Shown in pieces: positions 1 to 64,000 of a DNA stretch of 64,000 bases. How positions within the stretch are numbered: the stretch's first letter is position 1; each line of letters starts with the position of its first letter. This DNA comes from Marinobacter sp. es.048 (lineage in GTDB: Bacteria > Pseudomonadota > Gammaproteobacteria > Pseudomonadales > Oleiphilaceae), in contig NZ_FYFA01000002.1 in assembly GCF_900188435.1 (NCBI RefSeq), positions 124,001 to 188,000 on the forward strand, written 5' to 3'. The notes beneath the pieces are model-generated. The model was not told the origin of the DNA, ran no database searches, and saw nothing but the letters and a program-made list of their open reading frames with translations. A program made the translations under genes and the position numbers.

Positions 1-245
1 GAATCCGCGGGGCCGGTTACACGGCAGTCCGGAAACCGGGAAACCAGTTCTTTGACACCACCAACATGATCCGGGTGGTGATGGGTCACCAGGATGGTAT
101 CGAGTGTCAGGCCGTTCTCGGCCAGGTGGTCCAGAACCGGTTGGGCCTGGCCCGGGTCCACAATCAGAGCTTTATCGCTGGCGGCGTCGGAAAGGCACCA
201 GATATAGTTGTCACTGAAGGCGGGTATGGCAGAAATGGTCAGCAT
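1..245 (-). CDS. gloB: Hydroxyacylglutathione hydrolase (glyoxalase II), 5' part only
   Basis: The minus strand encodes the N-terminal ~81 residues of glyoxalase II and runs off the window at base 1. It opens [16 protein letters not shown], the usual start of the family, and carries the metallo-beta-lactamase metal motif THHHPDH, which binds the two metal ions. The enzyme hydrolyses S-lactoylglutathione to lactate and glutathione in the second step of cytosolic methylglyoxal detoxification. It is divergent from the methyltransferase gene that starts about 100 bp away, the arrangement I recall from Pseudomonas (gloB, methyltransferase, rnhA, dnaQ). The C-terminal substrate-binding domain is outside the window. 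Confidence 0.93.
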
Positions 246-341
246 AGGGCCCCACATGTGCTTGTCGAATGTGACTGATATGATAGAGCATTAAATACAA
301 GGCCCCAACCACAGGTTCGAGCTTCCGGGAGTGGCGCATTG

Positions 342-1136
342 GTGAGTGAATCCGACGCAGTTGATTATTCCGCCAGACATGAAAGCTTTGAGCGCTGGTT
401 CCAGAGCCCGCTCGGTCGGGCGCTGTTGGCCGACCAAAGGCGCTTTGTCGACGCCGAGCTCCAGAGACTGACGGGTGCCAGGCAGTTACAGGTGGGGATC
501 AGCCACCGGTTGCCGCTGGCTACGGGGACGGACTTTTCCCAGAAGATCATGACAGCGCCGCGTTGGTATCCCCACATCCCCGATGGCGTGGCCATCTGCG
601 ATGCCGACGAGCTGGCCTTTCCGGGTGACTCCATGGATCTCGTGGTATTGCACCATACTGCCGACTTCTCGCCCTATCCGCACCAGGTGATCCGGGAGGC
701 GGCGCGGGTGCTCCGGGGGGAGGGCACCATGGCCTTGTTTGGTTTTAATCCGCTTAGCCTTTGGGGAGCACGTAAATTGATCTCCAGAAGCAGCGAGGGC
801 CCCTGGGGCGGTCGCTTCCTGTTGCGTGGTCGGATGGAGGACTGGCTCCACCTGCTGGGTTTCAATGTTGAAGCGTCCGTTACCCGGTTTTTCAGAACCC
901 CACTGCAACGCAGCGGCCGTAAACCAGTCAGCCGGCTTGATAATCGTCTGTCCGGAAACCGGCTCCTGCCAGTAGGCGCCTATTACTGTATCCTCGCCAA
1001 GAAACGCGTGCATGCCCGGCTGCCCAGACGCCCTGTCTGGCGACAAAATAAGGTCATTGCGCTGCCGGGGACCGGCACTGTCGGCGCTTCCCGGGGCTGC
1101 AGCCAGAGTGGCGCACCCGTCAACAAGTTCAACTAA
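342..1136 (+). CDS. Class I SAM-dependent methyltransferase (type 11-like)
   Basis: A protein of about 264 residues with a Rossmann-type methyltransferase core. The acidic loop and strand around DLVVLHHTADFSPYP, followed by REAARVLRGEG and FGFNPLSLWG, is the usual methyltransferase-11 layout (acidic residue, post-motif, then a strand after the arm helix). Its substrate cannot be told from sequence. It sits between gloB and rnhA, where a conserved uncharacterised methyltransferase is found in pseudomonads. Start choice: GTG at 342 or the adjacent TTG at 339, both preceded by GGGAG at about 327-331. The gene ends 28 bp before rnhA and is probably cotranscribed with it. The C-terminal tail is low in recognisable motifs. 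Confidence 0.85.
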   Translation: MSESDAVDYSARHESFERWFQSPLGRALLADQRRFVDAELQRLTGARQLQVGISHRLPLATGTDFSQKIMTAPRWYPHIPDGVAICDADELAFPGDSMDLVVLHHTADFSPYPHQVIREAARVLRGEGTMALFGFNPLSLWGARKLISRSSEGPWGGRFLLRGRMEDWLHLLGFNVEASVTRFFRTPLQRSGRKPVSRLDNRLSGNRLLPVGAYYCILAKKRVHARLPRRPVWRQNKVIALPGTGTVGASRGCSQSGAPVNKFN

Positions 1137-1164
1137 ATTATCGATAACGGAACCAGGAGACTGA

Positions 1165-1608
1165 ATGGCCGGCAAGGTAACCCTGTACACAGATGGCGCC
1201 TGCAAGGGCAACCCCGGCCCCGGCGGCTGGGGGGTAGTTTTGCGCTATGGCGATAACCGCAAGACCCTGCATGGTGGCGAGACAAATACCACCAATAATC
1301 GCATGGAGCTCATGGCGGCCATCCGGGGCCTGGAGGCCCTGAAACGCCCCTGTGAGGTGGAACTGTTTACAGACTCGCAGTACGTGCGCAAAGGCATTAC
1401 CGAATGGATGGCAGGCTGGAAGCGCAATGGCTGGAAAACCTCTGCGAAAAAACCAGTCAAGAACGAAGATCTCTGGCGCGAGCTGGATTCAGAAGTGGCC
1501 CGTCACAAGATCAATTGGCACTGGGTCAAGGGACATTCCGGCGTTCCCGACAATGAGCTCGCAGATGAGCTCGCCAATCGCGGTGTCGAAGAGCTTTCCA
1601 ACGCATAA
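1165..1608 (+). CDS. rnhA: Ribonuclease HI
   Basis: A 147-residue protein of normal length for bacterial RNase HI, which cuts the RNA strand of RNA-DNA hybrids (R-loops, primer remnants) in the cytoplasm. All catalytic residues are at the E. coli positions: D10 in [15 protein letters not shown]48 in NRMELM, D70 in FTDSQY, H124 in VKGHSG and D134 in ELADELA. An AGGAG site precedes the ATG. It is followed 24 bp later by dnaQ on the same strand, the widespread rnhA-dnaQ pairing (here co-directional rather than divergent). Confidence 0.98.
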
Positions 1609-1631
1609 CTTAAGATAACCAGGTACAGGTA

Positions 1632-2342
1632 ATGAGACAGATCGTACTGGACACAGAAACCACAGGCATTGATCCCGCCGAAGGCCATCGGATCATTGAG
1701 ATCGGCTGCGTTGAATTGATGGAACGCCAGCTCACCGGGCGAAACTACCACGTCTATATCAACCCGGAGAGGGAAGTTGAGGCCGAAGCCATAACCGTTC
1801 ACGGCATCACCAACGAGTTCCTGGAAGATAAACCCCGTTTTGCCGAGATCGCCGATGAGTTCTTCGAATTCATCAAGGGGGCCGAACTGGTCATCCACAA
1901 CGCCGCGTTCGACGTCGGCTTTATGGACTCGGAATTCTCCCGCCTCAAACCGGTGCGGAAAACCGCTGACCACTGTGGAATCGTTGACTCCCTGGCTATC
2001 GCTCGGGCCCGCCACCCGGGGCAGAAGAACAACCTGGATGCGCTCTGCAAGCGCTATGGCGTGGACAACAGCAACCGTGACCTCCATGGCGCGTTGCTGG
2101 ACGCGGAGATCCTGGCCGACGTTTACTTGCTTCTTACCGGTGGGCAGACTGCGCTGTCACTGGATGCCGGATCCGAAAACGGTGGCGGTAACGGCGGAAT
2201 CAGAAGGCTTCCCGCTGACAGGGCACCACTTTCGGTGGTTCGCGCTTCCAGTGCAGAAAATGAAGCCCACCAGGAATTCATGTCGCTGCTCGAAAAACAG
2301 GCGGGAGAAACCGTGTGGGGTAAACTCCAGAGCGCAGAATGA
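1632..2342 (+). CDS. dnaQ: DNA polymerase III epsilon subunit (3'-5' proofreading exonuclease)
   Basis: A 236-residue DEDDh exonuclease. ExoI is LDTETTG with D7 and E9; ExoII includes HNAAFD with D94; ExoIII has H152 and D157 in DLHGALLDAE. The exonuclease domain fills residues 1-175 and is followed by a Gly/Asn-rich linker (around SENGGGNGG). A C-terminal segment (about 205-236) is the region that contacts the alpha subunit in E. coli. The protein proofreads replication errors within the Pol III core. It lies 24 bp behind rnhA and is probably in the same transcript. Confidence 0.97.
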   Translation: MRQIVLDTETTGIDPAEGHRIIEIGCVELMERQLTGRNYHVYINPEREVEAEAITVHGITNEFLEDKPRFAEIADEFFEFIKGAELVIHNAAFDVGFMDSEFSRLKPVRKTADHCGIVDSLAIARARHPGQKNNLDALCKRYGVDNSNRDLHGALLDAEILADVYLLLTGGQTALSLDAGSENGGGNGGIRRLPADRAPLSVVRASSAENEAHQEFMSLLEKQAGETVWGKLQSAE

Positions 2343-2419
2343 GAACTGGGTCGGTCTGTACCAAATGTTACATTCCGCCTTTCTTGAGGTACTTGAGTTT
2401 TATGTTATAAGTAATGATA

Positions 2420-2472
2420 AGTTCGCGAGTTTTTTGCGAACTGGCTTTGGCCGGAAAAGGGGTTAACCGGCC
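2420..2472 (+). other. Two inverted repeats in the dnaQ-fimL gap
   Basis: The 218-bp gap before fimL holds two perfect inverted repeats: AGTTCGC/GCGAACT (2420-2426 with 2436-2442) and GGCCGG/CCGGCC (2449-2454 with 2467-2472). Neither has a following U-run, so they do not look like ordinary intrinsic terminators. They may be protein sites or structure in the fimL 5' untranslated region. Function is unknown. Confidence 0.35.
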
Positions 2473-2560
2473 CAGAACAAAAAGGCATGGTCCGCTATTG
2501 CAAGGCCAGTGACCACCAAAGAGGGTGCGGTAGTCTCCGCAACATTAACGGGAAGCGTTT

Positions 2561-4267
2561 ATGGTTCAGTCGTCTCTCGCGACGAAATCGCAGTCGTTTG
2601 ATCTGGTCAAAAGTGAAATAGAGCAGACCATCAAGCAGGCAGAATCCAGCCTTGAACGCTTTCAGGAAAACCGCGAAAGGGGTGAGGATCTCCAGAACTG
2701 TGTTGATTTCATCAATCAGTTGCGGGGTATTTTTATTCTGGTGGAGCTTCGGGGCGGCACCCTGCTGTGCCAGGAAGCGGTCACCATGGCCAACGACGTA
2801 CCTGTTGGCGCTAATGACGACAAAAACATTCTTCTAACCACCCTTAGTAGTGCACTGTTTATCCTCCGGCGCTACGTCGAGTATTACCACCAACAACGGG
2901 AAGACCATCCCGAGCTTCTGCTTCCTGTTATCAATGATCTTCGGGAGGCTCGTCGAGAGAAACCCTATCCCGAGTCGTGCTTTTTTGATGTCGACGCCAA
3001 AGACCGTCCTGATTTCTGTGCCGGGCTGGCTTTGCAGGCCTTTGAAGGCAACGAAGCTGATTACGAAATCATGGCCCGCCGCATGCGCTTGACCTTTCAG
3101 GTGGCGCTTCTGGGCATTCTGCGCGACCGAAACGACGTGGTAAACAAGAAGCTGATCGGACGAGCGTCCCGTGGTCTTGCTCGTCTGTGTCAGGGTGCCC
3201 CCATGGGACAGGTGTGGTGTTTGGTTGGCATTGTGGCGGACACCATGCTTGATCGGGCGATGGTTTTTACCAAGGCTCGCAAGCGCATGTTCATGCGGAT
3301 TGAAAAATACGCCCGGGAAGTGGTTTACGTGGGCAAGGTTGCCACCGGCAAAGACGCGCCGGATTCGCTGATCCGTGACCTGATTTACCTGCTGTACCGC
3401 AGTGGCTCCTCTAACCCTGAAGTGAGCGAAGTGCTGGCCGCCTATCATCTCGCGCCGGCCGATTTTCCGGATTCCATGCTTGAAGCCCATGCGCGCAGGT
3501 TGTATGGCCCCGGCAGCGATGTTCTCAAATCCCTGTCAGAAGCTCTGCAGGATGAGTTGAACCAGCTGAAAGACAAACTGGATATTATTGAACGCGGTAT
3601 TGAACCGGATCTGGCAGAGTTGTCTTCCATTGCCGATGCCCTCGAGCGTCTGGCCAACACGCTTGTCATGCTGGACCTGAATAAGCTGGCGGGAGTTTCA
3701 CGGGAAGAGGCGAGCAAACTGCGCGGTTGGGAACAAGAGTCCCGGTTGCCCGGCGATGATGAACTGTATCGTTTGGCTGATTCCGTGCTTGGCATTGAAG
3801 ATGCCGTGATGCAAATCGTGACCCGGGGTATCACGTCAGAAACCGATGCTCTGGCCAGCGGCGAGCGCAAACGTGAAGAGTCTGTGTATCTTCGGGAGGC
3901 GCTGTATGTGGTTGCCGATGAAGCCCGGGGTGCGCTGACCCTGGCAAAACGCGCGATTACGGCCTTTATTGAATCCGACTATGACAAACTCCACTTGGCC
4001 AACCTGCCTGCAACCCTGCATAGCATCTGGGGTGGCCTGCAGATGGTTAACGATCGTGCGGCCGCAGGGGTTCTTGAGCGTGTGACAGCGTCCATTCAGG
4101 AGCGTTTGCTGGATGCAAAGGAAGCCCCGGCAGCTCAGGTACTTGAAGCACTTGCCGACGCTCTGACATCGCTGGAGTACTACATTGAGAGCATCGGGAA
4201 GAGCGAAGACCGCAATGTAGACCTGCTGAAACTGGCTGAATCGTCGCTGGACGATGTAGGTTTGTAG
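2561..4267 (+). CDS. fimL: FimL-like ChpA/PilL N-terminal homologue, regulator of type IV pili
   Basis: A 568-residue, largely helical protein resembling the N-terminal Hpt-type region of the chemosensory kinase ChpA, as does P. aeruginosa FimL (about 556 residues). FimL works with the Chp system and adenylate cyclase CyaB to control cAMP, type IV pilus assembly and twitching. Visible traits are the ChpA-like N-terminus (residues 15-130) with several helical bundles. There is no CheA kinase, response-regulator or membrane segment. Context supports the call: I recall gloB, a methyltransferase, rnhA, dnaQ and fimL in the same order in P. aeruginosa. The start at 2561 has GGGAAG upstream. It ends 4 bp before the next gene, so the two are coupled. 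Confidence 0.85.
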   Translation: MVQSSLATKSQSFDLVKSEIEQTIKQAESSLERFQENRERGEDLQNCVDFINQLRGIFILVELRGGTLLCQEAVTMANDVPVGANDDKNILLTTLSSALFILRRYVEYYHQQREDHPELLLPVINDLREARREKPYPESCFFDVDAKDRPDFCAGLALQAFEGNEADYEIMARRMRLTFQVALLGILRDRNDVVNKKLIGRASRGLARLCQGAPMGQVWCLVGIVADTMLDRAMVFTKARKRMFMRIEKYAREVVYVGKVATGKDAPDSLIRDLIYLLYRSGSSNPEVSEVLAAYHLAPADFPDSMLEAHARRLYGPGSDVLKSLSEALQDELNQLKDKLDIIERGIEPDLAELSSIADALERLANTLVMLDLNKLAGVSREEASKLRGWEQESRLPGDDELYRLADSVLGIEDAVMQIVTRGITSETDALASGERKREESVYLREALYVVADEARGALTLAKRAITAFIESDYDKLHLANLPATLHSIWGGLQMVNDRAAAGVLERVTASIQERLLDAKEAPAAQVLEALADALTSLEYYIESIGKSEDRNVDLLKLAESSLDDVGL

Positions 4268-4271
4268 TTCC

Positions 4272-4919
4272 ATGCCTCATACGCTCGCTACCATTGTACT
4301 GGCCGCTGTCGGCGCCGTAATGGTTATAGCGGGCCTGCTGTTTTTCAGGCATCCCCGTTGGTTGCTCACCTGGCTGAAAGGAATGGTGGTTTTCGGTGTT
4401 ATTCTGGCCGGACTGTATGTCCTCGTTATCGCGGTAAATCTGACCAGCTACCAGTCGCTGGTCGGCATGCAGACCGCGGCAAGCATCTCCACGCAACGAC
4501 AGGCAGAGCAAATCTGGCAGGTCTCCCTCGAAAGCCAGGATGGTTTGTCTGTGGTGAGGACGCTGCAGGGTGACCAATGGCAAATTGACGCCAGGATCAT
4601 CCGGTTTACCGGACCCTTCCGATGGCTTGATATCGCTCCCGGGTATCGGCTTGAGCAATTACGCGGACGTTACACGTCTCTCGAACAGGAGCGATCGGCG
4701 CCTGGGACAGCCATTGGACTTTCCTCGGGAATCTGGCCAGATCTCTGGCAGTGGGACCGTCAGTTCAACCTGCCGTTCGTGGAGGCTGTTGGCGGGAACA
4801 TGACCTTCATGCCGATGCGGGATGGGGCCGTTTTCGAGGTAAAGCTATCCTCCTCCGGCCTCGTCGCTGTTCCGGTTAACGAACAGGCGAGGGCGGCCGT
4901 CCAATTCTGGAACCAGTAG
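4272..4919 (+). CDS. Inner-membrane protein of unknown function
   Basis: A 215-residue protein with two N-terminal hydrophobic segments (about residues 4-26 and 35-58, the second rich in V/I/L), then a soluble region of about 150 residues that is probably periplasmic. Homologues in Pseudomonas-type genomes are, from memory, often labelled cation/multidrug efflux pump, but with only two membrane segments and no transporter motif that label is not supported. It begins 4 bp after fimL and is followed by a terminator at 4937-4960, so it is probably the last gene of the fimL transcript. Confidence 0.8.
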   Translation: MPHTLATIVLAAVGAVMVIAGLLFFRHPRWLLTWLKGMVVFGVILAGLYVLVIAVNLTSYQSLVGMQTAASISTQRQAEQIWQVSLESQDGLSVVRTLQGDQWQIDARIIRFTGPFRWLDIAPGYRLEQLRGRYTSLEQERSAPGTAIGLSSGIWPDLWQWDRQFNLPFVEAVGGNMTFMPMRDGAVFEVKLSSSGLVAVPVNEQARAAVQFWNQ

Positions 4920-4936
4920 AATCTTCAGGCACAAAA

Positions 4937-4960
4937 AAACCTGCGTCGAAACGCAGGTTT
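4937..4960. terminator. Bidirectional intrinsic terminator
   Basis: A perfect 10-bp stem AAACCTGCGT / ACGCAGGTTT with a four-base loop, flanked by an A-run on the left and TTTTCT on the right. It sits between two convergent genes and can end both the fimL-side transcript and the SCP2-domain gene on the minus strand. Confidence 0.9.
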
Positions 4961-4983
4961 TCTAAAGTGTTTGCAGGGGCCAA

Positions 4984-5298
4984 TCAGCCCATCTTGAACA
5001 GTTCACCCAGCTTGGTTGCCAACATCATATCGCCTTCAGCGCGCAGCTGACCTGCCATGAATGCCTGCATACCGTCAGTCTCGCCGGAAACGATGCCCTG
5101 CAGGGTTTCAGAGTTCATGATCAGAGTAACAGAAGGGTCGTCATGTGCGCCTTCGTGCTTTTTGCAGGTGCCGTCATTGATGACGAGGTGATAGGTCTTG
5201 TCGTCTTCGATATCGAACTGGAATACCAGGTCCAGGCCTTGAGCTGCGTCTGCGTTGAAATTCTGTTCGAGTTGTTCAAATACCTGAGCTACAGACAT
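4984..5298 (-). CDS. SCP2 sterol-binding domain protein
   Basis: A 104-residue single-domain protein of the SCP-2 family. Family traits include an amphipathic N-terminal helix (VFEQLEQNFN), a beta region with FDIEDDKTYHLVINDG, and the C-terminal pattern in which SVTLIMNSETL is followed by AFMAGQLRAEGDM. Such domains bind lipids or acyl chains in a hydrophobic tunnel, and bacterial single-domain members are thought to be lipid carriers. The native ligand is unknown. It is monocistronic between terminator 4937-4960 and the divergent sohB gene. Confidence 0.9.
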   Translation of the reverse strand: MSVAQVFEQLEQNFNADAAQGLDLVFQFDIEDDKTYHLVINDGTCKKHEGAHDDPSVTLIMNSETLQGIVSGETDGMQAFMAGQLRAEGDMMLATKLGELFKMG

Positions 5299-5529
5299 TG
5301 TTTTACCCTTTTGATGGTTGTCTAGTCATGATCACGACGGCTTGATGTCCCTGGCTGCACGAGCCTGATCGGGTGCCCGGGTAGAGCCGACCTCGCAATC
5401 CGACTTTATGGTGAGTGGTCGGTTCTGTCAAGATCGATCGAACGCTTGTTTTAATTTTTTTGCTCTCCTTATCACCATAAATTCGGTAAGTTACACTGTT
5501 GCCTTTGTACATCCAGTTGGAGAAGCACT

Positions 5530-6591
5530 TTGGAGTTCCTGACAGAATACGGTTTGTTTCTAGCCAAGATCGTTACTTTCGTGGTGGCGGCCCTGGTGGT
5601 GATCTCTGTCATCATGTCTGCCGCCCAGAAGGATCGAGGCGATCATGAGGGCGAGGGAGAGCTCAAGATCCGGAAGCTCAACGAGAAATACGAGAAGCTG
5701 CGTGAAACGATTCAGTCCAGGCTGATGTCTGATCAACAACGCAAGGTGTTCCAGAAGGCCCGGAAAAAAGAGCAGAAGGCCGAGAAAAAAGCTGCCAAAG
5801 CGAAGAAAGATACGAGCGAGCAGGACGATAGTCGTGGTCGGGTTTATGTCCTCGATTTTGACGGCGATATCAAGGCCAGCGATACGGATCCGCTTCGCCG
5901 TGCCATAACGGCGGTATTGAGCATCGCTGATCCGGAGAAAGACGAAGTCGTTATCCGATTGGAAAGCGGCGGAGGCCTGGTCCACTCCTATGGCCTTGCG
6001 GCGGCCCAGCTGGATCGCATTCGCAGCAAGGGCTTACGCCTTACCGCCTGTGTCGACAAGGTTGCGGCCAGCGGCGGTTACATGATGGCCTGTGTTGCCG
6101 ACCGTATCGTTGCCTCGCCGTTTGCCATTCTGGGCTCCATTGGGGTGGTTGCCCAACTCCCGAATTTCCACCGTTTTCTCAAGAAAAACGATGTAGATTT
6201 TGAAGTGCTCACTGCCGGCGAGCACAAACGGACTATGACCATCTTCGGCGAGAATACCGACAAAGGGCGTCAGAAATTCCTGGAGGACCTTGAAGACACC
6301 CATGGTCTTTTTAAAGAGTATGTAAGCGAACGACGCCCGGATCTGGATATCGCCGCAGTTGCCAATGGCGATATCTGGTTTGGTAAAAGGGCGCTGGAGG
6401 TAAAACTGATCGATGAGATCAAAACCTCCGACGAATATCTCATTGAAGCCTGCGACCGGGCAGACGTAGTCTCAGTGACATACCAGCGCAAACGGACCCT
6501 TCCGGAAAAACTTGGATTGGCCACCAGTTCGGCGCTTGAACACACTTTCTGGAAAGTCCTGGGCGCCTTCCGCAACCAGAAGTTCCAGTAA
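5530..6591 (+). CDS. sohB: SohB-type inner-membrane serine peptidase (S49 family)
   Basis: A 353-residue protein of usual SohB length. A single N-terminal membrane anchor spans residues about 10-30. A very charged Lys/Glu/Arg-rich coiled segment follows (about 42-100), then the S49 protease domain. The nucleophile is S181 in AASGGYMMA and the general base is likely K233 in GEHKRTM, matching the SppA/SohB Ser-Lys dyad. The active site should face the periplasm, where the family degrades signal peptides or misfolded membrane proteins. The start is TTG at 5530, supported by GGAG at about 5519 and the following signal-anchor sequence. Confidence 0.93.
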   Translation: MEFLTEYGLFLAKIVTFVVAALVVISVIMSAAQKDRGDHEGEGELKIRKLNEKYEKLRETIQSRLMSDQQRKVFQKARKKEQKAEKKAAKAKKDTSEQDDSRGRVYVLDFDGDIKASDTDPLRRAITAVLSIADPEKDEVVIRLESGGGLVHSYGLAAAQLDRIRSKGLRLTACVDKVAASGGYMMACVADRIVASPFAILGSIGVVAQLPNFHRFLKKNDVDFEVLTAGEHKRTMTIFGENTDKGRQKFLEDLEDTHGLFKEYVSERRPDLDIAAVANGDIWFGKRALEVKLIDEIKTSDEYLIEACDRADVVSVTYQRKRTLPEKLGLATSSALEHTFWKVLGAFRNQKFQ

Positions 6592-6611
6592 ATTACCGAA
6601 AGCGGAGAAGA

Positions 6612-7613
6612 ATGATGGCAACCAATTCCGAATTCAAGGCCTGGCGCGTTGAAGAGCAGAACGGCGAGTATGTCGGTGCCGAGAAATCTCTGAGTACTGG
6701 CGACCTCCCGGATGGCGACGTCCTGATACGGGTGAGCCACTCTTCTCTCAACTACAAGGATGCGCTGTCGGCTTCCGGCAACAAGGGCGTTACCCGTTCT
6801 TTTCCTCATACCCCGGGTATCGACGCCGCTGGAGAGGTTGTTGAATCTGCCACTGGCGCGCTGTCAAACGGCACTGCCGTTATCGTGACGGGTTACGACC
6901 TGGGCATGAATACCGACGGTGGCTTTGGCGAATACATCCGCGTACCTGCCGCCTGGTGCGTTCCCATGCCCGAAGGCTGGAACGCTCGTACCGCTATGAT
7001 CTATGGCACCGCCGGCCTCACCGCCGGTCTCTGTGTCCAGAAGCTCCTGACCATGGGCGCCAAGCCGGAGCAGGGCAAAGTCGCTGTTTCAGGAGCCTCT
7101 GGTGCGGTTGGCACCGTTGCGGTCGAGCTGCTTGCCAAACTCGGGTTCGACGTCGTCGCCATCAGCGGCAAGGCCGACCATGCGGATGACCTCAAGGCTC
7201 TGGGCGCCAAAGAAGTTGTGGGCCGTGAGACCCTTGCGGAAGAAAAGAAACCTCTGGTTAAACCTGCGTTTGCCAACGCCGTGGATACTGTAGGTGGTGG
7301 CCCGCTGGCCGAACTGCTCAAGCAGATTCAGCCTGGTGGCAGCGTATCCTGCTGTGGTCTTGTAGCCGGTCCGGGCCTTCAGACCACCGTGCTGCCGTTT
7401 ATCCTGCGAGGCGTGAATCTGCTGGGTGTGGACTCGGTCGAGATTCCGCTTGCCGAGAAAGAGGCCGTTTGGAAGAAGTTCGCCGGGGAGTGGGCATGTC
7501 CGAAGACTGAAGAGTCTGCCCGGGATATCGGCCGCAATGAACTCGATAGCGCGTTAAAGGCGTTTTTGAAAGGTGAGTCTTCCGGAAAGATTGTGCTGGA
7601 TCACTCTAAATAA
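6612..7613 (+). CDS. acuI: AcuI/YhdH-type NADPH-dependent acryloyl-CoA reductase
   Basis: A 333-residue member of the medium-chain dehydrogenase/quinone oxidoreductase superfamily, YhdH/AcuI branch. The N-terminal GroES-like domain contains SSLNYKDALSASG and HTPGIDAAGEV. The nucleotide-binding motif is SGASGAVGTVA, and the later VDTVGGGPLAELL and LGVDSVEIP segments are typical. AcuI reduces toxic acryloyl-CoA to propionyl-CoA with NADPH and is common in marine bacteria that break down DMSP, but YhdH homologues also occur without DMSP metabolism. No DMSP gene is visible here. The start is ATG at 6612 or the adjacent 6615. It is probably coupled to sohB, 20 bp upstream. Confidence 0.9.
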   Translation: MMATNSEFKAWRVEEQNGEYVGAEKSLSTGDLPDGDVLIRVSHSSLNYKDALSASGNKGVTRSFPHTPGIDAAGEVVESATGALSNGTAVIVTGYDLGMNTDGGFGEYIRVPAAWCVPMPEGWNARTAMIYGTAGLTAGLCVQKLLTMGAKPEQGKVAVSGASGAVGTVAVELLAKLGFDVVAISGKADHADDLKALGAKEVVGRETLAEEKKPLVKPAFANAVDTVGGGPLAELLKQIQPGGSVSCCGLVAGPGLQTTVLPFILRGVNLLGVDSVEIPLAEKEAVWKKFAGEWACPKTEESARDIGRNELDSALKAFLKGESSGKIVLDHSK

Positions 7614-7634
7614 GCGCTTTAGTCGGGTTGTTTG

Positions 7635-7712
7635 TCGGATTACGGCTTTGCGTAATCCGACCTACAATTCCAGACCGAACCGCAATTCCAGGCCGAGCCT
7701 ACAAGGCTCGGC
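7635..7712. repeat. Two REP-like hairpins between convergent genes
   Basis: The first inverted repeat pairs TCGGATTACG (7635-7644) with CGTAATCCGA (7651-7660). The second pairs GCCGAGCC (7692-7699) with GGCTCGGC (7705-7712) and overlaps the stop codon of the DUF934 gene. Between them is the near-repeat AATTCCAGACCGAA / AATTCCAGGCCGAG. The first hairpin has the GTCGGATTACG...CGTAATCCGAC form of dispersed REP-like elements in many gammaproteobacteria. Both lie in the right place to end transcription from either side. Confidence 0.6.
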
Positions 7713-8205
7713 GCCGGAACAGAGGGATCTCTGTGTCGGTTGCGGCCTGGTAGCCCTGACTGAAGAAGTTCAGGCACTTCTGCGCCTTGGTGATGTCCTT
7801 ATCCGCACGCAGCACATAGGCGTCGAACCCGCAGCGCTTCATAAACTGCAGCTGATCCAGCAGCACGTCGCCGATGGCGCGTAGTTCGTTCACATAGCTA
7901 AAACGCTCCCGCAGCAACCGGCCAATGCTGTAGCCACGGCCATCACTGAATTTCGGGAAATTTACCGCAATCACCGGCAGCTCATTGACGCGACCATCCA
8001 GAATCTCGGGCTCATCGTGGCTGTCGAACCACACGCCGATATCCTTCCTTCCGGCGAAGTGCTCGTAACCGGCCAGCCAAAGATCTGCTGGAATCAACGC
8101 CGGCTGATCTGACGGAATGTCGAGTGATTCGCCTTCGGCCGGGCGGGGGACGACAACCCAGTTGTCCTTACGGATACTGCCATCCGGTGTAATAACGTTA
8201 GGCAT
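7699..8205 (-). CDS. DUF934 family protein, partner of the CysI-type reductase
   Basis: A 168-residue cytosolic protein of the DUF934 family, recognised by the PRPAEGES start region, the PVIAVNFPKFSDGRGYS segment and the C-terminal GYDAYVLR-type segment (here CGFDAYVLRADKD). The start is taken at the ATG at 8205, which overlaps the end of the upstream reductase gene by 8 bp, rather than at the longer frame opening at 8229. DUF934 genes almost always follow a ferredoxin-type sulfite/nitrite reductase gene, as here. The role is unproven; a function in assimilatory sulfite reduction is inferred from that linkage. Confidence 0.9.
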   Translation of the reverse strand: MPNVITPDGSIRKDNWVVVPRPAEGESLDIPSDQPALIPADLWLAGYEHFAGRKDIGVWFDSHDEPEILDGRVNELPVIAVNFPKFSDGRGYSIGRLLRERFSYVNELRAIGDVLLDQLQFMKRCGFDAYVLRADKDITKAQKCLNFFSQGYQAATDTEIPLFRRRAL

Positions 8206-9850
8206 AAACCCGCTCCTTGAAAGGATCAATTCCTACACGACGATAAGTGTCCAGGAAGGTTTCCTCTTCCGTACGCTTACCCACATAAACATCAATGATT
8301 TTCGAAATCACCTGGGGCATCTCATCCCGGGCAAACGACGGCCCCAGAATCTTGCCGATTGAGGCGTCGTGATGGGACGACCCGCCAAGGCTGATCTGAT
8401 AGAACTCTTGACCTTTCTTGTCGACGCCAAGAACACCGATATTGCCGACATGGTGGTGACCGCAGGCATTCATGCAACCAGAGATGTTCAGGTCAATGTT
8501 GCCAAGGTCGTAAAGGTAGTCCAGATCGTCGAACTGGCGCTGGATGGCCTCGGCGACCGGGATGGACTTGGCATTGGCCAGGGCGCAGTAATCGCCACCA
8601 GGGCAGCATATAACGTCAGTAAGGGTATTCAGGTTCGCGGTACCAAAGCCCATGGGTGTAATCGCCTGCCACAGCTCAAGCAGTCGGTCCTGGCGCACAT
8701 CGGCCAGCACCACGTTCTGCTGGTGCGTTACCCGGATTTCCCCAAAACTGAACTCTTCTGCCAGATCGGCAATCTGTTCCAGTTGCTTGTCACTGACATC
8801 TCCCGGGGGAGTGCCGGTCTTTTTCATGGTCAGGGAAACTATGGCATAGCCCGGCTTTTTGTGGGTGTCCACGTTGTGGGTCAGCCACTGATCGAAGACC
8901 CGGTTCTCAAACCGCTGGCTGGCCAGCAGGTCCGTGGCGTTGTCCAACGCTGCGTAATCCGGCTCGGTAAAGTAGGCCTGGATACGGTGTACCGCCTCGG
9001 GCGTCAGCCGGGTAGGGGAATCCTTGATGTGTTGCCACTCGGCTTCAACTCTTTCGGCAAAGCCCTCGGGAGTCAGCGCCTTCACCAGAATCTTGATCCG
9101 CGCCTTGAACTTGTTGTCGCGCCGACCATAGCGGTTATAAACACGGAGCACAGCTTCCAGGTAGGTCAGCAGGTCCATTTCCGGAAGGAACTCACGAATG
9201 ACCGGCCCGACCATGGGCGTTCGGCCAAGGCCACCACCGACATGTACACGGAAGCCGAGTTCGCCGTCCCCATTACGTACCATCTGCAGACCGATATCAT
9301 GCACCTGGATGGCTGCGCGATCGGTGTGCTTGGAAGCATTCACCGCAACCTTGAATTTCCGTGGCAGGAAAGCGAATTCCGGATGGAATGTGGACCACTG
9401 GCGAATGATCTCGCAATAGGGGCGCGGATCAGCGATTTCATCAGACTGGACGCCGGAGAACTGGTCTGTGGTGGTATTACGAATGCAGTTGCCGCTAGTC
9501 TGATTGGCGTGCATTTCCACTTCGGCGAGTTCCGCAAGAATATCGGGAACGTCTTCCAGTGCCGGCCAGTTTAGCTGCACATTCTGGCGGGTCGTGAAGT
9601 GCGCGTAGCCTTTGTCGTAATCCCGGGTAATTCGAGCGAGCCGTCTTAGCTGGTCTGAGCGCATCATGCCGTAAGGAACACAGATTCTGAGCATGGGGGC
9701 AAGACGCTGAACGTACAGGCCGTTCTGCAGGCGAAGGGGAAGAAACTCGTCTTCTGCCAATTCTCCGGCAAGGGCCCTTTCGGTCTGGTCACGGAACTGG
9801 GCAACCCTCTCGGCAGCTATTTGCCGATCGTGTTCATCGTATACGTACAT
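8198..9850 (-). CDS. cysI: Assimilatory sulfite/nitrite reductase hemoprotein
   Basis: A 550-residue siroheme/[4Fe-4S] reductase with the two-repeat layout of the family: ferredoxin-like half domains around residues 40-100 and 330-395, and catalytic halves after each. The cluster/siroheme ligands are intact as C416-x5-C422 (CPGGDYC) and C459-x3-C463 (CMNAC). It reduces sulfite to sulfide for cysteine synthesis. Family members can also reduce nitrite, and sequence alone does not separate the two, but the DUF934 partner favours sulfite. No CysJ-type flavoprotein is nearby. The upstream gap to 10070 is A+T-rich and probably holds its promoter. Confidence 0.9.
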   Translation of the reverse strand: MYVYDEHDRQIAAERVAQFRDQTERALAGELAEDEFLPLRLQNGLYVQRLAPMLRICVPYGMMRSDQLRRLARITRDYDKGYAHFTTRQNVQLNWPALEDVPDILAELAEVEMHANQTSGNCIRNTTTDQFSGVQSDEIADPRPYCEIIRQWSTFHPEFAFLPRKFKVAVNASKHTDRAAIQVHDIGLQMVRNGDGELGFRVHVGGGLGRTPMVGPVIREFLPEMDLLTYLEAVLRVYNRYGRRDNKFKARIKILVKALTPEGFAERVEAEWQHIKDSPTRLTPEAVHRIQAYFTEPDYAALDNATDLLASQRFENRVFDQWLTHNVDTHKKPGYAIVSLTMKKTGTPPGDVSDKQLEQIADLAEEFSFGEIRVTHQQNVVLADVRQDRLLELWQAITPMGFGTANLNTLTDVICCPGGDYCALANAKSIPVAEAIQRQFDDLDYLYDLGNIDLNISGCMNACGHHHVGNIGVLGVDKKGQEFYQISLGGSSHHDASIGKILGPSFARDEMPQVISKIIDVYVGKRTEEETFLDTYRRVGIDPFKERVYA

Positions 9851-10070
9851 AGTGGGAAAATCCTGCTTGAAAGCGACATATCCTGGCCGGCGGCCTTATA
9901 TCTGACGGGAAGGATAGCAGCGGGTTTTTATTCTTAAAATGATTATTTCAAAATATGTTTATCGATTCAGGCGATAAGCAGGAGGAACAATGGACTGGAC
10001 GAATATCAATTAACTGCTTTACTAAAAGAATAAGAAAAATACGAGACATAACTCGGAAAGAGGAACAGAC

Positions 10071-10175
10071 ATGAAAAAGACCGTACGCTCTGATAGCCAG
10101 GCCGATGCCGTGGCCGCCGTTCTGCTGGTAGTTCTTGCCGTTGCGTTCGCGGTGGTCTGGGTGGCTGGCCAGTAA
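10071..10175 (+). CDS. 34-residue small membrane protein
   Basis: An ATG at 10071, preceded at good spacing by GAGGAAC, opens a 34-codon frame ending in TAA at 10173-10175. The product starts MKKTVRSDSQADAVAA, and the rest is one hydrophobic helix (LLVVLAVAFAVVWVAG) that would span the inner membrane once with the charged end in the cytosol. It lies alone in the gap upstream of the sulfite reductase gene and runs convergent with the DUF2970 gene, whose end is 3 bp away. The strong ribosome site, positive-inside N-terminus and clean hydrophobic stretch support a real gene, but there is no known family to confirm it. Confidence 0.65.
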   Translation: MKKTVRSDSQADAVAAVLLVVLAVAFAVVWVAGQ

Positions 10176-10177
10176 TC

Positions 10178-10414
10178 CTACTGGCTCGCCAGAACCAGAT
10201 TCACGATAACGATCAGGCCCACCACAAAGCTGGCTGTGAACAGAATGCCGGCGATGATATAAGGCCAGGGGCTATGGCTTGAGAAGTCCTCTTCCCGTCG
10301 CTTGTCGGACTGAACTCCGAAAGCCCCGGCCAGAATGCTCTGCATGATTTTGAAAACGCCAGGTCCGCGCGGCTTCCGCTGTTCCTTATTTTCTGCCTCT
10401 GAAGACTCAGCCAT
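10178..10414 (-). CDS. DUF2970 small membrane protein
   Basis: A 78-residue protein with a charged N-terminus rich in E/K/R, the conserved core SILAGAFGVQS followed by a basic stretch (DKRREEDF), and one C-terminal transmembrane helix (about residues 51-75). This is the DUF2970 pattern, a family of short proteobacterial inner-membrane proteins of unknown function. It is located 33 bp downstream of metH on the same strand and may be on the metH transcript. Confidence 0.85.
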   Translation of the reverse strand: MAESSEAENKEQRKPRGPGVFKIMQSILAGAFGVQSDKRREEDFSSHSPWPYIIAGILFTASFVVGLIVIVNLVLASQ

Positions 10415-10447
10415 ACATCTGCCCCTGCTATTTGTATTGCCCGACGT

Positions 10448-14146
<3,699 letters not shown>

Positions 14147-14378
14147 AGGTTTACTTCCGGATGTCGTTAAAAGCGCGGTATTAAAGTTAATGGCGCGGGA
14201 TCATAGCAAAATTGCCCGAGCCCGTCTTAGTACGAATGACGATTATCAATTGCCTTCTGCAAATGCCCGCCAATACGGGAAATTCATTACCCTGGTAAAG
14301 CCCGACTATTTTACTTGGTCTTTCATGTTCCCGCGAACTCCCTTAAAATGAATTTAAACTTTCAAACGGGTTGAAAAC

Positions 14379-14966
14379 ATGGCTCAGGTTACTGTGACAG
14401 ATCCCGCACGGGATTATCTTGCACAACTTATTGAAAAACAGGACGTGGAAGGCATGGGCGTACGTATTTTCGTTACCCAGCCCGGCACCAAGAACGCCGA
14501 GACCTGTCTGGCCTACTGCCCGCCCAATGAAGTAGTTCCCACGGACGAGCAGGTAGATCTGGACAAATTCACCCTGTATCTTGATCACAATTCCGTTCCC
14601 TTTCTGGAAGAGGCCTACGTGGATTACTCCAAGGACCAGATGGGCGGTCAGCTCACCATCAAGGCACCGAACGCAAAGGTGCCAAAGATTGATGACGATG
14701 CGCCACTGCCGGATCGGGTGAATTACATTCTGGCTTCCGAGATCAATCCGAACCTGGCGGCCCATGGTGGTGAGGTATCTCTTGTCGAGATCGTCGACGA
14801 ATCCGTGGCGGTGCTGCGTTTCGGTGGCGGCTGTCAGGGCTGCTCTGCGGTCAGTCTGACCCTGAAGCAGGGCGTTGAAACAACCCTGAGGGAGCGCGTA
14901 CCGGAAATCACTGCCGTACGTGATGTAACCGACCACTCCTACACTGAAAACGCCTACTACCAGTAA
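14379..14966 (+). CDS. nfuA: Fe-S biogenesis protein NfuA
   Basis: A 195-residue protein with a degenerate A-type (HesB/IscA-like) N-terminal domain (1-100) and a C-terminal Nfu domain carrying the cluster-binding C152-x2-C155 in GGGCQGCS. NfuA delivers [4Fe-4S] clusters to apo-enzymes, notably under oxidative stress or iron limitation. Length and two-domain order match E. coli NfuA (191 residues). It is divergent from metH and monocistronic. The sequence before the ATG is weak in Shine-Dalgarno character, but the N-terminal [10 protein letters not shown] is as expected for the family. Confidence 0.96.
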
Positions 14967-14980
14967 GGCCATTTTTCCCC

Positions 14981-15007
14981 GGTGCTGCGCCCGTATGGGC
15001 GCGGCAC
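14981..15007 (+). terminator. Possible nfuA terminator hairpin without U-run
   Basis: Directly after nfuA, GTGCTGCGCCC and GGGCGCGGCAC can form an 11-bp stem with one G-U pair and a four-base loop. No U-run follows (AGCTCC), so termination is uncertain. It may equally protect the transcript 3' end. Confidence 0.35.
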
Positions 15008-15184
15008 CAGCTCCAGACTGCCGCAATACCGTTATCAACATGGCTACACGGCCAATGTTGTGACATTTCAATTACTTCATCATTCGTCGAATACACAGAA
15101 ACACCAGGCAGGTACTATTCTGTCAGGCTGTTAACGGCATTATCACCGGCTTAAACGGATTACACTCTCACACCGGGGTCAAAC

Positions 15185-16384
15185 TTGTTCGACGTTGCGC
15201 TTCTGTCCGTGCCTCTTATGGCGGCCGTTGTTGGTTGGCTGACCAACTGGCTTGCCATCCAGATGTCCTTCTATCCGGTGCACTTCATCGGCGTGGGCCT
15301 GGTCGGGTGGCAGGGGGTGATTCCCCGCAAGGCGGAAAAAATGGCGCATATCTGCATCGACAGGACGCTTCAGCAGTTCGGCGACCTCAACGCCGTTTAC
15401 CAAAAGCTTGAACCCCAGCGCATTGTTGAGCAGGTTATTTCCCAGGTAACCCCACGGATGGATGAATACATCGACGAAGTCATGTATGAGATTCAGCCGG
15501 TTCTCTGGGACAACCTGCCTTTGTTTTTGCGAAACCGGATCTACCAGTGGGCTCGGGAGCAGTTACCGTCGAGGGTAGAGGAGCTGGTAGAGGATTTCGG
15601 TGACGATCTGGATGAGTTGGTAGACCTCAAGGCTCTGCTCAGCCGCGAACTTGAGAAGCATCCGGACATGATGAACCGGATTTTCCAGAAAGCCGGTGCG
15701 GTGGAACTGCAGTCTGTGATCAACCGTGGCGCGATTATCGGTGGCGTCCTTGGTGCTATGCTTGTGCCCTTATGGACACGCTATCCGGAGCCGTGGCTGC
15801 TGCCCCTGGGTGGCTTCGTGATCGGATTCGTGACCAACTGGATTGCTATCAACCTGATTTTCGCGCCGCTCAAGCCCCGGCGAATTCTGTTCTGGAAGAT
15901 CCAGGGTCTGTTTCTGCGCAGGCAGCCAGAAATCAGTGATGTCTGGGCCAGGCTGGTGGCGGAGGAGTTGATCACTGTCGAGAAAGTCGCCGACGCCATG
16001 ATCAACGGCAGCCACGGCGACAGAACCCGCGCGATTATCCAGAAACACCTTCGTCCCTTGCTGGACAACTCTGTCATCATGAAGCTGACAGCGCAGGTCA
16101 CCGTCGGTATGACCGGCTACACCGAGCTCAAGAAAGCCATGAACCAGAAGGCGGTACTGGCGACTCGTGATGTGTTCAGTGACCCGGCCTTCAATCGGGA
16201 GCGGGCGCCAGTGGTGGCCGAAGTTCTGTCCGTCCAGATGAAAGCGCTGAAACCCGATGAATTCCAGGACATCCTTCGCCCCGCGTTCCGGGAAGAGGAG
16301 GTTCAATTGATGATCGTGGGCGGTATTTTTGGCGCCCTGGCAGGGTTGCTTCAGTTCGTCTGCCTGAACTATCTGAATTTCTAG
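15185..16384 (+). CDS. DUF445 family membrane protein
   Basis: A 399-residue protein of the DUF445 family. The N-terminal membrane helix contains the conserved GWLTNWLAIQMSF (G-x2-TN-x-LA-x2-M), followed by IPRKAEKMA. A second copy near residues 210-235 (IGFVTNWIAINLIFAPL) marks the internal duplication, and a C-terminal helix is at about 375-399. DUF445 proteins are inner-membrane proteins of unknown function. The start is TTG at 15185, chosen because it gives the complete first helix; the ribosome site before it is weak. The downstream small membrane gene at 16426 is probably cotranscribed. Confidence 0.88.
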   Translation: MFDVALLSVPLMAAVVGWLTNWLAIQMSFYPVHFIGVGLVGWQGVIPRKAEKMAHICIDRTLQQFGDLNAVYQKLEPQRIVEQVISQVTPRMDEYIDEVMYEIQPVLWDNLPLFLRNRIYQWAREQLPSRVEELVEDFGDDLDELVDLKALLSRELEKHPDMMNRIFQKAGAVELQSVINRGAIIGGVLGAMLVPLWTRYPEPWLLPLGGFVIGFVTNWIAINLIFAPLKPRRILFWKIQGLFLRRQPEISDVWARLVAEELITVEKVADAMINGSHGDRTRAIIQKHLRPLLDNSVIMKLTAQVTVGMTGYTELKKAMNQKAVLATRDVFSDPAFNRERAPVVAEVLSVQMKALKPDEFQDILRPAFREEEVQLMIVGGIFGALAGLLQFVCLNYLNF

Positions 16385-16425
16385 CCGGAGTGAATCCCGT
16401 TATCGGGAGTACAAGGAGGAAGGCC

Positions 16426-16797
16426 ATGCCTTTTTGGTTAACACTGATAATCCAGATTCTTGCAACCGTTGGCGCCGTGCTTGTCACACTCTGGGGGTTC
16501 TGGCGTTTCGTGGTGCGTCCATACCTTGATGCCAAAGTGGCCGAACTGATTGAGGCAAGCCGTGAAATCGAGCCGGCCGTGACACGCGGCGTGAAAAAGG
16601 GTGTAGCCGATACCATCCGGGATTTGCCGGAGAGTGCCCTCGACGGCACGGTGAAGGAATCCACCCGCCAGTTTCTGAAATTCGGCTCCGGGCTGTTTGA
16701 AAACGGCCTTAGCAGCTTCCTTGGCAGTGCCGCTGACCTGGAACGCAATAGGCAGCAAAACGCGGGGAGCGCCTCAAAGGACACTAAAGGCAGTTAG
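16426..16797 (+). CDS. Small membrane-anchored protein of unknown function
   Basis: A 123-residue protein when started at the ATG at 16426, which has an excellent AAGGAGG site 8 bp upstream. The frame itself opens further upstream at 16390 without such a site. One hydrophobic helix (about residues 5-27, including ILATVGAVLVTLWGFWRFVV) anchors an otherwise charged helical domain with a Ser/Asn-rich tail. I do not recognise the family. It follows the DUF445 gene by 41 bp, so the pair is likely an operon. Its 3' end overlaps the convergent tusE gene by 14 bp. Confidence 0.7.
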   Translation: MPFWLTLIIQILATVGAVLVTLWGFWRFVVRPYLDAKVAELIEASREIEPAVTRGVKKGVADTIRDLPESALDGTVKESTRQFLKFGSGLFENGLSSFLGSAADLERNRQQNAGSASKDTKGS

Positions 16798-17110
16798 TGG
16801 GTCTCGGCAGCCCGGCAATCCGGCAAGCCGTTTTTGCAGGCGTGCCGGGAAACAGTTGCATCAGGTAAATGCTGTTGCCTTTGTCTTCACCCAGTGATTC
16901 TCTGACCGCCTTTACGAACAGGCGGTTAGAGGGTGGCGACATCTCATATTCTTTATAAAAAGAACGAAGGAACCGGATGATTTCCCAGTGCTTTTCGGTG
17001 AGCTCGATCTCATCCTCGGCCGCAATGGCGACCGCGACAACCTTGGTCCAATCCTGGGCGTCTTCAAGAAAACCTTCGTTGTTTCGTTCTGGCATTGCGT
17101 TACTGACCAT
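16784..17110 (-). CDS. tusE: TusE/DsrC-type sulfur relay protein
   Basis: A 108-residue protein of the TusE/DsrC family and the last gene of the tusDCBE run. It ends TACRIAGLPRPTNCL. The C-terminal arm has two cysteines separated by ten residues, the penultimate one being the sulfur-accepting cysteine. TusE takes persulfide sulfur from TusD and passes it to MnmA for 2-thiouridine formation in tRNA wobble positions. The C-x10-C spacing is the one described for DsrC proper. No dissimilatory sulfite reductase genes are present here, so a tRNA-thiolation role is favoured. The ATG at 17110 follows tusB by 3 bp. Confidence 0.9.
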   Translation of the reverse strand: MVSNAMPERNNEGFLEDAQDWTKVVAVAIAAEDEIELTEKHWEIIRFLRSFYKEYEMSPPSNRLFVKAVRESLGEDKGNSIYLMQLFPGTPAKTACRIAGLPRPTNCL

Positions 17111-17113
17111 GGT

Positions 17114-17395
17114 CTACCAACTGATTACCTGTTGCGCCTCTGATGCAAGCGTGACCATCTCCGGGAAGTCCACAAAACTGGCATTGCCCGAAAGATGTGC
17201 GAGCCCGCGTGCATCAACGTCTGGGGCGAGGGCAAATAGCTTGCTGGCGTCCGGCAGCTTCCCGGTTGCCAGCAACAGGACGCCACTGCCGGTCAGCAGA
17301 AGGCCATCTCCCGCCGCCATCATGTTAATGCATCGGTCCGCCCGCGGATGTTCCGGGGATTTGTTCAATATGTGCAATGTCTGGATGTCAGTCAT
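17114..17395 (-). CDS. tusB: TusB, sulfurtransferase complex subunit
   Basis: A 93-residue DsrH/TusB-family protein. It opens LHILNKSPEHPRADRCI, the typical TusB beginning (LH-x-L/V-NKSP), and contains the GDGLLLTGSGVLL strand. With TusC and TusD it forms the (TusBCD)2 hexamer that relays sulfur from TusA to TusE. It follows tusC by 5 bp in the same operon. Confidence 0.92.
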   Translation of the reverse strand: MTDIQTLHILNKSPEHPRADRCINMMAAGDGLLLTGSGVLLLATGKLPDASKLFALAPDVDARGLAHLSGNASFVDFPEMVTLASEAQQVISW

Positions 17396-17400
17396 CGGAG

Positions 17401-17751
17401 CTAACCTGCGAACGCAGTGTGGTCATATTCAGAGAGAAGAGCGGCATCAATATCCACCAGTGTCACTTCCCCGATCAGCGAACTCTCCTCAAGGCCGTAG
17501 GCTTTGCAGGAGGCACGATCGGCCAGGATTGCTTCAATTCCGAAGATCGGCGCCGCAGACAGATTCTTTTCCACAGACTTCTGTCCGATCCCTGTGGCGT
17601 CCTGAGCCTGTCTCAGCCAGTTAACGCCGGCCCCGATGAAAAGTAGCGATGCCGGCTGGTCGAAGGCTGCCAGCGAAAATGCCATGTCCAGTGCTTCCCG
17701 GCCGGTCCACGCCCCGTAGGGTGGCTGGTCAATCATGATCAGAGTGCTCAT
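17401..17751 (-). CDS. tusC: TusC, sulfurtransferase complex subunit
   Basis: A 116-residue DsrF/TusC-family protein with the characteristic YGAWTGREALDMAFSLAAFDQ region, LLFIGAGVNWL strand and a C-terminal LVDIDAALLSEYDHTAF. The start is the ATG at 17751 (MSTLIMIDQPPYG), which leaves a 2-bp gap after tusD; the frame opens further upstream at 17811 inside tusD, but that extension is not family-like. It has a structural role in TusBCD, without a catalytic cysteine. Confidence 0.92.
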   Translation of the reverse strand: MSTLIMIDQPPYGAWTGREALDMAFSLAAFDQPASLLFIGAGVNWLRQAQDATGIGQKSVEKNLSAAPIFGIEAILADRASCKAYGLEESSLIGEVTLVDIDAALLSEYDHTAFAG

Positions 17752-17753
17752 GG

Positions 17754-18170
17754 TCAGTCTCCAGCGTGGAAGTAGAGCGTGCGCGTGGATTTGATTCGTC
17801 CTTCGACCCATTCTCCGAGACCGGCGATTTCAAACGGGGCCCGAAGATTGGCCGAAGGCAATTCATAGCGTTTCTGCTCGGTATCGTTGACCAGGCCGCG
17901 ACGCAGGGCCGAGGCAATGCAGGCCACGCCGGGAATACTGTGCTGGGTCAGAAACCGCGACCATTCGTCTGGCCAGTGGGTTTCGTCAGACGGCGCCGCG
18001 CAGAGCGCAGAGGCCAGATGGACACCGTCACCGTAGAGGAACACCCGGTCAATGCGATGGCCCGCGTCTACCGCTGCCTTGGCAAAACCAAGGGCCGTCT
18101 CGGGCGCCTGGGACGAGTAGGGCGCTCCGGTGATTATCAGGGTGAAGGTTTCAGAAGCGGTTTCGGACAT
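17754..18170 (-). CDS. tusD: TusD, catalytic subunit of the TusBCD sulfurtransferase
   Basis: A 138-residue DsrE/TusD-family protein with FTLIITGAPYSSQAPETAL at the N-terminus, FLYGDGVHLAS in the core and the conserved cysteine C84 in GVACIASALRRG. In E. coli the equivalent cysteine carries the persulfide. First gene of the tusDCBE operon, which begins 54 bp after the terminator of the Bax-inhibitor gene, so a separate promoter in 18171-18223 is likely. Confidence 0.93.
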   Translation of the reverse strand: MSETASETFTLIITGAPYSSQAPETALGFAKAAVDAGHRIDRVFLYGDGVHLASALCAAPSDETHWPDEWSRFLTQHSIPGVACIASALRRGLVNDTEQKRYELPSANLRAPFEIAGLGEWVEGRIKSTRTLYFHAGD

Positions 18171-18223
18171 GGTTCCTGTTCGTTCTTGATTTGCCGTGTG
18201 GGGGCTTTCAGTTTACCGAAAGC

Positions 18224-18250
18224 AAAAACCCCGGCAACTGCCGGGGTTTT
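18224..18250 (-). terminator. Intrinsic terminator after the Bax-inhibitor gene
   Basis: AAAAACCCCGGCA and TGCCGGGGTTTT flank a two-base loop, giving a strong G+C stem with a U-run when read on the minus strand (and a T-run on the plus strand as well). It separates the 18274-18978 gene from the tus operon. Confidence 0.9.
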
Positions 18251-18273
18251 CAAGCGGCTTGTTCAGCCTGGTA

Positions 18274-18978
18274 TCAATCTTCGCCACTGAACGCAGACAG
18301 CAGGTGAAGCAGGCTGACGAACAGGTTATAGATGGATACATACAGACCAACTGTAGCGATCACGTAATTGCGCTCACCACCCTTGATGATCTGGCTGGTC
18401 TCAAACAGGATCATGATGGACGCAAAAATGGTGAAACCAGCGGATACTGCCAGATGCAAAACAGAGCTCTCCATCAGGAAGGCCAGCAGCATGGCGCCGA
18501 TCAGCACAAACGCCCCAGCGGTCAGGAAGCTGGACATGAAGCTGAAGTCTTTCTTGGTGATGATTGCTGTCGCAGACAGACCGACGAACGCAACGGCGGT
18601 CAGTGTCAGCGCCTGGGCAACAATCGAAGAAGCGCCGGCAGCTACAAACGCGCCGATAATCGGGCCCAGGGTGTAACCCATGAAGCCAGTCAGTGCGAAT
18701 GTGGTCACAATGCCCCAGGGGCTGTTCTTCAGCTTATAGGTTGCGAATAATAGACCAATGTATCCCACGATAGTGATCAGGAAGCCCGGGTGGGTTCCGT
18801 TCATGTTCAGGAATGCTGTCAGCGCCGAGAAGGCGAGGGTCATGCCTAGCAGCATATAGGTGTTGCGCAACACCTTCATCGCATCATCGCTGATGCCAGT
18901 AGTCGCGCGCTCCGTCTGGGGAGTCGAATAGGCTCCCTGAGAGTTCTGAACGCCGAATCGTCTGTCTTCCATTGTCAT
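18274..18978 (-). CDS. yccA: Bax inhibitor-1/YccA family membrane protein
   Basis: A 234-residue protein with seven hydrophobic helices from about residue 38 to 228. Typical BI-1 features are LRNTYMLLGMTLAFSA at the first helix, GFMGYTLGPIIGAF in the middle and LYVSIYNLFVSLLHLLSAF at the C-terminus. The E. coli homologues are YccA (a modulator of FtsH proteolysis) and YbhL, and the choice between them is not certain. The start may be the ATG at 18978 or the one two codons later. Single gene with its own terminator. Confidence 0.85.
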   Translation of the reverse strand: MTMEDRRFGVQNSQGAYSTPQTERATTGISDDAMKVLRNTYMLLGMTLAFSALTAFLNMNGTHPGFLITIVGYIGLLFATYKLKNSPWGIVTTFALTGFMGYTLGPIIGAFVAAGASSIVAQALTLTAVAFVGLSATAIITKKDFSFMSSFLTAGAFVLIGAMLLAFLMESSVLHLAVSAGFTIFASIMILFETSQIIKGGERNYVIATVGLYVSIYNLFVSLLHLLSAFSGED

Positions 18979-19118
18979 CTCCGTTTATAACGACTGGATA
19001 CTGTGTCACATAATAGTGTCAGATACGCAACTTTCAATCATTTACGACAGGAAACCGCTTTCCGGATTCCATTAAAAACCGTTAATGTTGAAATATGCGG
19101 CGGGTTTTATGCAGAGCG

Positions 19119-19146
19119 TTGACAGCACAGGCAATTCCGGTATCAT
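19119..19146 (+). promoter_or_regulatory. Promoter of the tRNA-Ser gene
   Basis: A consensus -35 TTGACA (19119-19124), a 16-bp spacer and -10 TATCAT (19141-19146) lie about 38 bp before the mature tRNA. This is a strong sigma-70 type promoter, as expected for a stable RNA. Confidence 0.8.
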
Positions 19147-19183
19147 GCTCACCGCTGTCGCAATGGCGGCGAATGGAAAATCC

Positions 19184-19274
19184 GGTGGGCTGGCAGAGTG
19201 GCTTAATGCAGCGGTCTTGAAAACCGCCGAAGGTTAGTAGCCTTCCCGGGGTTCGAATCCCTGGCCCACCGCCA
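19184..19274 (+). tRNA. tRNA-Ser (anticodon UGA)
   Basis: A class II tRNA of 91 nt with a long variable arm. The acceptor stem pairs GGTGGGC with GCCCACC, followed by discriminator G and an encoded CCA. The anticodon loop CTTGAAA within CGGTCTTGAAAACCG reads TGA, decoding UCA. The T arm has GGTTCGAATCC. Its 3' 14 bases (plus four T) are the attachment core for the adjacent island, and the tRNA remains intact after integration. Confidence 0.97.
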
Positions 19275-19278
19275 TTTT
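19261..19278 (+). other. Left attachment site (attL core)
   Basis: CTGGCCCACCGCCATTTT, covering the last 14 bases of the tRNA-Ser plus four T. The identical 18 bases recur at 41925-41942. Only the left copy belongs to a complete tRNA. Confidence 0.9.
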
Positions 19279-19558
19279 TCCCTAAAAAACAGTCGGTTAC
19301 CTAGCATTAAAAAATCTAACTGTTTTCCTACCTATCAAAAAAATATTGTCGAAACCCAACCTTCCCGATAGCTCATTTTCCGCGATTATAGACTTTTTAA
19401 GCTTGGCTCTACCGGGCGGAACAAGCGCCTACACAATCGTTATGTCTAAGCCTGCAGTCCTCCCACTCACACAATCGCGCGAAAAACTCTTCAGTTTAAC
19501 GTCGTCAATGTCGTGAAGTCGTGCTGGTTTGTGTGGTTGTGGCTCAGTTTTCAATCGC
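19279..19558. other. Left island flank: no gene; possible Int arm site and iterons
   Basis: This 280-bp A+T-rich stretch has no credible coding frame. It contains the 12-mer CCTACCTATCAA at 19327-19338, which recurs in direct orientation at 41785-41796 inside the right end (candidate integrase arm site), and an iteron-like segment at 19501-19523. Confidence 0.5.
19501..19523 (+). repeat. Iteron-like repeat shared with the primase 3' end
   Basis: The 23 bases at 19501-19523 (GTCGTCAATGTCGTGAAGTC then GTG) match the reverse complement of 35689-35711 at 21 of 23 positions. The segment is internally repetitive for GTCGT/GTCGTGAAGTCGTG. Two separated copies of such repeats are what a P4-like origin (ori plus crr) would show. 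This is an inference. Confidence 0.45.
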
Positions 19559-20182
19559 TCAGCCCCACTTGTCCAGTAATTCGTCCAACCTCCTCAGCTC
19601 TTCTATTTGAGCGAACTGGATTTCGGTGAACAGGCGTTGGTGCTTTTCCTGCAATAGCTTAAATGTTCGATGGTGCATTCCTACTGGACGCGTTCGATCC
19701 CTAGGAGCTGAGTCGTTTGGCCGACCAGTGTAGCTAGCTTCAATCAACCTCAGTTTACGGAACATTCTCTGAATTTGATTTTCTCTTTGGCTTTGGTACG
19801 CGATTCCCCAGCAGCGCCGGCAGAGCATCAAATTCGGACCGTAGAGAATTGCCACTCTTCTACCGCATTGGTCCCCCGGGCAGAGAAACCAAGCACGATT
19901 TCCGCCGAAATGGCAGGGTGTTTGAGTGATGTTGATGACTTGGGGCGGCAACTGGTTCGCCTCGTGACTGCGCGCGGTGTATCGAAGCTCAAGACAACCT
20001 GGATAAACAACTATCGAAAATATCCCGCACTTTTCACCCAGTTTGTACTTATGCAGGTTATAAGCTTCACCGGGCTCGAGCCCGTCGCTCTTCTGAAGTT
20101 TTCGAATATCGAGGGTCACGAACTGTTCAGGAAAAGGTTTTGCAGTTTTTGAAGGTTTTCTTCCGCTAAATATGCTGCCCAT
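19559..20182 (-). CDS. Zinc-ribbon protein common on integrative elements, cut off from its upstream region by an IS
   Basis: A 207-residue protein starting MGSIFSGRKPSKT. It follows the layout of a family of uncharacterised mobile-element proteins that begin MGG-x-GS and contain LDIR-L, a TPCHFGGNRAWFLCP strand, then GRRVAILYG and CRRC-x-GIAYQSQ. The two cysteine pairs (C-x4-C in CPGDQC and C-x2-C in CRRC) probably bind zinc. The C-terminal half is basic/helical. The IS3-family element at 20188-21422 ends with its target duplication one base before the ATG, removing the native ribosome site (GGTGGAACG in the reconstructed sequence). The reading frame is intact but probably poorly expressed. 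Confidence 0.7.
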   Translation of the reverse strand: MGSIFSGRKPSKTAKPFPEQFVTLDIRKLQKSDGLEPGEAYNLHKYKLGEKCGIFSIVVYPGCLELRYTARSHEANQLPPQVINITQTPCHFGGNRAWFLCPGDQCGRRVAILYGPNLMLCRRCWGIAYQSQRENQIQRMFRKLRLIEASYTGRPNDSAPRDRTRPVGMHHRTFKLLQEKHQRLFTEIQFAQIEELRRLDELLDKWG

Positions 20183-20203
20183 CGTTCTGACCCTGACCCC
20201 GAA

Positions 20204-21091
20204 TTAGGTCCACCCAGAGTTGGAAAAATCCGGCTCCAGTTGCTTCTGTTTTCTTCGTGAAACCGCATGTTTTCTGGCGTAGTCCGAGGGCGTGCACCAC
20301 TCCAATGCGGAATGGGGTCTGACTTGGTTATAGAAAGTCCTCCATGCTTCGATTTTCTCCATGGCGTCGGCCAGTGACAAGAACCAATTTTCATTCAGAC
20401 ATTCCTGCCGGAGTCGTCCATTGAACGATTCTACCGTTGCGTTGTCGGTAGGCTTCCCGGGCCGTGAGAAGTCGATTTCAATGTTTCGCTCATAGGCCCA
20501 GCGATCCATGACCTTGCCGGCAAACTCCGAACCGTTGTCGGTCTTTAGCACCTCCGGGTTGCCCCGGAAGCGCGCAATCGCCGTCAGGGCTTCCTGAACA
20601 TCGTGGCCCTTCAGGCTCTGCCCAACCACAATGCCGAGGCACTCCCTGGTGAACAGATCAATGATCGTCAGGAGACGCAGACGTCGACCATCAAACAGCG
20701 CGTCTGAGACAAAATCCATGCCCCAGATGTGATTGGGATGGTTGGCCTGCTGTAGCGGCTGTCGGTTCTTGGCGGCCTTGTTACGCTTCGGACGCTTGAG
20801 GCGAAGTGACAACCCCTGGTCCCGATATAACCGGTAAACCCGTTTGTGATTATCACGCCAACCCTCCCGTTGCAGCTGGACGTGCACACGCCGGTAACCG
20901 TAGTGAAGCCGCGTGAGCGTGATCTCACGGATCCTCATCGACAGCGCCGACGAGTCCCTCGCCACCGATTGATAGCGATTAGACGCCCTGGAAAACTGCA
21001 AGACCGCGCACGCTTGGCGTTCGCTGACCCCATATCGCTTTTGTAGGTCAGCCACCAGTTGGCGTTTACGAGGCGGTCTCAGAGCTTTTTT
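20204..21091 (-). CDS. IS407-group transposase OrfB (integrase core), made by -1 frameshift
   Basis: DDE-type integrase catalytic domain. Motifs include IWGMDFVSDAL (first D), LKTDNGSEF (second D) and ATVESFNGRLRQECL (catalytic E). The frame is open without stops from the slippery heptamer at 21085-21091 (A AAA AAG on the minus strand) to 20204. It is therefore read as the C-terminal part of an OrfAB fusion after a -1 shift; an internal ATG at 21055 could also give a separate product. The product cuts and joins the IS ends. Confidence 0.92.
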   Translation of the reverse strand, partial: KKALRPPRKRQLVADLQKRYGVSERQACAVLQFSRASNRYQSVARDSSALSMRIREITLTRLHYGYRRVHVQLQREGWRDNHKRVYRLYRDQGLSLRLKRPKRNKAAKNRQPLQQANHPNHIWGMDFVSDALFDGRRLRLLTIIDLFTRECLGIVVGQSLKGHDVQEALTAIARFRGNPEVLKTDNGSEFAGKVMDRWAYERNIEIDFSRPGKPTDNATVESFNGRLRQECLNENWFLSLADAMEKIEAWRTFYNQVRPHSALEWCTPSDYARKHAVSRRKQKQLEPDFSNSGWT

Positions 21092-21345
21092 GCCACCACG
21101 TCCTGAAGCATGGCCTTGTCCAGGCTTAGGTCCGCTACCAGCTTCTTAAGGCGATGATTCTCCTCCTCCAGCTGCTTGAGTCGCTTCAGCTCGGATGGCC
21201 CCAGGCCGCCATACTTCTTGCGCCAGTTGTAGAACGTGGCATCCGAGACGCCCATTTTCCGACAGACTTCCGGGACCGGCGTACCCAGCTCGGCTTGCTT
21301 CAGGGCGAAGGCAATCTGCTCTTCGGTGTAACGGGATCGCTTCAT
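21079..21345 (-). CDS. IS407-group transposase OrfA (helix-turn-helix)
   Basis: An 88-residue protein beginning MKRSRYTEEQIAFALKQAE, with a helix-turn-helix (VPEVCRKMGVSDATFYNWRK) and a C-terminal leucine-zipper-like helix (LKRLKQLEEENHRLKKLVAD). It binds the IS ends. Its 3' end contains the A6G slippery site that feeds ribosomes into OrfB. Confidence 0.93.
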   Translation of the reverse strand: MKRSRYTEEQIAFALKQAELGTPVPEVCRKMGVSDATFYNWRKKYGGLGPSELKRLKQLEEENHRLKKLVADLSLDKAMLQDVVAKKL

Positions 21346-21426
21346 GGCATGATCTCCTGCTCAAGGCTCTATCATGCCGGATTTTCCAGTTTTAAATGGA
21401 CCTAAATTCTGGGGTAGGGTCAGTTC

Positions 21427-21805
21427 ACCATTTTTTCGAAATGAATAGCAAAATTTCCGGTTTCCAGCGTCATGTCGAAGAACAGCTGGCGTAATCGTTT
21501 ACGAGCATTTTACATCTGAGTCGGTCAAAAGAGAGCAGGGTACCTAGACACCTATATTCTTTTAATTTATGCAGTGTGATTAGTGGGGTAAATGTTCGAT
21601 ATCAAACAATTGCTTGGCGGCGACATCGGCACTGGACTACGCTGTTGCTTTATCGTTATTTGGAGAAGGTGCGCCTGGAGTGCAGAGCGTGATCATGAGG
21701 CAGTCAAAGTTCTGTCATCACTGAGGCTTCATTCCAATTGCTGTTATGAAGTGACCGACACCTCCGGTTCTCGAGTTCAGCAACGGTCAGTCACCAAGGA
21801 GTATT
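21427..21805. other. Intergenic stretch before the RES-domain gene, no credible gene
   Basis: 379 bp, A+T-rich on the left. The first ~100 bp (reverse orientation) is the natural upstream region of the zinc-ribbon gene now separated by the IS. A short frame at 21592-21819 has no ribosome site, no family resemblance and overlaps the RES gene start, so it is not called. The RES-gene promoter is presumably here. Confidence 0.5.
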
Positions 21806-23026
21806 ATGGGTCGAGCTAAGCACGATTGGATAGAGGACCAGGAGCGTGGTTGGTCTATTCTAGGCACCTTCGTTTGCTCAGACTGTGTTGGAGACGAATT
21901 TCTTGCAGAGGTCGTGAACACGAATGCATGTGCGACTGAATGTTCCTATTGTGGCATATCTACGACCAGCGCAATCGCAGCACCGTTCGAAGAAATAATG
22001 GTCCACGTGTCGAGCGCGTTTTTTCAACACTTTGCAGAACCTGCTACAGCTGGATTGCCTAGGGATTCTGGTGACTGGGTAGGTGAAAACCTAATTATAG
22101 ATACTGAGGACGCGCTTCTCAGTTTCGGTTGGCCATGCAACGATGACTTATTTCAAGATGTTTGCGGGTCGTTCGTTAACGACGATTGGGTCCAGTGCGC
22201 AAATGGGCACTGGCTTGGGAGTCACGAGCATGAGCGCCGTCATTATGCTTGGAGCGCATTCGTAGAGAAAACGAAACACCGGACCCGGTACTTCTTCTCC
22301 GATTCGAATGACACAGATTTCATTGCTGAGGACGAATATCCGCCGCAGCAGATTCTGAGAATAATAGGTCAAGATATAGAGAACTTTGACCTCTTGAAGG
22401 AGATTCCTGCCGATACACAACTATTTCGAGTTCGTGAACGCTCTTCCGATCAATCTTTTGAAACACTTGAACAAATGGGGCCTCCTCCACCTACTCTTGC
22501 TTCTGCGGGTCGCATGAATCCTCCAGGAATAAGCTATGGGTACTTTGCAATGGAAAGGAGTACCGCTGTATTCGAGGTCGTCGGTGCTCCGCCAACAGGG
22601 GTAAGTATTGGGACATTCCGAACAGTCCGACCATTACTGGCCGTTGACTTTACTTTCATTCCACAACCGCCATCGATTTTCGATACCGATAACAAGCTTA
22701 CAAGAGATGCCCTCATCTTTATGAGCGAGTTTGTAGCGAGTATCTCAGATCCAGTTGCGAAGGATGGAAAGCAACACATTGAATATGTTCCGTCCCAAAT
22801 TGTTTCTGAGTACCTTGGCCAAATACTGAAGACTAGCCGTGGCAGGGTAATAGATGCCGTAATCTATCAAAGCACACTTAATCCTGACGGTATTAATGTG
22901 GTTGTTTTTCCTCCACGAAGTGTATTCAAAGGTTGGGATTCACTTTTTGGACTGGTGCAAGTGGAGCATGAGGTCTTTTCCAATTGGAGGGCATTTGATG
23001 ATTTCACGAAGGGAGACACCTTATAA
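21806..23026 (+). CDS. Zinc-ribbon/HEPN-associated N-terminal domain fused to RES domain (putative NAD+-degrading toxin)
   Basis: A 406-residue protein. Residues about 1-195 resemble the HEPN/RES N-terminal domain: two CxxC knuckles (C24-C27 and C46-C49), then helical segments ending in VEKTKHRTRYFF. Residues about 200-390 form a RES domain with R208/R210 (LFRVRE), GRMNPPGISYGYFA, E257 in AVFEV, the EYVPSQIVSEYL helix and the YQS strand. RES toxins such as MbcT or Res phosphorolyse or hydrolyse NAD+, usually with an Xre antitoxin. No Xre gene is present here, so control may come from the N-terminal domain. The start has AAGGAG at the right distance. It is followed by an attC-like element. Confidence 0.8.
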   Translation: MGRAKHDWIEDQERGWSILGTFVCSDCVGDEFLAEVVNTNACATECSYCGISTTSAIAAPFEEIMVHVSSAFFQHFAEPATAGLPRDSGDWVGENLIIDTEDALLSFGWPCNDDLFQDVCGSFVNDDWVQCANGHWLGSHEHERRHYAWSAFVEKTKHRTRYFFSDSNDTDFIAEDEYPPQQILRIIGQDIENFDLLKEIPADTQLFRVRERSSDQSFETLEQMGPPPPTLASAGRMNPPGISYGYFAMERSTAVFEVVGAPPTGVSIGTFRTVRPLLAVDFTFIPQPPSIFDTDNKLTRDALIFMSEFVASISDPVAKDGKQHIEYVPSQIVSEYLGQILKTSRGRVIDAVIYQSTLNPDGINVVVFPPRSVFKGWDSLFGLVQVEHEVFSNWRAFDDFTKGDTL

Positions 23027-23096
23027 CAACCGGCTGCAAAGCGACCGATTTTCCGCAGGTTGGCGACTCCAAACCGGCGCATTAGCCGGGCGATAA
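23024..23096 (+). repeat. attC-like imperfect palindrome after the RES gene
   Basis: Starting at the RES stop codon, the 73-bp stretch opens TAACAACCGGCTGCAAAGCG and closes CGCATTAGCCGGGCGATAA. Its outer arms are partly self-complementary (AACCGGCT against AGCCGGGC), and its ends resemble attC R-sites in a degenerate form (ATAAC / ATTAGCC rather than GTTAGGC). This suggests, but does not prove, that the gene once travelled as an integron cassette. Confidence 0.35.
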
Positions 23097-23129
23097 TCAG
23101 TTTGACGGTTAAATTAGTGAGGATTTCAA

Positions 23130-23546
23130 GTGTCCCAGAGGCTTTTAGCCAAAATCAATCAGGGTTGTCATGACACTGAGAAAAAGCTTCTTAACCTCAT
23201 AGACAATGCAACTCGCCTAGAAAATCAGAAAATATTGAAGGCTGCGCAACAAAGACTAAAGATCGTTTCTCCTGCTAAGTACCGGCAAACCATCGGCCCA
23301 ATACACGTTCGAGATCCGATGGGTAGCAGAAAGTGCTACTGCTGTATTCCCGCTTCATTGGAGCGAATAGCAGATGATATCGTTTCTGGTAACGTGCATT
23401 ACGAAGCGTTGTTGTGTGATGCCTGTTGGGATGAGGATATATCAGTAGCATGGGGCACATATGGCCCGTTTGGTAAAAAATTGATAGATAAATTCACTTG
23501 GCAAGCGCTATGTACTGAAAGAGGCGACTGGAAGTTTGGAGTATGA
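23130..23546 (+). CDS. Small cysteine-rich protein of unknown function
   Basis: A 138-residue protein starting at GTG 23130 with GAGGAT upstream. The N-terminal half is helical and charged. The second half has C69/C71/C72 (KCYCC) and C96-x2-C99 (CDAC), spaced as in a treble-clef or zinc-ribbon fold. I do not recognise the family. It lies between the RES protein and the STAND nuclease, about 100 bp and 160 bp from them, so an independent transcript is possible. Confidence 0.6.
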   Translation: MSQRLLAKINQGCHDTEKKLLNLIDNATRLENQKILKAAQQRLKIVSPAKYRQTIGPIHVRDPMGSRKCYCCIPASLERIADDIVSGNVHYEALLCDACWDEDISVAWGTYGPFGKKLIDKFTWQALCTERGDWKFGV

Positions 23547-23705
23547 GGTATGAGGTATGACTAACTAGTGCAGGCAAGGCTGCGCCCACAGCGGCGAACG
23601 GCTAATTTCGACTGAAGCTAACGAAATCAAGTAAACCTCTTGCAGAACCCACTCAGAGTTCTAAGTTCATGAATTTAAAGAACCCCCGAGAAGACTTAAG
23701 AAGCA

Positions 23706-26700
23706 ATGATAGACATTAACTTTACAAACATTCGCGCTTTTGATGGTAGTCGGAACTCCGGCTTTGAAGAGCTAGTCTGCCAGTTAGCGCATTTAGAGAA
23801 ACCGGCAAACGCTAAGAGGTTCATAAGAAAAGAGGGCGCAGGTGGAGATGCAGGGGTCGAGTGCTACTGGATTCTGAATGATGACAATGAAATTTGCTGG
23901 CAGGCCAAGTATTTCACGGGAGAAATGAGTTCCTCTCGCTGGGGTCAGCTTGATGAGTCATTTAAAACAGCCTTGTCCAAGCATCCCAATATGAGCAACT
24001 TTATTGTTTGCTTGCCGCTTGATAAGACCGATAGTCGAAAGACGGGCAAAGGCGGTAAGACTGTTACTTCCGTGGAGGACGAGTGGAGGAAGCTCGTTGA
24101 GAAATGGACCAAGTTTGCTGCTGGACGAACGATAAAGTTCGAGTTTTGGGGTAAACATGAACTTACGACCATGCTCGCCGTTGATGATCCGAGGTATTCG
24201 GGGCGGCTTCTTTATTGGTTTAACGAACCGGCACTGCGTTCAGAGACTCTTCGCCATCTGGCGCTAAAGAGTAGGGAGACTCTGGGTGAACGGTTCACGC
24301 CTGAGTTTCACGTAGATTTGCCGATCGCCAGACAGCTTGATGGGCTTTGCGCCAATGACGGCTGGTGGTCGGAAATCTCTGCTCAGAAAGCAGCACTTGA
24401 AGAAAAGTATGACAAGTTTATCTGGGTTGTAACTGGCGACAAGATTGAAGATGTTAGTGGAATTGATCTAACGGGGCTGGAGAGCGCATATACTGAGTTT
24501 CTTGCTCGACTAACGGCTTGGCTGAAGAATAAACCTGCCAAATATGATCTGATCGCGCTGAAACAGGCGCTGCAAAATATAGTTGAGCCGTTTCGGGAGC
24601 TTGGCGACCTGATCGAAGGGAAGACATTTAAGGAAGAGTCTGGCAGTAGAGATTTCCGTCAACATTTCGGAACCCTTTACAGCTCTCTCAGAGAAATTCA
24701 AAGATTTCTTCAATCCCGTAAAGCTCATGCATACGAAATAGGGGCAGGACTCCTCTACGGCGAAGCGGGAATTGGGAAATCACATCTTCTATGTGATCTG
24801 GCACTTCACAGGGCCAATGAGAGTCTGCCAACTATTTTCTTACTCGGGGCACAGTACGGCGGCGGAAACCCTCTCGATTTTGTGAGGCAAAGCCTCGACC
24901 TACATCAATTTAGCAATAATCAGGTTTTAGCCGCAATCGATGCGGCCGGAGAGGCTAGAAAACGCCAGGCATTGATCGTAATCGATGCCATTAATGAAGG
25001 ACCTTACCGTGATCAATGGAGGGACTTTATAAGAGGTTTTTTGTCCGATATCTCAAGGTTTGAAAATGTCTCACTACTGATTAGCTGCCGCTCGACCTAT
25101 TGCGGGTATATGTTGCCGGATAGTGTCGATGAAACTTGTCTCATTCAATTTCATCATCAGGGGTTCCAGGGGTTTGAGCACCGCGCCGCAGAGAAGTATC
25201 TCTCTGCACAGGGGATTTCCAAACCTAGTGCACCGATTCTTGCGCCAGAATTTTCAAATCCGCTTTTCCTGAAAGCCTGTTGTAAAGCTCTCAGAAGCTC
25301 AGGACAGAGCTCGTTCCCCAAGGGACTGAGTGGACTGACACAGTTATTCGAGTTCTACCTGAAAAGTGTTGAAAAGACGATTGCAGTGAGGAAGCAGTAC
25401 AGCCCTGCGGAAAAAATCGTGCAGAGTGCGTTGGCCGGATTTTCTTCGAGGCTTTATCCCGATTATCTATCGGGAATTCCTATCGGTGATGCACGCAAGC
25501 TCGTTAATGATTTTGATATCTCTCCCCAAAAGGGCGGAGATGATCTTTTCGGTCTTCTTCTACATGAAGGGGTCCTTGCCGAAGATATTTCCTACGAAAA
25601 CGATAAGGACGGTCATCCCGTCATACGTTACACCTATGAAAGGTTTAGTGACGTGCTCGTGGCTCGGCAAATAATCGCCGGCCATGATAGCAAAACCGTT
25701 GCAACGATATTCGATGAAGAGGAGCCTCTCGGCCAGATATTGGGGGATCGAGGTGTTTATCAAGTTGCCGGTATACTCGAGGCTTTGTTCATCGCTATTG
25801 CCGAGAAGTTCCAGATTGAACTCATCGATCTAATTCCCGAGGGCGTTAAGGTTTCACCTTGGGAAATCAGGGAGCTATTTGAAAATACTGTTCTCTGGCG
25901 CTCACCCGATTCCTTTTCTGACAGAACACTCGAAATTTTGAACAACAATGTTGGTACTACGGAATATTCGAGTCCGGCTTTAGATATTTTGCTTAAGCTT
26001 TCTACCGAACCAGACCATCCGTGGAATGCGGAGCGTCTTCATAGAAACCTGAAAGACAAAGAGATTGCAGAGCGTGACCATTTCTGGTCTATCCACGTTG
26101 CGAGGGGCGATAGCTCAGAAGAGGATGGGCATGAGTCGACTGAGCGGACACTCATTGAATGGGCCTGTTTTGGCGATATTCGTAATGCCGAAGATGAGCG
26201 AATTCGTTTATGCGCAATTGTTTTGTTGTGGTTTCTGACAACATCGAACCGTAAGGTAAGAGACTGCGCTACAAAGTCGCTCGTGCGTCTGTTTGTTGAA
26301 AGAACCCAGATTATCGAAGGCCTGTTTTCCGGATTCTGTGATGTCAACGATCTATATCTTGTTGAGCGGCTGTACGCGGCTGTTTACGGCGCCTTATGCA
26401 ATATCGAGGAACCTACAGTTATTACTGATATTGCAAAGCTTGTGTTCGATAAAATCTTCGCGGACGGGCAGCCTATCCCTCACATCCTTCTGAGGGATTA
26501 CGCCAGGGGCGTGCTCGAAATCGCGCTATCTAAAGGCCTGTTGCCTAAGGGAATAGAGCCTCAATCATTCAGACCTCCATACAAGAGTTCCTGGCCCCTG
26601 GACAATCCAACGAAAGAGGAAATCGATGAGCTCATAGGCGATGACGATTATTCAGATATCAAGAGTTCCTTGATGGGATTTCCGGGCGATTTTGGGAACT

Positions 26701-28208
26701 ACACAATGAGTTGTGTTCATGACTGGTCTTGCACACCCATAGATCAAGATGAGATTCAAAATGGCTACGAGTTAAAGGTCCGGTTTGCCGAAGAGTTACT
26801 CGATGGCGACCTTAAAGAGGAGTTTCTCGCATTCATCGGGCCGGAGGAACGAGAGCCTGTCGATATCAAAAAGTGGCTGGCTCAAGTAAAAGGCGAAGTC
26901 GAGCGCGAGCGGCCTTCTGATGAAGATATTCGAAGAAGAAGGGATGAGCGCGAAGCGTTTTTGGACAGAATTAGAGAAAGTTTAGATAGTCAAGGACAGG
27001 AAGATTTACGGTGGCTAACCGGCCTCGCTAATGATCGACCTGCGGCCTTTAGCCGCAAATGGGCGCAGCACTGGGTATGCAAGCGCGCCTATGAATTGGG
27101 GTGGAATAAAGAACTGTTCTCATCGTTTGAAAGTTCTTGTTCGCGCGGGCGCGGCGGGGGTTCCATGGAGCGCGTCGGCAAGAAGTATCAATGGATAGGG
27201 TTTCATGAATTTCTTGCTCACTTATCAGACAATATGCACTGGATCGATCGGGAGTATAGTGATGTTGAAGATCGAATTTACTATGGACCATGGCAACTCC
27301 ACAGACGTGATACTGATCCAACTAATTGGCTTCGAAAGAATGGCGAGTACCGCACGTTCCACAATGAACAGACGACGTGGTGGCAACCCTACCGCTTTCC
27401 TATCGATCAGTTGCAAGAGTTAGAAGCTCAGAAATTCTATCTATGGGATCGGAAAAAGGTACCGGATTTTCCTCAACTCCTGACCGTTAGTAAATCTGCT
27501 GGAGAACAAGAATGGTGTGTTCTAAGGGGATTTTGGTCGCAGAAACAAAGGAAATTAGGGGAAAATAGTAAGGCCCCGTATCTCGATTGTTGGTTCAGGA
27601 TAAATTCCGTCATAGTGACTGAAGGCGACTTTGACAAAATTAAAGAGATGGTCTCCAACGAGAGTTTGATTGATCCCGATACTGTCTCGATTCCTAAAGT
27701 TAGCGATGGATTTCTCGGTGAATATCCATGGCATCCTGTTTACGACCAGCTATCCAATTGGCAGGAAGAGGGCTCTGACGTTCGCAGTCTTATTTCCGAA
27801 AAACATATGGTCCCTGTGTCGGAATATTCGTGGGAGCGGGGAAACGTCGATCATTCAATAGATGAAACGTTGTCGATTTACCTGCCAGCCAAGGAGTTGG
27901 TTAATGAACTTGGAATGGAAAGAATGCCAAATGAGTTCGGCAGCTGGAGGGTGGGAGAAGATATTGTTTTCACTGACCCGAGCGTTGAAGAATACGGACC
28001 AAGCTACGCCTTGATGCGGACAGATGCACTGAACGAATGGATGGCAGAGAATAATATGAAGATTCTCTGGCTCATCGGAGGGGAAAAGCAGCTTTTCGCT
28101 TCGGATTTTGGATCGAGCGAGTTCTTTGGCCGCCTTGTCTACTCCGGCGTCTATTGGTTGGAAAATGATCGCCCCGTTGGGAGTTTGCATTTTCGGAAAG
28201 AGGAATAA
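23706..28208 (+). CDS. 1500-residue STAND NTPase with N-terminal PD-(D/E)XK nuclease (Avs-like antiphage protein)
   Basis: Three regions are visible. Residues 15-70 carry a restriction-type nuclease core like Mrr/Cap4: E21/E22, D48 in GAGGDAGVE and Q66-x-K68 in CWQAKYF. Residues about 340-620 form a STAND/NACHT-like ATPase with Walker A GEAGIGKS (352-359), Walker B ALIVIDAINEG with D427, and SLLISCRSTY as sensor. Residues about 640-1500 are long helical (HEAT/TPR-like) and then mixed sequence, where such proteins recognise a phage protein. Known Avs proteins oligomerise on sensing phage terminase or portal and then degrade DNA. Membership of this class is inferred from architecture. The specific Avs type (Avs4 has an Mrr-like effector) cannot be settled here. 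Confidence 0.78.
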   Translation: MIDINFTNIRAFDGSRNSGFEELVCQLAHLEKPANAKRFIRKEGAGGDAGVECYWILNDDNEICWQAKYFTGEMSSSRWGQLDESFKTALSKHPNMSNFIVCLPLDKTDSRKTGKGGKTVTSVEDEWRKLVEKWTKFAAGRTIKFEFWGKHELTTMLAVDDPRYSGRLLYWFNEPALRSETLRHLALKSRETLGERFTPEFHVDLPIARQLDGLCANDGWWSEISAQKAALEEKYDKFIWVVTGDKIEDVSGIDLTGLESAYTEFLARLTAWLKNKPAKYDLIALKQALQNIVEPFRELGDLIEGKTFKEESGSRDFRQHFGTLYSSLREIQRFLQSRKAHAYEIGAGLLYGEAGIGKSHLLCDLALHRANESLPTIFLLGAQYGGGNPLDFVRQSLDLHQFSNNQVLAAIDAAGEARKRQALIVIDAINEGPYRDQWRDFIRGFLSDISRFENVSLLISCRSTYCGYMLPDSVDETCLIQFHHQGFQGFEHRAAEKYLSAQGISKPSAPILAPEFSNPLFLKACCKALRSSGQSSFPKGLSGLTQLFEFYLKSVEKTIAVRKQYSPAEKIVQSALAGFSSRLYPDYLSGIPIGDARKLVNDFDISPQKGGDDLFGLLLHEGVLAEDISYENDKDGHPVIRYTYERFSDVLVARQIIAGHDSKTVATIFDEEEPLGQILGDRGVYQVAGILEALFIAIAEKFQIELIDLIPEGVKVSPWEIRELFENTVLWRSPDSFSDRTLEILNNNVGTTEYSSPALDILLKLSTEPDHPWNAERLHRNLKDKEIAERDHFWSIHVARGDSSEEDGHESTERTLIEWACFGDIRNAEDERIRLCAIVLLWFLTTSNRKVRDCATKSLVRLFVERTQIIEGLFSGFCDVNDLYLVERLYAAVYGALCNIEEPTVITDIAKLVFDKIFADGQPIPHILLRDYARGVLEIALSKGLLPKGIEPQSFRPPYKSSWPLDNPTKEEIDELIGDDDYSDIKSSLMGFPGDFGNYTMSCVHDWSCTPIDQDEIQNGYELKVRFAEELLDGDLKEEFLAFIGPEEREPVDIKKWLAQVKGEVERERPSDEDIRRRRDEREAFLDRIRESLDSQGQEDLRWLTGLANDRPAAFSRKWAQHWVCKRAYELGWNKELFSSFESSCSRGRGGGSMERVGKKYQWIGFHEFLAHLSDNMHWIDREYSDVEDRIYYGPWQLHRRDTDPTNWLRKNGEYRTFHNEQTTWWQPYRFPIDQLQELEAQKFYLWDRKKVPDFPQLLTVSKSAGEQEWCVLRGFWSQKQRKLGENSKAPYLDCWFRINSVIVTEGDFDKIKEMVSNESLIDPDTVSIPKVSDGFLGEYPWHPVYDQLSNWQEEGSDVRSLISEKHMVPVSEYSWERGNVDHSIDETLSIYLPAKELVNELGMERMPNEFGSWRVGEDIVFTDPSVEEYGPSYALMRTDALNEWMAENNMKILWLIGGEKQLFASDFGSSEFFGRLVYSGVYWLENDRPVGSLHFRKEE

Positions 28209-28311
28209 CTCATCGGCCTAACAGTAGATCGAAGAGCTGCGCTTAGAAAACGGTCTATAGAGAGGAGCAGGTCAATAGGTCACAGTATTCGGCTCGAATA
28301 AGATTAAGATT

Positions 28312-28863
28312 ATGGAAAAATTTATAGAATTTGAGGATATTACGAAGCCAGATGAGCGACATGGGCTGATTGATGATTTAACCGGCACAAGGTTAACTCT
28401 TGAGTCTATGTATCAGGCTCTAGATGAAATAAAGCTAGTGGGGTTCGTTCCGGAGGAGATACAGTCTCAATTCAATGTCACGAAGAATCTAACTATATAT
28501 ACTTGGTACTCCTATTCGCTAGATCCGGTCGCTCAGCTAAAAACCTATATTCTCATTGAGCATGCGCTAAAACTAAAATTTGATAAGGAAAATTGGTCGT
28601 TTCCAAAGTTGATAAGAAAAGCCATAAGCCGGGGTTGGATTAAAGATAGCGGGTTCTCACATATAGAAGTTGATCCTGAAGACGACACAAAATATGTGCG
28701 AAAAATGATTGGGATTTTACCCAGTCTTCGAAATTCAGCTGCTCACGGTAGTAATGGTCTACACCAGAATGCTGTTGGTCATATCAAGATCTGCTCAGAG
28801 TGGATTAATCAGCTTTTCAGCCAAGAGGATGAGCATGACCAAGCAGGGAAGGCAGATGAGTGA
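28312..28863 (+). CDS. HEPN-like protein downstream of the STAND nuclease
   Basis: A 183-residue, mostly helical protein. The segment QLKTYILIEHALKLKF followed by LPSLRNSAAHGSN (R140-x4-H145) matches the HEPN RNase signature R-x4-6-H in its usual place on the last helices. HEPN proteins act as RNases or nucleotide-modified toxins in defence and toxin-antitoxin systems. It starts 103 bp after the STAND gene. An A+T-rich composition sets it apart from the core genome. The HEPN call rests on a short motif and helical context, and other DUF4145-like families share it. Confidence 0.62.
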   Translation: MEKFIEFEDITKPDERHGLIDDLTGTRLTLESMYQALDEIKLVGFVPEEIQSQFNVTKNLTIYTWYSYSLDPVAQLKTYILIEHALKLKFDKENWSFPKLIRKAISRGWIKDSGFSHIEVDPEDDTKYVRKMIGILPSLRNSAAHGSNGLHQNAVGHIKICSEWINQLFSQEDEHDQAGKADE

Positions 28864-29069
28864 CTCGCGACGTGGCAAATACTCGATACAGTAGAAGACT
28901 GATACCTTTAAATTAAACGCAGATATAAATGCATTGGTAATGAGCGAAAATTAGATACTCTGAAGAAGTTAGAACTCAGATGGTGAGGCGGGTTCCGGAA
29001 GCGCAAAACTTTACAGGGGCGGTTTGAGATTTCTGCGAAATTCAATTGACCCTAAATATTTTAGCCCGG

Positions 29070-32000
29070 TCACCGCATTCCCGCTGAGGAGTAAACGCTT
29101 TGGCCTCCACCATAGTAGCTGGTCATTAGATGACGAAAAGCGGCATCGCACTTCTCGTTGTATATGTCTTCATCGAAGCTGTCCGGCAATCCCTGGTCGA
29201 AAACGATCTCCAGAGTCCGGCGCACATCGCCCTTAGCTTGAGCCTTTTTACGCCAGTCCAGAACTAACTTCTCTCTCTTGAGGGTATCCAGAAGCTCTCG
29301 GCACATGACCTTCACCTGCGCCACCTCCTTCTTGGTCATCTCCGGGGCAGGTCTGGTAATGATGTCGAAAAGCGCGAGCTCTTCCTCGCTGAGGCCCTCG
29401 CGGATTGCCCGCTTGTCTTCTTCCTGTAGCTCCTCAGTAAATTCCATTAGTTCCTGAAAGAAGGCCTCGATGTTCATACTGCCGGAGTTGTAATTGTCGA
29501 TCAGCCTCTTCAACTTTTCCATGAAGTCACTGCGGGTGGGGTTCTTTGCCATCATACTTTCTAGCTTCTGATTCAGCAGGGCTCGCAGCCTTTCGGTTTC
29601 TGTGCGCTTCTTGCCCTTACTGAATTTCGCCTTGAGCTTTTCGAAGTCTATCTGGCTTAGGTCGAACAGTTTGTCTTCGTATGTATCCTCAATGACATAG
29701 GGAACCGGTGCTACGGACCCATCGAGCAGGTCGTCTACATCTCGCATTACCTGTGAGATATCGACTTCCGGTTCCAGTGCTTTGATCTTCTGAGCGAGAA
29801 CGGATAGCAGCACAGCATCGGGAGCGAGATCGTTGGCAGCAGGATCTGGCAAGATGGCCCGGTAAACTCTGGATGTGGCTCTGGCGAGGCTCAAAAAGCC
29901 TTTCTTGGTCTCTTCGTTCTCCAATAGTTTCTCCACTGCATCGTCTAGCAGCGCCACTTTGTCGAAGCCACCAGCAGCCTTAATCGCTTCAGCGTCGATC
30001 TGCTTTTCAGTCAGGAAGGTAATAGCTCTGGCCAGCAGATGTCTGAGGTACTCGACCAGCTCGGATTTTTGCTGAATCGGGGAATCAGTACCCGATCCGC
30101 CTTCACCTCCATAGGGTGGATGGTCGTCCTTGGCCTGAGGGGCACCACCATAAATGGCCAGGGCTTCCTGTAGTTTTCGGAAAACTCCTGCGTAATCGAC
30201 GATCAAGCCCGCTTCCTTGCCAGGATACTTACGGTTGGCCCGGGCGATGGTCTGCATCAGAGTGTGGTTCTTCATCGGCTTGTCGAGGTAGATGGTCGAG
30301 CAGGAGGGTACATCGAAGCCGGTGATCCACATCGCGCAGACGAACACCAGCCTCAGCGGGTCGCTGGCATCCTTGAACTTCTCGTCGAGGTCTTCTTCTA
30401 CCATTCGCTTTCGGTGGGGCAGAATGTCGAGCCCCCTGTCCGCCAGATCTTTCACTTCGTTCTGGCCCTGAGAGACGATCACCGCCATGTCGGTCTGATC
30501 CAGAACCTTGATCTTGTGCTTGAGCGACTCCTGCTGCTCCAAAGGGGCGGACTTAAGGTGGGCCTGTAGTTGGGTCAGGTATTCCCTCAAGTGAGTTTTT
30601 ACCTTGTCGTACATCCTCACAGCGGTGGCCTTGTCGATGCAGACCATCATCGCCTTGCCCTGATGACCCCTGCCGACGAAGTGTTGAACGAGATCCTCGG
30701 CGATGGCTTCCAGTCGGTCGTCACGAGTGATGAGGTGGTATTCACGGCCGAATACGCGCTCAACCTTCTTTTCCTGATCCTCGTCCAGTTCGGCGTCTTC
30801 CAGCAGGCGGGTCAAATCATCGTTTAGATTTTCGTTGATCAGTTGGAGCTCGGGGATACGGTTCTCGTAGTAAAGGGGAACCGTGGCGCCATCGGCGATG
30901 GACTGGCCGAAGTCATAGACCGAGATGTAATCGCCGAATACCTCCTTCGTCTTCTCCTCGCCAGCCATTAGTGGCGTGCCGGTGAAGCCCAAGAAAGCGG
31001 CATGGGGCAGAGCCGTCCGCATGTTCATGGCTAAAGTGTCGTACTGCGAGCGGTGCGCCTCATCGGTAATGACGATGATGTCCTGTCTGTCGGAGAGCTT
31101 GGGGTAGGCCTCGCCAATCCTCGTGCCAAACTTCTGGATCAACGTGAAGACGTATCGGTGATCTTCATTAAGTAGCTGCTTGAGATGGGCGCCGCTCTCT
31201 GCGTGGGCCTCCACCTCGTTGACCGCTCCTGTCGCGGCGAAGGTTTTGTAGATCTGCTCGTCCAGCTCATTCCGGTCGGTGATGATAACGAAGGTCCAGT
31301 TGCCCGGAATCGTGCGGTGGATCTTCTGGGTGAAGAACACCATCGACAATGACTTACCCGAGCCCTGAGTGTGCCAGAATACCCCTAATCGACCAGCCTC
31401 TCCGGCAGGGCGATCCTTGATCCGCTGCAGCTCAGCAATGGCTTTGTTCACACCGAGGTACTGGTGGTTCTTTGCGATCTTTTTGAGCGTGCCGCCTGCT
31501 GCCTCCTCAAACACCGTGAAATTCTCGACGATGTCCAGCAACCGCTCAGGCTTGGCGATGCCGCGAATGGCGGTCACTAAGGACACCACCCCTTTCTCAC
31601 CTTCGTCATTGATGCGCTTCCACTCGAAGAGGTGCTCCCAGGGGGAGAAGGTACTGCCCACCACCGTCTCTGAACCGTTGGATAGCATAATTACCATGTT
31701 GTAGGTGAACAGCTGGGGGATGACCGAGCGATAGTCCGTCAGGTTGCCATCATAGGCGGCTTTTAGGGTCTTATGGCTGGCTTTCAGCTCCACGAACAGC
31801 AGCGGCAAGCCGTTGACGAAGCCGACCAGATCCGTGCGCCGGGTATGCAGCTCACCTTGTACCCAGAACTGCGAAGTCAGCAGGAAGTCGTTCTGCTCAG
31901 GTTGGTTCCAGTCGATTATCCGTACCGTTTCGATAGCAGTGCCACCATCTTCATCCCTAACTTCGACCTTCACGCCATGCTTGAGGAGCTGGTAGATCTC

Positions 32001-32291
32001 GAGGTTGGCGTTCACCGGCAGCAGGGTCGCGCGATCGCGGGTCAGCTCTTCGATGGCCTTCTCCAGAGCATCAGTCGGAAGCTCGGGGTTGAGCATCTCC
32101 AAGGCCACCCGCAGCCGAGGCACCAGTACCACATCCCGTTGGGTCAGCCGTCCCTCGCTCGATACCGTTCCCGACCATTCCCCGTAGAGATTAGCGGTGT
32201 CCCAGCCCAGGTCGCCGAACAGCTCGATGGCGGGCTGCTCGACCAGGGCATCCTCGGAGTAGGCATAAGTGTGGGATGGCGGAGGTGTCAT
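29070..32291 (-). CDS. hsdR: Type I restriction enzyme, R subunit (HsdR)
   Basis: A 1073-residue endonuclease/translocase. The N-terminal PD-(D/E)XK nuclease has D154 and E168-x-K170 (LLFVELK). The SF2 helicase core has Walker A TQGSGKS (308-314) and DEAH at 410-413 in ITDEAHRSQYD, with the later motif VI-like QTIARANRKYPGK. The C-terminal ~250 residues bind the MTase. HsdR cuts unmodified DNA after ATP-driven translocation. The start overlaps the end of hsdS by 4 bp. Length and motif order are complete, with no frame damage. Confidence 0.97.
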   Translation of the reverse strand: MTPPPSHTYAYSEDALVEQPAIELFGDLGWDTANLYGEWSGTVSSEGRLTQRDVVLVPRLRVALEMLNPELPTDALEKAIEELTRDRATLLPVNANLEIYQLLKHGVKVEVRDEDGGTAIETVRIIDWNQPEQNDFLLTSQFWVQGELHTRRTDLVGFVNGLPLLFVELKASHKTLKAAYDGNLTDYRSVIPQLFTYNMVIMLSNGSETVVGSTFSPWEHLFEWKRINDEGEKGVVSLVTAIRGIAKPERLLDIVENFTVFEEAAGGTLKKIAKNHQYLGVNKAIAELQRIKDRPAGEAGRLGVFWHTQGSGKSLSMVFFTQKIHRTIPGNWTFVIITDRNELDEQIYKTFAATGAVNEVEAHAESGAHLKQLLNEDHRYVFTLIQKFGTRIGEAYPKLSDRQDIIVITDEAHRSQYDTLAMNMRTALPHAAFLGFTGTPLMAGEEKTKEVFGDYISVYDFGQSIADGATVPLYYENRIPELQLINENLNDDLTRLLEDAELDEDQEKKVERVFGREYHLITRDDRLEAIAEDLVQHFVGRGHQGKAMMVCIDKATAVRMYDKVKTHLREYLTQLQAHLKSAPLEQQESLKHKIKVLDQTDMAVIVSQGQNEVKDLADRGLDILPHRKRMVEEDLDEKFKDASDPLRLVFVCAMWITGFDVPSCSTIYLDKPMKNHTLMQTIARANRKYPGKEAGLIVDYAGVFRKLQEALAIYGGAPQAKDDHPPYGGEGGSGTDSPIQQKSELVEYLRHLLARAITFLTEKQIDAEAIKAAGGFDKVALLDDAVEKLLENEETKKGFLSLARATSRVYRAILPDPAANDLAPDAVLLSVLAQKIKALEPEVDISQVMRDVDDLLDGSVAPVPYVIEDTYEDKLFDLSQIDFEKLKAKFSKGKKRTETERLRALLNQKLESMMAKNPTRSDFMEKLKRLIDNYNSGSMNIEAFFQELMEFTEELQEEDKRAIREGLSEEELALFDIITRPAPEMTKKEVAQVKVMCRELLDTLKREKLVLDWRKKAQAKGDVRRTLEIVFDQGLPDSFDEDIYNEKCDAAFRHLMTSYYGGGQSVYSSAGMR

Positions 32292-33559
32292 GCGGCTTCT
32301 ACCTCCTTGTCTTCGGGCATGGGAATGTCGGATACATCGACCTCACCGGAGATCAGCTTGGGGATGAGGAGGTCGCGTTGGGCGCGGAGGTTAGCGTTTT
32401 TCCTCTCCAACCTGTGAATCAGGCTTCTCATGGGCGCGACCGAATCATCGAAATGAGAGAGAATGTCTCCTTGCGGCACTATGATCACCGCCTCTTTGAA
32501 GTCAGAAGCCTTAACGGCCGGGTAAGCAGCCCCCGTCGCTCGATTGACTAAGTAGCTAACAAACTGGTCAGCTCGGACATACTGATATAGGTAGTGTTTG
32601 GAAATGCTCTCCGCTCTCAATACTGCAAAACCAGTTGAGGCAACTGTATCTTTCTCCGGTTCAATGATCATGGCACATGAGCGCCGGTTAGGCCTGACAC
32701 ACGACCACAATACATCGCCCGATCTTACGATTCGTCTTGCACGACCAGGAGCGTTAGAGAATTGCATCGTCTCAGCTTTATCAATTCTTCCCGGCGATAC
32801 AGAGGCGATATCAATGTAATGGACATCATCCGGTGCAGATTTCGGCTTAATCGCCTCTGGGTTAATCTGAGCAACATTACCAAGCTCCTGAACCTCCCAC
32901 CCCTCAGGAATCTCCCCAAGCTCGCTCTCCTTGAACCCCATCTCCTCATGCCCAGGGAAGCGGAAGTAGACGAACCACTCTTCGTAAAGCCGTTGGGCGA
33001 TCTCTTCGAGGATCTCGATACGGCGCGTATTGTTATCGATGAGGTCGTCGTAGGCGGAGAGAATGGAGGCAATTCTTTGCTGAACAGCCAGAGGTGGTAG
33101 TGCAATCTCAATGTCTTTCAGAAGCACTATTGTGAAGGCGGGCTGTGAAGAGCCGATTGTGCAGCGTTTCAGCTCGGCTTTGCCTGATGGAGAAAGGAAC
33201 CAGTAATACAGGTAGTCGCTTATGATCTTATCAAATTTACGAAACCAAGTTAGATTCCCATCTTTGAAATAAAACCGCTCTCCGGGCTTAACCACATAAG
33301 GAACCCCCAGTGTTCCAACTGACGTAAGAAGTAGATCTCCAGCAGAGGGGGCGCCATTCTTAGCGCAGACTTCTGAAAACCTTTTCTCAGAGATAAAGAG
33401 ATCTGTTGTTACTTTCAAAGCGCCGTTGTGTTTCTCAATGATCTCCTTGCCTCTGTAAAAAGGCACACCACTTTTTGTGTACTCATGGGCACGAATTCTT
33501 CTGCTGGAAGATATGTCACAGATTTCTTTCAGTCGAAAGCTGGGCCACGTCTGGATCAT
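32288..33559 (-). CDS. hsdS: Type I restriction enzyme, specificity subunit (HsdS)
   Basis: A 423-residue HsdS with two target recognition domains (about residues 5-150 and 215-375), each followed by a long conserved helix: the central one after [12 protein letters not shown] and the C-terminal one with [18 protein letters not shown]. The two TRDs are unlike each other, so the recognition site should be bipartite and asymmetric; its sequence cannot be read from the protein. It is translationally coupled to hsdM and hsdR (4-bp overlaps on both sides). Confidence 0.95.
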
Positions 33560-35115
33560 ACGGACTTCTCCATGACCTTAACCACACTCTCTCCAATCAG
33601 GTCTTCCAGTTCCCTCGACTCCGCGTTCAGCACCTCCAACTCCTCGGCCAGCTCCTCCAGTCGCTCTGTAAAGTCCACATTCTCGGCCTCTCTCGCTGCA
33701 GCTCCAACGTACCGCCCAGGATTTAGTGACCAGCCCTGAGCCTCGATCTCGGCCCGAGTCGCTACCTTACAAAACCCAGGCACATCGGCGTAGCCCTCGC
33801 CTAAGCCCTTCTCAATCAGAAGCGGCTCGCTGCCCTGATCGAGCTCTACGGCTTCACCACGATGTAGGCGGACGACATTAGCCAAGAACTCGATCTGCTC
33901 TGGTAGCCAGTCTCGATGCGCCCGGTCGATCTGGTGGTAGAGGTGGCGGGCGTCGATGAACAGCACCTTGTTGCCACGATCGGTCTCGCTCTTGGCCCGG
34001 TCGAAGAACCACAGGGTGCAGGGCAGCGTGACGGTATAGAAGAAGTTCGGCCCTACTGAGACGATCACATCAACAGCACCGGACTCGATCAGTCTCTGGC
34101 GGATCGCCTGCTCGCTGCCGCGGGCATCACCCGCCGAGTTGGCCATGACAAAGCCAGCCCGGCCATTAGGCTTCAAGGCTGCGTAAAACAGCTGGATCCA
34201 GAGGTAGTTGGCATTATCAGTCCTGGGCATCCCGAGGCGGAACCGTGGGTCGCCTTCCAGGCGCTCTTTGTCCACTCCAGAGACATTGAATGGGGGATTG
34301 GCCATCACGAAATCGAAGAAGCCTTCACCTTTGCTGTCGATTGTCCCATGCGGGTCCTCGTAGTACGTATTGGATACCCGCACATCTCCGGATAGGCCAT
34401 GCACCGCGAGGTTCATCTTGTTGAGGTTGACGGTGGTCTGATCCTTCTCGGTGCCGAAGATCGAGATTTCGTCCATTGCCGTCTTGTGGTGACGCTCCAC
34501 GAAGTCTGCCGAGTGGACGAACATGCCGCCTGACCCACAGGCCGGGTCGAAGATGCGTCCGTGGTAGGGCTCGATGATCTCGACGATTAGCTTGACGATG
34601 GATTCTGGGGTATAGAAGACGCCGCCTTTCTGACCTTCCTTGAGGGCGAAGTTACCGAGGAAATACTCGTAGACCTTGCCAAAGGCGTCGCCCGATAGAT
34701 TCACTGGGCCCAGCTGTTTGAGCAGTTCCTGCAGCACCCAGTTGTCCAGGGCCGTGTAGTTACGGGGCAGCGCACCTTTCAGGTCGGGATTCTCATCCTC
34801 GATGGCCTTCATGGCATCGTTGATGGCCTTGCCGATATTGTCGCCCTCGGTGAGGGACTGCAGATAAGAAAAGCGGGCGGTTTCAGGGAGAAAAATTACG
34901 CCCTCGGCCAGGTAGTCATCTTTGCTCACCTTTCGGCGGCCACCGGATCCCACCAGACCGAGCTTCTCCTCGGCTGCGGCATACTTGTTATCGGCGTACT
35001 TGAGGAAAATCAGGCCCAGCACTGGGGCCGAGAACTCAGCGGGCTTGAGGCCGGTGTTGGCCCATAATTGGTCGGCGGCTGCCCACAGGCGTTTCCCTAC
35101 ATCTCCATTAACCAA
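33556..35115 (-). CDS. hsdM: Type I restriction enzyme, methyltransferase subunit (HsdM)
   Basis: A 519-residue N6-adenine methyltransferase. The N-terminal helical domain (HsdM_N) includes [13 protein letters not shown]. The SAM motif is [11 protein letters not shown] (189-199) and the catalytic motif is NPPF (273-276). It modifies host DNA and, with HsdS and HsdR, forms the restriction complex. First gene of the hsdM-S-R operon. The upstream region has a possible -10 (TATAGT) overlapping a 13-bp palindrome at 35165-35177. Confidence 0.97.
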
Positions 35116-35164
35116 GATTTACTGCTCCTGATGTTTGTTCGGAATTATGTGAATGATGCTAGTT

Positions 35165-35177
35165 TAGTAGGATACTA
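35165..35177. promoter_or_regulatory. Palindrome over the possible hsdM -10 element
   Basis: TAGTAGGATACTA is a perfect 5+3+5 inverted repeat 50 bp upstream of hsdM, overlapping the minus-strand TATAGT that could serve as -10. No controller-protein gene is adjacent. A regulator role is conjecture. Confidence 0.35.
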
Positions 35178-35248
35178 TAGCAAGCAATTTGGTGTTGCAG
35201 TCCACCACAAAACGACGTCAGGGCCTGAGACTCAAGGGCTCGCCTGAG

Positions 35249-35575
35249 CTAGGTGAGGTACGTTGAGTGCGGTGTGAATTCTTCGGCCTGTACACACTTT
35301 CTTGGCCATCGTTGCTGGGCGCTGTTTCTGGCATCCTCAGGTGTTGTGCAGGTGCTGAGCATTATCCCTATACACTTACCATCAATGAATATACGCCATG
35401 GTGTAAGCGGGTCGCTGTCGTTGTGTTGAAGTTCCCTAACTAGCTCGGGTTTGTGCTCGATAATCCAAAGTTCGAGAGCGGGCGTGATAGCCTCCTCCGG
35501 CCAAACCGCAATTCGATCGCCAGTAAGACTTTCTGCCTCCAATCCATGTCGGCGCAAGTAGGCAAGGGCGGTCAT
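35249..35575 (-). CDS. TubC_N-like small protein of the element backbone
   Basis: A 108-residue protein. Residues 1-50 (ALAYLRRHGLEAES, later ITPALELWIIEHKPELVREL) resemble the TubC N-terminal docking-type domain, a short helical fold that also appears in many uncharacterised proteins on proteobacterial integrative elements. The remainder has no recognisable motif. Its ATG shares one base (TGATG) with the stop codon of the reconstructed primase gene, so it was translationally coupled to that gene before the IS inserted. Now it lies just beyond the interrupted 3' end. Confidence 0.65.
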   Translation of the reverse strand: MTALAYLRRHGLEAESLTGDRIAVWPEEAITPALELWIIEHKPELVRELQHNDSDPLTPWRIFIDGKCIGIMLSTCTTPEDARNSAQQRWPRKCVQAEEFTPHSTYLT

Positions 35576-35796
35576 CAGAAAACCCTCCGACTTCCGGTTC
35601 GAATGGAAGGTTTTTCCGGCCCATCTATAGAAAGTCCCTGGCTTGAAGTCGTGAAAGTCTTAATGTCGTGCTGATTCGCTGAGTTGTAGACGACTTCAAG
35701 ACATTGACGACTTGGCATCAAAGACTTTTTTTGGCCGATACACCATTTAACTGTCGATCCGATTTTGCCCAAGCATTTACATTCGATGCCAAGTTG
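35575..35796 (-). pseudogene. Detached 3' end of the Toprim/ATPase primase gene
   Basis: These 74 codons (including the stop) continue the frame of the primase gene at 37121-39112 exactly when the IS2-like element and one copy of its target duplication are removed. The encoded tail starts QLGIECKCLGKIGSTVKW and ends with a low-complexity Ser/Thr stretch. The DNA here is repetitive (see 35643-35711). A frame can open at the IS junction (ATG 35802), but it has no independent ribosome site. Confidence 0.85.
35643..35711 (-). repeat. Iteron-like repeats in the primase 3' end
   Basis: The region holds TTGAAGTCGTGAAAGTCTTA and ATGTCGTGCTG on the plus strand. It ends with 35689-35711, which matches 19501-19523 in inverted orientation at 21 of 23 positions. 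Repeats inside or just after the primase gene are typical of P4-like replication origins. Confidence 0.45.
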
Positions 35797-35832
35797 GCGC
35801 ATGTAGTTGCCCCCGCTAAACCAGACACCACC

Positions 35833-36714
35833 TCATTCATTTGATGCCAGTTCCGCCCGGTATTCCCAGGGCGATTTCATTTTCAGTCCCTTGTGTGGGT
35901 GACTGCGGTTATAGTCCTCGATCCATTCCGGCAACTTCGCCATCACAGAGGCGGCGTCGGGAAGATCGTTCAGGTAAATATAGTCCCTTTTGAACGTCTT
36001 CACGAAGGCCTCAGCCATGCCGTTGCTCTGCGGGCTTCTCACAGGCGTAGTGCACACCACAAAGCCCAGAGAAGATGCGAACGCTCGCGTTTCTTTGGCA
36101 ATGTAGCAGCTGCCATTGTCCGTCAGCCATTCCAGCGGGTGTGGAACATGCTCTGACTGGCCGAAGCGGTATTCCAGGCTTTCCAGCAACAGGTCCTGGA
36201 CCATCTCAGCGGTGACTCCCCCGGTCGTCGCCACATAGCGCATCAGTTCCCGATCACAGCAGTCCAGGCTGAAGGCCACGCGAACCACCTCCTTATTCCA
36301 ACAGCGGATCTCGAAGCCGTCTGAGCACCAACGGAGGTCCGGCTTCAACGTAATGACCTGGCCGTTGTGACAACGCTCCTGAGGCCGGCCCGTGTAACGG
36401 GGCAACAACAGCCCATCCTGCTTCATCAGCCGGTACACACGCTTGTGGTTCACTCGCTCATCGTTGGCTGCAAGCAACCGATTCAAGCGTGCCGTAATCC
36501 TTCGATAGCCATTGGCCGCACGGACTTCACACAGCTCTCTGATAACCGGCAAATGCCGGTCATCGTCCTGTTTTTTGTATCTGGGACATCTACCTTTCTG
36601 GCGGCCGTGAAGGCGATCCAGAAGGTTGGAGCGCGATACCTTCAGTACCTCCGCTACCCGCTTCAGAGGGTATCGTCCGGTGGCAGCAACGGCATGCGCG
36701 AGATCAACTTTTTT
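35833..36714 (-). CDS. IS2-like transposase OrfB, made by -1 frameshift
   Basis: DDE integrase-core protein. Motifs include WCSDGFEIRCW (first D), WLTDNGSCY (second D) and SNGMAEAFVKTFKRDY (catalytic E). The frame is open from the slippery A AAA AAG at 36708-36714 on the minus strand. An internal methionine start would be at 36552. The N-terminal part after the shift reads VDLAHAVAATGRYPLKRVAE, typical of IS2 OrfB. Confidence 0.92.
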   Translation of the reverse strand, partial: KKVDLAHAVAATGRYPLKRVAEVLKVSRSNLLDRLHGRQKGRCPRYKKQDDDRHLPVIRELCEVRAANGYRRITARLNRLLAANDERVNHKRVYRLMKQDGLLLPRYTGRPQERCHNGQVITLKPDLRWCSDGFEIRCWNKEVVRVAFSLDCCDRELMRYVATTGGVTAEMVQDLLLESLEYRFGQSEHVPHPLEWLTDNGSCYIAKETRAFASSLGFVVCTTPVRSPQSNGMAEAFVKTFKRDYIYLNDLPDAASVMAKLPEWIEDYNRSHPHKGLKMKSPWEYRAELASNE

Positions 36715-37049
36715 GACTGAGCCACCTCCAGAGCTTCCCGGAGTATTTCAGCTTCCATCGTCTTGCGGCCCAACATCCGCTCCAGGTCCCGAACCTTTTT
36801 GTTCAGGGCCTTCACCTCGGATGCACTGACAACCTCATCACCGGATTCAATCGCGGACATGCCACCGTCTTTCATCAGCTTCTTCCAACGGAACAACAGA
36901 CTTGCTGATATACCATGACGTCGCGCTACAAGCGACACTGACATGCCTGGCCGCTCACACTCAGCAACCATGAATGCCTTCTCCTGTGCGGAATACCGGC
37001 GACGACGTTGCACTCCGGTTATGACTTCGATTCTCTCCACCTTGGACAC
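36663..37049 (-). CDS. IS2-like transposase OrfA
   Basis: A 128-residue DNA-binding protein similar to InsC. It opens with RRRRYSAQEKAFMVAE, has a helix-turn-helix (VSLVARRHGISASLLFRWKK) and a coiled C-terminal helix (VKALNKKVRDLERMLGR). It binds IS ends and inhibits or directs transposition. Its end overlaps the OrfB frame at the A6G slip site. Confidence 0.92.
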   Translation of the reverse strand: MSKVERIEVITGVQRRRRYSAQEKAFMVAECERPGMSVSLVARRHGISASLLFRWKKLMKDGGMSAIESGDEVVSASEVKALNKKVRDLERMLGRKTMEAEILREALEVAQSKKLISRMPLLPPDDTL

Positions 37050-37120
37050 TCCTTTGCACTAGGTCTATGCCTAGGCCTTTGCTTCTACCAAGGTGTCCGG
37101 TTTAAATGGGGGCTACTACA

Positions 37121-39112
37121 GCGCAAGGCAGGGGCAGCCCGGCGCATTGCATCACCTAATCCCTTCGGTGAACGGGGCCACGAGTCACAATTTCGAGGTT
37201 TGAAATATTCCAGAGTATTCAGCCAATGCTTTGCTGAGTGCTCCTCTACTTGAGTCGGATTTGTTTCTGCCCAGTCCCGAATGGCTGAGGCAATCGGGCT
37301 GGCGTCCAGAGTTCGCTCCAGTCCGTCCTGGCGGGCGGCGTTGAATTGCTCCATGAAGGCTTCGGGCGCGTGGTTCATGGCTTTGGCCACGGCCATGCCG
37401 AGATAAGCGAATTCCGCCAGACGCGGGCGTTGTTCTGCCGGCAGTGTCATGGTTGGCAGGTATTCAAGGGCTTTTGCCGCAATATCCAGCAGGCCACCGA
37501 GAATACCGGCCTGATTTTTTTCGTAGTCAGCGTCCAACTTATCCTTAGGGCTCGCATCAGTTATCACCGGCAGCTCGATACTGATTGCCCGTGATACCGC
37601 GTCTTGCTGAGTAATGGCAGCCACTATGCCGTTGAGGATTGCTGGGCGCTTGAGGGTAATAACGATCTCGTCACTGTCGCTGTATAGCTTGCGCTTGGCG
37701 AAACCTCCGCCGGTCGCAATAACGCATAGCGCATCCTGAATGGGTGCAGGCAGGTAGCTCACATTCTCGATACTGATTACGTGGTTTGTTCCGCCGGTTA
37801 CATAGAGATCTTCGGCAGACTTTGGCACTGCTCTCAGGTCGGCGGCGTTGGGATCAATCAGCCTTCTTAGCGCGGCCTGGGTTGTGCTTTTTGCGCACCC
37901 TTGTTCACCGAACATTTCCAGTATGGGGAAGGGTGTATCTGTTCTCAGGCATTCCACCAGCCAGGCAATCACCAGGATTCTCTGGTTTGGCGCAATGTTG
38001 GCGATTTGCCATAAAGGCTCGATGCTCCCGCCGGAAATCGGGCGAGGTAGCGCCTGGGCGCTCTCAGATCGGGCAAACATCACCGGAGCGTCGTCATGGA
38101 TTGCCCACTTTCCAGGCATGATGACTAAAGCGGTGCTTTGACCGGATTCTGCCAGATCCAACCAGTGCTGGCCTGATACCGTTGCAGCGCGTACGTGCAC
38201 TGGGCGGTGCTCCTGCATTGCGATACCCTCCAGAGTCATCCTGGCTTCGCGCAAAGCCTGATCCCTTACAGCCTTTTCGTTCTGCTCATAAAAAGCAGCT
38301 GTTAGCCAGTGCCTGAAGGCCTTACCGGCAATCGGTCGGACCTCCCCAGAATCTAAATGCCGGGCGTAAGCAATGTCGTTGTGGTCGTGGAACATCTCAT
38401 TGAAGGTTTGAACGAAAGCAACAATCTTGTCGGATTGCGCCTGGCGTTCGTCATCAGCTTGCTCTGGGATCTGCGTCTCTGCCTTTGCAGCGGGGGTTAT
38501 CCCATCCTCAAACTCTGCCAGCACAGCATCAGATCCGAATTCCTGATAAATATCACTCCAGTCTTTTGCCGATTTTGGGCATGTCCAGTTACATCCGGAA
38601 TTTTGGCCAGCCGACTTGCCAGGCTTGTCATTGTCTACTGCGGCAATCAGGTGCAAATTCGGATTAAGTTTGGCAATTGCAGATGCATTGCCGGGTATGG
38701 TCTGTTCACCGACCCCACACGCCACTGGTAGCCCCATTGCCTCATGCAATCGGTATCCATCAGCAAGTCCAGCACAGACGATCATTTTGCCGGTCATGGT
38801 TTCCAGATCGGCCATCTTGAAACCAATCGGTGTGCAAGATCGGGCTGTTTTGGCACCCTTGGTCGCAAACTTGTTGTTTGGCTTCTCGTTTGGATTACGC
38901 TGAACAGGCTCAGAGAGAATTCGCTCATGCCCGCAGGGTTCTCCCGTAGCAATCAGGTAAAGAGGTCGGAATACAGCATCGCCCTCCCACGGTCCAATTG
39001 GTTTGTCGTCACTGCTGAAACCGAAAACTTTAGTCCGTTTGACGGTGCAGCCTAGACATTCCATTGCCTGCCAGTCGATTGCTTTCTTGGTGAGGTAAGG
39101 ATGAGCTTTCAT
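37121..39112 (-). pseudogene. Toprim/ATPase replication protein (P4 alpha-like primase-helicase), interrupted by an IS2-like element
   Basis: The first 664 codons are intact. With the piece at 35575-35796 the ancestral protein would be 737 residues. A Toprim-like primase region occupies about residues 105-200 (CAGLADGYRLHEA and AAVDNDKPGKS; the usual first Toprim glutamate is not evident). A helicase-like ATPase has Walker A GEQGCAKST (402-410). Such proteins prime and unwind DNA for replication of satellite phages and integrative elements. The IS truncates the protein after residue 664, beyond both recognisable domains, with 11 IS-encoded residues to a stop. The truncated product could retain activity, but the native C-terminus is lost. 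It overlaps alpA by 4 bp. Confidence 0.85.
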
Positions 39113-39300
39113 GCTGCAGCCTCTCTGCTAGCTTCCCAGGCTTTAACGTCTGACAGCTTCCAGCGGGTGCAATTTGGGCCTAGCTTGATGGGGGTGGGAA
39201 ATTTGCCTTCTCGAACCCATCGCCAGATTGTCTGTCGACTGACTTCAAGAAATTCGGATAGTTGTTTATCCGATGCGTAGTAAAGGGATTGCTTGCTCAT
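39109..39300 (-). CDS. alpA: AlpA-family transcriptional regulator
   Basis: A 63-residue MerR-like winged-helix protein with the AlpA pattern: a recognition helix in EFLEVSRQTIWRWVREGKFP followed by IKLGPNCTRWKLSDVKAWE. In P4-like elements and CP4-57, AlpA activates excision and integrase expression. It is coupled to the primase gene by a 4-bp overlap and is preceded by a hairpin at 39373-39389. Confidence 0.92.
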   Translation of the reverse strand: MSKQSLYYASDKQLSEFLEVSRQTIWRWVREGKFPTPIKLGPNCTRWKLSDVKAWEASREAAA

Positions 39301-39372
39301 GGTTGCGCCTTCCTGTTACGGGGCTGGTTGAACACATGAGCAGTTAATCAGGTGAAATAAATACAAGAGACA

Positions 39373-39389
39373 CGCGTCCAAGGGACGCG
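39373..39389. other. Hairpin upstream of alpA
   Basis: CGCGTCC and GGACGCG flank a three-base loop (AAG), forming a 7-bp G+C-rich stem in the 120-bp gap between the 301-aa gene and alpA. On the minus strand only a broken T-rich stretch follows (TGTCTCTTGTATTT), so it may be a weak terminator or an operator. Confidence 0.4.
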
Positions 39390-39420
39390 GTTCGCTAACC
39401 TTGGGACAATGAACAGTCTC

Positions 39421-40326
39421 CTAGGGAGGAGGTAATCTAAGCCTAATTCCATTATCTTTGGCGTATTGACGAATCCAATTCGTAACGGTCCGAGGCTCGT
39501 AATCGAAACCCTTTTCTCTAAGCCAGTCAGCATAGTAAATCCCGGCCTTTTCAGCGCTGCGAAAAGTAGTTTTATTTTGGTCCCAATCTTCGGTCACGAG
39601 GCTACGTGCTTCATTTCGCCTAGCATGGCGGACTTTGTTCCCTGAGTCGGACTTCTCCCATTTTGAAAATGTCACGTGTCGATCAATAGCGTCCCTTGTT
39701 CTTAGATAACTGTCGACCTTGTCGAACCAGTAAAGTGCCAACTCATAATCGTCCTTGTAAGCATCATCAAGTGACTGGAACACAGCACTATTATCGATTT
39801 GGCAAAGGGTAAAATAGGCGGCCACAAATTCGCGATCATATGGCCAATAATTTAATCCTTGCTCTAGGTTTACGACCTCAATAATGTTGTCAAGAAAACG
39901 GATGTACGGCTCGATCCGGTGCCCAAGAGCGGTCCACGGATCGGTTTGATCTACACAGATAGACGTCTGATCTGAAACCAACTCCTTTGACTCAGATTTG
40001 ATCATAGGTATGTGGCCGCCCTCGATCCGCGGTTCTAAAATTTCTGCGTGCCCGTTCCACACGTCAACCAGAATGCCAAGGGTCTCGTAGAAGACAATGT
40101 CAATAACTGTTCTCGTGATCTCCCGATCCAATTTCGATGCCAAACTGTCGAATGCTCGTTTTCCTAGTTTCCACAAAACCGGATCATGAAGAAGTCGCGG
40201 GGTCCTCCCGGAAATAACTAGAGCATGATTCTGCTCACCTTCCCCCCCATCAACAAAGGACTCAATAGGATCGATTGCCCAGAACAACCATGTTTCGCCG
40301 ACGTCTTTCGCTCCGGGATCTTTCAT
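39421..40326 (-). CDS. 301-residue protein coupled to the integrase, function unknown
   Basis: An A+T-richer gene whose ATG overlaps the integrase stop by 4 bp, so the two are translationally coupled. The protein has no membrane segment or catalytic motif I can name. It is acidic in the middle (FDKVDSYLRTRD) and ends in a stretch (EPRTVTNWIRQYAKDNGIR) that looks like a helix-turn-helix or Xre-less DNA-binding tail. Position between integrase and AlpA suggests a backbone function such as excision control, but this is inference only. Confidence 0.6.
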   Translation of the reverse strand: MKDPGAKDVGETWLFWAIDPIESFVDGGEGEQNHALVISGRTPRLLHDPVLWKLGKRAFDSLASKLDREITRTVIDIVFYETLGILVDVWNGHAEILEPRIEGGHIPMIKSESKELVSDQTSICVDQTDPWTALGHRIEPYIRFLDNIIEVVNLEQGLNYWPYDREFVAAYFTLCQIDNSAVFQSLDDAYKDDYELALYWFDKVDSYLRTRDAIDRHVTFSKWEKSDSGNKVRHARRNEARSLVTEDWDQNKTTFRSAEKAGIYYADWLREKGFDYEPRTVTNWIRQYAKDNGIRLRLPPP

Positions 40327-41621
40327 GCGCCAACCTCGGAAATGGAAATCACTTTTCCGCCTTCTTGCTTCTTATCTCCGTGACTACAAAACCTTTCCCA
40401 ATCGGCCATGAGTAGCCGGCGCTTGTCTATCAGTTCTGAACGGGCATAGGCAGCTCGGGTAGCGTCACTATTCACATGGGCCAGGGCGAGCTCTGAAACT
40501 TCGTCACGATAGGCTGTGTTCTCTCTGGCCCAATCTTTGAAAGTCGAGCGGAAGCCGTGGGTAGTGATCTTAAAGTCCATTCGTTCGATCAGTTTTGTGA
40601 GGAAGTTGTTGGAGGGTATACCGCCTTTCGAGCCTGGAAATATTAATGAGTCCGGATCGCCAGGTGTCATCCCTTTCAGCAGATCCACGGCAGCTTCAGA
40701 GAGCGGAACACGGTGTCCTTTGCCAGATTTCATGCGGTCGGCGGGCACAGTCCAGATCTTCTGTCTCAAGTCGATTTCCTGCCATGTTACGCCAGCCTTG
40801 TTGATGCGTTTATCGCCTATTACCTCATTCGTTCGGGCAGCGGTAAGAATGAGGAACTCCAAGGCTCGGGCAGAGGTGCCAGTACGCTTCTTCAACGCTG
40901 CCATGAAGTTGGGCATTGCATCCACTGACAAGGCGGTGAAGTGTCCTTTCTTCTTGATCTTCTCGGGTGAGGGGTAAACTTCATCGAGATAGCCTTGCCA
41001 CTTGGCCGGATTCTCATTGGAGCGGTAGCCGTGGATCGCACACCAACCGAGTATGTTCTCCATTCTTGCCCTAACACGGTTAGCGGTTTCGGTTTTTTCA
41101 TGCCAGATGGGATCAAGTACTGCTTTGATGTGGGGGAGTTCTATTTCTCGGACAGGTACCTTGCCGATGTGCGGGATAGCGTAAGTGTTCAAGCTATTTT
41201 CCCACTGCTGCCGCTGTCGGGGATTCCTGAATTCCTTGGCCTTCATATCGATATAATCGGCCATCGCATCGGCAAAGGTCACAGTGCTCAACCTAGCTGC
41301 CAGTAGGGCGCGTCTATTAGCCTGCTTTTCCTGAACCGGGTCGATACCAGCGGCGATCTTGTCCCGAGTCTCTCTCGCTTTGTCGCGGGCTTGAGTCAAT
41401 GTCACGTCTGGGAAGGCACCTAAACCGATACTCCGACGCTTTCCTGCAATCTGGGTGCGGTAGATCCAGGACTTTGCATTACTGGGAGTAACTTGGAGAA
41501 GTAAACCGGACACACCACCGACCGAGTGCAAAGCGTTATATGGTTTGCCGGTTGTCTTGCTGACAGCATGAGTCAGTCTTCTGACCTCAGTGGCGCTTAA
41601 CTCTTTGACCTTTTTGGGCAT
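40323..41621 (-). CDS. int: P4-type tyrosine integrase
   Basis: A 432-residue site-specific recombinase when started at the ATG 41621 (a TTG five codons upstream is an alternative). The N-terminal DUF4102-type domain is typical (VRRLTHAV, later IGLGAFPDVTLTQARDKARE). The catalytic residues are R in LTAARTNEV, H-x2-R in THGFRSTF, the LALAHV histidine and the tyrosine in AAYARSELIDKR. It integrates and excises the island at the tRNA-Ser 3' end. The gene is read away from attR into the island; a 10-bp triple repeat lies upstream. Confidence 0.96.
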   Translation of the reverse strand: MPKKVKELSATEVRRLTHAVSKTTGKPYNALHSVGGVSGLLLQVTPSNAKSWIYRTQIAGKRRSIGLGAFPDVTLTQARDKARETRDKIAAGIDPVQEKQANRRALLAARLSTVTFADAMADYIDMKAKEFRNPRQRQQWENSLNTYAIPHIGKVPVREIELPHIKAVLDPIWHEKTETANRVRARMENILGWCAIHGYRSNENPAKWQGYLDEVYPSPEKIKKKGHFTALSVDAMPNFMAALKKRTGTSARALEFLILTAARTNEVIGDKRINKAGVTWQEIDLRQKIWTVPADRMKSGKGHRVPLSEAAVDLLKGMTPGDPDSLIFPGSKGGIPSNNFLTKLIERMDFKITTHGFRSTFKDWARENTAYRDEVSELALAHVNSDATRAAYARSELIDKRRLLMADWERFCSHGDKKQEGGKVISISEVGA

Positions 41622-41810
41622 GGCTGCTGATTCCAATTTCGACGACTTAAGCGTTAAACCAAGACAAGTGCGGTAAAGCTCTAATCAATGGCCTATTAGA
41701 AGCAGGGAGCTAGACGGATGAACCGACCAAAGCCAGTGGATGACCGTGAAACCTTAAGTCGTTCTGTTTTAACGAACCTGACTACCTACCTATCAATAGG
41801 ATTGTCATTG

Positions 41811-41840
41811 GAGGTTACAGGATGTTACAGAGTGTTACAA
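41811..41840 (+). repeat. Three tandem 10-bp repeats upstream of int
   Basis: GAGGTTACAG, GATGTTACAG and AGTGTTACAA follow one another with no gap, sharing the core GTTACA in exact 10-bp phase. One helical turn per repeat places each core on the same DNA face. These are candidates for AlpA, excisionase or integrase arm binding. Confidence 0.55.
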
Positions 41841-41924
41841 GGACGCTGGGGCACGCCCAGGAGTGCTGGGTATTCTGCAAAAAAATTCGTAAAGAAACCG
41901 ATGCTTACAGACATTTTGGAAGGT

Positions 41925-41942
41925 CTGGCCCACCGCCATTTT
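41925..41942 (+). other. Right attachment site (attR core)
   Basis: CTGGCCCACCGCCATTTT, identical over 18 bp to the tRNA-Ser 3' end at 19261-19278. No tRNA body precedes it, so it is the partial copy left by integration. Confidence 0.9.
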
Positions 41943-42142
41943 CCATAATCTCAGTAACTCATATCTTCTTCTGAACACTTTCCTGCAATGGTGCTCCGGG
42001 CCAACCAGGTTTCATGTTCACTGATTTCTGCATTAAACTCCGTTACGATCTGCACTTTCTATTTTGGCTCTGTGTTGGTACGTGCTTGTTTGAGCATCAT
42101 CCACGCTGGCGAGATGGGTAGGTCAAAACATGATGTCTTTTG

Positions 42143-43282
42143 ATGACAGCTATGACCGCGACCTTATTGCTCTATTACGACTTCCGTATGCTCGGTCACA
42201 ATCCACATGGCTGGGATCCTGACCGTCCCGAATGGACTGACGTCGTCAAGGCGATGATTAAGCGGCAGTATCCCAATGCCAACCTGGACACCTATAGCCA
42301 TCCTGAACGTCCTGAGCGCCTGACAGCGATCGTCGATCGGCTGCTTCTCGAGCCCATCGACGGCGTGCGCTGGATGCTACCGTCCCCGGCCAGCGCCCCT
42401 CAACTCGAGCGGGTACATGATGCAGCCTATGTGGCCCATATTGAGTCGCTGGATGGGCAATCCGGTTGGCTGTCTCAAGACACGACCGCAGTATCGCCGG
42501 GAAGTGTGATAGCGGCCCGCTTGGCGGCCGGCTCCGGAATCAGCGCGATCGAAGCAATCGCCGCCGGTGAAGCCGAGCGAGCGTTCTGTATTGTGCGTCC
42601 GCCCGGGCACCACGCTCCCGCAGATCGTGCCCGTGGCTTTTGCCTTTATAACAACCTGGCGGTCACCGCGGCGCATGCTCGCAAAGCCCTCGGCTACGAA
42701 CGAGTCATGATCTGGGACCTGGACATGCATCACGGCAACGGCACCCAGGCTATTTTCTATGACGATCCTACCGTCCTGGTGGTCGATAGCCACTGCGCGG
42801 CACCGTTCTACCCGGGCAGCGGCCTGTTGAACGAAACCGGAGCTGGACCGGGCCTTGGTTACCATCTCAACGTCCCACTGCCCACGGGTTTTGGCAACGC
42901 CGCGCTACTGAAGGTGTTCGAACAGGTGGTTAGGCCGGCAGCACGTGCATTCCGGCCCGATATTCTGCTGGTATCCACTGGTTTCGATTGTCATTACCTC
43001 GACATGGTTTGCAACATGAACGAAACCGGGTATGCCGCCGTCACCCAGCGCATGAGCAACCTGGCCGACGAACTTTGTGAGGGGCGCCTGGTACTGATGC
43101 TGGAAGGCGGCTACAGCGCCAAGGCTTTGGCTGACAGCGCCTATGCTGTCAGCCAGGCGCTGGCGGGAAAACCGGTGAATACATTTAATGTTCTGGCAAA
43201 CGACCCCGGTTGCGCGGCCGCGTCCGATGCAGCGGCGTTCCATGCCAGCTCTATCGCCGCGCTAAAGAACCAGACGCACTGA
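42143..43282 (+). CDS. Histone-deacetylase family amidohydrolase
   Basis: About 379 residues in the class II HDAC/acetylpolyamine-amidohydrolase fold. Family motifs are RPPGHHA (catalytic His pair), the WDLDMHHGNGTQ segment with metal-ligand D and H, the STGFDCHYLD segment with the second metal D, and LEGGYSAKAL. The zinc enzyme removes acetyl groups from small amines or proteins; the substrate is unknown. Several starts are possible (TTG 42140, ATG 42143, ATG 42152); the homologous region begins MTATLLLYYD, favouring the later ones. It lies just outside attR and is convergent with an ATP-grasp gene. Confidence 0.88.
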   Translation: MTAMTATLLLYYDFRMLGHNPHGWDPDRPEWTDVVKAMIKRQYPNANLDTYSHPERPERLTAIVDRLLLEPIDGVRWMLPSPASAPQLERVHDAAYVAHIESLDGQSGWLSQDTTAVSPGSVIAARLAAGSGISAIEAIAAGEAERAFCIVRPPGHHAPADRARGFCLYNNLAVTAAHARKALGYERVMIWDLDMHHGNGTQAIFYDDPTVLVVDSHCAAPFYPGSGLLNETGAGPGLGYHLNVPLPTGFGNAALLKVFEQVVRPAARAFRPDILLVSTGFDCHYLDMVCNMNETGYAAVTQRMSNLADELCEGRLVLMLEGGYSAKALADSAYAVSQALAGKPVNTFNVLANDPGCAAASDAAAFHASSIAALKNQTH

Positions 43283-43296
43283 ACAGCGCCTCTACT

Positions 43297-44604
43297 CTAA
43301 ATGTAGAAGTCCAGATCTTCCTGGGCTTTCAGGAGGTCCCGCATCTTGATGGGGTCGTCACCGAAGAAGAAGATCAGGCCCCAATGAGTCCCATAGGCTA
43401 ACCGTTCAGGAACTATCTCTTCTTTAGGCGCGATCAATTCGTGAGACTCGAAGTAGGGGTGTTCAACCGTTTCCTTGGGCATTTCCAGCCTGCTGATTAC
43501 ACGACGTCTTGGATATACGCCGAAGCACCCAGCGTAGCCTTTCGCGTCAACCACCTCACGGGGGAAGAAGCTATCTACCTCCTCTTTGGTGGTTTTAGGA
43601 TCAAACACCAACATAGAAGCCTGGTACGCACTAAAGCCATAAGCTCTCTCAATAAGTTCAAAAGCCTTGAATCCCGGCGGACGATACGCAACTTCCCCAA
43701 AATACATTTCGCCGTCAGCGGTAACGAAGTACTCGGGATGGATAAACCCGAATTTGATGTCGAAGGTTTTGATCAGCAGTTCGATCTGCTTGGTGATCGC
43801 GTTGCGCCAGCTCTCGAGCTCATTTGTAGCGGGGACGAACACCGAGTAACCCAGCGTGACGTATTCGGAAATATTAAGGAACTTGATTTTCCCGTCGTGG
43901 ATCCAGGCCTCAACAGCAAACTCCCAGCCACTCAGATGACTCTCCATCAACAGGGGATACTCTTCCGGCGGAATGGCGTCAATGTCTTCTACCTTGCGAA
44001 TCATGCGATGGCCGAGACAACCGGCTTTGTCGAAGGCCTTGACGTGAATCGGGTCGTCCGGGTCACCCTCAAGGTGCAAGAGTGTCTGATTGACGCGCCT
44101 CATGAAACGGACAATGTCGTCTTTTTCATACGCCTCCTCGAAGATCCCGACGCGAATACCGCCGAGTTGTGCGCGGCGCTTCATCAGGGCTTTGTCACGG
44201 AACAAAATAGACTGGCCGTACATATGAGGTTCTTTAAACAGGACTGAGTTGATCGCCCCGGACCACTCGACGGTTTCCTCGAAGAGAGGTAGCGCTACAT
44301 CAACGCCTTCCGCTTTTAGCCTTTCTGCAATCTCCATGGACCGGTCATTCAGGCGGGTAAAATCCCATGAAATGAAAGGTATCTTGTTAGCGGTGCAGAA
44401 ATCCGCAGCCCAATCGGGAGCGACCACAATATAGCGACGGTCGAACTTCTGCGCGGCCTTGACCGCATTCAGGCTCCAGCCAAGCAGGGCAATGTAGCCT
44501 TTGTTGGGATCCTTGGGCGTTTCCGTGCCGCGTACCGAGTCCATTTTTGGGTCGAGCCAGCCTGATACATCTTTGGATAATTGAGTTTCTGAAGTTATTG
44601 ACAT
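43297..44604 (-). CDS. ATP-grasp domain protein (ligase of unknown substrate)
   Basis: A 435-residue protein beginning at the ATG 44604, which has AAGGAG at good spacing; the frame opens earlier at 44643 without such a site. Residues about 120-330 form an ATP-grasp fold: VKAFDKAGCLGHRMIRKV for the lysine-bearing strand, LLMESHLSGWEFAVEAWI for the hinge, and GFIHPEYFVT with GEMYFGEVAYRPPG for the Mg-binding acidic and asparagine-equivalent region. These enzymes join carboxylates to amines through acyl-phosphate. The metabolite is unknown. It ends 14 bp from the end of the convergent deacetylase gene. Confidence 0.85.
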   Translation of the reverse strand: MSITSETQLSKDVSGWLDPKMDSVRGTETPKDPNKGYIALLGWSLNAVKAAQKFDRRYIVVAPDWAADFCTANKIPFISWDFTRLNDRSMEIAERLKAEGVDVALPLFEETVEWSGAINSVLFKEPHMYGQSILFRDKALMKRRAQLGGIRVGIFEEAYEKDDIVRFMRRVNQTLLHLEGDPDDPIHVKAFDKAGCLGHRMIRKVEDIDAIPPEEYPLLMESHLSGWEFAVEAWIHDGKIKFLNISEYVTLGYSVFVPATNELESWRNAITKQIELLIKTFDIKFGFIHPEYFVTADGEMYFGEVAYRPPGFKAFELIERAYGFSAYQASMLVFDPKTTKEEVDSFFPREVVDAKGYAGCFGVYPRRRVISRLEMPKETVEHPYFESHELIAPKEEIVPERLAYGTHWGLIFFFGDDPIKMRDLLKAQEDLDFYI

Positions 44605-44858
44605 GCTAGTTTCTCCTTGCCGGTCAGCGCAGAACCACGCCAAAGCGAATGCACCAAGTGATCGGAACCGTTAGGCGGGGCGGTTCTCACTGGGCGATTC
44701 ACTAGATCGGTGAACTCGGTAATTCAACATAGGATTTAACCGGTCTGGTTACAAGATATCTGTGCCCGATCCCGGTGTACTTGCCCAGTGGTTTTCCCTA
44801 CTTGGTTTAATGCCAGATTACGCTCATCATCAGAGTGTCGATATCAGGAGGGCTCGCT

Positions 44859-45056
44859 ATGACAGACTCACAAAATAGTTCAGTGGAACGTCGGGACCGG
44901 ATGTTTTCTGTATCTGCCAATCGGGGCAAGGCCAGCCACAAAGTCCGATATGTGGAAGCCGGGGGTGCTGCTGTGGATACGGAGGAGTGTGCTTTTTGCC
45001 AGGCGGTGCCTGAGCTTTCCGGGGGAGAAGAAAAGGGGGAAGACCGGGGCAATTGA
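44859..45056 (+). CDS. 65-residue protein with a CxxC motif, unknown
   Basis: Started at the ATG 44859 because an AGGAGG sits 8 bp upstream; the frame itself opens at 44835. The product is hydrophilic, Ser- and Glu-rich, with one C-x2-C (ECAFCQ) in the middle. No family recognised. It lies alone between the ATP-grasp and ferrochelatase genes. A G+C-rich inverted repeat (ACCGGGGC 45043-45050 with GCCCCGGT 45061-45068) overlaps its stop and could end this gene or the convergent hemH. Confidence 0.5.
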   Translation: MTDSQNSSVERRDRMFSVSANRGKASHKVRYVEAGGAAVDTEECAFCQAVPELSGGEEKGEDRGN

Positions 45057-45085
45057 ATCCGCCCCGGTGTTCGATCAAAGCCAGA

Positions 45086-46195
45086 TCAGAGGTCCCGACC
45101 TGGATAAATGAGTTTTTTCTGTTCGTCGGCTCTCTGCTGGCATGCGGCCAGGGCCTCAGGCTCGTTCTTTGGCACCTTCCAGCCCTCCAGATTCTCTTCG
45201 ATAAGTTTTACCAGGGCTTCGATGTGCCCGGGCGTTGCGTTCAGCGCGGTGATATAGCTGAACCCTTCGCCGCCGGCCTCCATGAAGTACTCGCGGTTCT
45301 CCTCGTCGATTTCCTCAATGGTTTCCAGGCAGTCCGATGAGAAGCCGGGGCAGAATACGTCGATGGATTTCACGCCTTTGCCCGGTAGCGATTTCAGGGT
45401 CTCATCCGTATAGGGCTTGAGCCACTCCTCCTTGCCGAATCTGGACTGGAAGGTGGTCATGTAGTCTTCCTTGCTCAGGCCCAAGCGTTCGGCCAGCAGC
45501 CGCGACGTTTTGTGGCACTCACAGTGGTACGGATCGCCCTTGGTCAGGTACTTCAGTGGCACCCCATGGTAGGAGAACATCAGCTTCTGGTTGCGCCCAT
45601 GGTTTGCCCAATGCGCCTCAATATGGCGTGCCATGGCTTCGATGTAGGGCGGGTAATCCGGGTAGTGGGAAATAAACCGGAAATCCGGTAGCCAGCGCCG
45701 TTTGGTGAAATCTTTGGCAATCGCATCGAAGGTGGATGCAGAGGTTGATGCGGAGTATTGGGGGTAAAGAGGCAGAATCAGCAGTTTCCGCACCCCCTGT
45801 TCCTGCATCTCATCGAGGACCCGGGCAATCGACGGATTGCCATAACGCATTGCAAACCCGACCACCACATTGGGGCCGTACTTGCGCTTGAGCGCCTCTC
45901 GTATGCCCTCAGCCTGCTTTGCGGTATGCAGGAGCAGGGGAGAGCCTTCAGGCTGCCAGACGCTGGAATACGCCTCTGCACTCCGCTTGGGGCGAATGCG
46001 CAGGATTACGCCGTGCAGGATCAGCCACCAGAGTGGCCGTGGCAGCTCCACCACCCGAGGGTCCGAGAGAAATTCAGCCAGGTAACGACGGAGCGCCGAC
46101 GTGGTCGGGGCATCCGGGGTACCCAGGTTGGTGACCAGCACCCCCAATCGGTCAGGCTGATTGTGGCTGAAATTCTCTGTACCTTTGTATTGCAT
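45086..46195 (-). CDS. hemH: Ferrochelatase
   Basis: A 369-residue protein of the HemH family when started at the MQYKGTENF methionine near 46195; the frame runs 50 codons further upstream, but that extension is not conserved-looking. Motifs include LVTNLGTPDAP at the N-terminus, the FSYHGVPLKYLTKGDPY segment with the catalytic histidine, and FCPGFSSDCLETIEEI with the conserved glutamates. It inserts Fe(II) into protoporphyrin IX in the last step of haem synthesis. It is the third-to-last member of a minus-strand run with the phosphatase/sulfurtransferase and YedE genes. Confidence 0.95.
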   Translation of the reverse strand: MQYKGTENFSHNQPDRLGVLVTNLGTPDAPTTSALRRYLAEFLSDPRVVELPRPLWWLILHGVILRIRPKRSAEAYSSVWQPEGSPLLLHTAKQAEGIREALKRKYGPNVVVGFAMRYGNPSIARVLDEMQEQGVRKLLILPLYPQYSASTSASTFDAIAKDFTKRRWLPDFRFISHYPDYPPYIEAMARHIEAHWANHGRNQKLMFSYHGVPLKYLTKGDPYHCECHKTSRLLAERLGLSKEDYMTTFQSRFGKEEWLKPYTDETLKSLPGKGVKSIDVFCPGFSSDCLETIEEIDEENREYFMEAGGEGFSYITALNATPGHIEALVKLIEENLEGWKVPKNEPEALAACQQRADEQKKLIYPGRDL

Positions 46196-46232
46196 GCGGT
46201 GGATCCTGAACGTTGATTGGGCAGTTGGATTG

Positions 46233-46664
46233 TCAGCCTTTGTCGGCGGCCTGTTGTGCCATCCGTGGTGCAAGGCCGGAGATGTCATAACCGGCGTTGC
46301 GTGCCTTGGTAAAGATTTCATTGGCCGACGTGTTTCGGGCCGCACTCAGTGCCCAGAGAACAGTACAGCGGGTCCCGGAGCGGCAGAATGCCAGTACGGG
46401 TTTTTCGGCGTCCCGGATCATTGGTGCGAAGCGGTTTACGTCGTCATCGGTAATGTTGCCGGACTCCACCGGCATGTATACCCACTCAAGACCCTGTTCC
46501 CGGGCGGCTGCCTCAATATCCGCCATTGAGGGCTGCCCGGGCTCTTCGTGATCGGGGCGGTTTGCAACCAGGGTCTTGAAGCCCAGCTTCGCGGCTTCTG
46601 CCACGTCTTCGACGGAAATCTGGGGAGCCACCGAAATGTTGTCGTCAATCTTTCTGATATCCAT
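46233..46664 (-). CDS. TIGR01244-type rhodanese/phosphatase-like protein
   Basis: A 143-residue protein (start at ATG 46664, with GGAGAAG upstream; the frame opens earlier at 46703). It belongs to the beta-lactamase-hydrolase-like phosphatase family, with a C-x5-R phosphate-binding loop C94-RSGTR. Homologues occur fused to or next to sulfur dioxygenase and YedE-type sulfur genes, and they are annotated as sulfur transferases or protein phosphatases. The chemistry (thiosulfate sulfur transfer or dephosphorylation) cannot be decided here. The downstream neighbour on the same strand is hemH; the upstream neighbour is the YedE pair. Confidence 0.85.
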   Translation of the reverse strand: MDIRKIDDNISVAPQISVEDVAEAAKLGFKTLVANRPDHEEPGQPSMADIEAAAREQGLEWVYMPVESGNITDDDVNRFAPMIRDAEKPVLAFCRSGTRCTVLWALSAARNTSANEIFTKARNAGYDISGLAPRMAQQAADKG

Positions 46665-46760
46665 GGATGTCTTCTCCGAATCGGGTAATGGAGCTGCCGC
46701 CATGATCGCACAGCCTCCGGGCTGTGTCAGAGTGACGGCAGGGAAATTAACAGAAACTAC

Positions 46761-47186
46761 TTACGCCTTCGCGCGGTTGCGCTCAATCACTTCGAAGATG
46801 GCCATGCCAGCGACCATGGCCGCCACAAACACGGCCGCCTTGGTTTCGCCGGCACCGAGTGCTACTAACCCGGGACCGGGGCAAAAGCCGGCAATACCCC
46901 AGCCAACACCGAACATAAGGCCGCCCAGTACCAGCCGTTTATCGATGTGGGTACTGGGAGGCATTTTCATGTGGAAGCCAAGGAAGGAAAGAGTGCGCTT
47001 GCGAGCAACGGCAAACGCGACTACGCCCACCAAGATGGCGCCGCCCATGACAAAGGCCAGTGACGGGTCCCAAAGACCGGCGATATCAAGGAAACCGAGC
47101 ACTTTTTCTGGGTTTGCCATGCCGGAAACGATGAGGCCCAGACCGAACACCAGGCCGGCGAACAGGGAAGCAAGGGAAAATTTCAT
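46761..47186 (-). CDS. YeeE/YedE family sulfur transporter, second half
   Basis: A 141-residue membrane protein starting at ATG 47186 (MKFSLASLFAGL), with about four helices and the conserved cysteine C102 in GIAGFCPGPGL. It corresponds to the C-terminal half of YedE/TsuA-type thiosulfate importers, which are split into two genes here. The upstream partner (47191-47628) is 4 bp away. Together they probably pass reduced sulfur through a cysteine pathway. The frame could open at 47393, but that extension overlaps the partner gene and is not membrane-like. Confidence 0.88.
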   Translation of the reverse strand: MKFSLASLFAGLVFGLGLIVSGMANPEKVLGFLDIAGLWDPSLAFVMGGAILVGVVAFAVARKRTLSFLGFHMKMPPSTHIDKRLVLGGLMFGVGWGIAGFCPGPGLVALGAGETKAAVFVAAMVAGMAIFEVIERNRAKA

Positions 47187-47190
47187 GGCT

Positions 47191-47628
47191 TCAGACTCCC
47201 AGAAGATGACGAATGACATACACAGTGACAAACCCCGCAGCCATAAAGCTAAGGGTGGCCGCCAGCGAGCGAAGCGAAAGCCGGGACAGACCGCAAACTC
47301 CGTGTCCGCTGGTGCAACCGGAGCCGTACCGCGTACCGACACCCACCAACAACCCGGCAATGATGAGTGCGGGATAGCCGGCCTCGATTTCAATGGGGGG
47401 AAGCTCGGTTGCCAGTATCCAGACGGCCGGTGCTCCGATCAGCCCGGCAAGGAAAGCCAGGCGCCAGGCAATATCACCCTTGGCCGGGGACAGAAGCCCA
47501 CCAAGGATTCCACTGATGCCCGCAATCCGCCCGTTGAGAAGCAGAAAGCTGGCGGCCGCAATGCCCACCAGAATGCCACCCGCCAGCGCAGACCAGGGGG
47601 TGAAGTTATTCCACGCAATTTCAATCAT
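47191..47628 (-). CDS. YeeE/YedE family sulfur transporter, first half
   Basis: A 145-residue protein with four predicted helices and the family motif GSGCTSGHGVCG (C105 and C112) near the C-terminus. It matches the N-terminal half of TsuA-type transporters. The pairing with the second half in adjacent genes is widespread (often named PmpA/PmpB in older annotation). The 5' region 47629-47800 on the minus strand holds a candidate leader with an intrinsic terminator. Confidence 0.88.
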   Translation of the reverse strand: MIEIAWNNFTPWSALAGGILVGIAAASFLLLNGRIAGISGILGGLLSPAKGDIAWRLAFLAGLIGAPAVWILATELPPIEIEAGYPALIIAGLLVGVGTRYGSGCTSGHGVCGLSRLSLRSLAATLSFMAAGFVTVYVIRHLLGV

Positions 47629-47692
47629 CTGATACTCCGAGTGTTAAAGCTGTCTATTTTGGAATAAGCATATATCTTGGGGCAATAATACC

Positions 47693-47820
47693 AAAAAAAA
47701 GCCCGGCAAAGGATGCCGGGCAGAGGCGTGCGAGTAGTATCCATGAAAGACTTCCAGACAAACCGGCATCAGCAGGGACGCCGGTATTGAGAAGTATTGA
47801 CCATATTTTGAACACTTCAA
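47693..47820 (-). ncRNA. Candidate small RNA or attenuating leader upstream of the YedE pair
   Basis: On the minus strand, -35 TTGAAG (47815-47820) and -10 AATACT (47793-47798) with a 16-bp spacer (a 17-bp alternative uses ATACTT) would start a transcript near 47785. Its first bases form a hairpin ACCGGC/GCCGGT (47762-47767 with 47780-47785). It ends in a textbook terminator: GCCCGGCA/TGCCGGGC (47701-47708 with 47714-47721) followed by eight U (47693-47700). No minus-strand gene precedes this terminator. It is either a ~93-nt small RNA or a 5' leader that attenuates the YedE operon starting 65 bp further on. Confidence 0.5.
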
Positions 47821-47975
47821 GCGAGAGTCACTTTCGTTTGAAAACATTTTTTCATATCGGATACGTCTTTATACTGCGCCCTGTCGCTGTGCGGCTTCCA
47901 GGCCGACTGAAATCCGGCCAAAGCTGTAATACAATAGGCTTCCGAAAGAAATATCCGTACCCCCGAGGTTGTAAC

Positions 47976-48389
47976 ATGTCTGACGAGAACGACAATAAGC
48001 CGGAGAATGATCCGCAACTGGCGGCAAAAATCAAGGGTTCTGCCCGCCAGATCTGGTTGGCGGGGCTCGGAGCCTACACAAAGGCCGAGGAGGACACCGG
48101 TCGCTTTTTCGATCGTCTTGTTCAGGAAGGTGAGCAGTTGGAGAACAAAACCCGGGGCGCGGTCGAAAAACAGATCAAGTCCGTGGAGGACCGTGTTGAA
48201 GGTGTTCGCGAGCGTGCCACCGGCACCTGGGACCGGCTTGAACACATGTTCGATGAGCGGGTATCCGGGGCTCTGAGACGCCTGGGGATCCACCGTCGGG
48301 AAGAGATCGAATCCCTCGAACGCCGGGTTGAAGCTCTTGAATCAGAACTTGCCTGCCTGCGCGATCGTGCCGGCGATGACGAAGAGTAA
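47976..48389 (+). CDS. Phasin-family PHA granule-associated protein
   Basis: A 137-residue protein beginning at ATG 47976; longer frames upstream lack a ribosome site and family similarity. Residues 10-60 (SARQIWLAGLGAYTKAEEDTG then FFDRLVQEGE) are the phasin PhaI/PhaF signature. The rest is a charged amphipathic helix ending in a short heptad-like region (EEIESLERRVEALESEL). Phasins coat polyhydroxyalkanoate granules and recruit regulators. It is convergent with a TetR-type regulator gene 12 bp away. No PHA synthase gene is in the window. Confidence 0.88.
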   Translation: MSDENDNKPENDPQLAAKIKGSARQIWLAGLGAYTKAEEDTGRFFDRLVQEGEQLENKTRGAVEKQIKSVEDRVEGVRERATGTWDRLEHMFDERVSGALRRLGIHRREEIESLERRVEALESELACLRDRAGDDEE

Positions 48390-48401
48390 TAGCTCCGCCG
48401 C

Positions 48402-49031
48402 TCAGAGGTAGTCCCGGCTCATGAGCCGGGCTTCTTCCCGGTCGTCGGGTGTCAGGTAAGGAATGACCAGGTGCATCATCTGGTAAACACCGCGGCCCGG
48501 ATCGACCGACTCCCTGTCTTCCAGGTGGGAAATAGTATCAAAAGCGCTCCAGTAACAGGCGGTTAGCGTCAACTGTTCACACAAAGATTCAAGTTCTTCC
48601 GGATTAATTGCCATGATGCCCTGGCGCCGGAAGCTTTCACAAATCGTTCGAAAGGCGACCATTTTCTTCTTCTGGATTCGCTTGAACCGCACCTGCAGCT
48701 GATCGTAGCGGGACAAAACGTTGACCAGGTCCTGATACAGAAACCGGTAGCGGGCCACGGTCTCGAACAGCAGGTGCAGGAAAAAACCCTGTTGGTCGAG
48801 GCTGATGTCGGCATCTTCTGGAACCGCGAGCAGATCTACCATATCGTGCTCGTACTGGTCGAAAAGCTCCTCGACAATGTCGCCCTTGCTCTTGAAGTGG
48901 TAGTAGAGGTTGCCCGGACTTATATCCATCTCATCGGAGATCAGTAACGTGGTGACATTGGGCTCACCGACGCTGTTAAACAGCGCCAGGCTAGTCTGCA
49001 GAATACGGTCGCGGGTTTTGATTTTTTTCAT
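48402..49031 (-). CDS. TetR-family regulator, PhaD-like
   Basis: A 209-residue TetR repressor. The helix-turn-helix lies at residues 20-50 (TTLLISDEMDISPGNLYYHF, then KSKGDIVEEL). The ligand domain (about 65-209) resembles PhaD of pseudomonads, which activates phaI/phaF expression in response to PHA-pathway intermediates. The adjacent phasin supports that reading. The actual target site was not identified. Confidence 0.82.
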   Translation of the reverse strand: MKKIKTRDRILQTSLALFNSVGEPNVTTLLISDEMDISPGNLYYHFKSKGDIVEELFDQYEHDMVDLLAVPEDADISLDQQGFFLHLLFETVARYRFLYQDLVNVLSRYDQLQVRFKRIQKKKMVAFRTICESFRRQGIMAINPEELESLCEQLTLTACYWSAFDTISHLEDRESVDPGRGVYQMMHLVIPYLTPDDREEARLMSRDYL

Positions 49032-49049
49032 GTCGCGCCGGGCCAGTCC

Positions 49050-49862
49050 CTAGAGTTCGAAGCTCGCCCAGACCGGACAATGGTCGGACGGCCGTTCCAT
49101 GGCGCGAATGTCGTAGGAAACGCCAGCCTGCCTGGCTTTCGGCAGCAGGCTGTCACTGGCCATGATCAGATCGATCCTCAGGCCTCGCCTTGGATCCCGC
49201 TCAAATCCTTTGCTGCGATAATCAAACCAGCTAAAAGTGTCCGCTTCCTCAGGGTGCAGGTGTCTGAACACATCGGTATAGCCCCGCGATTCAACCTGCC
49301 CCAGCCATTCCCGTTCTTCCGGAAGGAAAGAGCATTTGCCGGTCCGCAACCAGCGTTTGGCATTGTCTGCGCCGATACCAATGTCCTTGTCGGTTGGGGA
49401 GATGTTCATATCTCCCATGACCAGCACGTGGCCGCCGGCTTGCTTGAGCTCGTCCAGGTAGCGCATCAGGTCGGCGTAGAACTTTTCCTTGGCAGGGAAC
49501 TTCACGGGGTGGTCACGGCTTTCGCCCTGGGGAAAGTAACCGTTAATCACCGTCAGGTTTTCACCATTGACGGTGAAATGGCCGGTAATCAGTCTACGCT
49601 GGGAATCCTCGCCGTCCCAGGGATAGCCTTTGACAACCGCTTCCGGTTCTGCCTTTGACAGCAGGGCAACGCCGTAGTGGGTTTTCTGGCCGTGGAAATG
49701 CACGTGGTAGCCAAGCTCCCGGACCGCCTCGACCGGAAACTCATGGTCCTGAACCTTGGTTTCCTGAAGACCGATAACATCTGGCGCAAGGGCGTCGATA
49801 ACGGCCTCAAGCTGATGCAGGCGGGTGCGGATACTGTTGACGTTGAAAGAGACGAACATCAT
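49050..49862 (-). CDS. xthA: Exodeoxyribonuclease III / AP endonuclease
   Basis: A 270-residue endonuclease/exonuclease/phosphatase-fold protein, standard length for ExoIII. Motifs are [10 protein letters not shown] (Asn7-like), GLQETKV (catalytic Glu), [19 protein letters not shown] (Asp and Asn) and SDHCPV (final Asp-His). It cleaves AP sites and degrades 3' ends in base-excision repair. Start at ATG 49862 or the next codon. Cleanly separated from the upstream operon by the terminator at 49866-49897. Confidence 0.96.
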
Positions 49863-49865
49863 TGC

Positions 49866-49897
49866 AAAAAACTCTCCGGCGTTGATTCCCGCCGGAG
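49866..49897 (-). terminator. Intrinsic terminator of the lipid-modification operon
   Basis: On the minus strand CTCCGGCG (complement of 49890-49897) pairs with CGCCGGAG (complement of 49874-49881) across an eight-base loop and is followed by AGTTTTTT. It lies 50 bp past the last gene of the eight-gene operon and just before xthA. Confidence 0.88.
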
Positions 49898-49943
49898 TTT
49901 AACACACTGGCCCCAGAGATCTGCCTTGGCAGGGGCGACAGTT

Positions 49944-50684
49944 TCAGAGGGTCAGTTCACAATCCGGGCTGGTTTCCACGGCATAGCGGATATGGGCGGT
50001 GTAGTTTTCGTCCAGGTTTTTTCGGATATTGGTCAGCCCAAGATAATCGGAGAGTGCACCGGAATCGTCGTAACCCAATACGATGGGATCCACCAGGAAC
50101 CTGAGCACCACGCCGGTCGGGCGTATCTGTACCACGTGATCGGCATTCACCCGTTCATTCTCGACCTGTTCCATGACGAAGCCATAGTGCTCGCCCCGGG
50201 TCGGCCCAAGGAACCGGAATTCCACGGGGTCGCCGGCCACCACACTCTGCCAGTTCTGGCGGACAAAGTTATCGAACCCTGAGTCCACTACGGTGCTGGG
50301 CGGATAGGCCACCTGGAATCGCTCGGAGTCGCCCCTGGGCGTCTGCCAGTTAATAACCAGGGTCTCCGCCTTGGGGTATGTGATCTCCATTTTTTCATCG
50401 AACATCGGCTGCACGAAGTCTACGGTCGGGCGAAGCACTGTTGCATCATATGCCAACGCCTTGCGGGCGAACGACTCCTCTGCATCCGGTTTGAGATAGG
50501 CCACCTCATGCTGTTGGGGCCGGAAGACTCCATCCTCACAGGTGCCGTCAACGGCGTGGCGCTCCTCGTAGATCACCGTGCCATCACCGGTGGTCGCGGT
50601 ACCGGTAAACCGGAAATCCTGCGCAAGGGCCGGCAGGGCCGCAACCATCAAGGCAAGGGAAACTGTCACGGTCGCGTTTCTCAT
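49944..50684 (-). CDS. Exported protein of unknown function
   Basis: A 246-residue protein with a classic signal peptide (basic start, hydrophobic stretch VSLALMVAALPAL, cleavage near ALAQ). The mature part is about 220 residues of beta-type sequence, probably periplasmic, with two cysteines (C49 in GTCEDG and C242 in PDCELTL) that could form a disulfide. I do not recognise a family with certainty; it lacks the lipobox expected of DUF3833 proteins. Last gene of the operon, overlapping DUF2878 by 4 bp. Confidence 0.75.
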   Translation of the reverse strand: MRNATVTVSLALMVAALPALAQDFRFTGTATTGDGTVIYEERHAVDGTCEDGVFRPQQHEVAYLKPDAEESFARKALAYDATVLRPTVDFVQPMFDEKMEITYPKAETLVINWQTPRGDSERFQVAYPPSTVVDSGFDNFVRQNWQSVVAGDPVEFRFLGPTRGEHYGFVMEQVENERVNADHVVQIRPTGVVLRFLVDPIVLGYDDSGALSDYLGLTNIRKNLDENYTAHIRYAVETSPDCELTL

Positions 50685-51202
50685 CGCACCAGCTCCGGAT
50701 AAAGCGTTTTACGGGCGAACAAGAGCAAGGGGAAAACAACCAGCCACCCAAATGCCAGCGCCATCAGCGAGGGCATCAATTCGGGCAGCTCCACTGCGCC
50801 GAGCTGACTTGCAGACCAGTAGGCAAACGGCCCGGCGAAGGGCGCAAGCACGAACGGCAGCCAGGCCTTCTTGCTGATCCAGTCCAGAGAATGACTCAGG
50901 GTGGTCATGAAGATGGCCCACATAGCCACCAGCCAGGGTGGCGTCAACATCACCTGCCCGGAACCGTCATCCAGAATTCCGGTATGGAACCAGATGCCAT
51001 CCAGAACGGAGCCGACCACGGTTCCCAGGCCAATGAACTGAAGCTCCGTCATCCGGTTCTGGCTAACCAGCACAAAATGCAGGACCAGAAACACCACCAC
51101 GACGCCGGCACCGATCAGACCCGGATAAGACACACAGGCAAACCAGCCGGCCTGGAACAGGAGGAAGTTCAGTACGTTACGGGCAGTTTCTGAGGCGATC
51201 AT
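50681..51202 (-). CDS. DUF2878 membrane protein
   Basis: A 173-residue integral membrane protein with five or so hydrophobic helices. DUF2878 traits are NFLLFQAGWFACV at the start, GTVVGSVLDGIWFHTG in the middle and a final helix with LMALAFGWLVVFPLLLF. The family is an accessory of CFA-synthase/DUF1365 clusters. Function is not known. It is coupled by 4-bp overlaps to both neighbours. Confidence 0.86.
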   Translation of the reverse strand: MIASETARNVLNFLLFQAGWFACVSYPGLIGAGVVVVFLVLHFVLVSQNRMTELQFIGLGTVVGSVLDGIWFHTGILDDGSGQVMLTPPWLVAMWAIFMTTLSHSLDWISKKAWLPFVLAPFAGPFAYWSASQLGAVELPELMPSLMALAFGWLVVFPLLLFARKTLYPELVR

Positions 51203-52473
51203 ACGCTCAAGATGTTCTCGCGTTTGTTACCGGGCTTGGCGAAAACCAGCTGCGCCACGCCAATGGCGCGTTCGCTGAAGCCCGCCTCACAATAGGCAAA
51301 GTAAAAGTGCCAAAGCCGCCGGAACGCCTCGTCGTAACCCATGGACTGCAACGTCTCGCGCTGGGCCATGAAGCGGTCACACCAGTCTCGGAGCGTACGG
51401 GCGTAGTGAAAGCCGGTATCTTCGGCATGGGTCAGCACCAGTTTGCTTTCCTTGCGAACCGACTCCAGGATCGCTCCGAACGAGGGAATAAAGCTGCCAG
51501 GAAATATGAAGCGCTGAATGAAGTCCACGTTCTTCAGAGCCCTCTGGTAACGCTGTTCCGGCATGTTGATGGCCTGCACAAGCGCCAGGCCATCCGGCTT
51601 GAGCAGGGCGTTAATCTGGGAAAAGTAGCTGTCCAGGAATTGCGGGCCAACGGCTTCGATCATCTCGATGGAGACCAGTTTGTCGAACTGGCCTTCAAGA
51701 TCACGGTAATCGTCGAACAGGAGGGTGATACGGCCTTCCAGGCCCTCTTTCTGAACCCGCGCTTTCGCCAACTCCAGCTGTTCCCTGGAAATGGTCGTGG
51801 TGGTCACGTGGCAGCCATAGTGCTTGGCAGCGTGGATCGCAAAACCGCCCCAGCCGGTGCCGATTTCAATCACCTTGTCTCCCGGCTGGAGATCCAGTTT
51901 CCGGCAAATGGTGTCCAGCTTGTGAACTGCGGCCTCTTCGAGCGTGGATTCGGCGCTCGCGTAGATGGCCGAGGAATACATCATGGTCGGGTCGAGGAAG
52001 GTCTCGAACAGGTCATTGCCCAGGTCGTAATGAGCGCTGATGTTCTTCCGCGAGCCTTCCTTTGTGTTCCGGTTCAGCCAGTGAAGGCCTTTCAGGGCGG
52101 GCTTGGTAACCCAGCTGAATCGGTCTTCAAACTCGTTCATGCGATCGACGTTGCGGGTGAAGAACCGGAGCAGGGCAACCAGATCGGGCGTAGACCAGTC
52201 ACCTGCCACATAAGCCTCGGCTGCGCCGACACTACCGCCGGTCAACAGGTCCCGCCAGGTGGAGTGATCGTGGACAATCAGTTCGGCAGGCGGGTATTGG
52301 CTATTGCCGTCTCCGAATACGAGGTCGTCAAATCCGGATTCTCTTACCGTCAGTTGGCCTTCGCCCAGTAACCGGAGTTGCTGAATCACCAGGGTTCTCG
52401 CAAACCGGCTGAGAGCCGGCAGGCTGCCCGAGCCGGATGTGGTGTTTTCAACCGAAGTATTCAGGTTCTCCAT
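51199..52473 (-). CDS. Cyclopropane-fatty-acyl-phospholipid synthase-type methyltransferase
   Basis: A 424-residue SAM-dependent lipid methyltransferase. Family motifs are HYDLGNDLFETFLDPTMMYS (about 148-167), the SAM loop VIEIGTGWGG (201-210) and VSIEMIEAVG. Such enzymes add a methylene or methyl group across double bonds of phospholipid acyl chains at the membrane surface. Being in an operon with DUF1365 and an FAD oxidoreductase, it may be a UfaM-like or alternative methylase rather than the housekeeping Cfa. It overlaps DUF1365 by 13 bp and DUF2878 by 4 bp. Confidence 0.9.
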   Translation of the reverse strand: MENLNTSVENTTSGSGSLPALSRFARTLVIQQLRLLGEGQLTVRESGFDDLVFGDGNSQYPPAELIVHDHSTWRDLLTGGSVGAAEAYVAGDWSTPDLVALLRFFTRNVDRMNEFEDRFSWVTKPALKGLHWLNRNTKEGSRKNISAHYDLGNDLFETFLDPTMMYSSAIYASAESTLEEAAVHKLDTICRKLDLQPGDKVIEIGTGWGGFAIHAAKHYGCHVTTTTISREQLELAKARVQKEGLEGRITLLFDDYRDLEGQFDKLVSIEMIEAVGPQFLDSYFSQINALLKPDGLALVQAINMPEQRYQRALKNVDFIQRFIFPGSFIPSFGAILESVRKESKLVLTHAEDTGFHYARTLRDWCDRFMAQRETLQSMGYDEAFRRLWHFYFAYCEAGFSERAIGVAQLVFAKPGNKRENILSV

Positions 52474-53351
52474 GAGCTTACCCTTCCACGAATCTTGTCA
52501 TTGGTCTCAGAGCTGGTGACGTCCAGCCCGGAATCATCGTGCCCACGGCGGTAGGCGGTATCGTCTTCGGGCAGCTTGTCGGGGTGGGTGTAGAACGGTG
52601 CCCCCTTGAGCTTGAGGCGGAGAGCGTGCCAGTAAATACCTGCCACAACCTTGAACGCCTCAAGCGGAAACTTTCGAAGACTTCTATGCACATCTTTACG
52701 AGTGAGAGGGGTACGTTGGACTACCAGAGTGGCATCAAAATGCTTGCGGCCCTCTTCCAGAACATTCATGTGAATTCTGAGCTCCGGGCCACGGAAACTG
52801 AACGTCCACTCGTAATGCTGGTCCATGCCATTGAACGGCGACACATGAAAACGCTTGCTGAAGCCAAACTGCTCGGTGCGCCAACCGGCCTGGTTGGGCT
52901 CAGCTCCCGTGGTTTCCAGGCAGTAGGCATGGCGATCGTGCCAGGGCGTGTTGGTAATCTGGGCGACGATAACTTTGGGAACCACGCCATCAGCGGGGCA
53001 TTCCCCGGATTGGTAGCAGAAATAGAAACTGACCGGGTTGAACACATAGCCGAAGTAGCGGGGGTGGGTGATCAGTTCCACTTCACCGTCCGGGCGCCAG
53101 CCGGTGGCTTCTTCTACGCGATCGCGAACAGCAACCGACAGGTCATCAGTGTCCGGGCGAAAATAATCACTGCGCTTCAGGGAGATCCAGTTGAACCGCT
53201 CCAGGGAGAAAAGCGGACTGACTCCGGCAACCTGACCCCACTCATCGGTGTCCAGGGCCAGCATGCCGGTGCTGTAGCTGAATTCATGTTGGACCGGGTA
53301 CTTCCGTCTGTGCCGGACAGTACCCTCCAGCCACTGGCTGTTCATAGTCAA
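52461..53351 (-). CDS. DUF1365 protein
   Basis: A 296-residue cytosolic/peripheral protein of the DUF1365 family: EGTVRHRRKYPVQHEFSY at the N-terminus, LITHPRYFGYVFNPVSFYFC in the centre and FHVSPFNGMDQHYEW later. The family is a constant partner of the FAD-dependent oxidoreductase and CFA-type methyltransferase next to it. The biochemical role is unknown. It overlaps the preceding gene by 4 bp. Confidence 0.9.
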   Translation of the reverse strand: MTMNSQWLEGTVRHRRKYPVQHEFSYSTGMLALDTDEWGQVAGVSPLFSLERFNWISLKRSDYFRPDTDDLSVAVRDRVEEATGWRPDGEVELITHPRYFGYVFNPVSFYFCYQSGECPADGVVPKVIVAQITNTPWHDRHAYCLETTGAEPNQAGWRTEQFGFSKRFHVSPFNGMDQHYEWTFSFRGPELRIHMNVLEEGRKHFDATLVVQRTPLTRKDVHRSLRKFPLEAFKVVAGIYWHALRLKLKGAPFYTHPDKLPEDDTAYRRGHDDSGLDVTSSETNDKIRGRVSSWRT

Positions 53352-54613
53352 AGCTCCACCCCGAAGGCCCGGGTGACCCGCAGCGCACTGCGAACGCCGT
53401 CTTCGTGGAACCCGTTGAACCAGTAGGCACCGCAGTAATGGGTGCGATTCTGGTCACCGATCTCATCGTAGCGTTCCTGGGCGGCCACCGCGTCCAGGGT
53501 GAACACAGGGTGAGCGTACTCGAAGCGTTTGATAACTTTTTCGGGGTTGATATCCCGGCTTCGGTTGAGGGTCACACAGAAGGTTTCCGGTGCATCGTGG
53601 AAATTCTGCAAAATGTTCATATTGTAGGTAACGGAGACAGGTTCCGTGCTGTGGGTCGGAATAAAGTAGTTCCAGGCAGCCCAGGCGCGGCGGTTATCCG
53701 GCAACACGCTGCTGTCGGTGTGGAGCACCACATCGTTGTTCTGATAGGCCATCGCACCCAGGATATCCCGCTCCTTGTCTGTCGGGTCTGCCAGCATGGC
53801 AAGCGCCTGATCGCTGTGGCACGCAAAAATCACCTGATCGAACTGATGATCGTGGCCCTTTACCGAGACGGTCACGCCATTTTCATCCCTGACCACCCTG
53901 TCGACAGGGCTGTTCAGGTGCGTAGCATCGCCCAGGCGTTCCATCATCTTTTTTACGTACTGGGCGGAACCACCGGATATCACTCGCCAGGTGGGGCGGT
54001 CATCCACGGACAGCATGCCGTGATTGTTAAAAAACTGCAGGAAGAATCGGATTGGAAACTGTTCCAGAATGATCTCCGGCGCTGACCAGATGGCCGCACC
54101 CATGGGAACGACATAGTAATTCCTGAAATAACGGGAATAACCATTCCTGTTCAGATATTCGCCAAGGGTCTCATCATTGTTAATGTTACCCGCCTCCAGG
54201 TCTGCCCGGGTTTCCTTGTTGAAGCGCAGAATCTCCCGCACCATTTTCAGGAACGGCAGATTCAGCAGGTTCCGGCGCTGGGCGAAGAGGGTGTTCAGGC
54301 TGGTGCCGTTGTATTGCAGGCCAGTGTTGCTGCAATCCACGCTGAAGCTCATGTCGCTGACTTCCGAGGGCACACCAAGCCGCTCCATCAACTTGATGAA
54401 ATTGGGGTAGGTCCAGTCGTTGAATACGATAAACCCCGTGTTTACCGGCCAGGTTTGGCCACCGGCTTCGACCGGCTCGGTATTGGTGTGACCGCCGGCA
54501 TAGTCGCCTGCCTCAAAAACCTGAACCTCGTGTTTCTCGGCCAAAAGCCAAGCAGCCGTGAGGCCAGAAACGCCGGCCCCAATGACAGCAATCCGCTGAC
54601 GCTCACTACTCAT
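53348..54613 (-). CDS. FAD-dependent oxidoreductase (amine-oxidase/desaturase-like)
   Basis: A 421-residue flavoprotein with the N-terminal dinucleotide motif IAVIGAGVSGLTAAWLL (residues 8-24), VFEAGDYAGGHTNTE after it, and GFIVFNDWTYPNF in the substrate half. Proteins of this family sit beside DUF1365 and CFA-type methylases in many proteobacteria. In Rhodobacter they belong to the ChrR-sigmaE stress regulon and furan-fatty-acid pathway (UfaD-like role suggested). It overlaps the SDR gene by 4 bp. Confidence 0.88.
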   Translation of the reverse strand: MSSERQRIAVIGAGVSGLTAAWLLAEKHEVQVFEAGDYAGGHTNTEPVEAGGQTWPVNTGFIVFNDWTYPNFIKLMERLGVPSEVSDMSFSVDCSNTGLQYNGTSLNTLFAQRRNLLNLPFLKMVREILRFNKETRADLEAGNINNDETLGEYLNRNGYSRYFRNYYVVPMGAAIWSAPEIILEQFPIRFFLQFFNNHGMLSVDDRPTWRVISGGSAQYVKKMMERLGDATHLNSPVDRVVRDENGVTVSVKGHDHQFDQVIFACHSDQALAMLADPTDKERDILGAMAYQNNDVVLHTDSSVLPDNRRAWAAWNYFIPTHSTEPVSVTYNMNILQNFHDAPETFCVTLNRSRDINPEKVIKRFEYAHPVFTLDAVAAQERYDEIGDQNRTHYCGAYWFNGFHEDGVRSALRVTRAFGVEL

Positions 54614-55410
54614 CCATTGTTTTCCTGTTCGGTGTTGCTTTTACGGGCCAAGGAGGCCGATATACGGTCGATCAAAGGCCGAGGAAGGGCGCCCAGCGCT
54701 TTCAACATCCAGGTAAAACGCTTGGGGAAGGCTATTTCGTTCTTACCACGCGCCAGGCCACTGACAATTCGTTCCGCCGCATCCTCGGCCGAGACCAGAA
54801 AGGGCATGGGGAAATCGTTGCGGTCGGTCAGTGGGGTCTTCACAAACCCGGGTGAAACCACCACAACGTCGATGCCTTCGGCGGCAAGGTCTGCCCTGAG
54901 GGCATGGGCAAAGTAGGTCAGGGCAGCTTTGGAAGCGCCGTAACCTTCTGCCCTACCAAAGGGAAACCACCAGGCCGACGAACTGACAATCACCAGAGTG
55001 GCCGGCTGGCCCTTTGCCCGACTGCGCCGGAGCGCGGGCAGGGCAATATCCAGGCATCTAGCGGTTCCAATCACGTTGGTGTAAATGTTTTTTTCGATCA
55101 CATCACTGCTGTAATGGGCAATATCGAGATATTCACAGGTGCCAGCGTTGAGAATAACCATGTTCAGGTCGCCATTATTCTCCAGCGTCCCGGCGATGGT
55201 CTGAAGATCTTCCTTGCTGGTGGCGTCTGCGGCGGCGGGGATGATCCGCTCGGGCGCCACGGACGCAAGCTCCTCGAGCACTCCCTGGCGTCGACCAGTG
55301 ATAACAAGCCGGTGACCACCGCGTGCAAGTGCGCGGGTTACGGATTCGCCAATACCTGAGCTGGCTCCGGTAATCCAGATGTTCGAGGTTTCCTGAAGTC
55401 GATCACTCAT
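54610..55410 (-). CDS. Short-chain dehydrogenase/reductase
   Basis: A 266-residue SDR starting at ATG 55410 (MSDRLQETSNIW); the frame opens further up at 55614, inside the NTF2-like gene. The NAD(P) motif is TGASSGIG (14-21), with SSSAWW and EGYGASKAAL providing the catalytic Ser and Tyr-x3-Lys. C-terminal residues LPRPLIDRISASLARK could associate with the membrane. Substrate unknown; a lipid substrate is suggested by the operon. Overlaps both neighbours by 4 bp. Confidence 0.9.
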   Translation of the reverse strand: MSDRLQETSNIWITGASSGIGESVTRALARGGHRLVITGRRQGVLEELASVAPERIIPAAADATSKEDLQTIAGTLENNGDLNMVILNAGTCEYLDIAHYSSDVIEKNIYTNVIGTARCLDIALPALRRSRAKGQPATLVIVSSSAWWFPFGRAEGYGASKAALTYFAHALRADLAAEGIDVVVVSPGFVKTPLTDRNDFPMPFLVSAEDAAERIVSGLARGKNEIAFPKRFTWMLKALGALPRPLIDRISASLARKSNTEQENNG

Positions 55411-55874
55411 CCTGCCTGATCCTTGATCCAGCGAATCAACCTGCCAACCACCGGCAGGTTTTCGTAGAGCATTTCCCCTGCATCGAAGTAATCGCGGTGG
55501 TAGCAGACCATGCCATCGCGGATCTCCAGGTGGCTGATGCCTTGAACGTGAACTTCTTGGCCTTTGCGAATGCGCTTGTGACGCAAATGCATGACCCAGG
55601 GCACTGCAGCACACTCCCCTTGAACAACTGCTTCACCGAATTCGAAGTGACAGGAGATTACGTTGGCATAGGCCCCGGCAAAATAATGAGTCAGTTGGTC
55701 AAGCCCATTTACCGTGCTAAGGGGATCCTGGAATCGGATATCCTCGCTGTAGACCCGGGAGAGCTTGTTCAGATTACCCTTGTCCAGTTCGTTGAACAGG
55801 GCCCTGAAACTGTCGAGAGTTGCCGGCACCGCCGAGTTACGCGTACCTACTTCTATCTTAGAGGCGGTTGTCAT
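55407..55874 (-). CDS. NTF2-like (SnoaL-type) protein
   Basis: A 155-residue cone-fold protein: LDSFRALFNELDKGNLNKL, YSEDIRFQDPLSTVNGLDQL and VHVQGISHLEIRDGMVCYH-type strands. SnoaL-like proteins are cyclases, isomerases or just ligand binders; the catalytic role cannot be inferred. It is a regular partner of SDR/FAD/DUF1365/CFA clusters. It overlaps the desaturase gene by 4 bp. Confidence 0.87.
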   Translation of the reverse strand: MTTASKIEVGTRNSAVPATLDSFRALFNELDKGNLNKLSRVYSEDIRFQDPLSTVNGLDQLTHYFAGAYANVISCHFEFGEAVVQGECAAVPWVMHLRHKRIRKGQEVHVQGISHLEIRDGMVCYHRDYFDAGEMLYENLPVVGRLIRWIKDQAG

Positions 55875-56878
55875 TGCCTGCTCCTTCTCATTCTATCCAG
55901 TTCGCGTGTTTCTTCCTGAATATGCTTGGGTATGGGGTTCAGCTCCCAAATGATGCCCAGCTTGGACATCAACCACAGTCCATACCAGGTGATGTCAATT
56001 TCATACCACCGGAAACCCTGGCGAACGGACTGAGGCCAGCGGTGATGATTGTTGTGCCAACCTTCTCCAAGGGTAAGCAATGCCAGCCAGAAGTTATTCC
56101 GGCTGTCGTCCGAAGTCTCGAATCGGCGCTTGCCCCAGACATGGGAGAGCGAATTGATCGAAACTGTGGCGTGAAACAGCACCACTGTTGAGACAAAGAA
56201 GCCCCAAACGAGCAGCTGCAGGCCAGTGGTCCCGAGGCCTGGCGCCCAGGCTGCAAGAGCTTCGCCCAGGGCGTAGATGCCGACGGCGGCCAGGGCAGGT
56301 ACGAGCGCATCGAACCGGTTTATCAGCTTGAGTTCGGGAAACTTGAGCCAATCGCGAATCCGGCGTTCGTCGGTCGCGAAGCCGGCGTCACAGGTGAACC
56401 AGCCCATGTGCGACCACCAGAAACCACCCTGATGAGGCGAGTGGAGATCCTGTACGTCATCCGAGTGCTGATGATGATGCCGGTGATGAGCCGCCCACCA
56501 TAATGGACCGCGCTGGGCAGCGCTGGCTCCAAGAACGGCGAACACAAACTGGGCAGGACGGCTGGTTTTGAACGTCTTGTGGGCAAAGTAACGATGGTAG
56601 AATCCGGTAATCGCGAACATGCGCACGAGGAAAAACGCGATCGCAAACCCGATGGCGAAGGCGCTAACTCCAGTGTAAAAGGCCAGAAGGCATGCCAGAT
56701 GGAGCGCAATGAACGGAATAACCCGTAGAAAATTGAGTGATCTGGACGAGGTGTCTATGTGATCCGAACCCGCTTCGGAATCGAACCACCTCAGAATGTT
56801 TGTAAGCCAATGCTGCATTCGGGTCATACCCTGATTGCCCTTTCTCTCTAATGGAACCTTGATCGCACACTCAGCCAT
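55871..56878 (-). CDS. Membrane-bound fatty acid desaturase
   Basis: A 335-residue di-iron acyl desaturase. The three histidine boxes are HRYFAH (95-100), HHRHHH (131-136) and HNNHH (275-279). Four hydrophobic helices are in the expected places. It introduces a double bond into acyl chains, which could feed the CFA-type methylase in the same operon. First gene of the operon; the start is taken at ATG 56878, with internal ATGs at 56827 and 56818 as alternatives. The 64-bp divergent space to the flavoprotein gene at 56943 holds the promoters. Confidence 0.92.
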   Translation of the reverse strand: MAECAIKVPLERKGNQGMTRMQHWLTNILRWFDSEAGSDHIDTSSRSLNFLRVIPFIALHLACLLAFYTGVSAFAIGFAIAFFLVRMFAITGFYHRYFAHKTFKTSRPAQFVFAVLGASAAQRGPLWWAAHHRHHHQHSDDVQDLHSPHQGGFWWSHMGWFTCDAGFATDERRIRDWLKFPELKLINRFDALVPALAAVGIYALGEALAAWAPGLGTTGLQLLVWGFFVSTVVLFHATVSINSLSHVWGKRRFETSDDSRNNFWLALLTLGEGWHNNHHRWPQSVRQGFRWYEIDITWYGLWLMSKLGIIWELNPIPKHIQEETRELDRMRRSRQ

Positions 56879-56942
56879 GTTGCCGCTGAAGTTTCAGGTG
56901 AGTTGTACGATCTCACTACCGTAATTGGATGCACGATAAACC

Positions 56943-57971
56943 ATGTTTAATCAAACCTTTGATTCTCCACTTATACGCCGTATCGCTATTGTTGGTTCAG
57001 GCCTCGCCGGGCTGACAGCCGCGATCCAACTGCAGGGCCTCGGCCATCACATCACCGTTTTTGAAAAGAGCCGGGGACCGGGTGGCAGGCTAGCGGCAAA
57101 ACGTGTAACCGGCGGATCAGCCGACTTGGGCGCGCAATACTTCACCTCCCGAAATCCCGAATTCCTGCCTTTTCTTCGCAAATTTGCCGGGCCAGACAGT
57201 TTCGGACGTTGGCAAGGCCGGTTTGGTTTCCAGGCGGATGCCGATAAGTGGGAATCCTTCCCTCAGGAAACCCGTTACGTGGGTACACCGCGCATGACGG
57301 CCATAACCCGGGCGCTGTCCGAGCACGCAAGGGTTGTCACTGAAACGCGTGTTGGCAAATTGGCCCGAAACGACCAGTCTTGGGCCATCTCCGATACCGA
57401 CGGGAACCATTTGGGAGACTTTGATGCGGTGATCATTACCGCGCCACCGGCACAGGCCCGGGAGCTGCTGGCGGACAGTGGCCTTAAAAATCTGGCTTCC
57501 CATCTTGACGATCCGGTGAGCAGGGTCCTGCCGTGCTGGGCCGTTGCAGCCCATTTCCCGGTGTCGCCCTGGGTTTATCATGAAGGTATGCGCTGCCGGC
57601 ACCCGGCGTTGTTCTGGGTGGCCAACAATTCCAGCAAACCGGGCCGGGAGGATGAGGGTCAGTGGTGGGTGTTGCACGCCAGTCCGGCGTGGACGGAAGC
57701 GCATGTTGATACACCCGCCGACCAAGTTGCCGACAAGCTTCTGGCGGCTTTTCGTGAAACTACCGGCTTTGATACCGGCCCGGATGAAGTTGTCACGCAT
57801 CGATGGCTTTATGCCCGCTCCGAAGGCGGAGAACAGCCCGGCCACCTCTGGTTCCCGGATTACAGGCTTGGGTTGGCCGGCGACTGGCTCAGCGGTGGTC
57901 GGGTTGAGGGCGCGTTCGACAGCGCCTGCGGGCTGGTTGCCGAGCTGAACGCCTTGGCTGCTACTCGGTGA
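56943..57971 (+). CDS. Renalase-like FAD-dependent oxidoreductase
   Basis: A 342-residue flavoprotein with the dinucleotide motif IAIVGSGLAGLTAAIQL and VFEKSRGPGGRLAAKRV, which are typical of the renalase/NAD(P)/FAD-dependent amine-oxidase-like branch. Near the C-terminus, GLAGDWLSGGRVEGAFDSACG closes the FAD site. Renalases oxidise off-isomers of NAD(P)H; whether this protein does so is unproven. It is divergent from the desaturase operon, 64 bp apart, so it may share regulation. Its end overlaps the convergent HD gene by 11 bp. Confidence 0.86.
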   Translation: MFNQTFDSPLIRRIAIVGSGLAGLTAAIQLQGLGHHITVFEKSRGPGGRLAAKRVTGGSADLGAQYFTSRNPEFLPFLRKFAGPDSFGRWQGRFGFQADADKWESFPQETRYVGTPRMTAITRALSEHARVVTETRVGKLARNDQSWAISDTDGNHLGDFDAVIITAPPAQARELLADSGLKNLASHLDDPVSRVLPCWAVAAHFPVSPWVYHEGMRCRHPALFWVANNSSKPGREDEGQWWVLHASPAWTEAHVDTPADQVADKLLAAFRETTGFDTGPDEVVTHRWLYARSEGGEQPGHLWFPDYRLGLAGDWLSGGRVEGAFDSACGLVAELNALAATR

Positions 57972-59445
57972 GCGAAGTCGGGCTGCCGGTGGTGACATCC
58001 GGGCGAGTGTAGAAATGGGTGATGGTGCCGTCACTGAATTTGCTGAAGAAGGCGCTCACATCGGTGATTTTCCTCAGTGAACGGGTGCGGTGAATGGGTT
58101 CGCGCACCAGCACTTTAATCCCGTTGAAATTGTCCTGGATGTTGGAAAACCGCGCCCGCATCGAACAGGTCACGACCTGGGCCGGATTAAGGGAGAGTTC
58201 TCCGGCCAACCAGGCGCTGTGCCGCTCAATACCTCTGGCTGAAAAGTCTTCCCCGGTATCCAGATGGTTCAGCTTCACCCGGTTCACAATGCAGAAGGAG
58301 AAGCTCTTCGGGTGTTTGCGGGCCACTTTCCGGAATGCCTCCCAGAAAAAGTTGTCGGTAAGCTCCGCAAAATAGGCCATATCGCTCAGGCAGGTATCCA
58401 CCCATTCAAAATTCTCCGGGTCATCCAGTACTTCATTGATTGCTTCCCGAAGCAGCCAGTCAAAGCCGAGTGCAGTCTTGTGGGCATACACCTTCCGGTA
58501 CATTTGGTGCCGGCTATAAACAAAATCCTCAAGCGCACCCAGGCCTTTCTGGGTGATCGCCAGTCCGAGCCAGGGCTCGGACACATCCCAACCGAAACGC
58601 AGGTTGCTCAACAGGTGATCCAGATTGAAACCGCCGATGGTGACTGACGAGTGGAATCCGTCACGGAGCATATAATCGGCGCGGTCGGCGTCGATCTCAC
58701 CGGATACAATGGACGACAGAAGGTCCATCACCAGGCCCGGAATGTTCTCGCTCAGAGGTGATCCGGCGGCGGCATCCTCTCCGGCAATAAAGGCCCAGAA
58801 AGTCCGGGCATGGCGGCAAAATGTCTCGCTGGGTCTTACCGTTGTGGTTTCCATAATGCCGATAACGTCCCGGGCGAAGAGACCGGCACTCTCAAGATCT
58901 ACTGCCATGAGCACATCGTGGGCCACACGCACTGAATAGTGTTCGTGCTCCAGTTCATCGGGCTCTTCCGGGTGATAGGCAGAGTAATCCACGCCGCGCC
59001 AGAGATCCCGGAAACGACCGGGCCGCGACATCAGTTTCCGGATCCGTCGGGCCTGGGTGAACTGGTGGGAAAAGCTGGAATGGCCACTGTCGTGCAGCAG
59101 GCAACCCAGCCGAATGGTTTTGGCCAGGTAGTCGATCGCGTCCAGCTGGCTCAGGCTCAGGTCCGTCTGCTCGCTCAGCTGGCGTTCTCTCAAATAGGCG
59201 TCAATCATCGACCGGAACATCCGGGTGCCCACATGCATCACGCCGATACTGTGCAGGAACCGCGAGTGGGTCGCGCCCGGAAAGACCAGGCTCAGAATGT
59301 CGTTCTGGCAGATGTTTCGAAGTCGCTGGAAAAGCGGGTGGTCGATCACCTGGATTTCATGCCGGTAAAGGGGAATCCCTCCGTGAACCGGATCCATGAT
59401 CAACTTGTCATAGGCTCCGAGAAGATCGTTAACGGCACGTCGCAT
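57961..59445 (-). CDS. HD-domain phosphohydrolase (dNTPase/SAMHD1-like)
   Basis: A 494-residue HD-superfamily protein. Metal ligands are H65 in RFLHSIGVMH, H118-D119 in LLHDSGHSSFSH and the later aspartate in EIDADRADYMLRDG. The N-terminal MDPVHGGIPLY region matches the YdhJ-like/SAMHD1-type family, which hydrolyses dNTPs or related nucleotides. Full length, with no extra domains. Its downstream end overlaps the flavoprotein gene on the other strand. Confidence 0.9.
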   Translation of the reverse strand: MRRAVNDLLGAYDKLIMDPVHGGIPLYRHEIQVIDHPLFQRLRNICQNDILSLVFPGATHSRFLHSIGVMHVGTRMFRSMIDAYLRERQLSEQTDLSLSQLDAIDYLAKTIRLGCLLHDSGHSSFSHQFTQARRIRKLMSRPGRFRDLWRGVDYSAYHPEEPDELEHEHYSVRVAHDVLMAVDLESAGLFARDVIGIMETTTVRPSETFCRHARTFWAFIAGEDAAAGSPLSENIPGLVMDLLSSIVSGEIDADRADYMLRDGFHSSVTIGGFNLDHLLSNLRFGWDVSEPWLGLAITQKGLGALEDFVYSRHQMYRKVYAHKTALGFDWLLREAINEVLDDPENFEWVDTCLSDMAYFAELTDNFFWEAFRKVARKHPKSFSFCIVNRVKLNHLDTGEDFSARGIERHSAWLAGELSLNPAQVVTCSMRARFSNIQDNFNGIKVLVREPIHRTRSLRKITDVSAFFSKFSDGTITHFYTRPDVTTGSPTSLTE

Positions 59446-59559
59446 CAGATGGAATCTCCCAATTTCATAAAACTGGCCTTGTTATATCACAGGGGCGTGC
59501 CAGAATAGGCTTATTCATGCCAATTTATCGTTTATCGCTGGTAGTTTAGGGCTGTCGCC

Positions 59560-60768
59560 ATGACCTCGCGCACCGAGCGCATACTTATAATAGACGCCGA
59601 TGAAAAGGCCCGTACGGATCTCGCCCGGTACCTTGAAGCGAGGGGGTTCTACGTGACCGGTTACCCGGATCTTGCCGGCGCAAAGGCACTGTTTGACGAT
59701 AACATTCCCGACGTCATCTTTGCAGATCTGTCTCCGGAGGCCATCCGGGACCTCGCCAATCGTCTTGAAGAAGCCGAAACCTTCACCCCTATTGTCGCCT
59801 GTTCATCGAGTGAAGCCAGTGCTGATGTGGTCAGCGCGCTCCGGGCCGGCGCCGCGGATTTTGTCCTGAAACCCTGCAACGACGACAAGGGCGCTCTGGA
59901 TGATGTCCTCGGGAAACTGTTTGACCGGGTCCGGGTCAACCGGCTGAACCAGCTTTACCGGCAGGAATTGGAAGAGGCGAACCGGGATCTTCGGGACGGC
60001 ATTGCCGAACTCAGGGCAGACCAGCGGGCCGGCCGGAAGGTCCAGTTACGGATGCTGCCTGAGCACGAGCAGGTAATGAGTGGCTTGCACGTGGATCACA
60101 TGATCAAGCCGTCGCTCTATCTGAGCGGTGACTTCCTGGACTACTTCCGTATTTCAGACGACAAAGTGCTGGTTTACATCGCTGATGTCTCAGGCCACGG
60201 CGCCAGCTCGGCGTTCGTGACGGTACTGCTGAAAAACCTGACGAACCGGCTGCAGCGAAACCTGCGTCGCGGTTCCAGTGAGGACATCCTGTACCCGGAC
60301 CGCTTCCTGGAGCGCATCAACACAGAGCTGCTGGATACAGGCCTCGGGAAACACGTAACCGTGTTCGTTGGCATTATTTCCCTGAGTGAGCGTAAATTGA
60401 ATTACGCAGTGGGCGCACATTTCCCGATGCCCATTCTGTCCTTCGAGGGAGGGGAGACGGCCTTTCTCGAGGGTAGCGGGCTGCCGGTGGGGCTGTTCGA
60501 GACCCCGGAGTGGGAGGTGTATGAAGTACCCCTGAACAAACCCTTTCACCTGACCCTTTTTTCGGATGGAATTCTGGAAGTTATCCGGGAAAAAGGTTTG
60601 GATGAAAAGGAACGGACACTACTTGAACTCGTATCGGGAGGTCGTCACACTATCGCCTCCCTTGGCGAAGCTCTGAGTCTCGATCAGATCACAGAGCTAC
60701 CGGACGATATCGCTATCGTATCGGTAACTGATACCATTAATGGATCAGATAACACCCCGTCGAAATAG
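59560..60768 (+). CDS. Response regulator with PP2C/SpoIIE phosphatase (HsbR-like)
   Basis: A 402-residue protein. Residues 1-125 are a receiver domain (phosphoacceptor D56 in DVIFADLSP, with the KPC lysine near 106). Residues 126-165 form a coiled linker, and residues about 170-395 a PP2C-like phosphatase with GDFLDYF, VLVYIADVSGHGASSAF and LTLFSDGILEV. The architecture matches HsbR of P. aeruginosa, which controls the phosphorylation of the STAS protein HsbA. The next gene encodes that STAS partner, 14 bp downstream, so a partner-switching system is likely. Confidence 0.9.
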   Translation: MTSRTERILIIDADEKARTDLARYLEARGFYVTGYPDLAGAKALFDDNIPDVIFADLSPEAIRDLANRLEEAETFTPIVACSSSEASADVVSALRAGAADFVLKPCNDDKGALDDVLGKLFDRVRVNRLNQLYRQELEEANRDLRDGIAELRADQRAGRKVQLRMLPEHEQVMSGLHVDHMIKPSLYLSGDFLDYFRISDDKVLVYIADVSGHGASSAFVTVLLKNLTNRLQRNLRRGSSEDILYPDRFLERINTELLDTGLGKHVTVFVGIISLSERKLNYAVGAHFPMPILSFEGGETAFLEGSGLPVGLFETPEWEVYEVPLNKPFHLTLFSDGILEVIREKGLDEKERTLLELVSGGRHTIASLGEALSLDQITELPDDIAIVSVTDTINGSDNTPSK

Positions 60769-60782
60769 TGGCAGTGTGAAAC

Positions 60783-61274
60783 ATGGCTGGTTACAAGATC
60801 CTGCAAGCTGAAAAACAGGGCATTTATGTCCTGAAGTTTATCGGGGAAATCCGGCTGAACCTGTGTTCGACGCTGGACAATCTGGTTGAGTCCATCACTC
60901 AGGACCCGCAGTTCAAAACCGTGGTGATCGACCTGACCGAAACCGAGATTATCGACAGCACTACCCTGGGCCTGCTGGCCAAAATAGCCATGGCGGCCCA
61001 GAAACAGAGCCATTTCCTGCCCACGCTGATTTCGACCAACCCTGACATTACCCGCATTATCACTTCCATGGGATTCGACAAGATTTTCATCATTGTCCGA
61101 GAACCCGCGTCCCGTATTGAAGAGCTTGAAGAAATACCTGTACTCAGGGCCAGCGAACAGCAGGTTCGGGACAAGGTTCTTGATGCCCACAAGGTTCTGA
61201 TGGGGCTGAACAACCGAAACAGGGAAGAATTCAAGAATCTGGTGCGCGCTCTGGAATGTGAAGAGCCCGGTTAA
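60783..61274 (+). CDS. STAS-domain anti-sigma factor antagonist (HsbA-like)
   Basis: A 163-residue protein with a STAS domain at residues 5-105 and a C-terminal helical extension. The likely phosphorylated serine is S59 in ETEIIDSTTLGLLAK. In P. aeruginosa HsbA links surface life style and flagellin export by binding FlgM or a diguanylate cyclase depending on its phosphorylation. Neither partner gene is next to it here. Cotranscribed with the phosphatase gene. Confidence 0.88.
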   Translation: MAGYKILQAEKQGIYVLKFIGEIRLNLCSTLDNLVESITQDPQFKTVVIDLTETEIIDSTTLGLLAKIAMAAQKQSHFLPTLISTNPDITRIITSMGFDKIFIIVREPASRIEELEEIPVLRASEQQVRDKVLDAHKVLMGLNNRNREEFKNLVRALECEEPG

Positions 61275-61337
61275 CGCCCACGCCGAATGTGCGCGGCCTT
61301 GCCGGTTTCACACCTGATCTGAAAAAATGGAAGAACT

Positions 61338-62405
61338 ATGTCTGAACAATCGATGCCTCAGAACTCTGGGGCAACCGGACCGATGCACGACGTGGCGGTT
61401 CTGGGCGGCGGCAGTTTTGGCACCGCCATGACCAAGGTGCTGGGCGAAAACGGTCATCGCGTGCACTTCTGGATGCGCGGTGAGGCCCAGGCCGAAGAGA
61501 TTCGCACCACCCGTGTTAACAGCCGCTATATGCCGGGTATTGAACTGGCCGGTGATATACAGCCCACCACCGATCTTGCGGATGCCGTCAGCAAGGCAGA
61601 AACTGTGTTTGTCGCCATTCCCAGCAAGGCCTTTCGGGCCGTCATCCGCGAAAACTGCGATAAATTCCACGATGACCAGATTGTTATCAGCCTGACCAAG
61701 GGCATTGAAGAGCACGGCTTCAAGCTGATGAGCGAGATTCTCCAGGAAGAGATTCCGCGCTGTCGCACAGGCGTGCTAAGTGGACCCAATCTGGCGGGTG
61801 AGATTGTCAACCGGGACCTGACCGCTACCGTGATTGCCGCCAAGGACCCCGATGTGCGCCGTGCCGTTCAGGATCTGCTCGGCTGCGAATACTTCCGCGT
61901 TTACGCCAATGTGGATGTTTATGGCGTGGAACTCGCCGGAGCATTGAAGAATATTTATGCGATTGTCGCCGGTTTGGCGTCCGCCCTCGAGATGGGAGAG
62001 AACGCCAAGGCCATGCTGATCACCCGGGGCCTTGCCGAAATGAGCCGGTTTGCAGTAAGCCTTGGCGCCAACCCCATGACCTTTATGGGGCTGGCAGGTG
62101 TTGGCGACCTGATTGTGACCTGTACGTCCTCCAAGAGCCGAAACTATCGTGTGGGCTACGCAGTGGGGCAGGGCCAGAAGCTGGACGACGCCGTCGCCGA
62201 CCTTGGGCAGGTTGCCGAGGGTATTTACACCCTGAAGCTGGTAAAGGAAAAGGCAGAGGCGATTGGCATCTACATGCCATTGGTCCGTGGGCTTTACGAG
62301 ATTCTGTACGATAATGCCTCAATTAAAGCGGTTATCAACAGCCTGATGATGTCGGTCCAGAATTCCGACGTAGAGTTTATATTGCCGCGTACCATTAGCC
62401 AGTAG
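61338..62405 (+). CDS. gpsA: Glycerol-3-phosphate dehydrogenase [NAD(P)+]
   Basis: A 355-residue enzyme, about 15 residues longer than average at the N-terminus. The dinucleotide motif is AVLGGGSFGTAM, followed by VFVAIPSKAF, LSGPNLAGEI, the catalytic-lysine region GALKNIYAIVAGL and GVGDLIVTCTSSKSRN. It makes sn-glycerol-3-phosphate for phospholipid synthesis in the cytosol. It follows the HsbA-like gene by 63 bp and precedes sixA by 43 bp. Confidence 0.96.
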   Translation: MSEQSMPQNSGATGPMHDVAVLGGGSFGTAMTKVLGENGHRVHFWMRGEAQAEEIRTTRVNSRYMPGIELAGDIQPTTDLADAVSKAETVFVAIPSKAFRAVIRENCDKFHDDQIVISLTKGIEEHGFKLMSEILQEEIPRCRTGVLSGPNLAGEIVNRDLTATVIAAKDPDVRRAVQDLLGCEYFRVYANVDVYGVELAGALKNIYAIVAGLASALEMGENAKAMLITRGLAEMSRFAVSLGANPMTFMGLAGVGDLIVTCTSSKSRNYRVGYAVGQGQKLDDAVADLGQVAEGIYTLKLVKEKAEAIGIYMPLVRGLYEILYDNASIKAVINSLMMSVQNSDVEFILPRTISQ

Positions 62406-62448
62406 AGCTGCCAGGAAACGCCGGAGACGGTCTGAAAGGAGAGAGCCC

Positions 62449-62898
62449 TTGCAACTGCTCATCATGCGCCACGGCGAAGCTGGCTGGCATACGCTGGATC
62501 AGGAGCGTGAACTGACCGAATCCGGCAGGCTGGGTGTTGCCGAGGTTGCTGCCCGTATCGCGGAGTCTCCCTGGCGACCAAAGTTGATCTGGAGCAGTCC
62601 CTATGTAAGGGCCCGGCAAACCGCCGCTATTGTGTCCGAGATCCTTAATTGTCCCGTTGAAGAGAAGATGTTCATTACCCCGGATGACGACCCCGGCGAA
62701 TGCCTTGACGCGCTGATCGAACAGCACGAATCGCCCTTAATGATTGTCTCCCACATGCCGCTGGTCGGGGGGCTGGCCACCCTTCTGGTAGATGCGCACC
62801 GTAGGGGCATCCCGTTCATGACCTCCCAGGCGGTGATGCTCGACATGCCAGTGGTTGGCCCCGGTTGCGCAGACTTGAAAGCGCAGTTTCTGCCCTGA
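62449..62898 (+). CDS. sixA: Phosphohistidine phosphatase SixA
   Basis: A 149-residue single-domain histidine phosphatase. The catalytic RHG is at residues 7-9, and the second histidine lies in VSHMPLVGGL. SixA dephosphorylates phosphohistidine on the Hpt domain of ArcB or on NPr in E. coli; the local target is not known. The start is TTG at 62449, with AAGGAGAG upstream. Confidence 0.93.
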   Translation: MQLLIMRHGEAGWHTLDQERELTESGRLGVAEVAARIAESPWRPKLIWSSPYVRARQTAAIVSEILNCPVEEKMFITPDDDPGECLDALIEQHESPLMIVSHMPLVGGLATLLVDAHRRGIPFMTSQAVMLDMPVVGPGCADLKAQFLP

Positions 62899-62944
62899 TA
62901 GTCCCGTTATTCGATTTCTGGATCCTCAAAACTCGAGCCTGACT

Positions 62945-63841
62945 ATGTACAGCTTTCCGATTGACTACGTAGAGCCGGTATTTCGGCCTCCAAGCGAAGC
63001 AAAATCACTGATCCTGCCAGTTACCAACGGCTGCTCCTGGAATAAGTGCACCTTTTGCGAGATGTATACCCAGCCGCAGAAGAAATTCCGGGCGCGCAAG
63101 CCTGAGGACGTGATGCAGGACATTCAGAATGCGGCCCGCAGCTTGGGCGGCGTGCGCCGGGTTTTCCTGGCGGACGGTGACGCCATGGTGCTTCCCACCC
63201 GTCGGCTGCTGGAGATTCTCGGCCAGCTCCGGGAGGCTTTTCCGGACCTGCAGCGGGTCTCCAGCTACTGCTTGCCTCGCAATCTTGCCAAAAAGACAGT
63301 GCAAGAGTTGGCACAGCTGAAAGAGGCCGGCCTCCAGATTCTCTACGTTGGAATGGAATCCGGCGATGATGAGGTTCTGCGCCGCGTAAACAAGGGAGAA
63401 ACCTGGGAATCCACCCGCTCGGCGCTGGTTAAGATTCGCGAGGCGGGCCTTACCAGTTCTGTGATGGTGCTGAACGGCCTTGGGGGTGAGAGTCTCTCGC
63501 GTCAGCATGCTATCAACACCGCCACACTCTGCAACGAGGCTCAGCCGGATTACCTTTCGACTCTGGTGGTCAGCTTTCCTCAGGGAGAAGAGCGTTTTCG
63601 GGAAGGTTTCGGTGATGATTTCGTTCAGCTCTCGCAGCAGGGACTGTTCGAAGAAATTCGGCTCTTTCTTGAGCATCTTGAGCTCAACAAAACCATTTTC
63701 CGCAGTGACCATGCGTCCAATTATCTTGTACTCAAAGGGACGCTGGGCAGGGATAAGCAGAAGATGCTGGACCAGGTTAACCTGGCCATCACCAACCCCG
63801 GCGCCGCCCCGTTGCGCGCGGAATGGATGCGCGGGTTGTAA
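62945..63841 (+). CDS. Radical SAM protein
   Basis: A 298-residue radical SAM enzyme. The cluster cysteines are C30, C35 and C38 in GCSWNKCTFC (C-x4-C-x2-C), as in the uncharacterised radical SAM family that begins with a short ...YVEPVFRPPSEA segment. Further typical stretches are FLADGDAMVLP, ILYVGMESGDDEVLRRVNKG and GLGGESLSRQH. Reaction unknown. It follows sixA by 46 bp on the same strand. Confidence 0.88.
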   Translation: MYSFPIDYVEPVFRPPSEAKSLILPVTNGCSWNKCTFCEMYTQPQKKFRARKPEDVMQDIQNAARSLGGVRRVFLADGDAMVLPTRRLLEILGQLREAFPDLQRVSSYCLPRNLAKKTVQELAQLKEAGLQILYVGMESGDDEVLRRVNKGETWESTRSALVKIREAGLTSSVMVLNGLGGESLSRQHAINTATLCNEAQPDYLSTLVVSFPQGEERFREGFGDDFVQLSQQGLFEEIRLFLEHLELNKTIFRSDHASNYLVLKGTLGRDKQKMLDQVNLAITNPGAAPLRAEWMRGL

Positions 63842-63865
63842 TTCACGGAACCGGGAGCCACCGTT

Positions 63866-64000
63866 ATGAATATGAATCCAGAAAATCTTGCCAAGCAGGT
63901 GGAGGAAACCGTGAAGAATGCCGGGAATCCACCCGTTGATCAGTGGAACCCTGAGCTCTCCGGGGATATGGATCTGCGTATCAGCCGTGATGGTCAGTGG
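63866..64000 (+). CDS. DUF1285 family protein, 5' part only
   Basis: From the ATG at 63866 the frame is open to the window edge (45 codons). It contains the family start PPVDQWNPELSGDMDLRI followed by SRDGQW. DUF1285 proteins are about 170-190 residues long and of unknown function. The rest is outside the window. Confidence 0.85.
   Translation, partial: MNMNPENLAKQVEETVKNAGNPPVDQWNPELSGDMDLRISRDGQW

Follow-up and report, generated by a model that had tools for sequence, protein, structure and literature searches.

An avs2 Gene and a Putative HEPN Ribonuclease Gene Side by Side in a Marinobacter Defense Island: Probably Not a New Two-Part System

Introduction

The nuclease effectors of Avs1–Avs4 are described in PMC12931631 as cutting phage and host DNA upon recognizing phage terminase, portal or another phage protein. 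HEPN genes, as set out in PMC3710099, lie beside restriction systems in many clades and are proposed there to form a second line of defense; PMC11090510 makes a like argument for McrBC relatives with HEPN RNases. Integrons as stores of phage-defense genes are also on record (PMC12409362).

Here we compare with these systems a locus in 64,000 nucleotides of the Marinobacter sp. es.048 genome (the whole stretch analyzed, hereafter the window). A first-pass annotation, made from the sequence letters, had reported an Avs-like nuclease-STAND protein followed by a HEPN-like protein, both genes A+T-rich and on a mobile island, and had suggested that the second gene may add an RNase or self-control arm, a combination it did not recognize as a described type. 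The two open reading frames are as it gave them, 1500 aa (23706–28208) and 183 aa (28312–28863), both on the + strand and exactly 103 bp apart. Literature searches, which are thin on subscription journals, returned nothing on Avs2 with a HEPN partner and nothing joining Avs2, accessory and STAND NTPase. Among papers on AVAST, STAND and HEPN, judged by their titles and the opening parts of their abstracts, none concerned an Avs2-HEPN pair.

Identity of the Large Protein

By sequence comparison, the product of the gene at 23706..28208 (+) is Avs2 (AVAST type 2), an already described type; the earlier label of Avs-like nuclease-STAND protein was right and can be refined to Avs2 itself. The PADLOC model PDLC02164 matches it over its full length (1622 bits, residues 1–1499), though the score against NCBIfam NF041813 is slightly short of the cut-off (941.8 bits vs. 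1000). The Avs2 entry PDB 9o4e aligns to residues 191–1493 (E = 2.4e-131), with no sequence alignment for residues 1–190, and the C-terminal sensor region matches Avs2 along its whole extent.

The predicted N-terminal effector, a PD-(D/E)XK nuclease, occupies approximately residues 1–175 (23706..24230), with the motif codons of D48 at 23847–23849, Q66 at 23901–23903 and K68 at 23907–23909. A nuclease fold at this end, which the first-pass annotation had proposed to check, is supported by model and structural matches. Both Walker motifs of the NACHT/STAND NTPase are intact, Walker A (GEAGIGKS, residues 352–359) at 24759..24782 and Walker B (D427) at 24984..24986, all of these features being on the + strand; the Pfam NACHT model matches residues 349–483 (E = 1.8e-4), below its cut-off. 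In an alignment of the window protein with 114 homologues, D48, Q66, K68, G352, G357, K358, S359 and D427 are invariant (115/115 rows), and the three nuclease residues also appear in 15/15 rows of a more diverse set. With this conservation, the motifs, already picked out in the first pass, are not due to chance.

The Small Protein and Its Family

The gene at 28312..28863 (+) looks like one for a putative HEPN-family RNase (183 aa) that is portable on its own. The R-x4-H motif noticed earlier consists of R140 (codon 28729–28731) and H145 (28744–28746), both found in 120/120 gap-free rows of an alignment of 121, as is N141, the polar residue that follows the arginine in the superfamily pattern Rx4-6H. 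The second acidic residue of the superfamily, typically within Ex3[KR], is E83, present in 121/121 rows along with Y63; position 87 is K or R in 108/121. A helical-bundle fold is predicted with moderate scores, and the top fold matches are HEPN toxins from HEPN-MNT pairs. The HEPN assignment, together with the fold check suggested for it, thus held up at that level. No MNT nucleotidyltransferase gene is adjacent: the upstream neighbor is avs2 and the downstream one, on the opposite strand, is HsdR.

Pfam HEPN models gave no match to the 183-aa protein at or above cut-off. The family to which it belongs counts 434 proteins (E up to 1e-5), the best 120 of which all lack Pfam domains, and identity is as low as 26% among the matches listed. 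A search of PDB sequences with the family profile yielded a single match (E = 0.63), dismissed as chance. We know of no biochemistry for this family, which counts in favor of a HEPN domain that is inactive or structural, such as a regulator binding RNA or nucleotides, and PMC3710099 describes HEPN families in which the motif has been lost. Such a reading is highly improbable, given that R, N, H and E83 are kept without exception in the rows above despite listed members down to 26% identity.

Genomic Island and Gene Junction

The island spans about 22.7 kb from a tRNA-Ser gene to a distal repeat. The tRNA gene (tga; ARAGORN; 19184–19274, +) is its attachment site, and the repeat at its 3′ end (19252–19278) recurs at 41916–41942 (27 nt, 85% identity, last 18 nt exact), just beyond the tyrosine integrase of the island (40323–41636, −; Phage_integrase, Arm-DNA-bind_3 and Phage_int_M domains). 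These features bear out the mobile island of the first-pass annotation, and the A+T-richness it remarked on is seen in a G+C content of 47.4% for avs2 and 40.8% for the HEPN gene vs. 56.1% for the window outside the island. The difference between the two genes supports their independence. Type I restriction-modification (RM) genes, identified with Pfam, follow on the − strand (29070..35115; HsdR 29070–32291, HsdS 32288–33559, HsdM 33556–35115). Transposase domains were also detected with Pfam in the island, in genes which we take to be of IS3 type, and two further open reading frames (37085–39112, 675 aa; 39421–40326, 301 aa) matched nothing in Pfam (E up to 1). Rfam, run over 19000–42200, returned the tRNA alone, plus one sub-threshold match overlapping it.

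Upstream of avs2 lie a RES-domain gene with HEPN/RES N-terminal domain 1 (21806..23026, +; PF18870, E = 7.4e-18; PF08808, E = 3.3e-12) and a 138-aa open reading frame (23130..23546, +) for which searches against Pfam, PADLOC and NCBIfam (E up to 1) came back empty. On one strand and immediately before avs2 (21806–23546), the two are possibly a toxin-type pair.

Within the 103-bp junction (28209..28311) no promoter- or terminator-like match was found and, with both genes on the same strand, their co-transcription is possible. In blastn comparisons, the main match of an avs2 relative (locus L081) covers 23594–28261 of the window, and the matches of two HEPN relatives begin at 28300 (L046, 28300–28843) and 28311 (L003, 28311–28839). 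The join is thereby narrowed to about 40 bases between the two homologies, and each gene has its own history. A conserved control RNA flanking the HEPN gene, considered as a candidate, was rejected, as the flanks are not conserved with the two nearest readable relatives. A separate 41-bp match to L081 (83%), possibly a worn-down recombination site, pairs window 23055–23095, in the gap that separates the 138-aa reading frame from the RES gene, with L081 16449–16489, among the small genes of that locus.

Co-occurrence of the Two Genes Elsewhere

Both genes are rare. The HEPN gene was found in 5/398 genomes of the phylum (the genome of the window counted, the other four matches being weak) and in 4/124 of the genus (two partial). 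For Avs2 the figures, again with the own genome counted, are 5/369 for the class, 11/390 for the order and 2/124 for the genus. In two same-genus genomes the HEPN frame is shortened, to 136 aa (L047:9571–9981) and 113 aa (L048:9360–9701), and these are perhaps decaying copies.

A pattern-based scan for HEPN relatives, using one genome for each of 84,980 species, picked out 65 stretches, and 25 proved to be relatives. The Avs2 profile matched at none of these 25 loci (at two, L018 and L025, just 408 and 8 bases lie upstream and the upstream gene is out of view), leaving the locus in the window as the only one with Avs2. It was also absent at five more weak or partial HEPN relatives (L047, L048, L054, L055 and L079). 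In the other direction, no HEPN gene (E up to 1e-3) was found at 23 Avs2-like loci read with their flanks, 18 scoring at least 308 bits (two sharing one contig) and five weaker (104–174 bits). They include L081, from the same order, whose Avs2 is 86% identical to that of the window. The plasmid side of Avs2 is covered for 7 of 75 matching records, and the nearest metagenomic HEPN relatives (P0002–P0005 and P0007), on contigs of 990–3094 bases, are outside the neighborhood survey. Neither gene was confirmed in viral contigs; the HEPN gene had no match in phages and one weak match in plasmids, and Avs2 had partial matches alone in two phage records.

The avs2 and HEPN genes are inherited separately. 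Given 0/25 and 0/23 loci, together with the blastn boundaries, a recurrent Avs2-HEPN two-gene type was rejected. The first-pass annotation had itself named beforehand the lack of co-occurrence in other genomes as what would count against its undescribed combination; there was none in the loci searched, and this part of it is not supported.

Neighbors of HEPN Relatives

In four of the 25 loci (L004, L007, L020 and L021) the HEPN gene lies within or right after a type I RM operon on the same strand, and in L018 directly before McrB and McrC genes. The HEPN gene of L007 starts 2 bp after HsdS and has a 4-base overlap with the next gene, that of L018 overlaps its follower by 4 bases, and those of L020 and L021 overlap HsdS by about 23 bases; the last two loci count as one origin because they are close relatives. 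In a Methylotenera MAG, a gene for an Avs3a-like STAND protein of 2153 aa (L006:1454–8549) is situated 85 bp upstream of the HEPN relative, so a STAND-HEPN neighborhood is not unique to the window.

These placements bear on a reading in which the window holds a functional two-gene variant, where Avs2 would cut DNA first and a co-transcribed HEPN RNase would back it up, set free once Avs2 has been triggered or disabled, after the PrrC-PrrI model. It is consistent with the short gap, the shared strand and the absence of a terminator-like site between the genes; with L007, L018, L020 and L021, where ends overlap or abut in or beside type I RM or McrBC genes; with the Avs3a-like neighbor in L006; and with the HEPN-RM coupling argued in PMC3710099. 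However, the pair occurs in the window alone among the loci read, the 86%-identical Avs2 of L081 does without a HEPN gene, and the kinship of L020 and L021 leaves about three independent RM cases. We regard a working link of this kind as doubtful.

The remaining 19 loci have other, ordinary or uninformative neighbors. At or near the HEPN relative in six of them (L003, L019, L011, L005, L016 and L015) is a DUF4145, DUF3800, DUF2971, DUF2326 or HNH gene, and four (L012, L013, L014 and L017) have housekeeping-like surroundings, which count against a strict link to defense. This variety of neighbors supports the independence of the HEPN gene. In the latter four, which are Porticoccaceae-like genomes, the HEPN relative occupies a similar chromosomal place, with an alpha/beta hydrolase gene beside it in L013, and for this reason looks resident rather than mobile in that lineage. 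Two distantly related bacteria have a DUF4145 gene immediately before the HEPN relative (L003:7259–7909, 88 bp away; L019:7312–7971, 26 bp), and DUF4145 is itself among the HEPN families listed in PMC3710099.

The neighborhoods also speak to whether the HEPN gene could be a toxin-antitoxin-like element, unrelated to Avs2 and controlled by an RNA or small protein encoded nearby. A protein with an invariant catalytic motif should need control, and its nearest folds are toxins of HEPN-MNT pairs. Against this, flanks are not conserved, homology to the relatives at 78% and 70% identity being confined to the gene, and inspection by eye of the neighbor lists of all 25 loci (open reading frames of at least 90 aa) revealed no constant partner gene. 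This makes such an element quite unlikely.

Integron-Like Settings

In L081 (G942:C32:245500–262050) the avs2 relative, at 7459–11979 (−), is surrounded by small genes on its strand; the coding strand of the locus has three attC-like sites, and the Avs2 stop is followed by one of these after about 160 bp. In L046 one such site lies at the end of the HEPN gene, and in L003 one lies upstream of the gene that precedes its HEPN relative. When each of the three loci was resampled four times by dinucleotides, no site appeared. Our home-made relaxed scan is rough, as it also matches L008, L021, L024 and L082, as well as L005, L007 and L026 (these three on the opposite strand alone), and gave up to 3 matches in resampled versions of several loci. 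At 4.5 kb, the L081 gene, in what is likely an integron array, would be large for a cassette of this kind. Integron integrases above the family cut-off were found in the genome of L081 (394.4 bits) and in that of L046 (G803, same genus; 418.9 bits; HEPN relative at C5:24841), on contigs other than those of the Avs2 and HEPN relatives, and none above cut-off was found in the genome of the window or of L003. In the window itself, the relaxed scan, which would miss worn-down sites, found no attC-like site in 21000–29100; a strict scan marked a single place, 15832–15973, outside the island, and a second scan none. Taken together, the attC-like sites and integrases suggest that Avs2 and the HEPN gene circulate as cassettes; they are no proof that an integron built the window.

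Discussion

The probable explanation, and the one we favor, is that two separate one-gene defense units stand side by side in an integrated defense island. Since none of the other genomes searched yielded the pair, the locus is probably not a new two-part Avs2-HEPN system. In our weighing, independence takes the greater part, a working link a minor one and other readings the rest.

Our comparisons show family identity, conserved catalytic residues, predicted folds and separate inheritance of the two genes; we infer catalytic activity, the trigger, a role in phage defense and an Avs2 that would work without the HEPN gene. The Avs2 of the window has the parts needed for the published Avs mechanism. 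Its C-terminal part would most likely bind a conserved phage protein, as published for Avs; the NACHT ATPase would then assemble, and the N-terminal PD-(D/E)XK nuclease would cut DNA, so that the cell is killed or arrested and the infection ends. The HEPN protein would most likely be a small endoRNase that cuts cellular RNA through R140 and H145 once released or triggered, and its gene a self-travelling abortive-infection arm acquired by several DNA-directed defense systems.

More tentatively, the HEPN family could act as a movable RNase module, joined to unrelated DNA-directed systems (type I RM, McrBC, Avs3 and Avs2) as a common second-line arm and kept silent by the DNA-level system until that is beaten; the window would then hold a fresh Avs2 version put together from two integron-type cassettes. 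If the HEPN gene were such a shared arm, one small protein would be relevant to several systems. The analysis contributes an Avs2 from a Marinobacter island. It also delineates an as yet unmodelled HEPN family whose catalytic residues are invariant and whose members recur next to defense systems of different kinds.

Among known systems, the large protein is closest to Avs2 (PDLC02164, 9o4e), which it resembles in its full-length model match, its nuclease-NACHT-sensor layout and all motifs; plasmid Avs2 relatives share just 28–33% identity with it among the matches listed. The N-terminal nuclease of Avs4 (PDB 8dgf) is a near match; beyond that domain the protein belongs to Avs2 rather than Avs4. 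The small protein resembles HEPN RNase toxins (HEPN-MNT 7ae9 and 7ae2; 2hsb; AbiV 9bj7) in a predicted helical bundle at approximately residues 43–175 and in the Rx4H motif, but identity is 6–13% in the rows compared. Its relatives in L004, L007, L020 and L021 (type I RM) and in L018 (McrBC) are placed like the RM-embedded HEPN genes of the PrrC-PrrI concept in PMC3710099, whereas the gene in the window adjoins avs2 and the nearby RM genes are on the other strand. The nearest readable relatives of both genes sit in integron-like settings, like the defense cassettes of chromosomal integrons (Darracq 2025 and Kieffer 2025, as cited in PMC12409362); the window differs in that no attC-like site was found across 21000–29100 and no integron integrase above cut-off in its genome.
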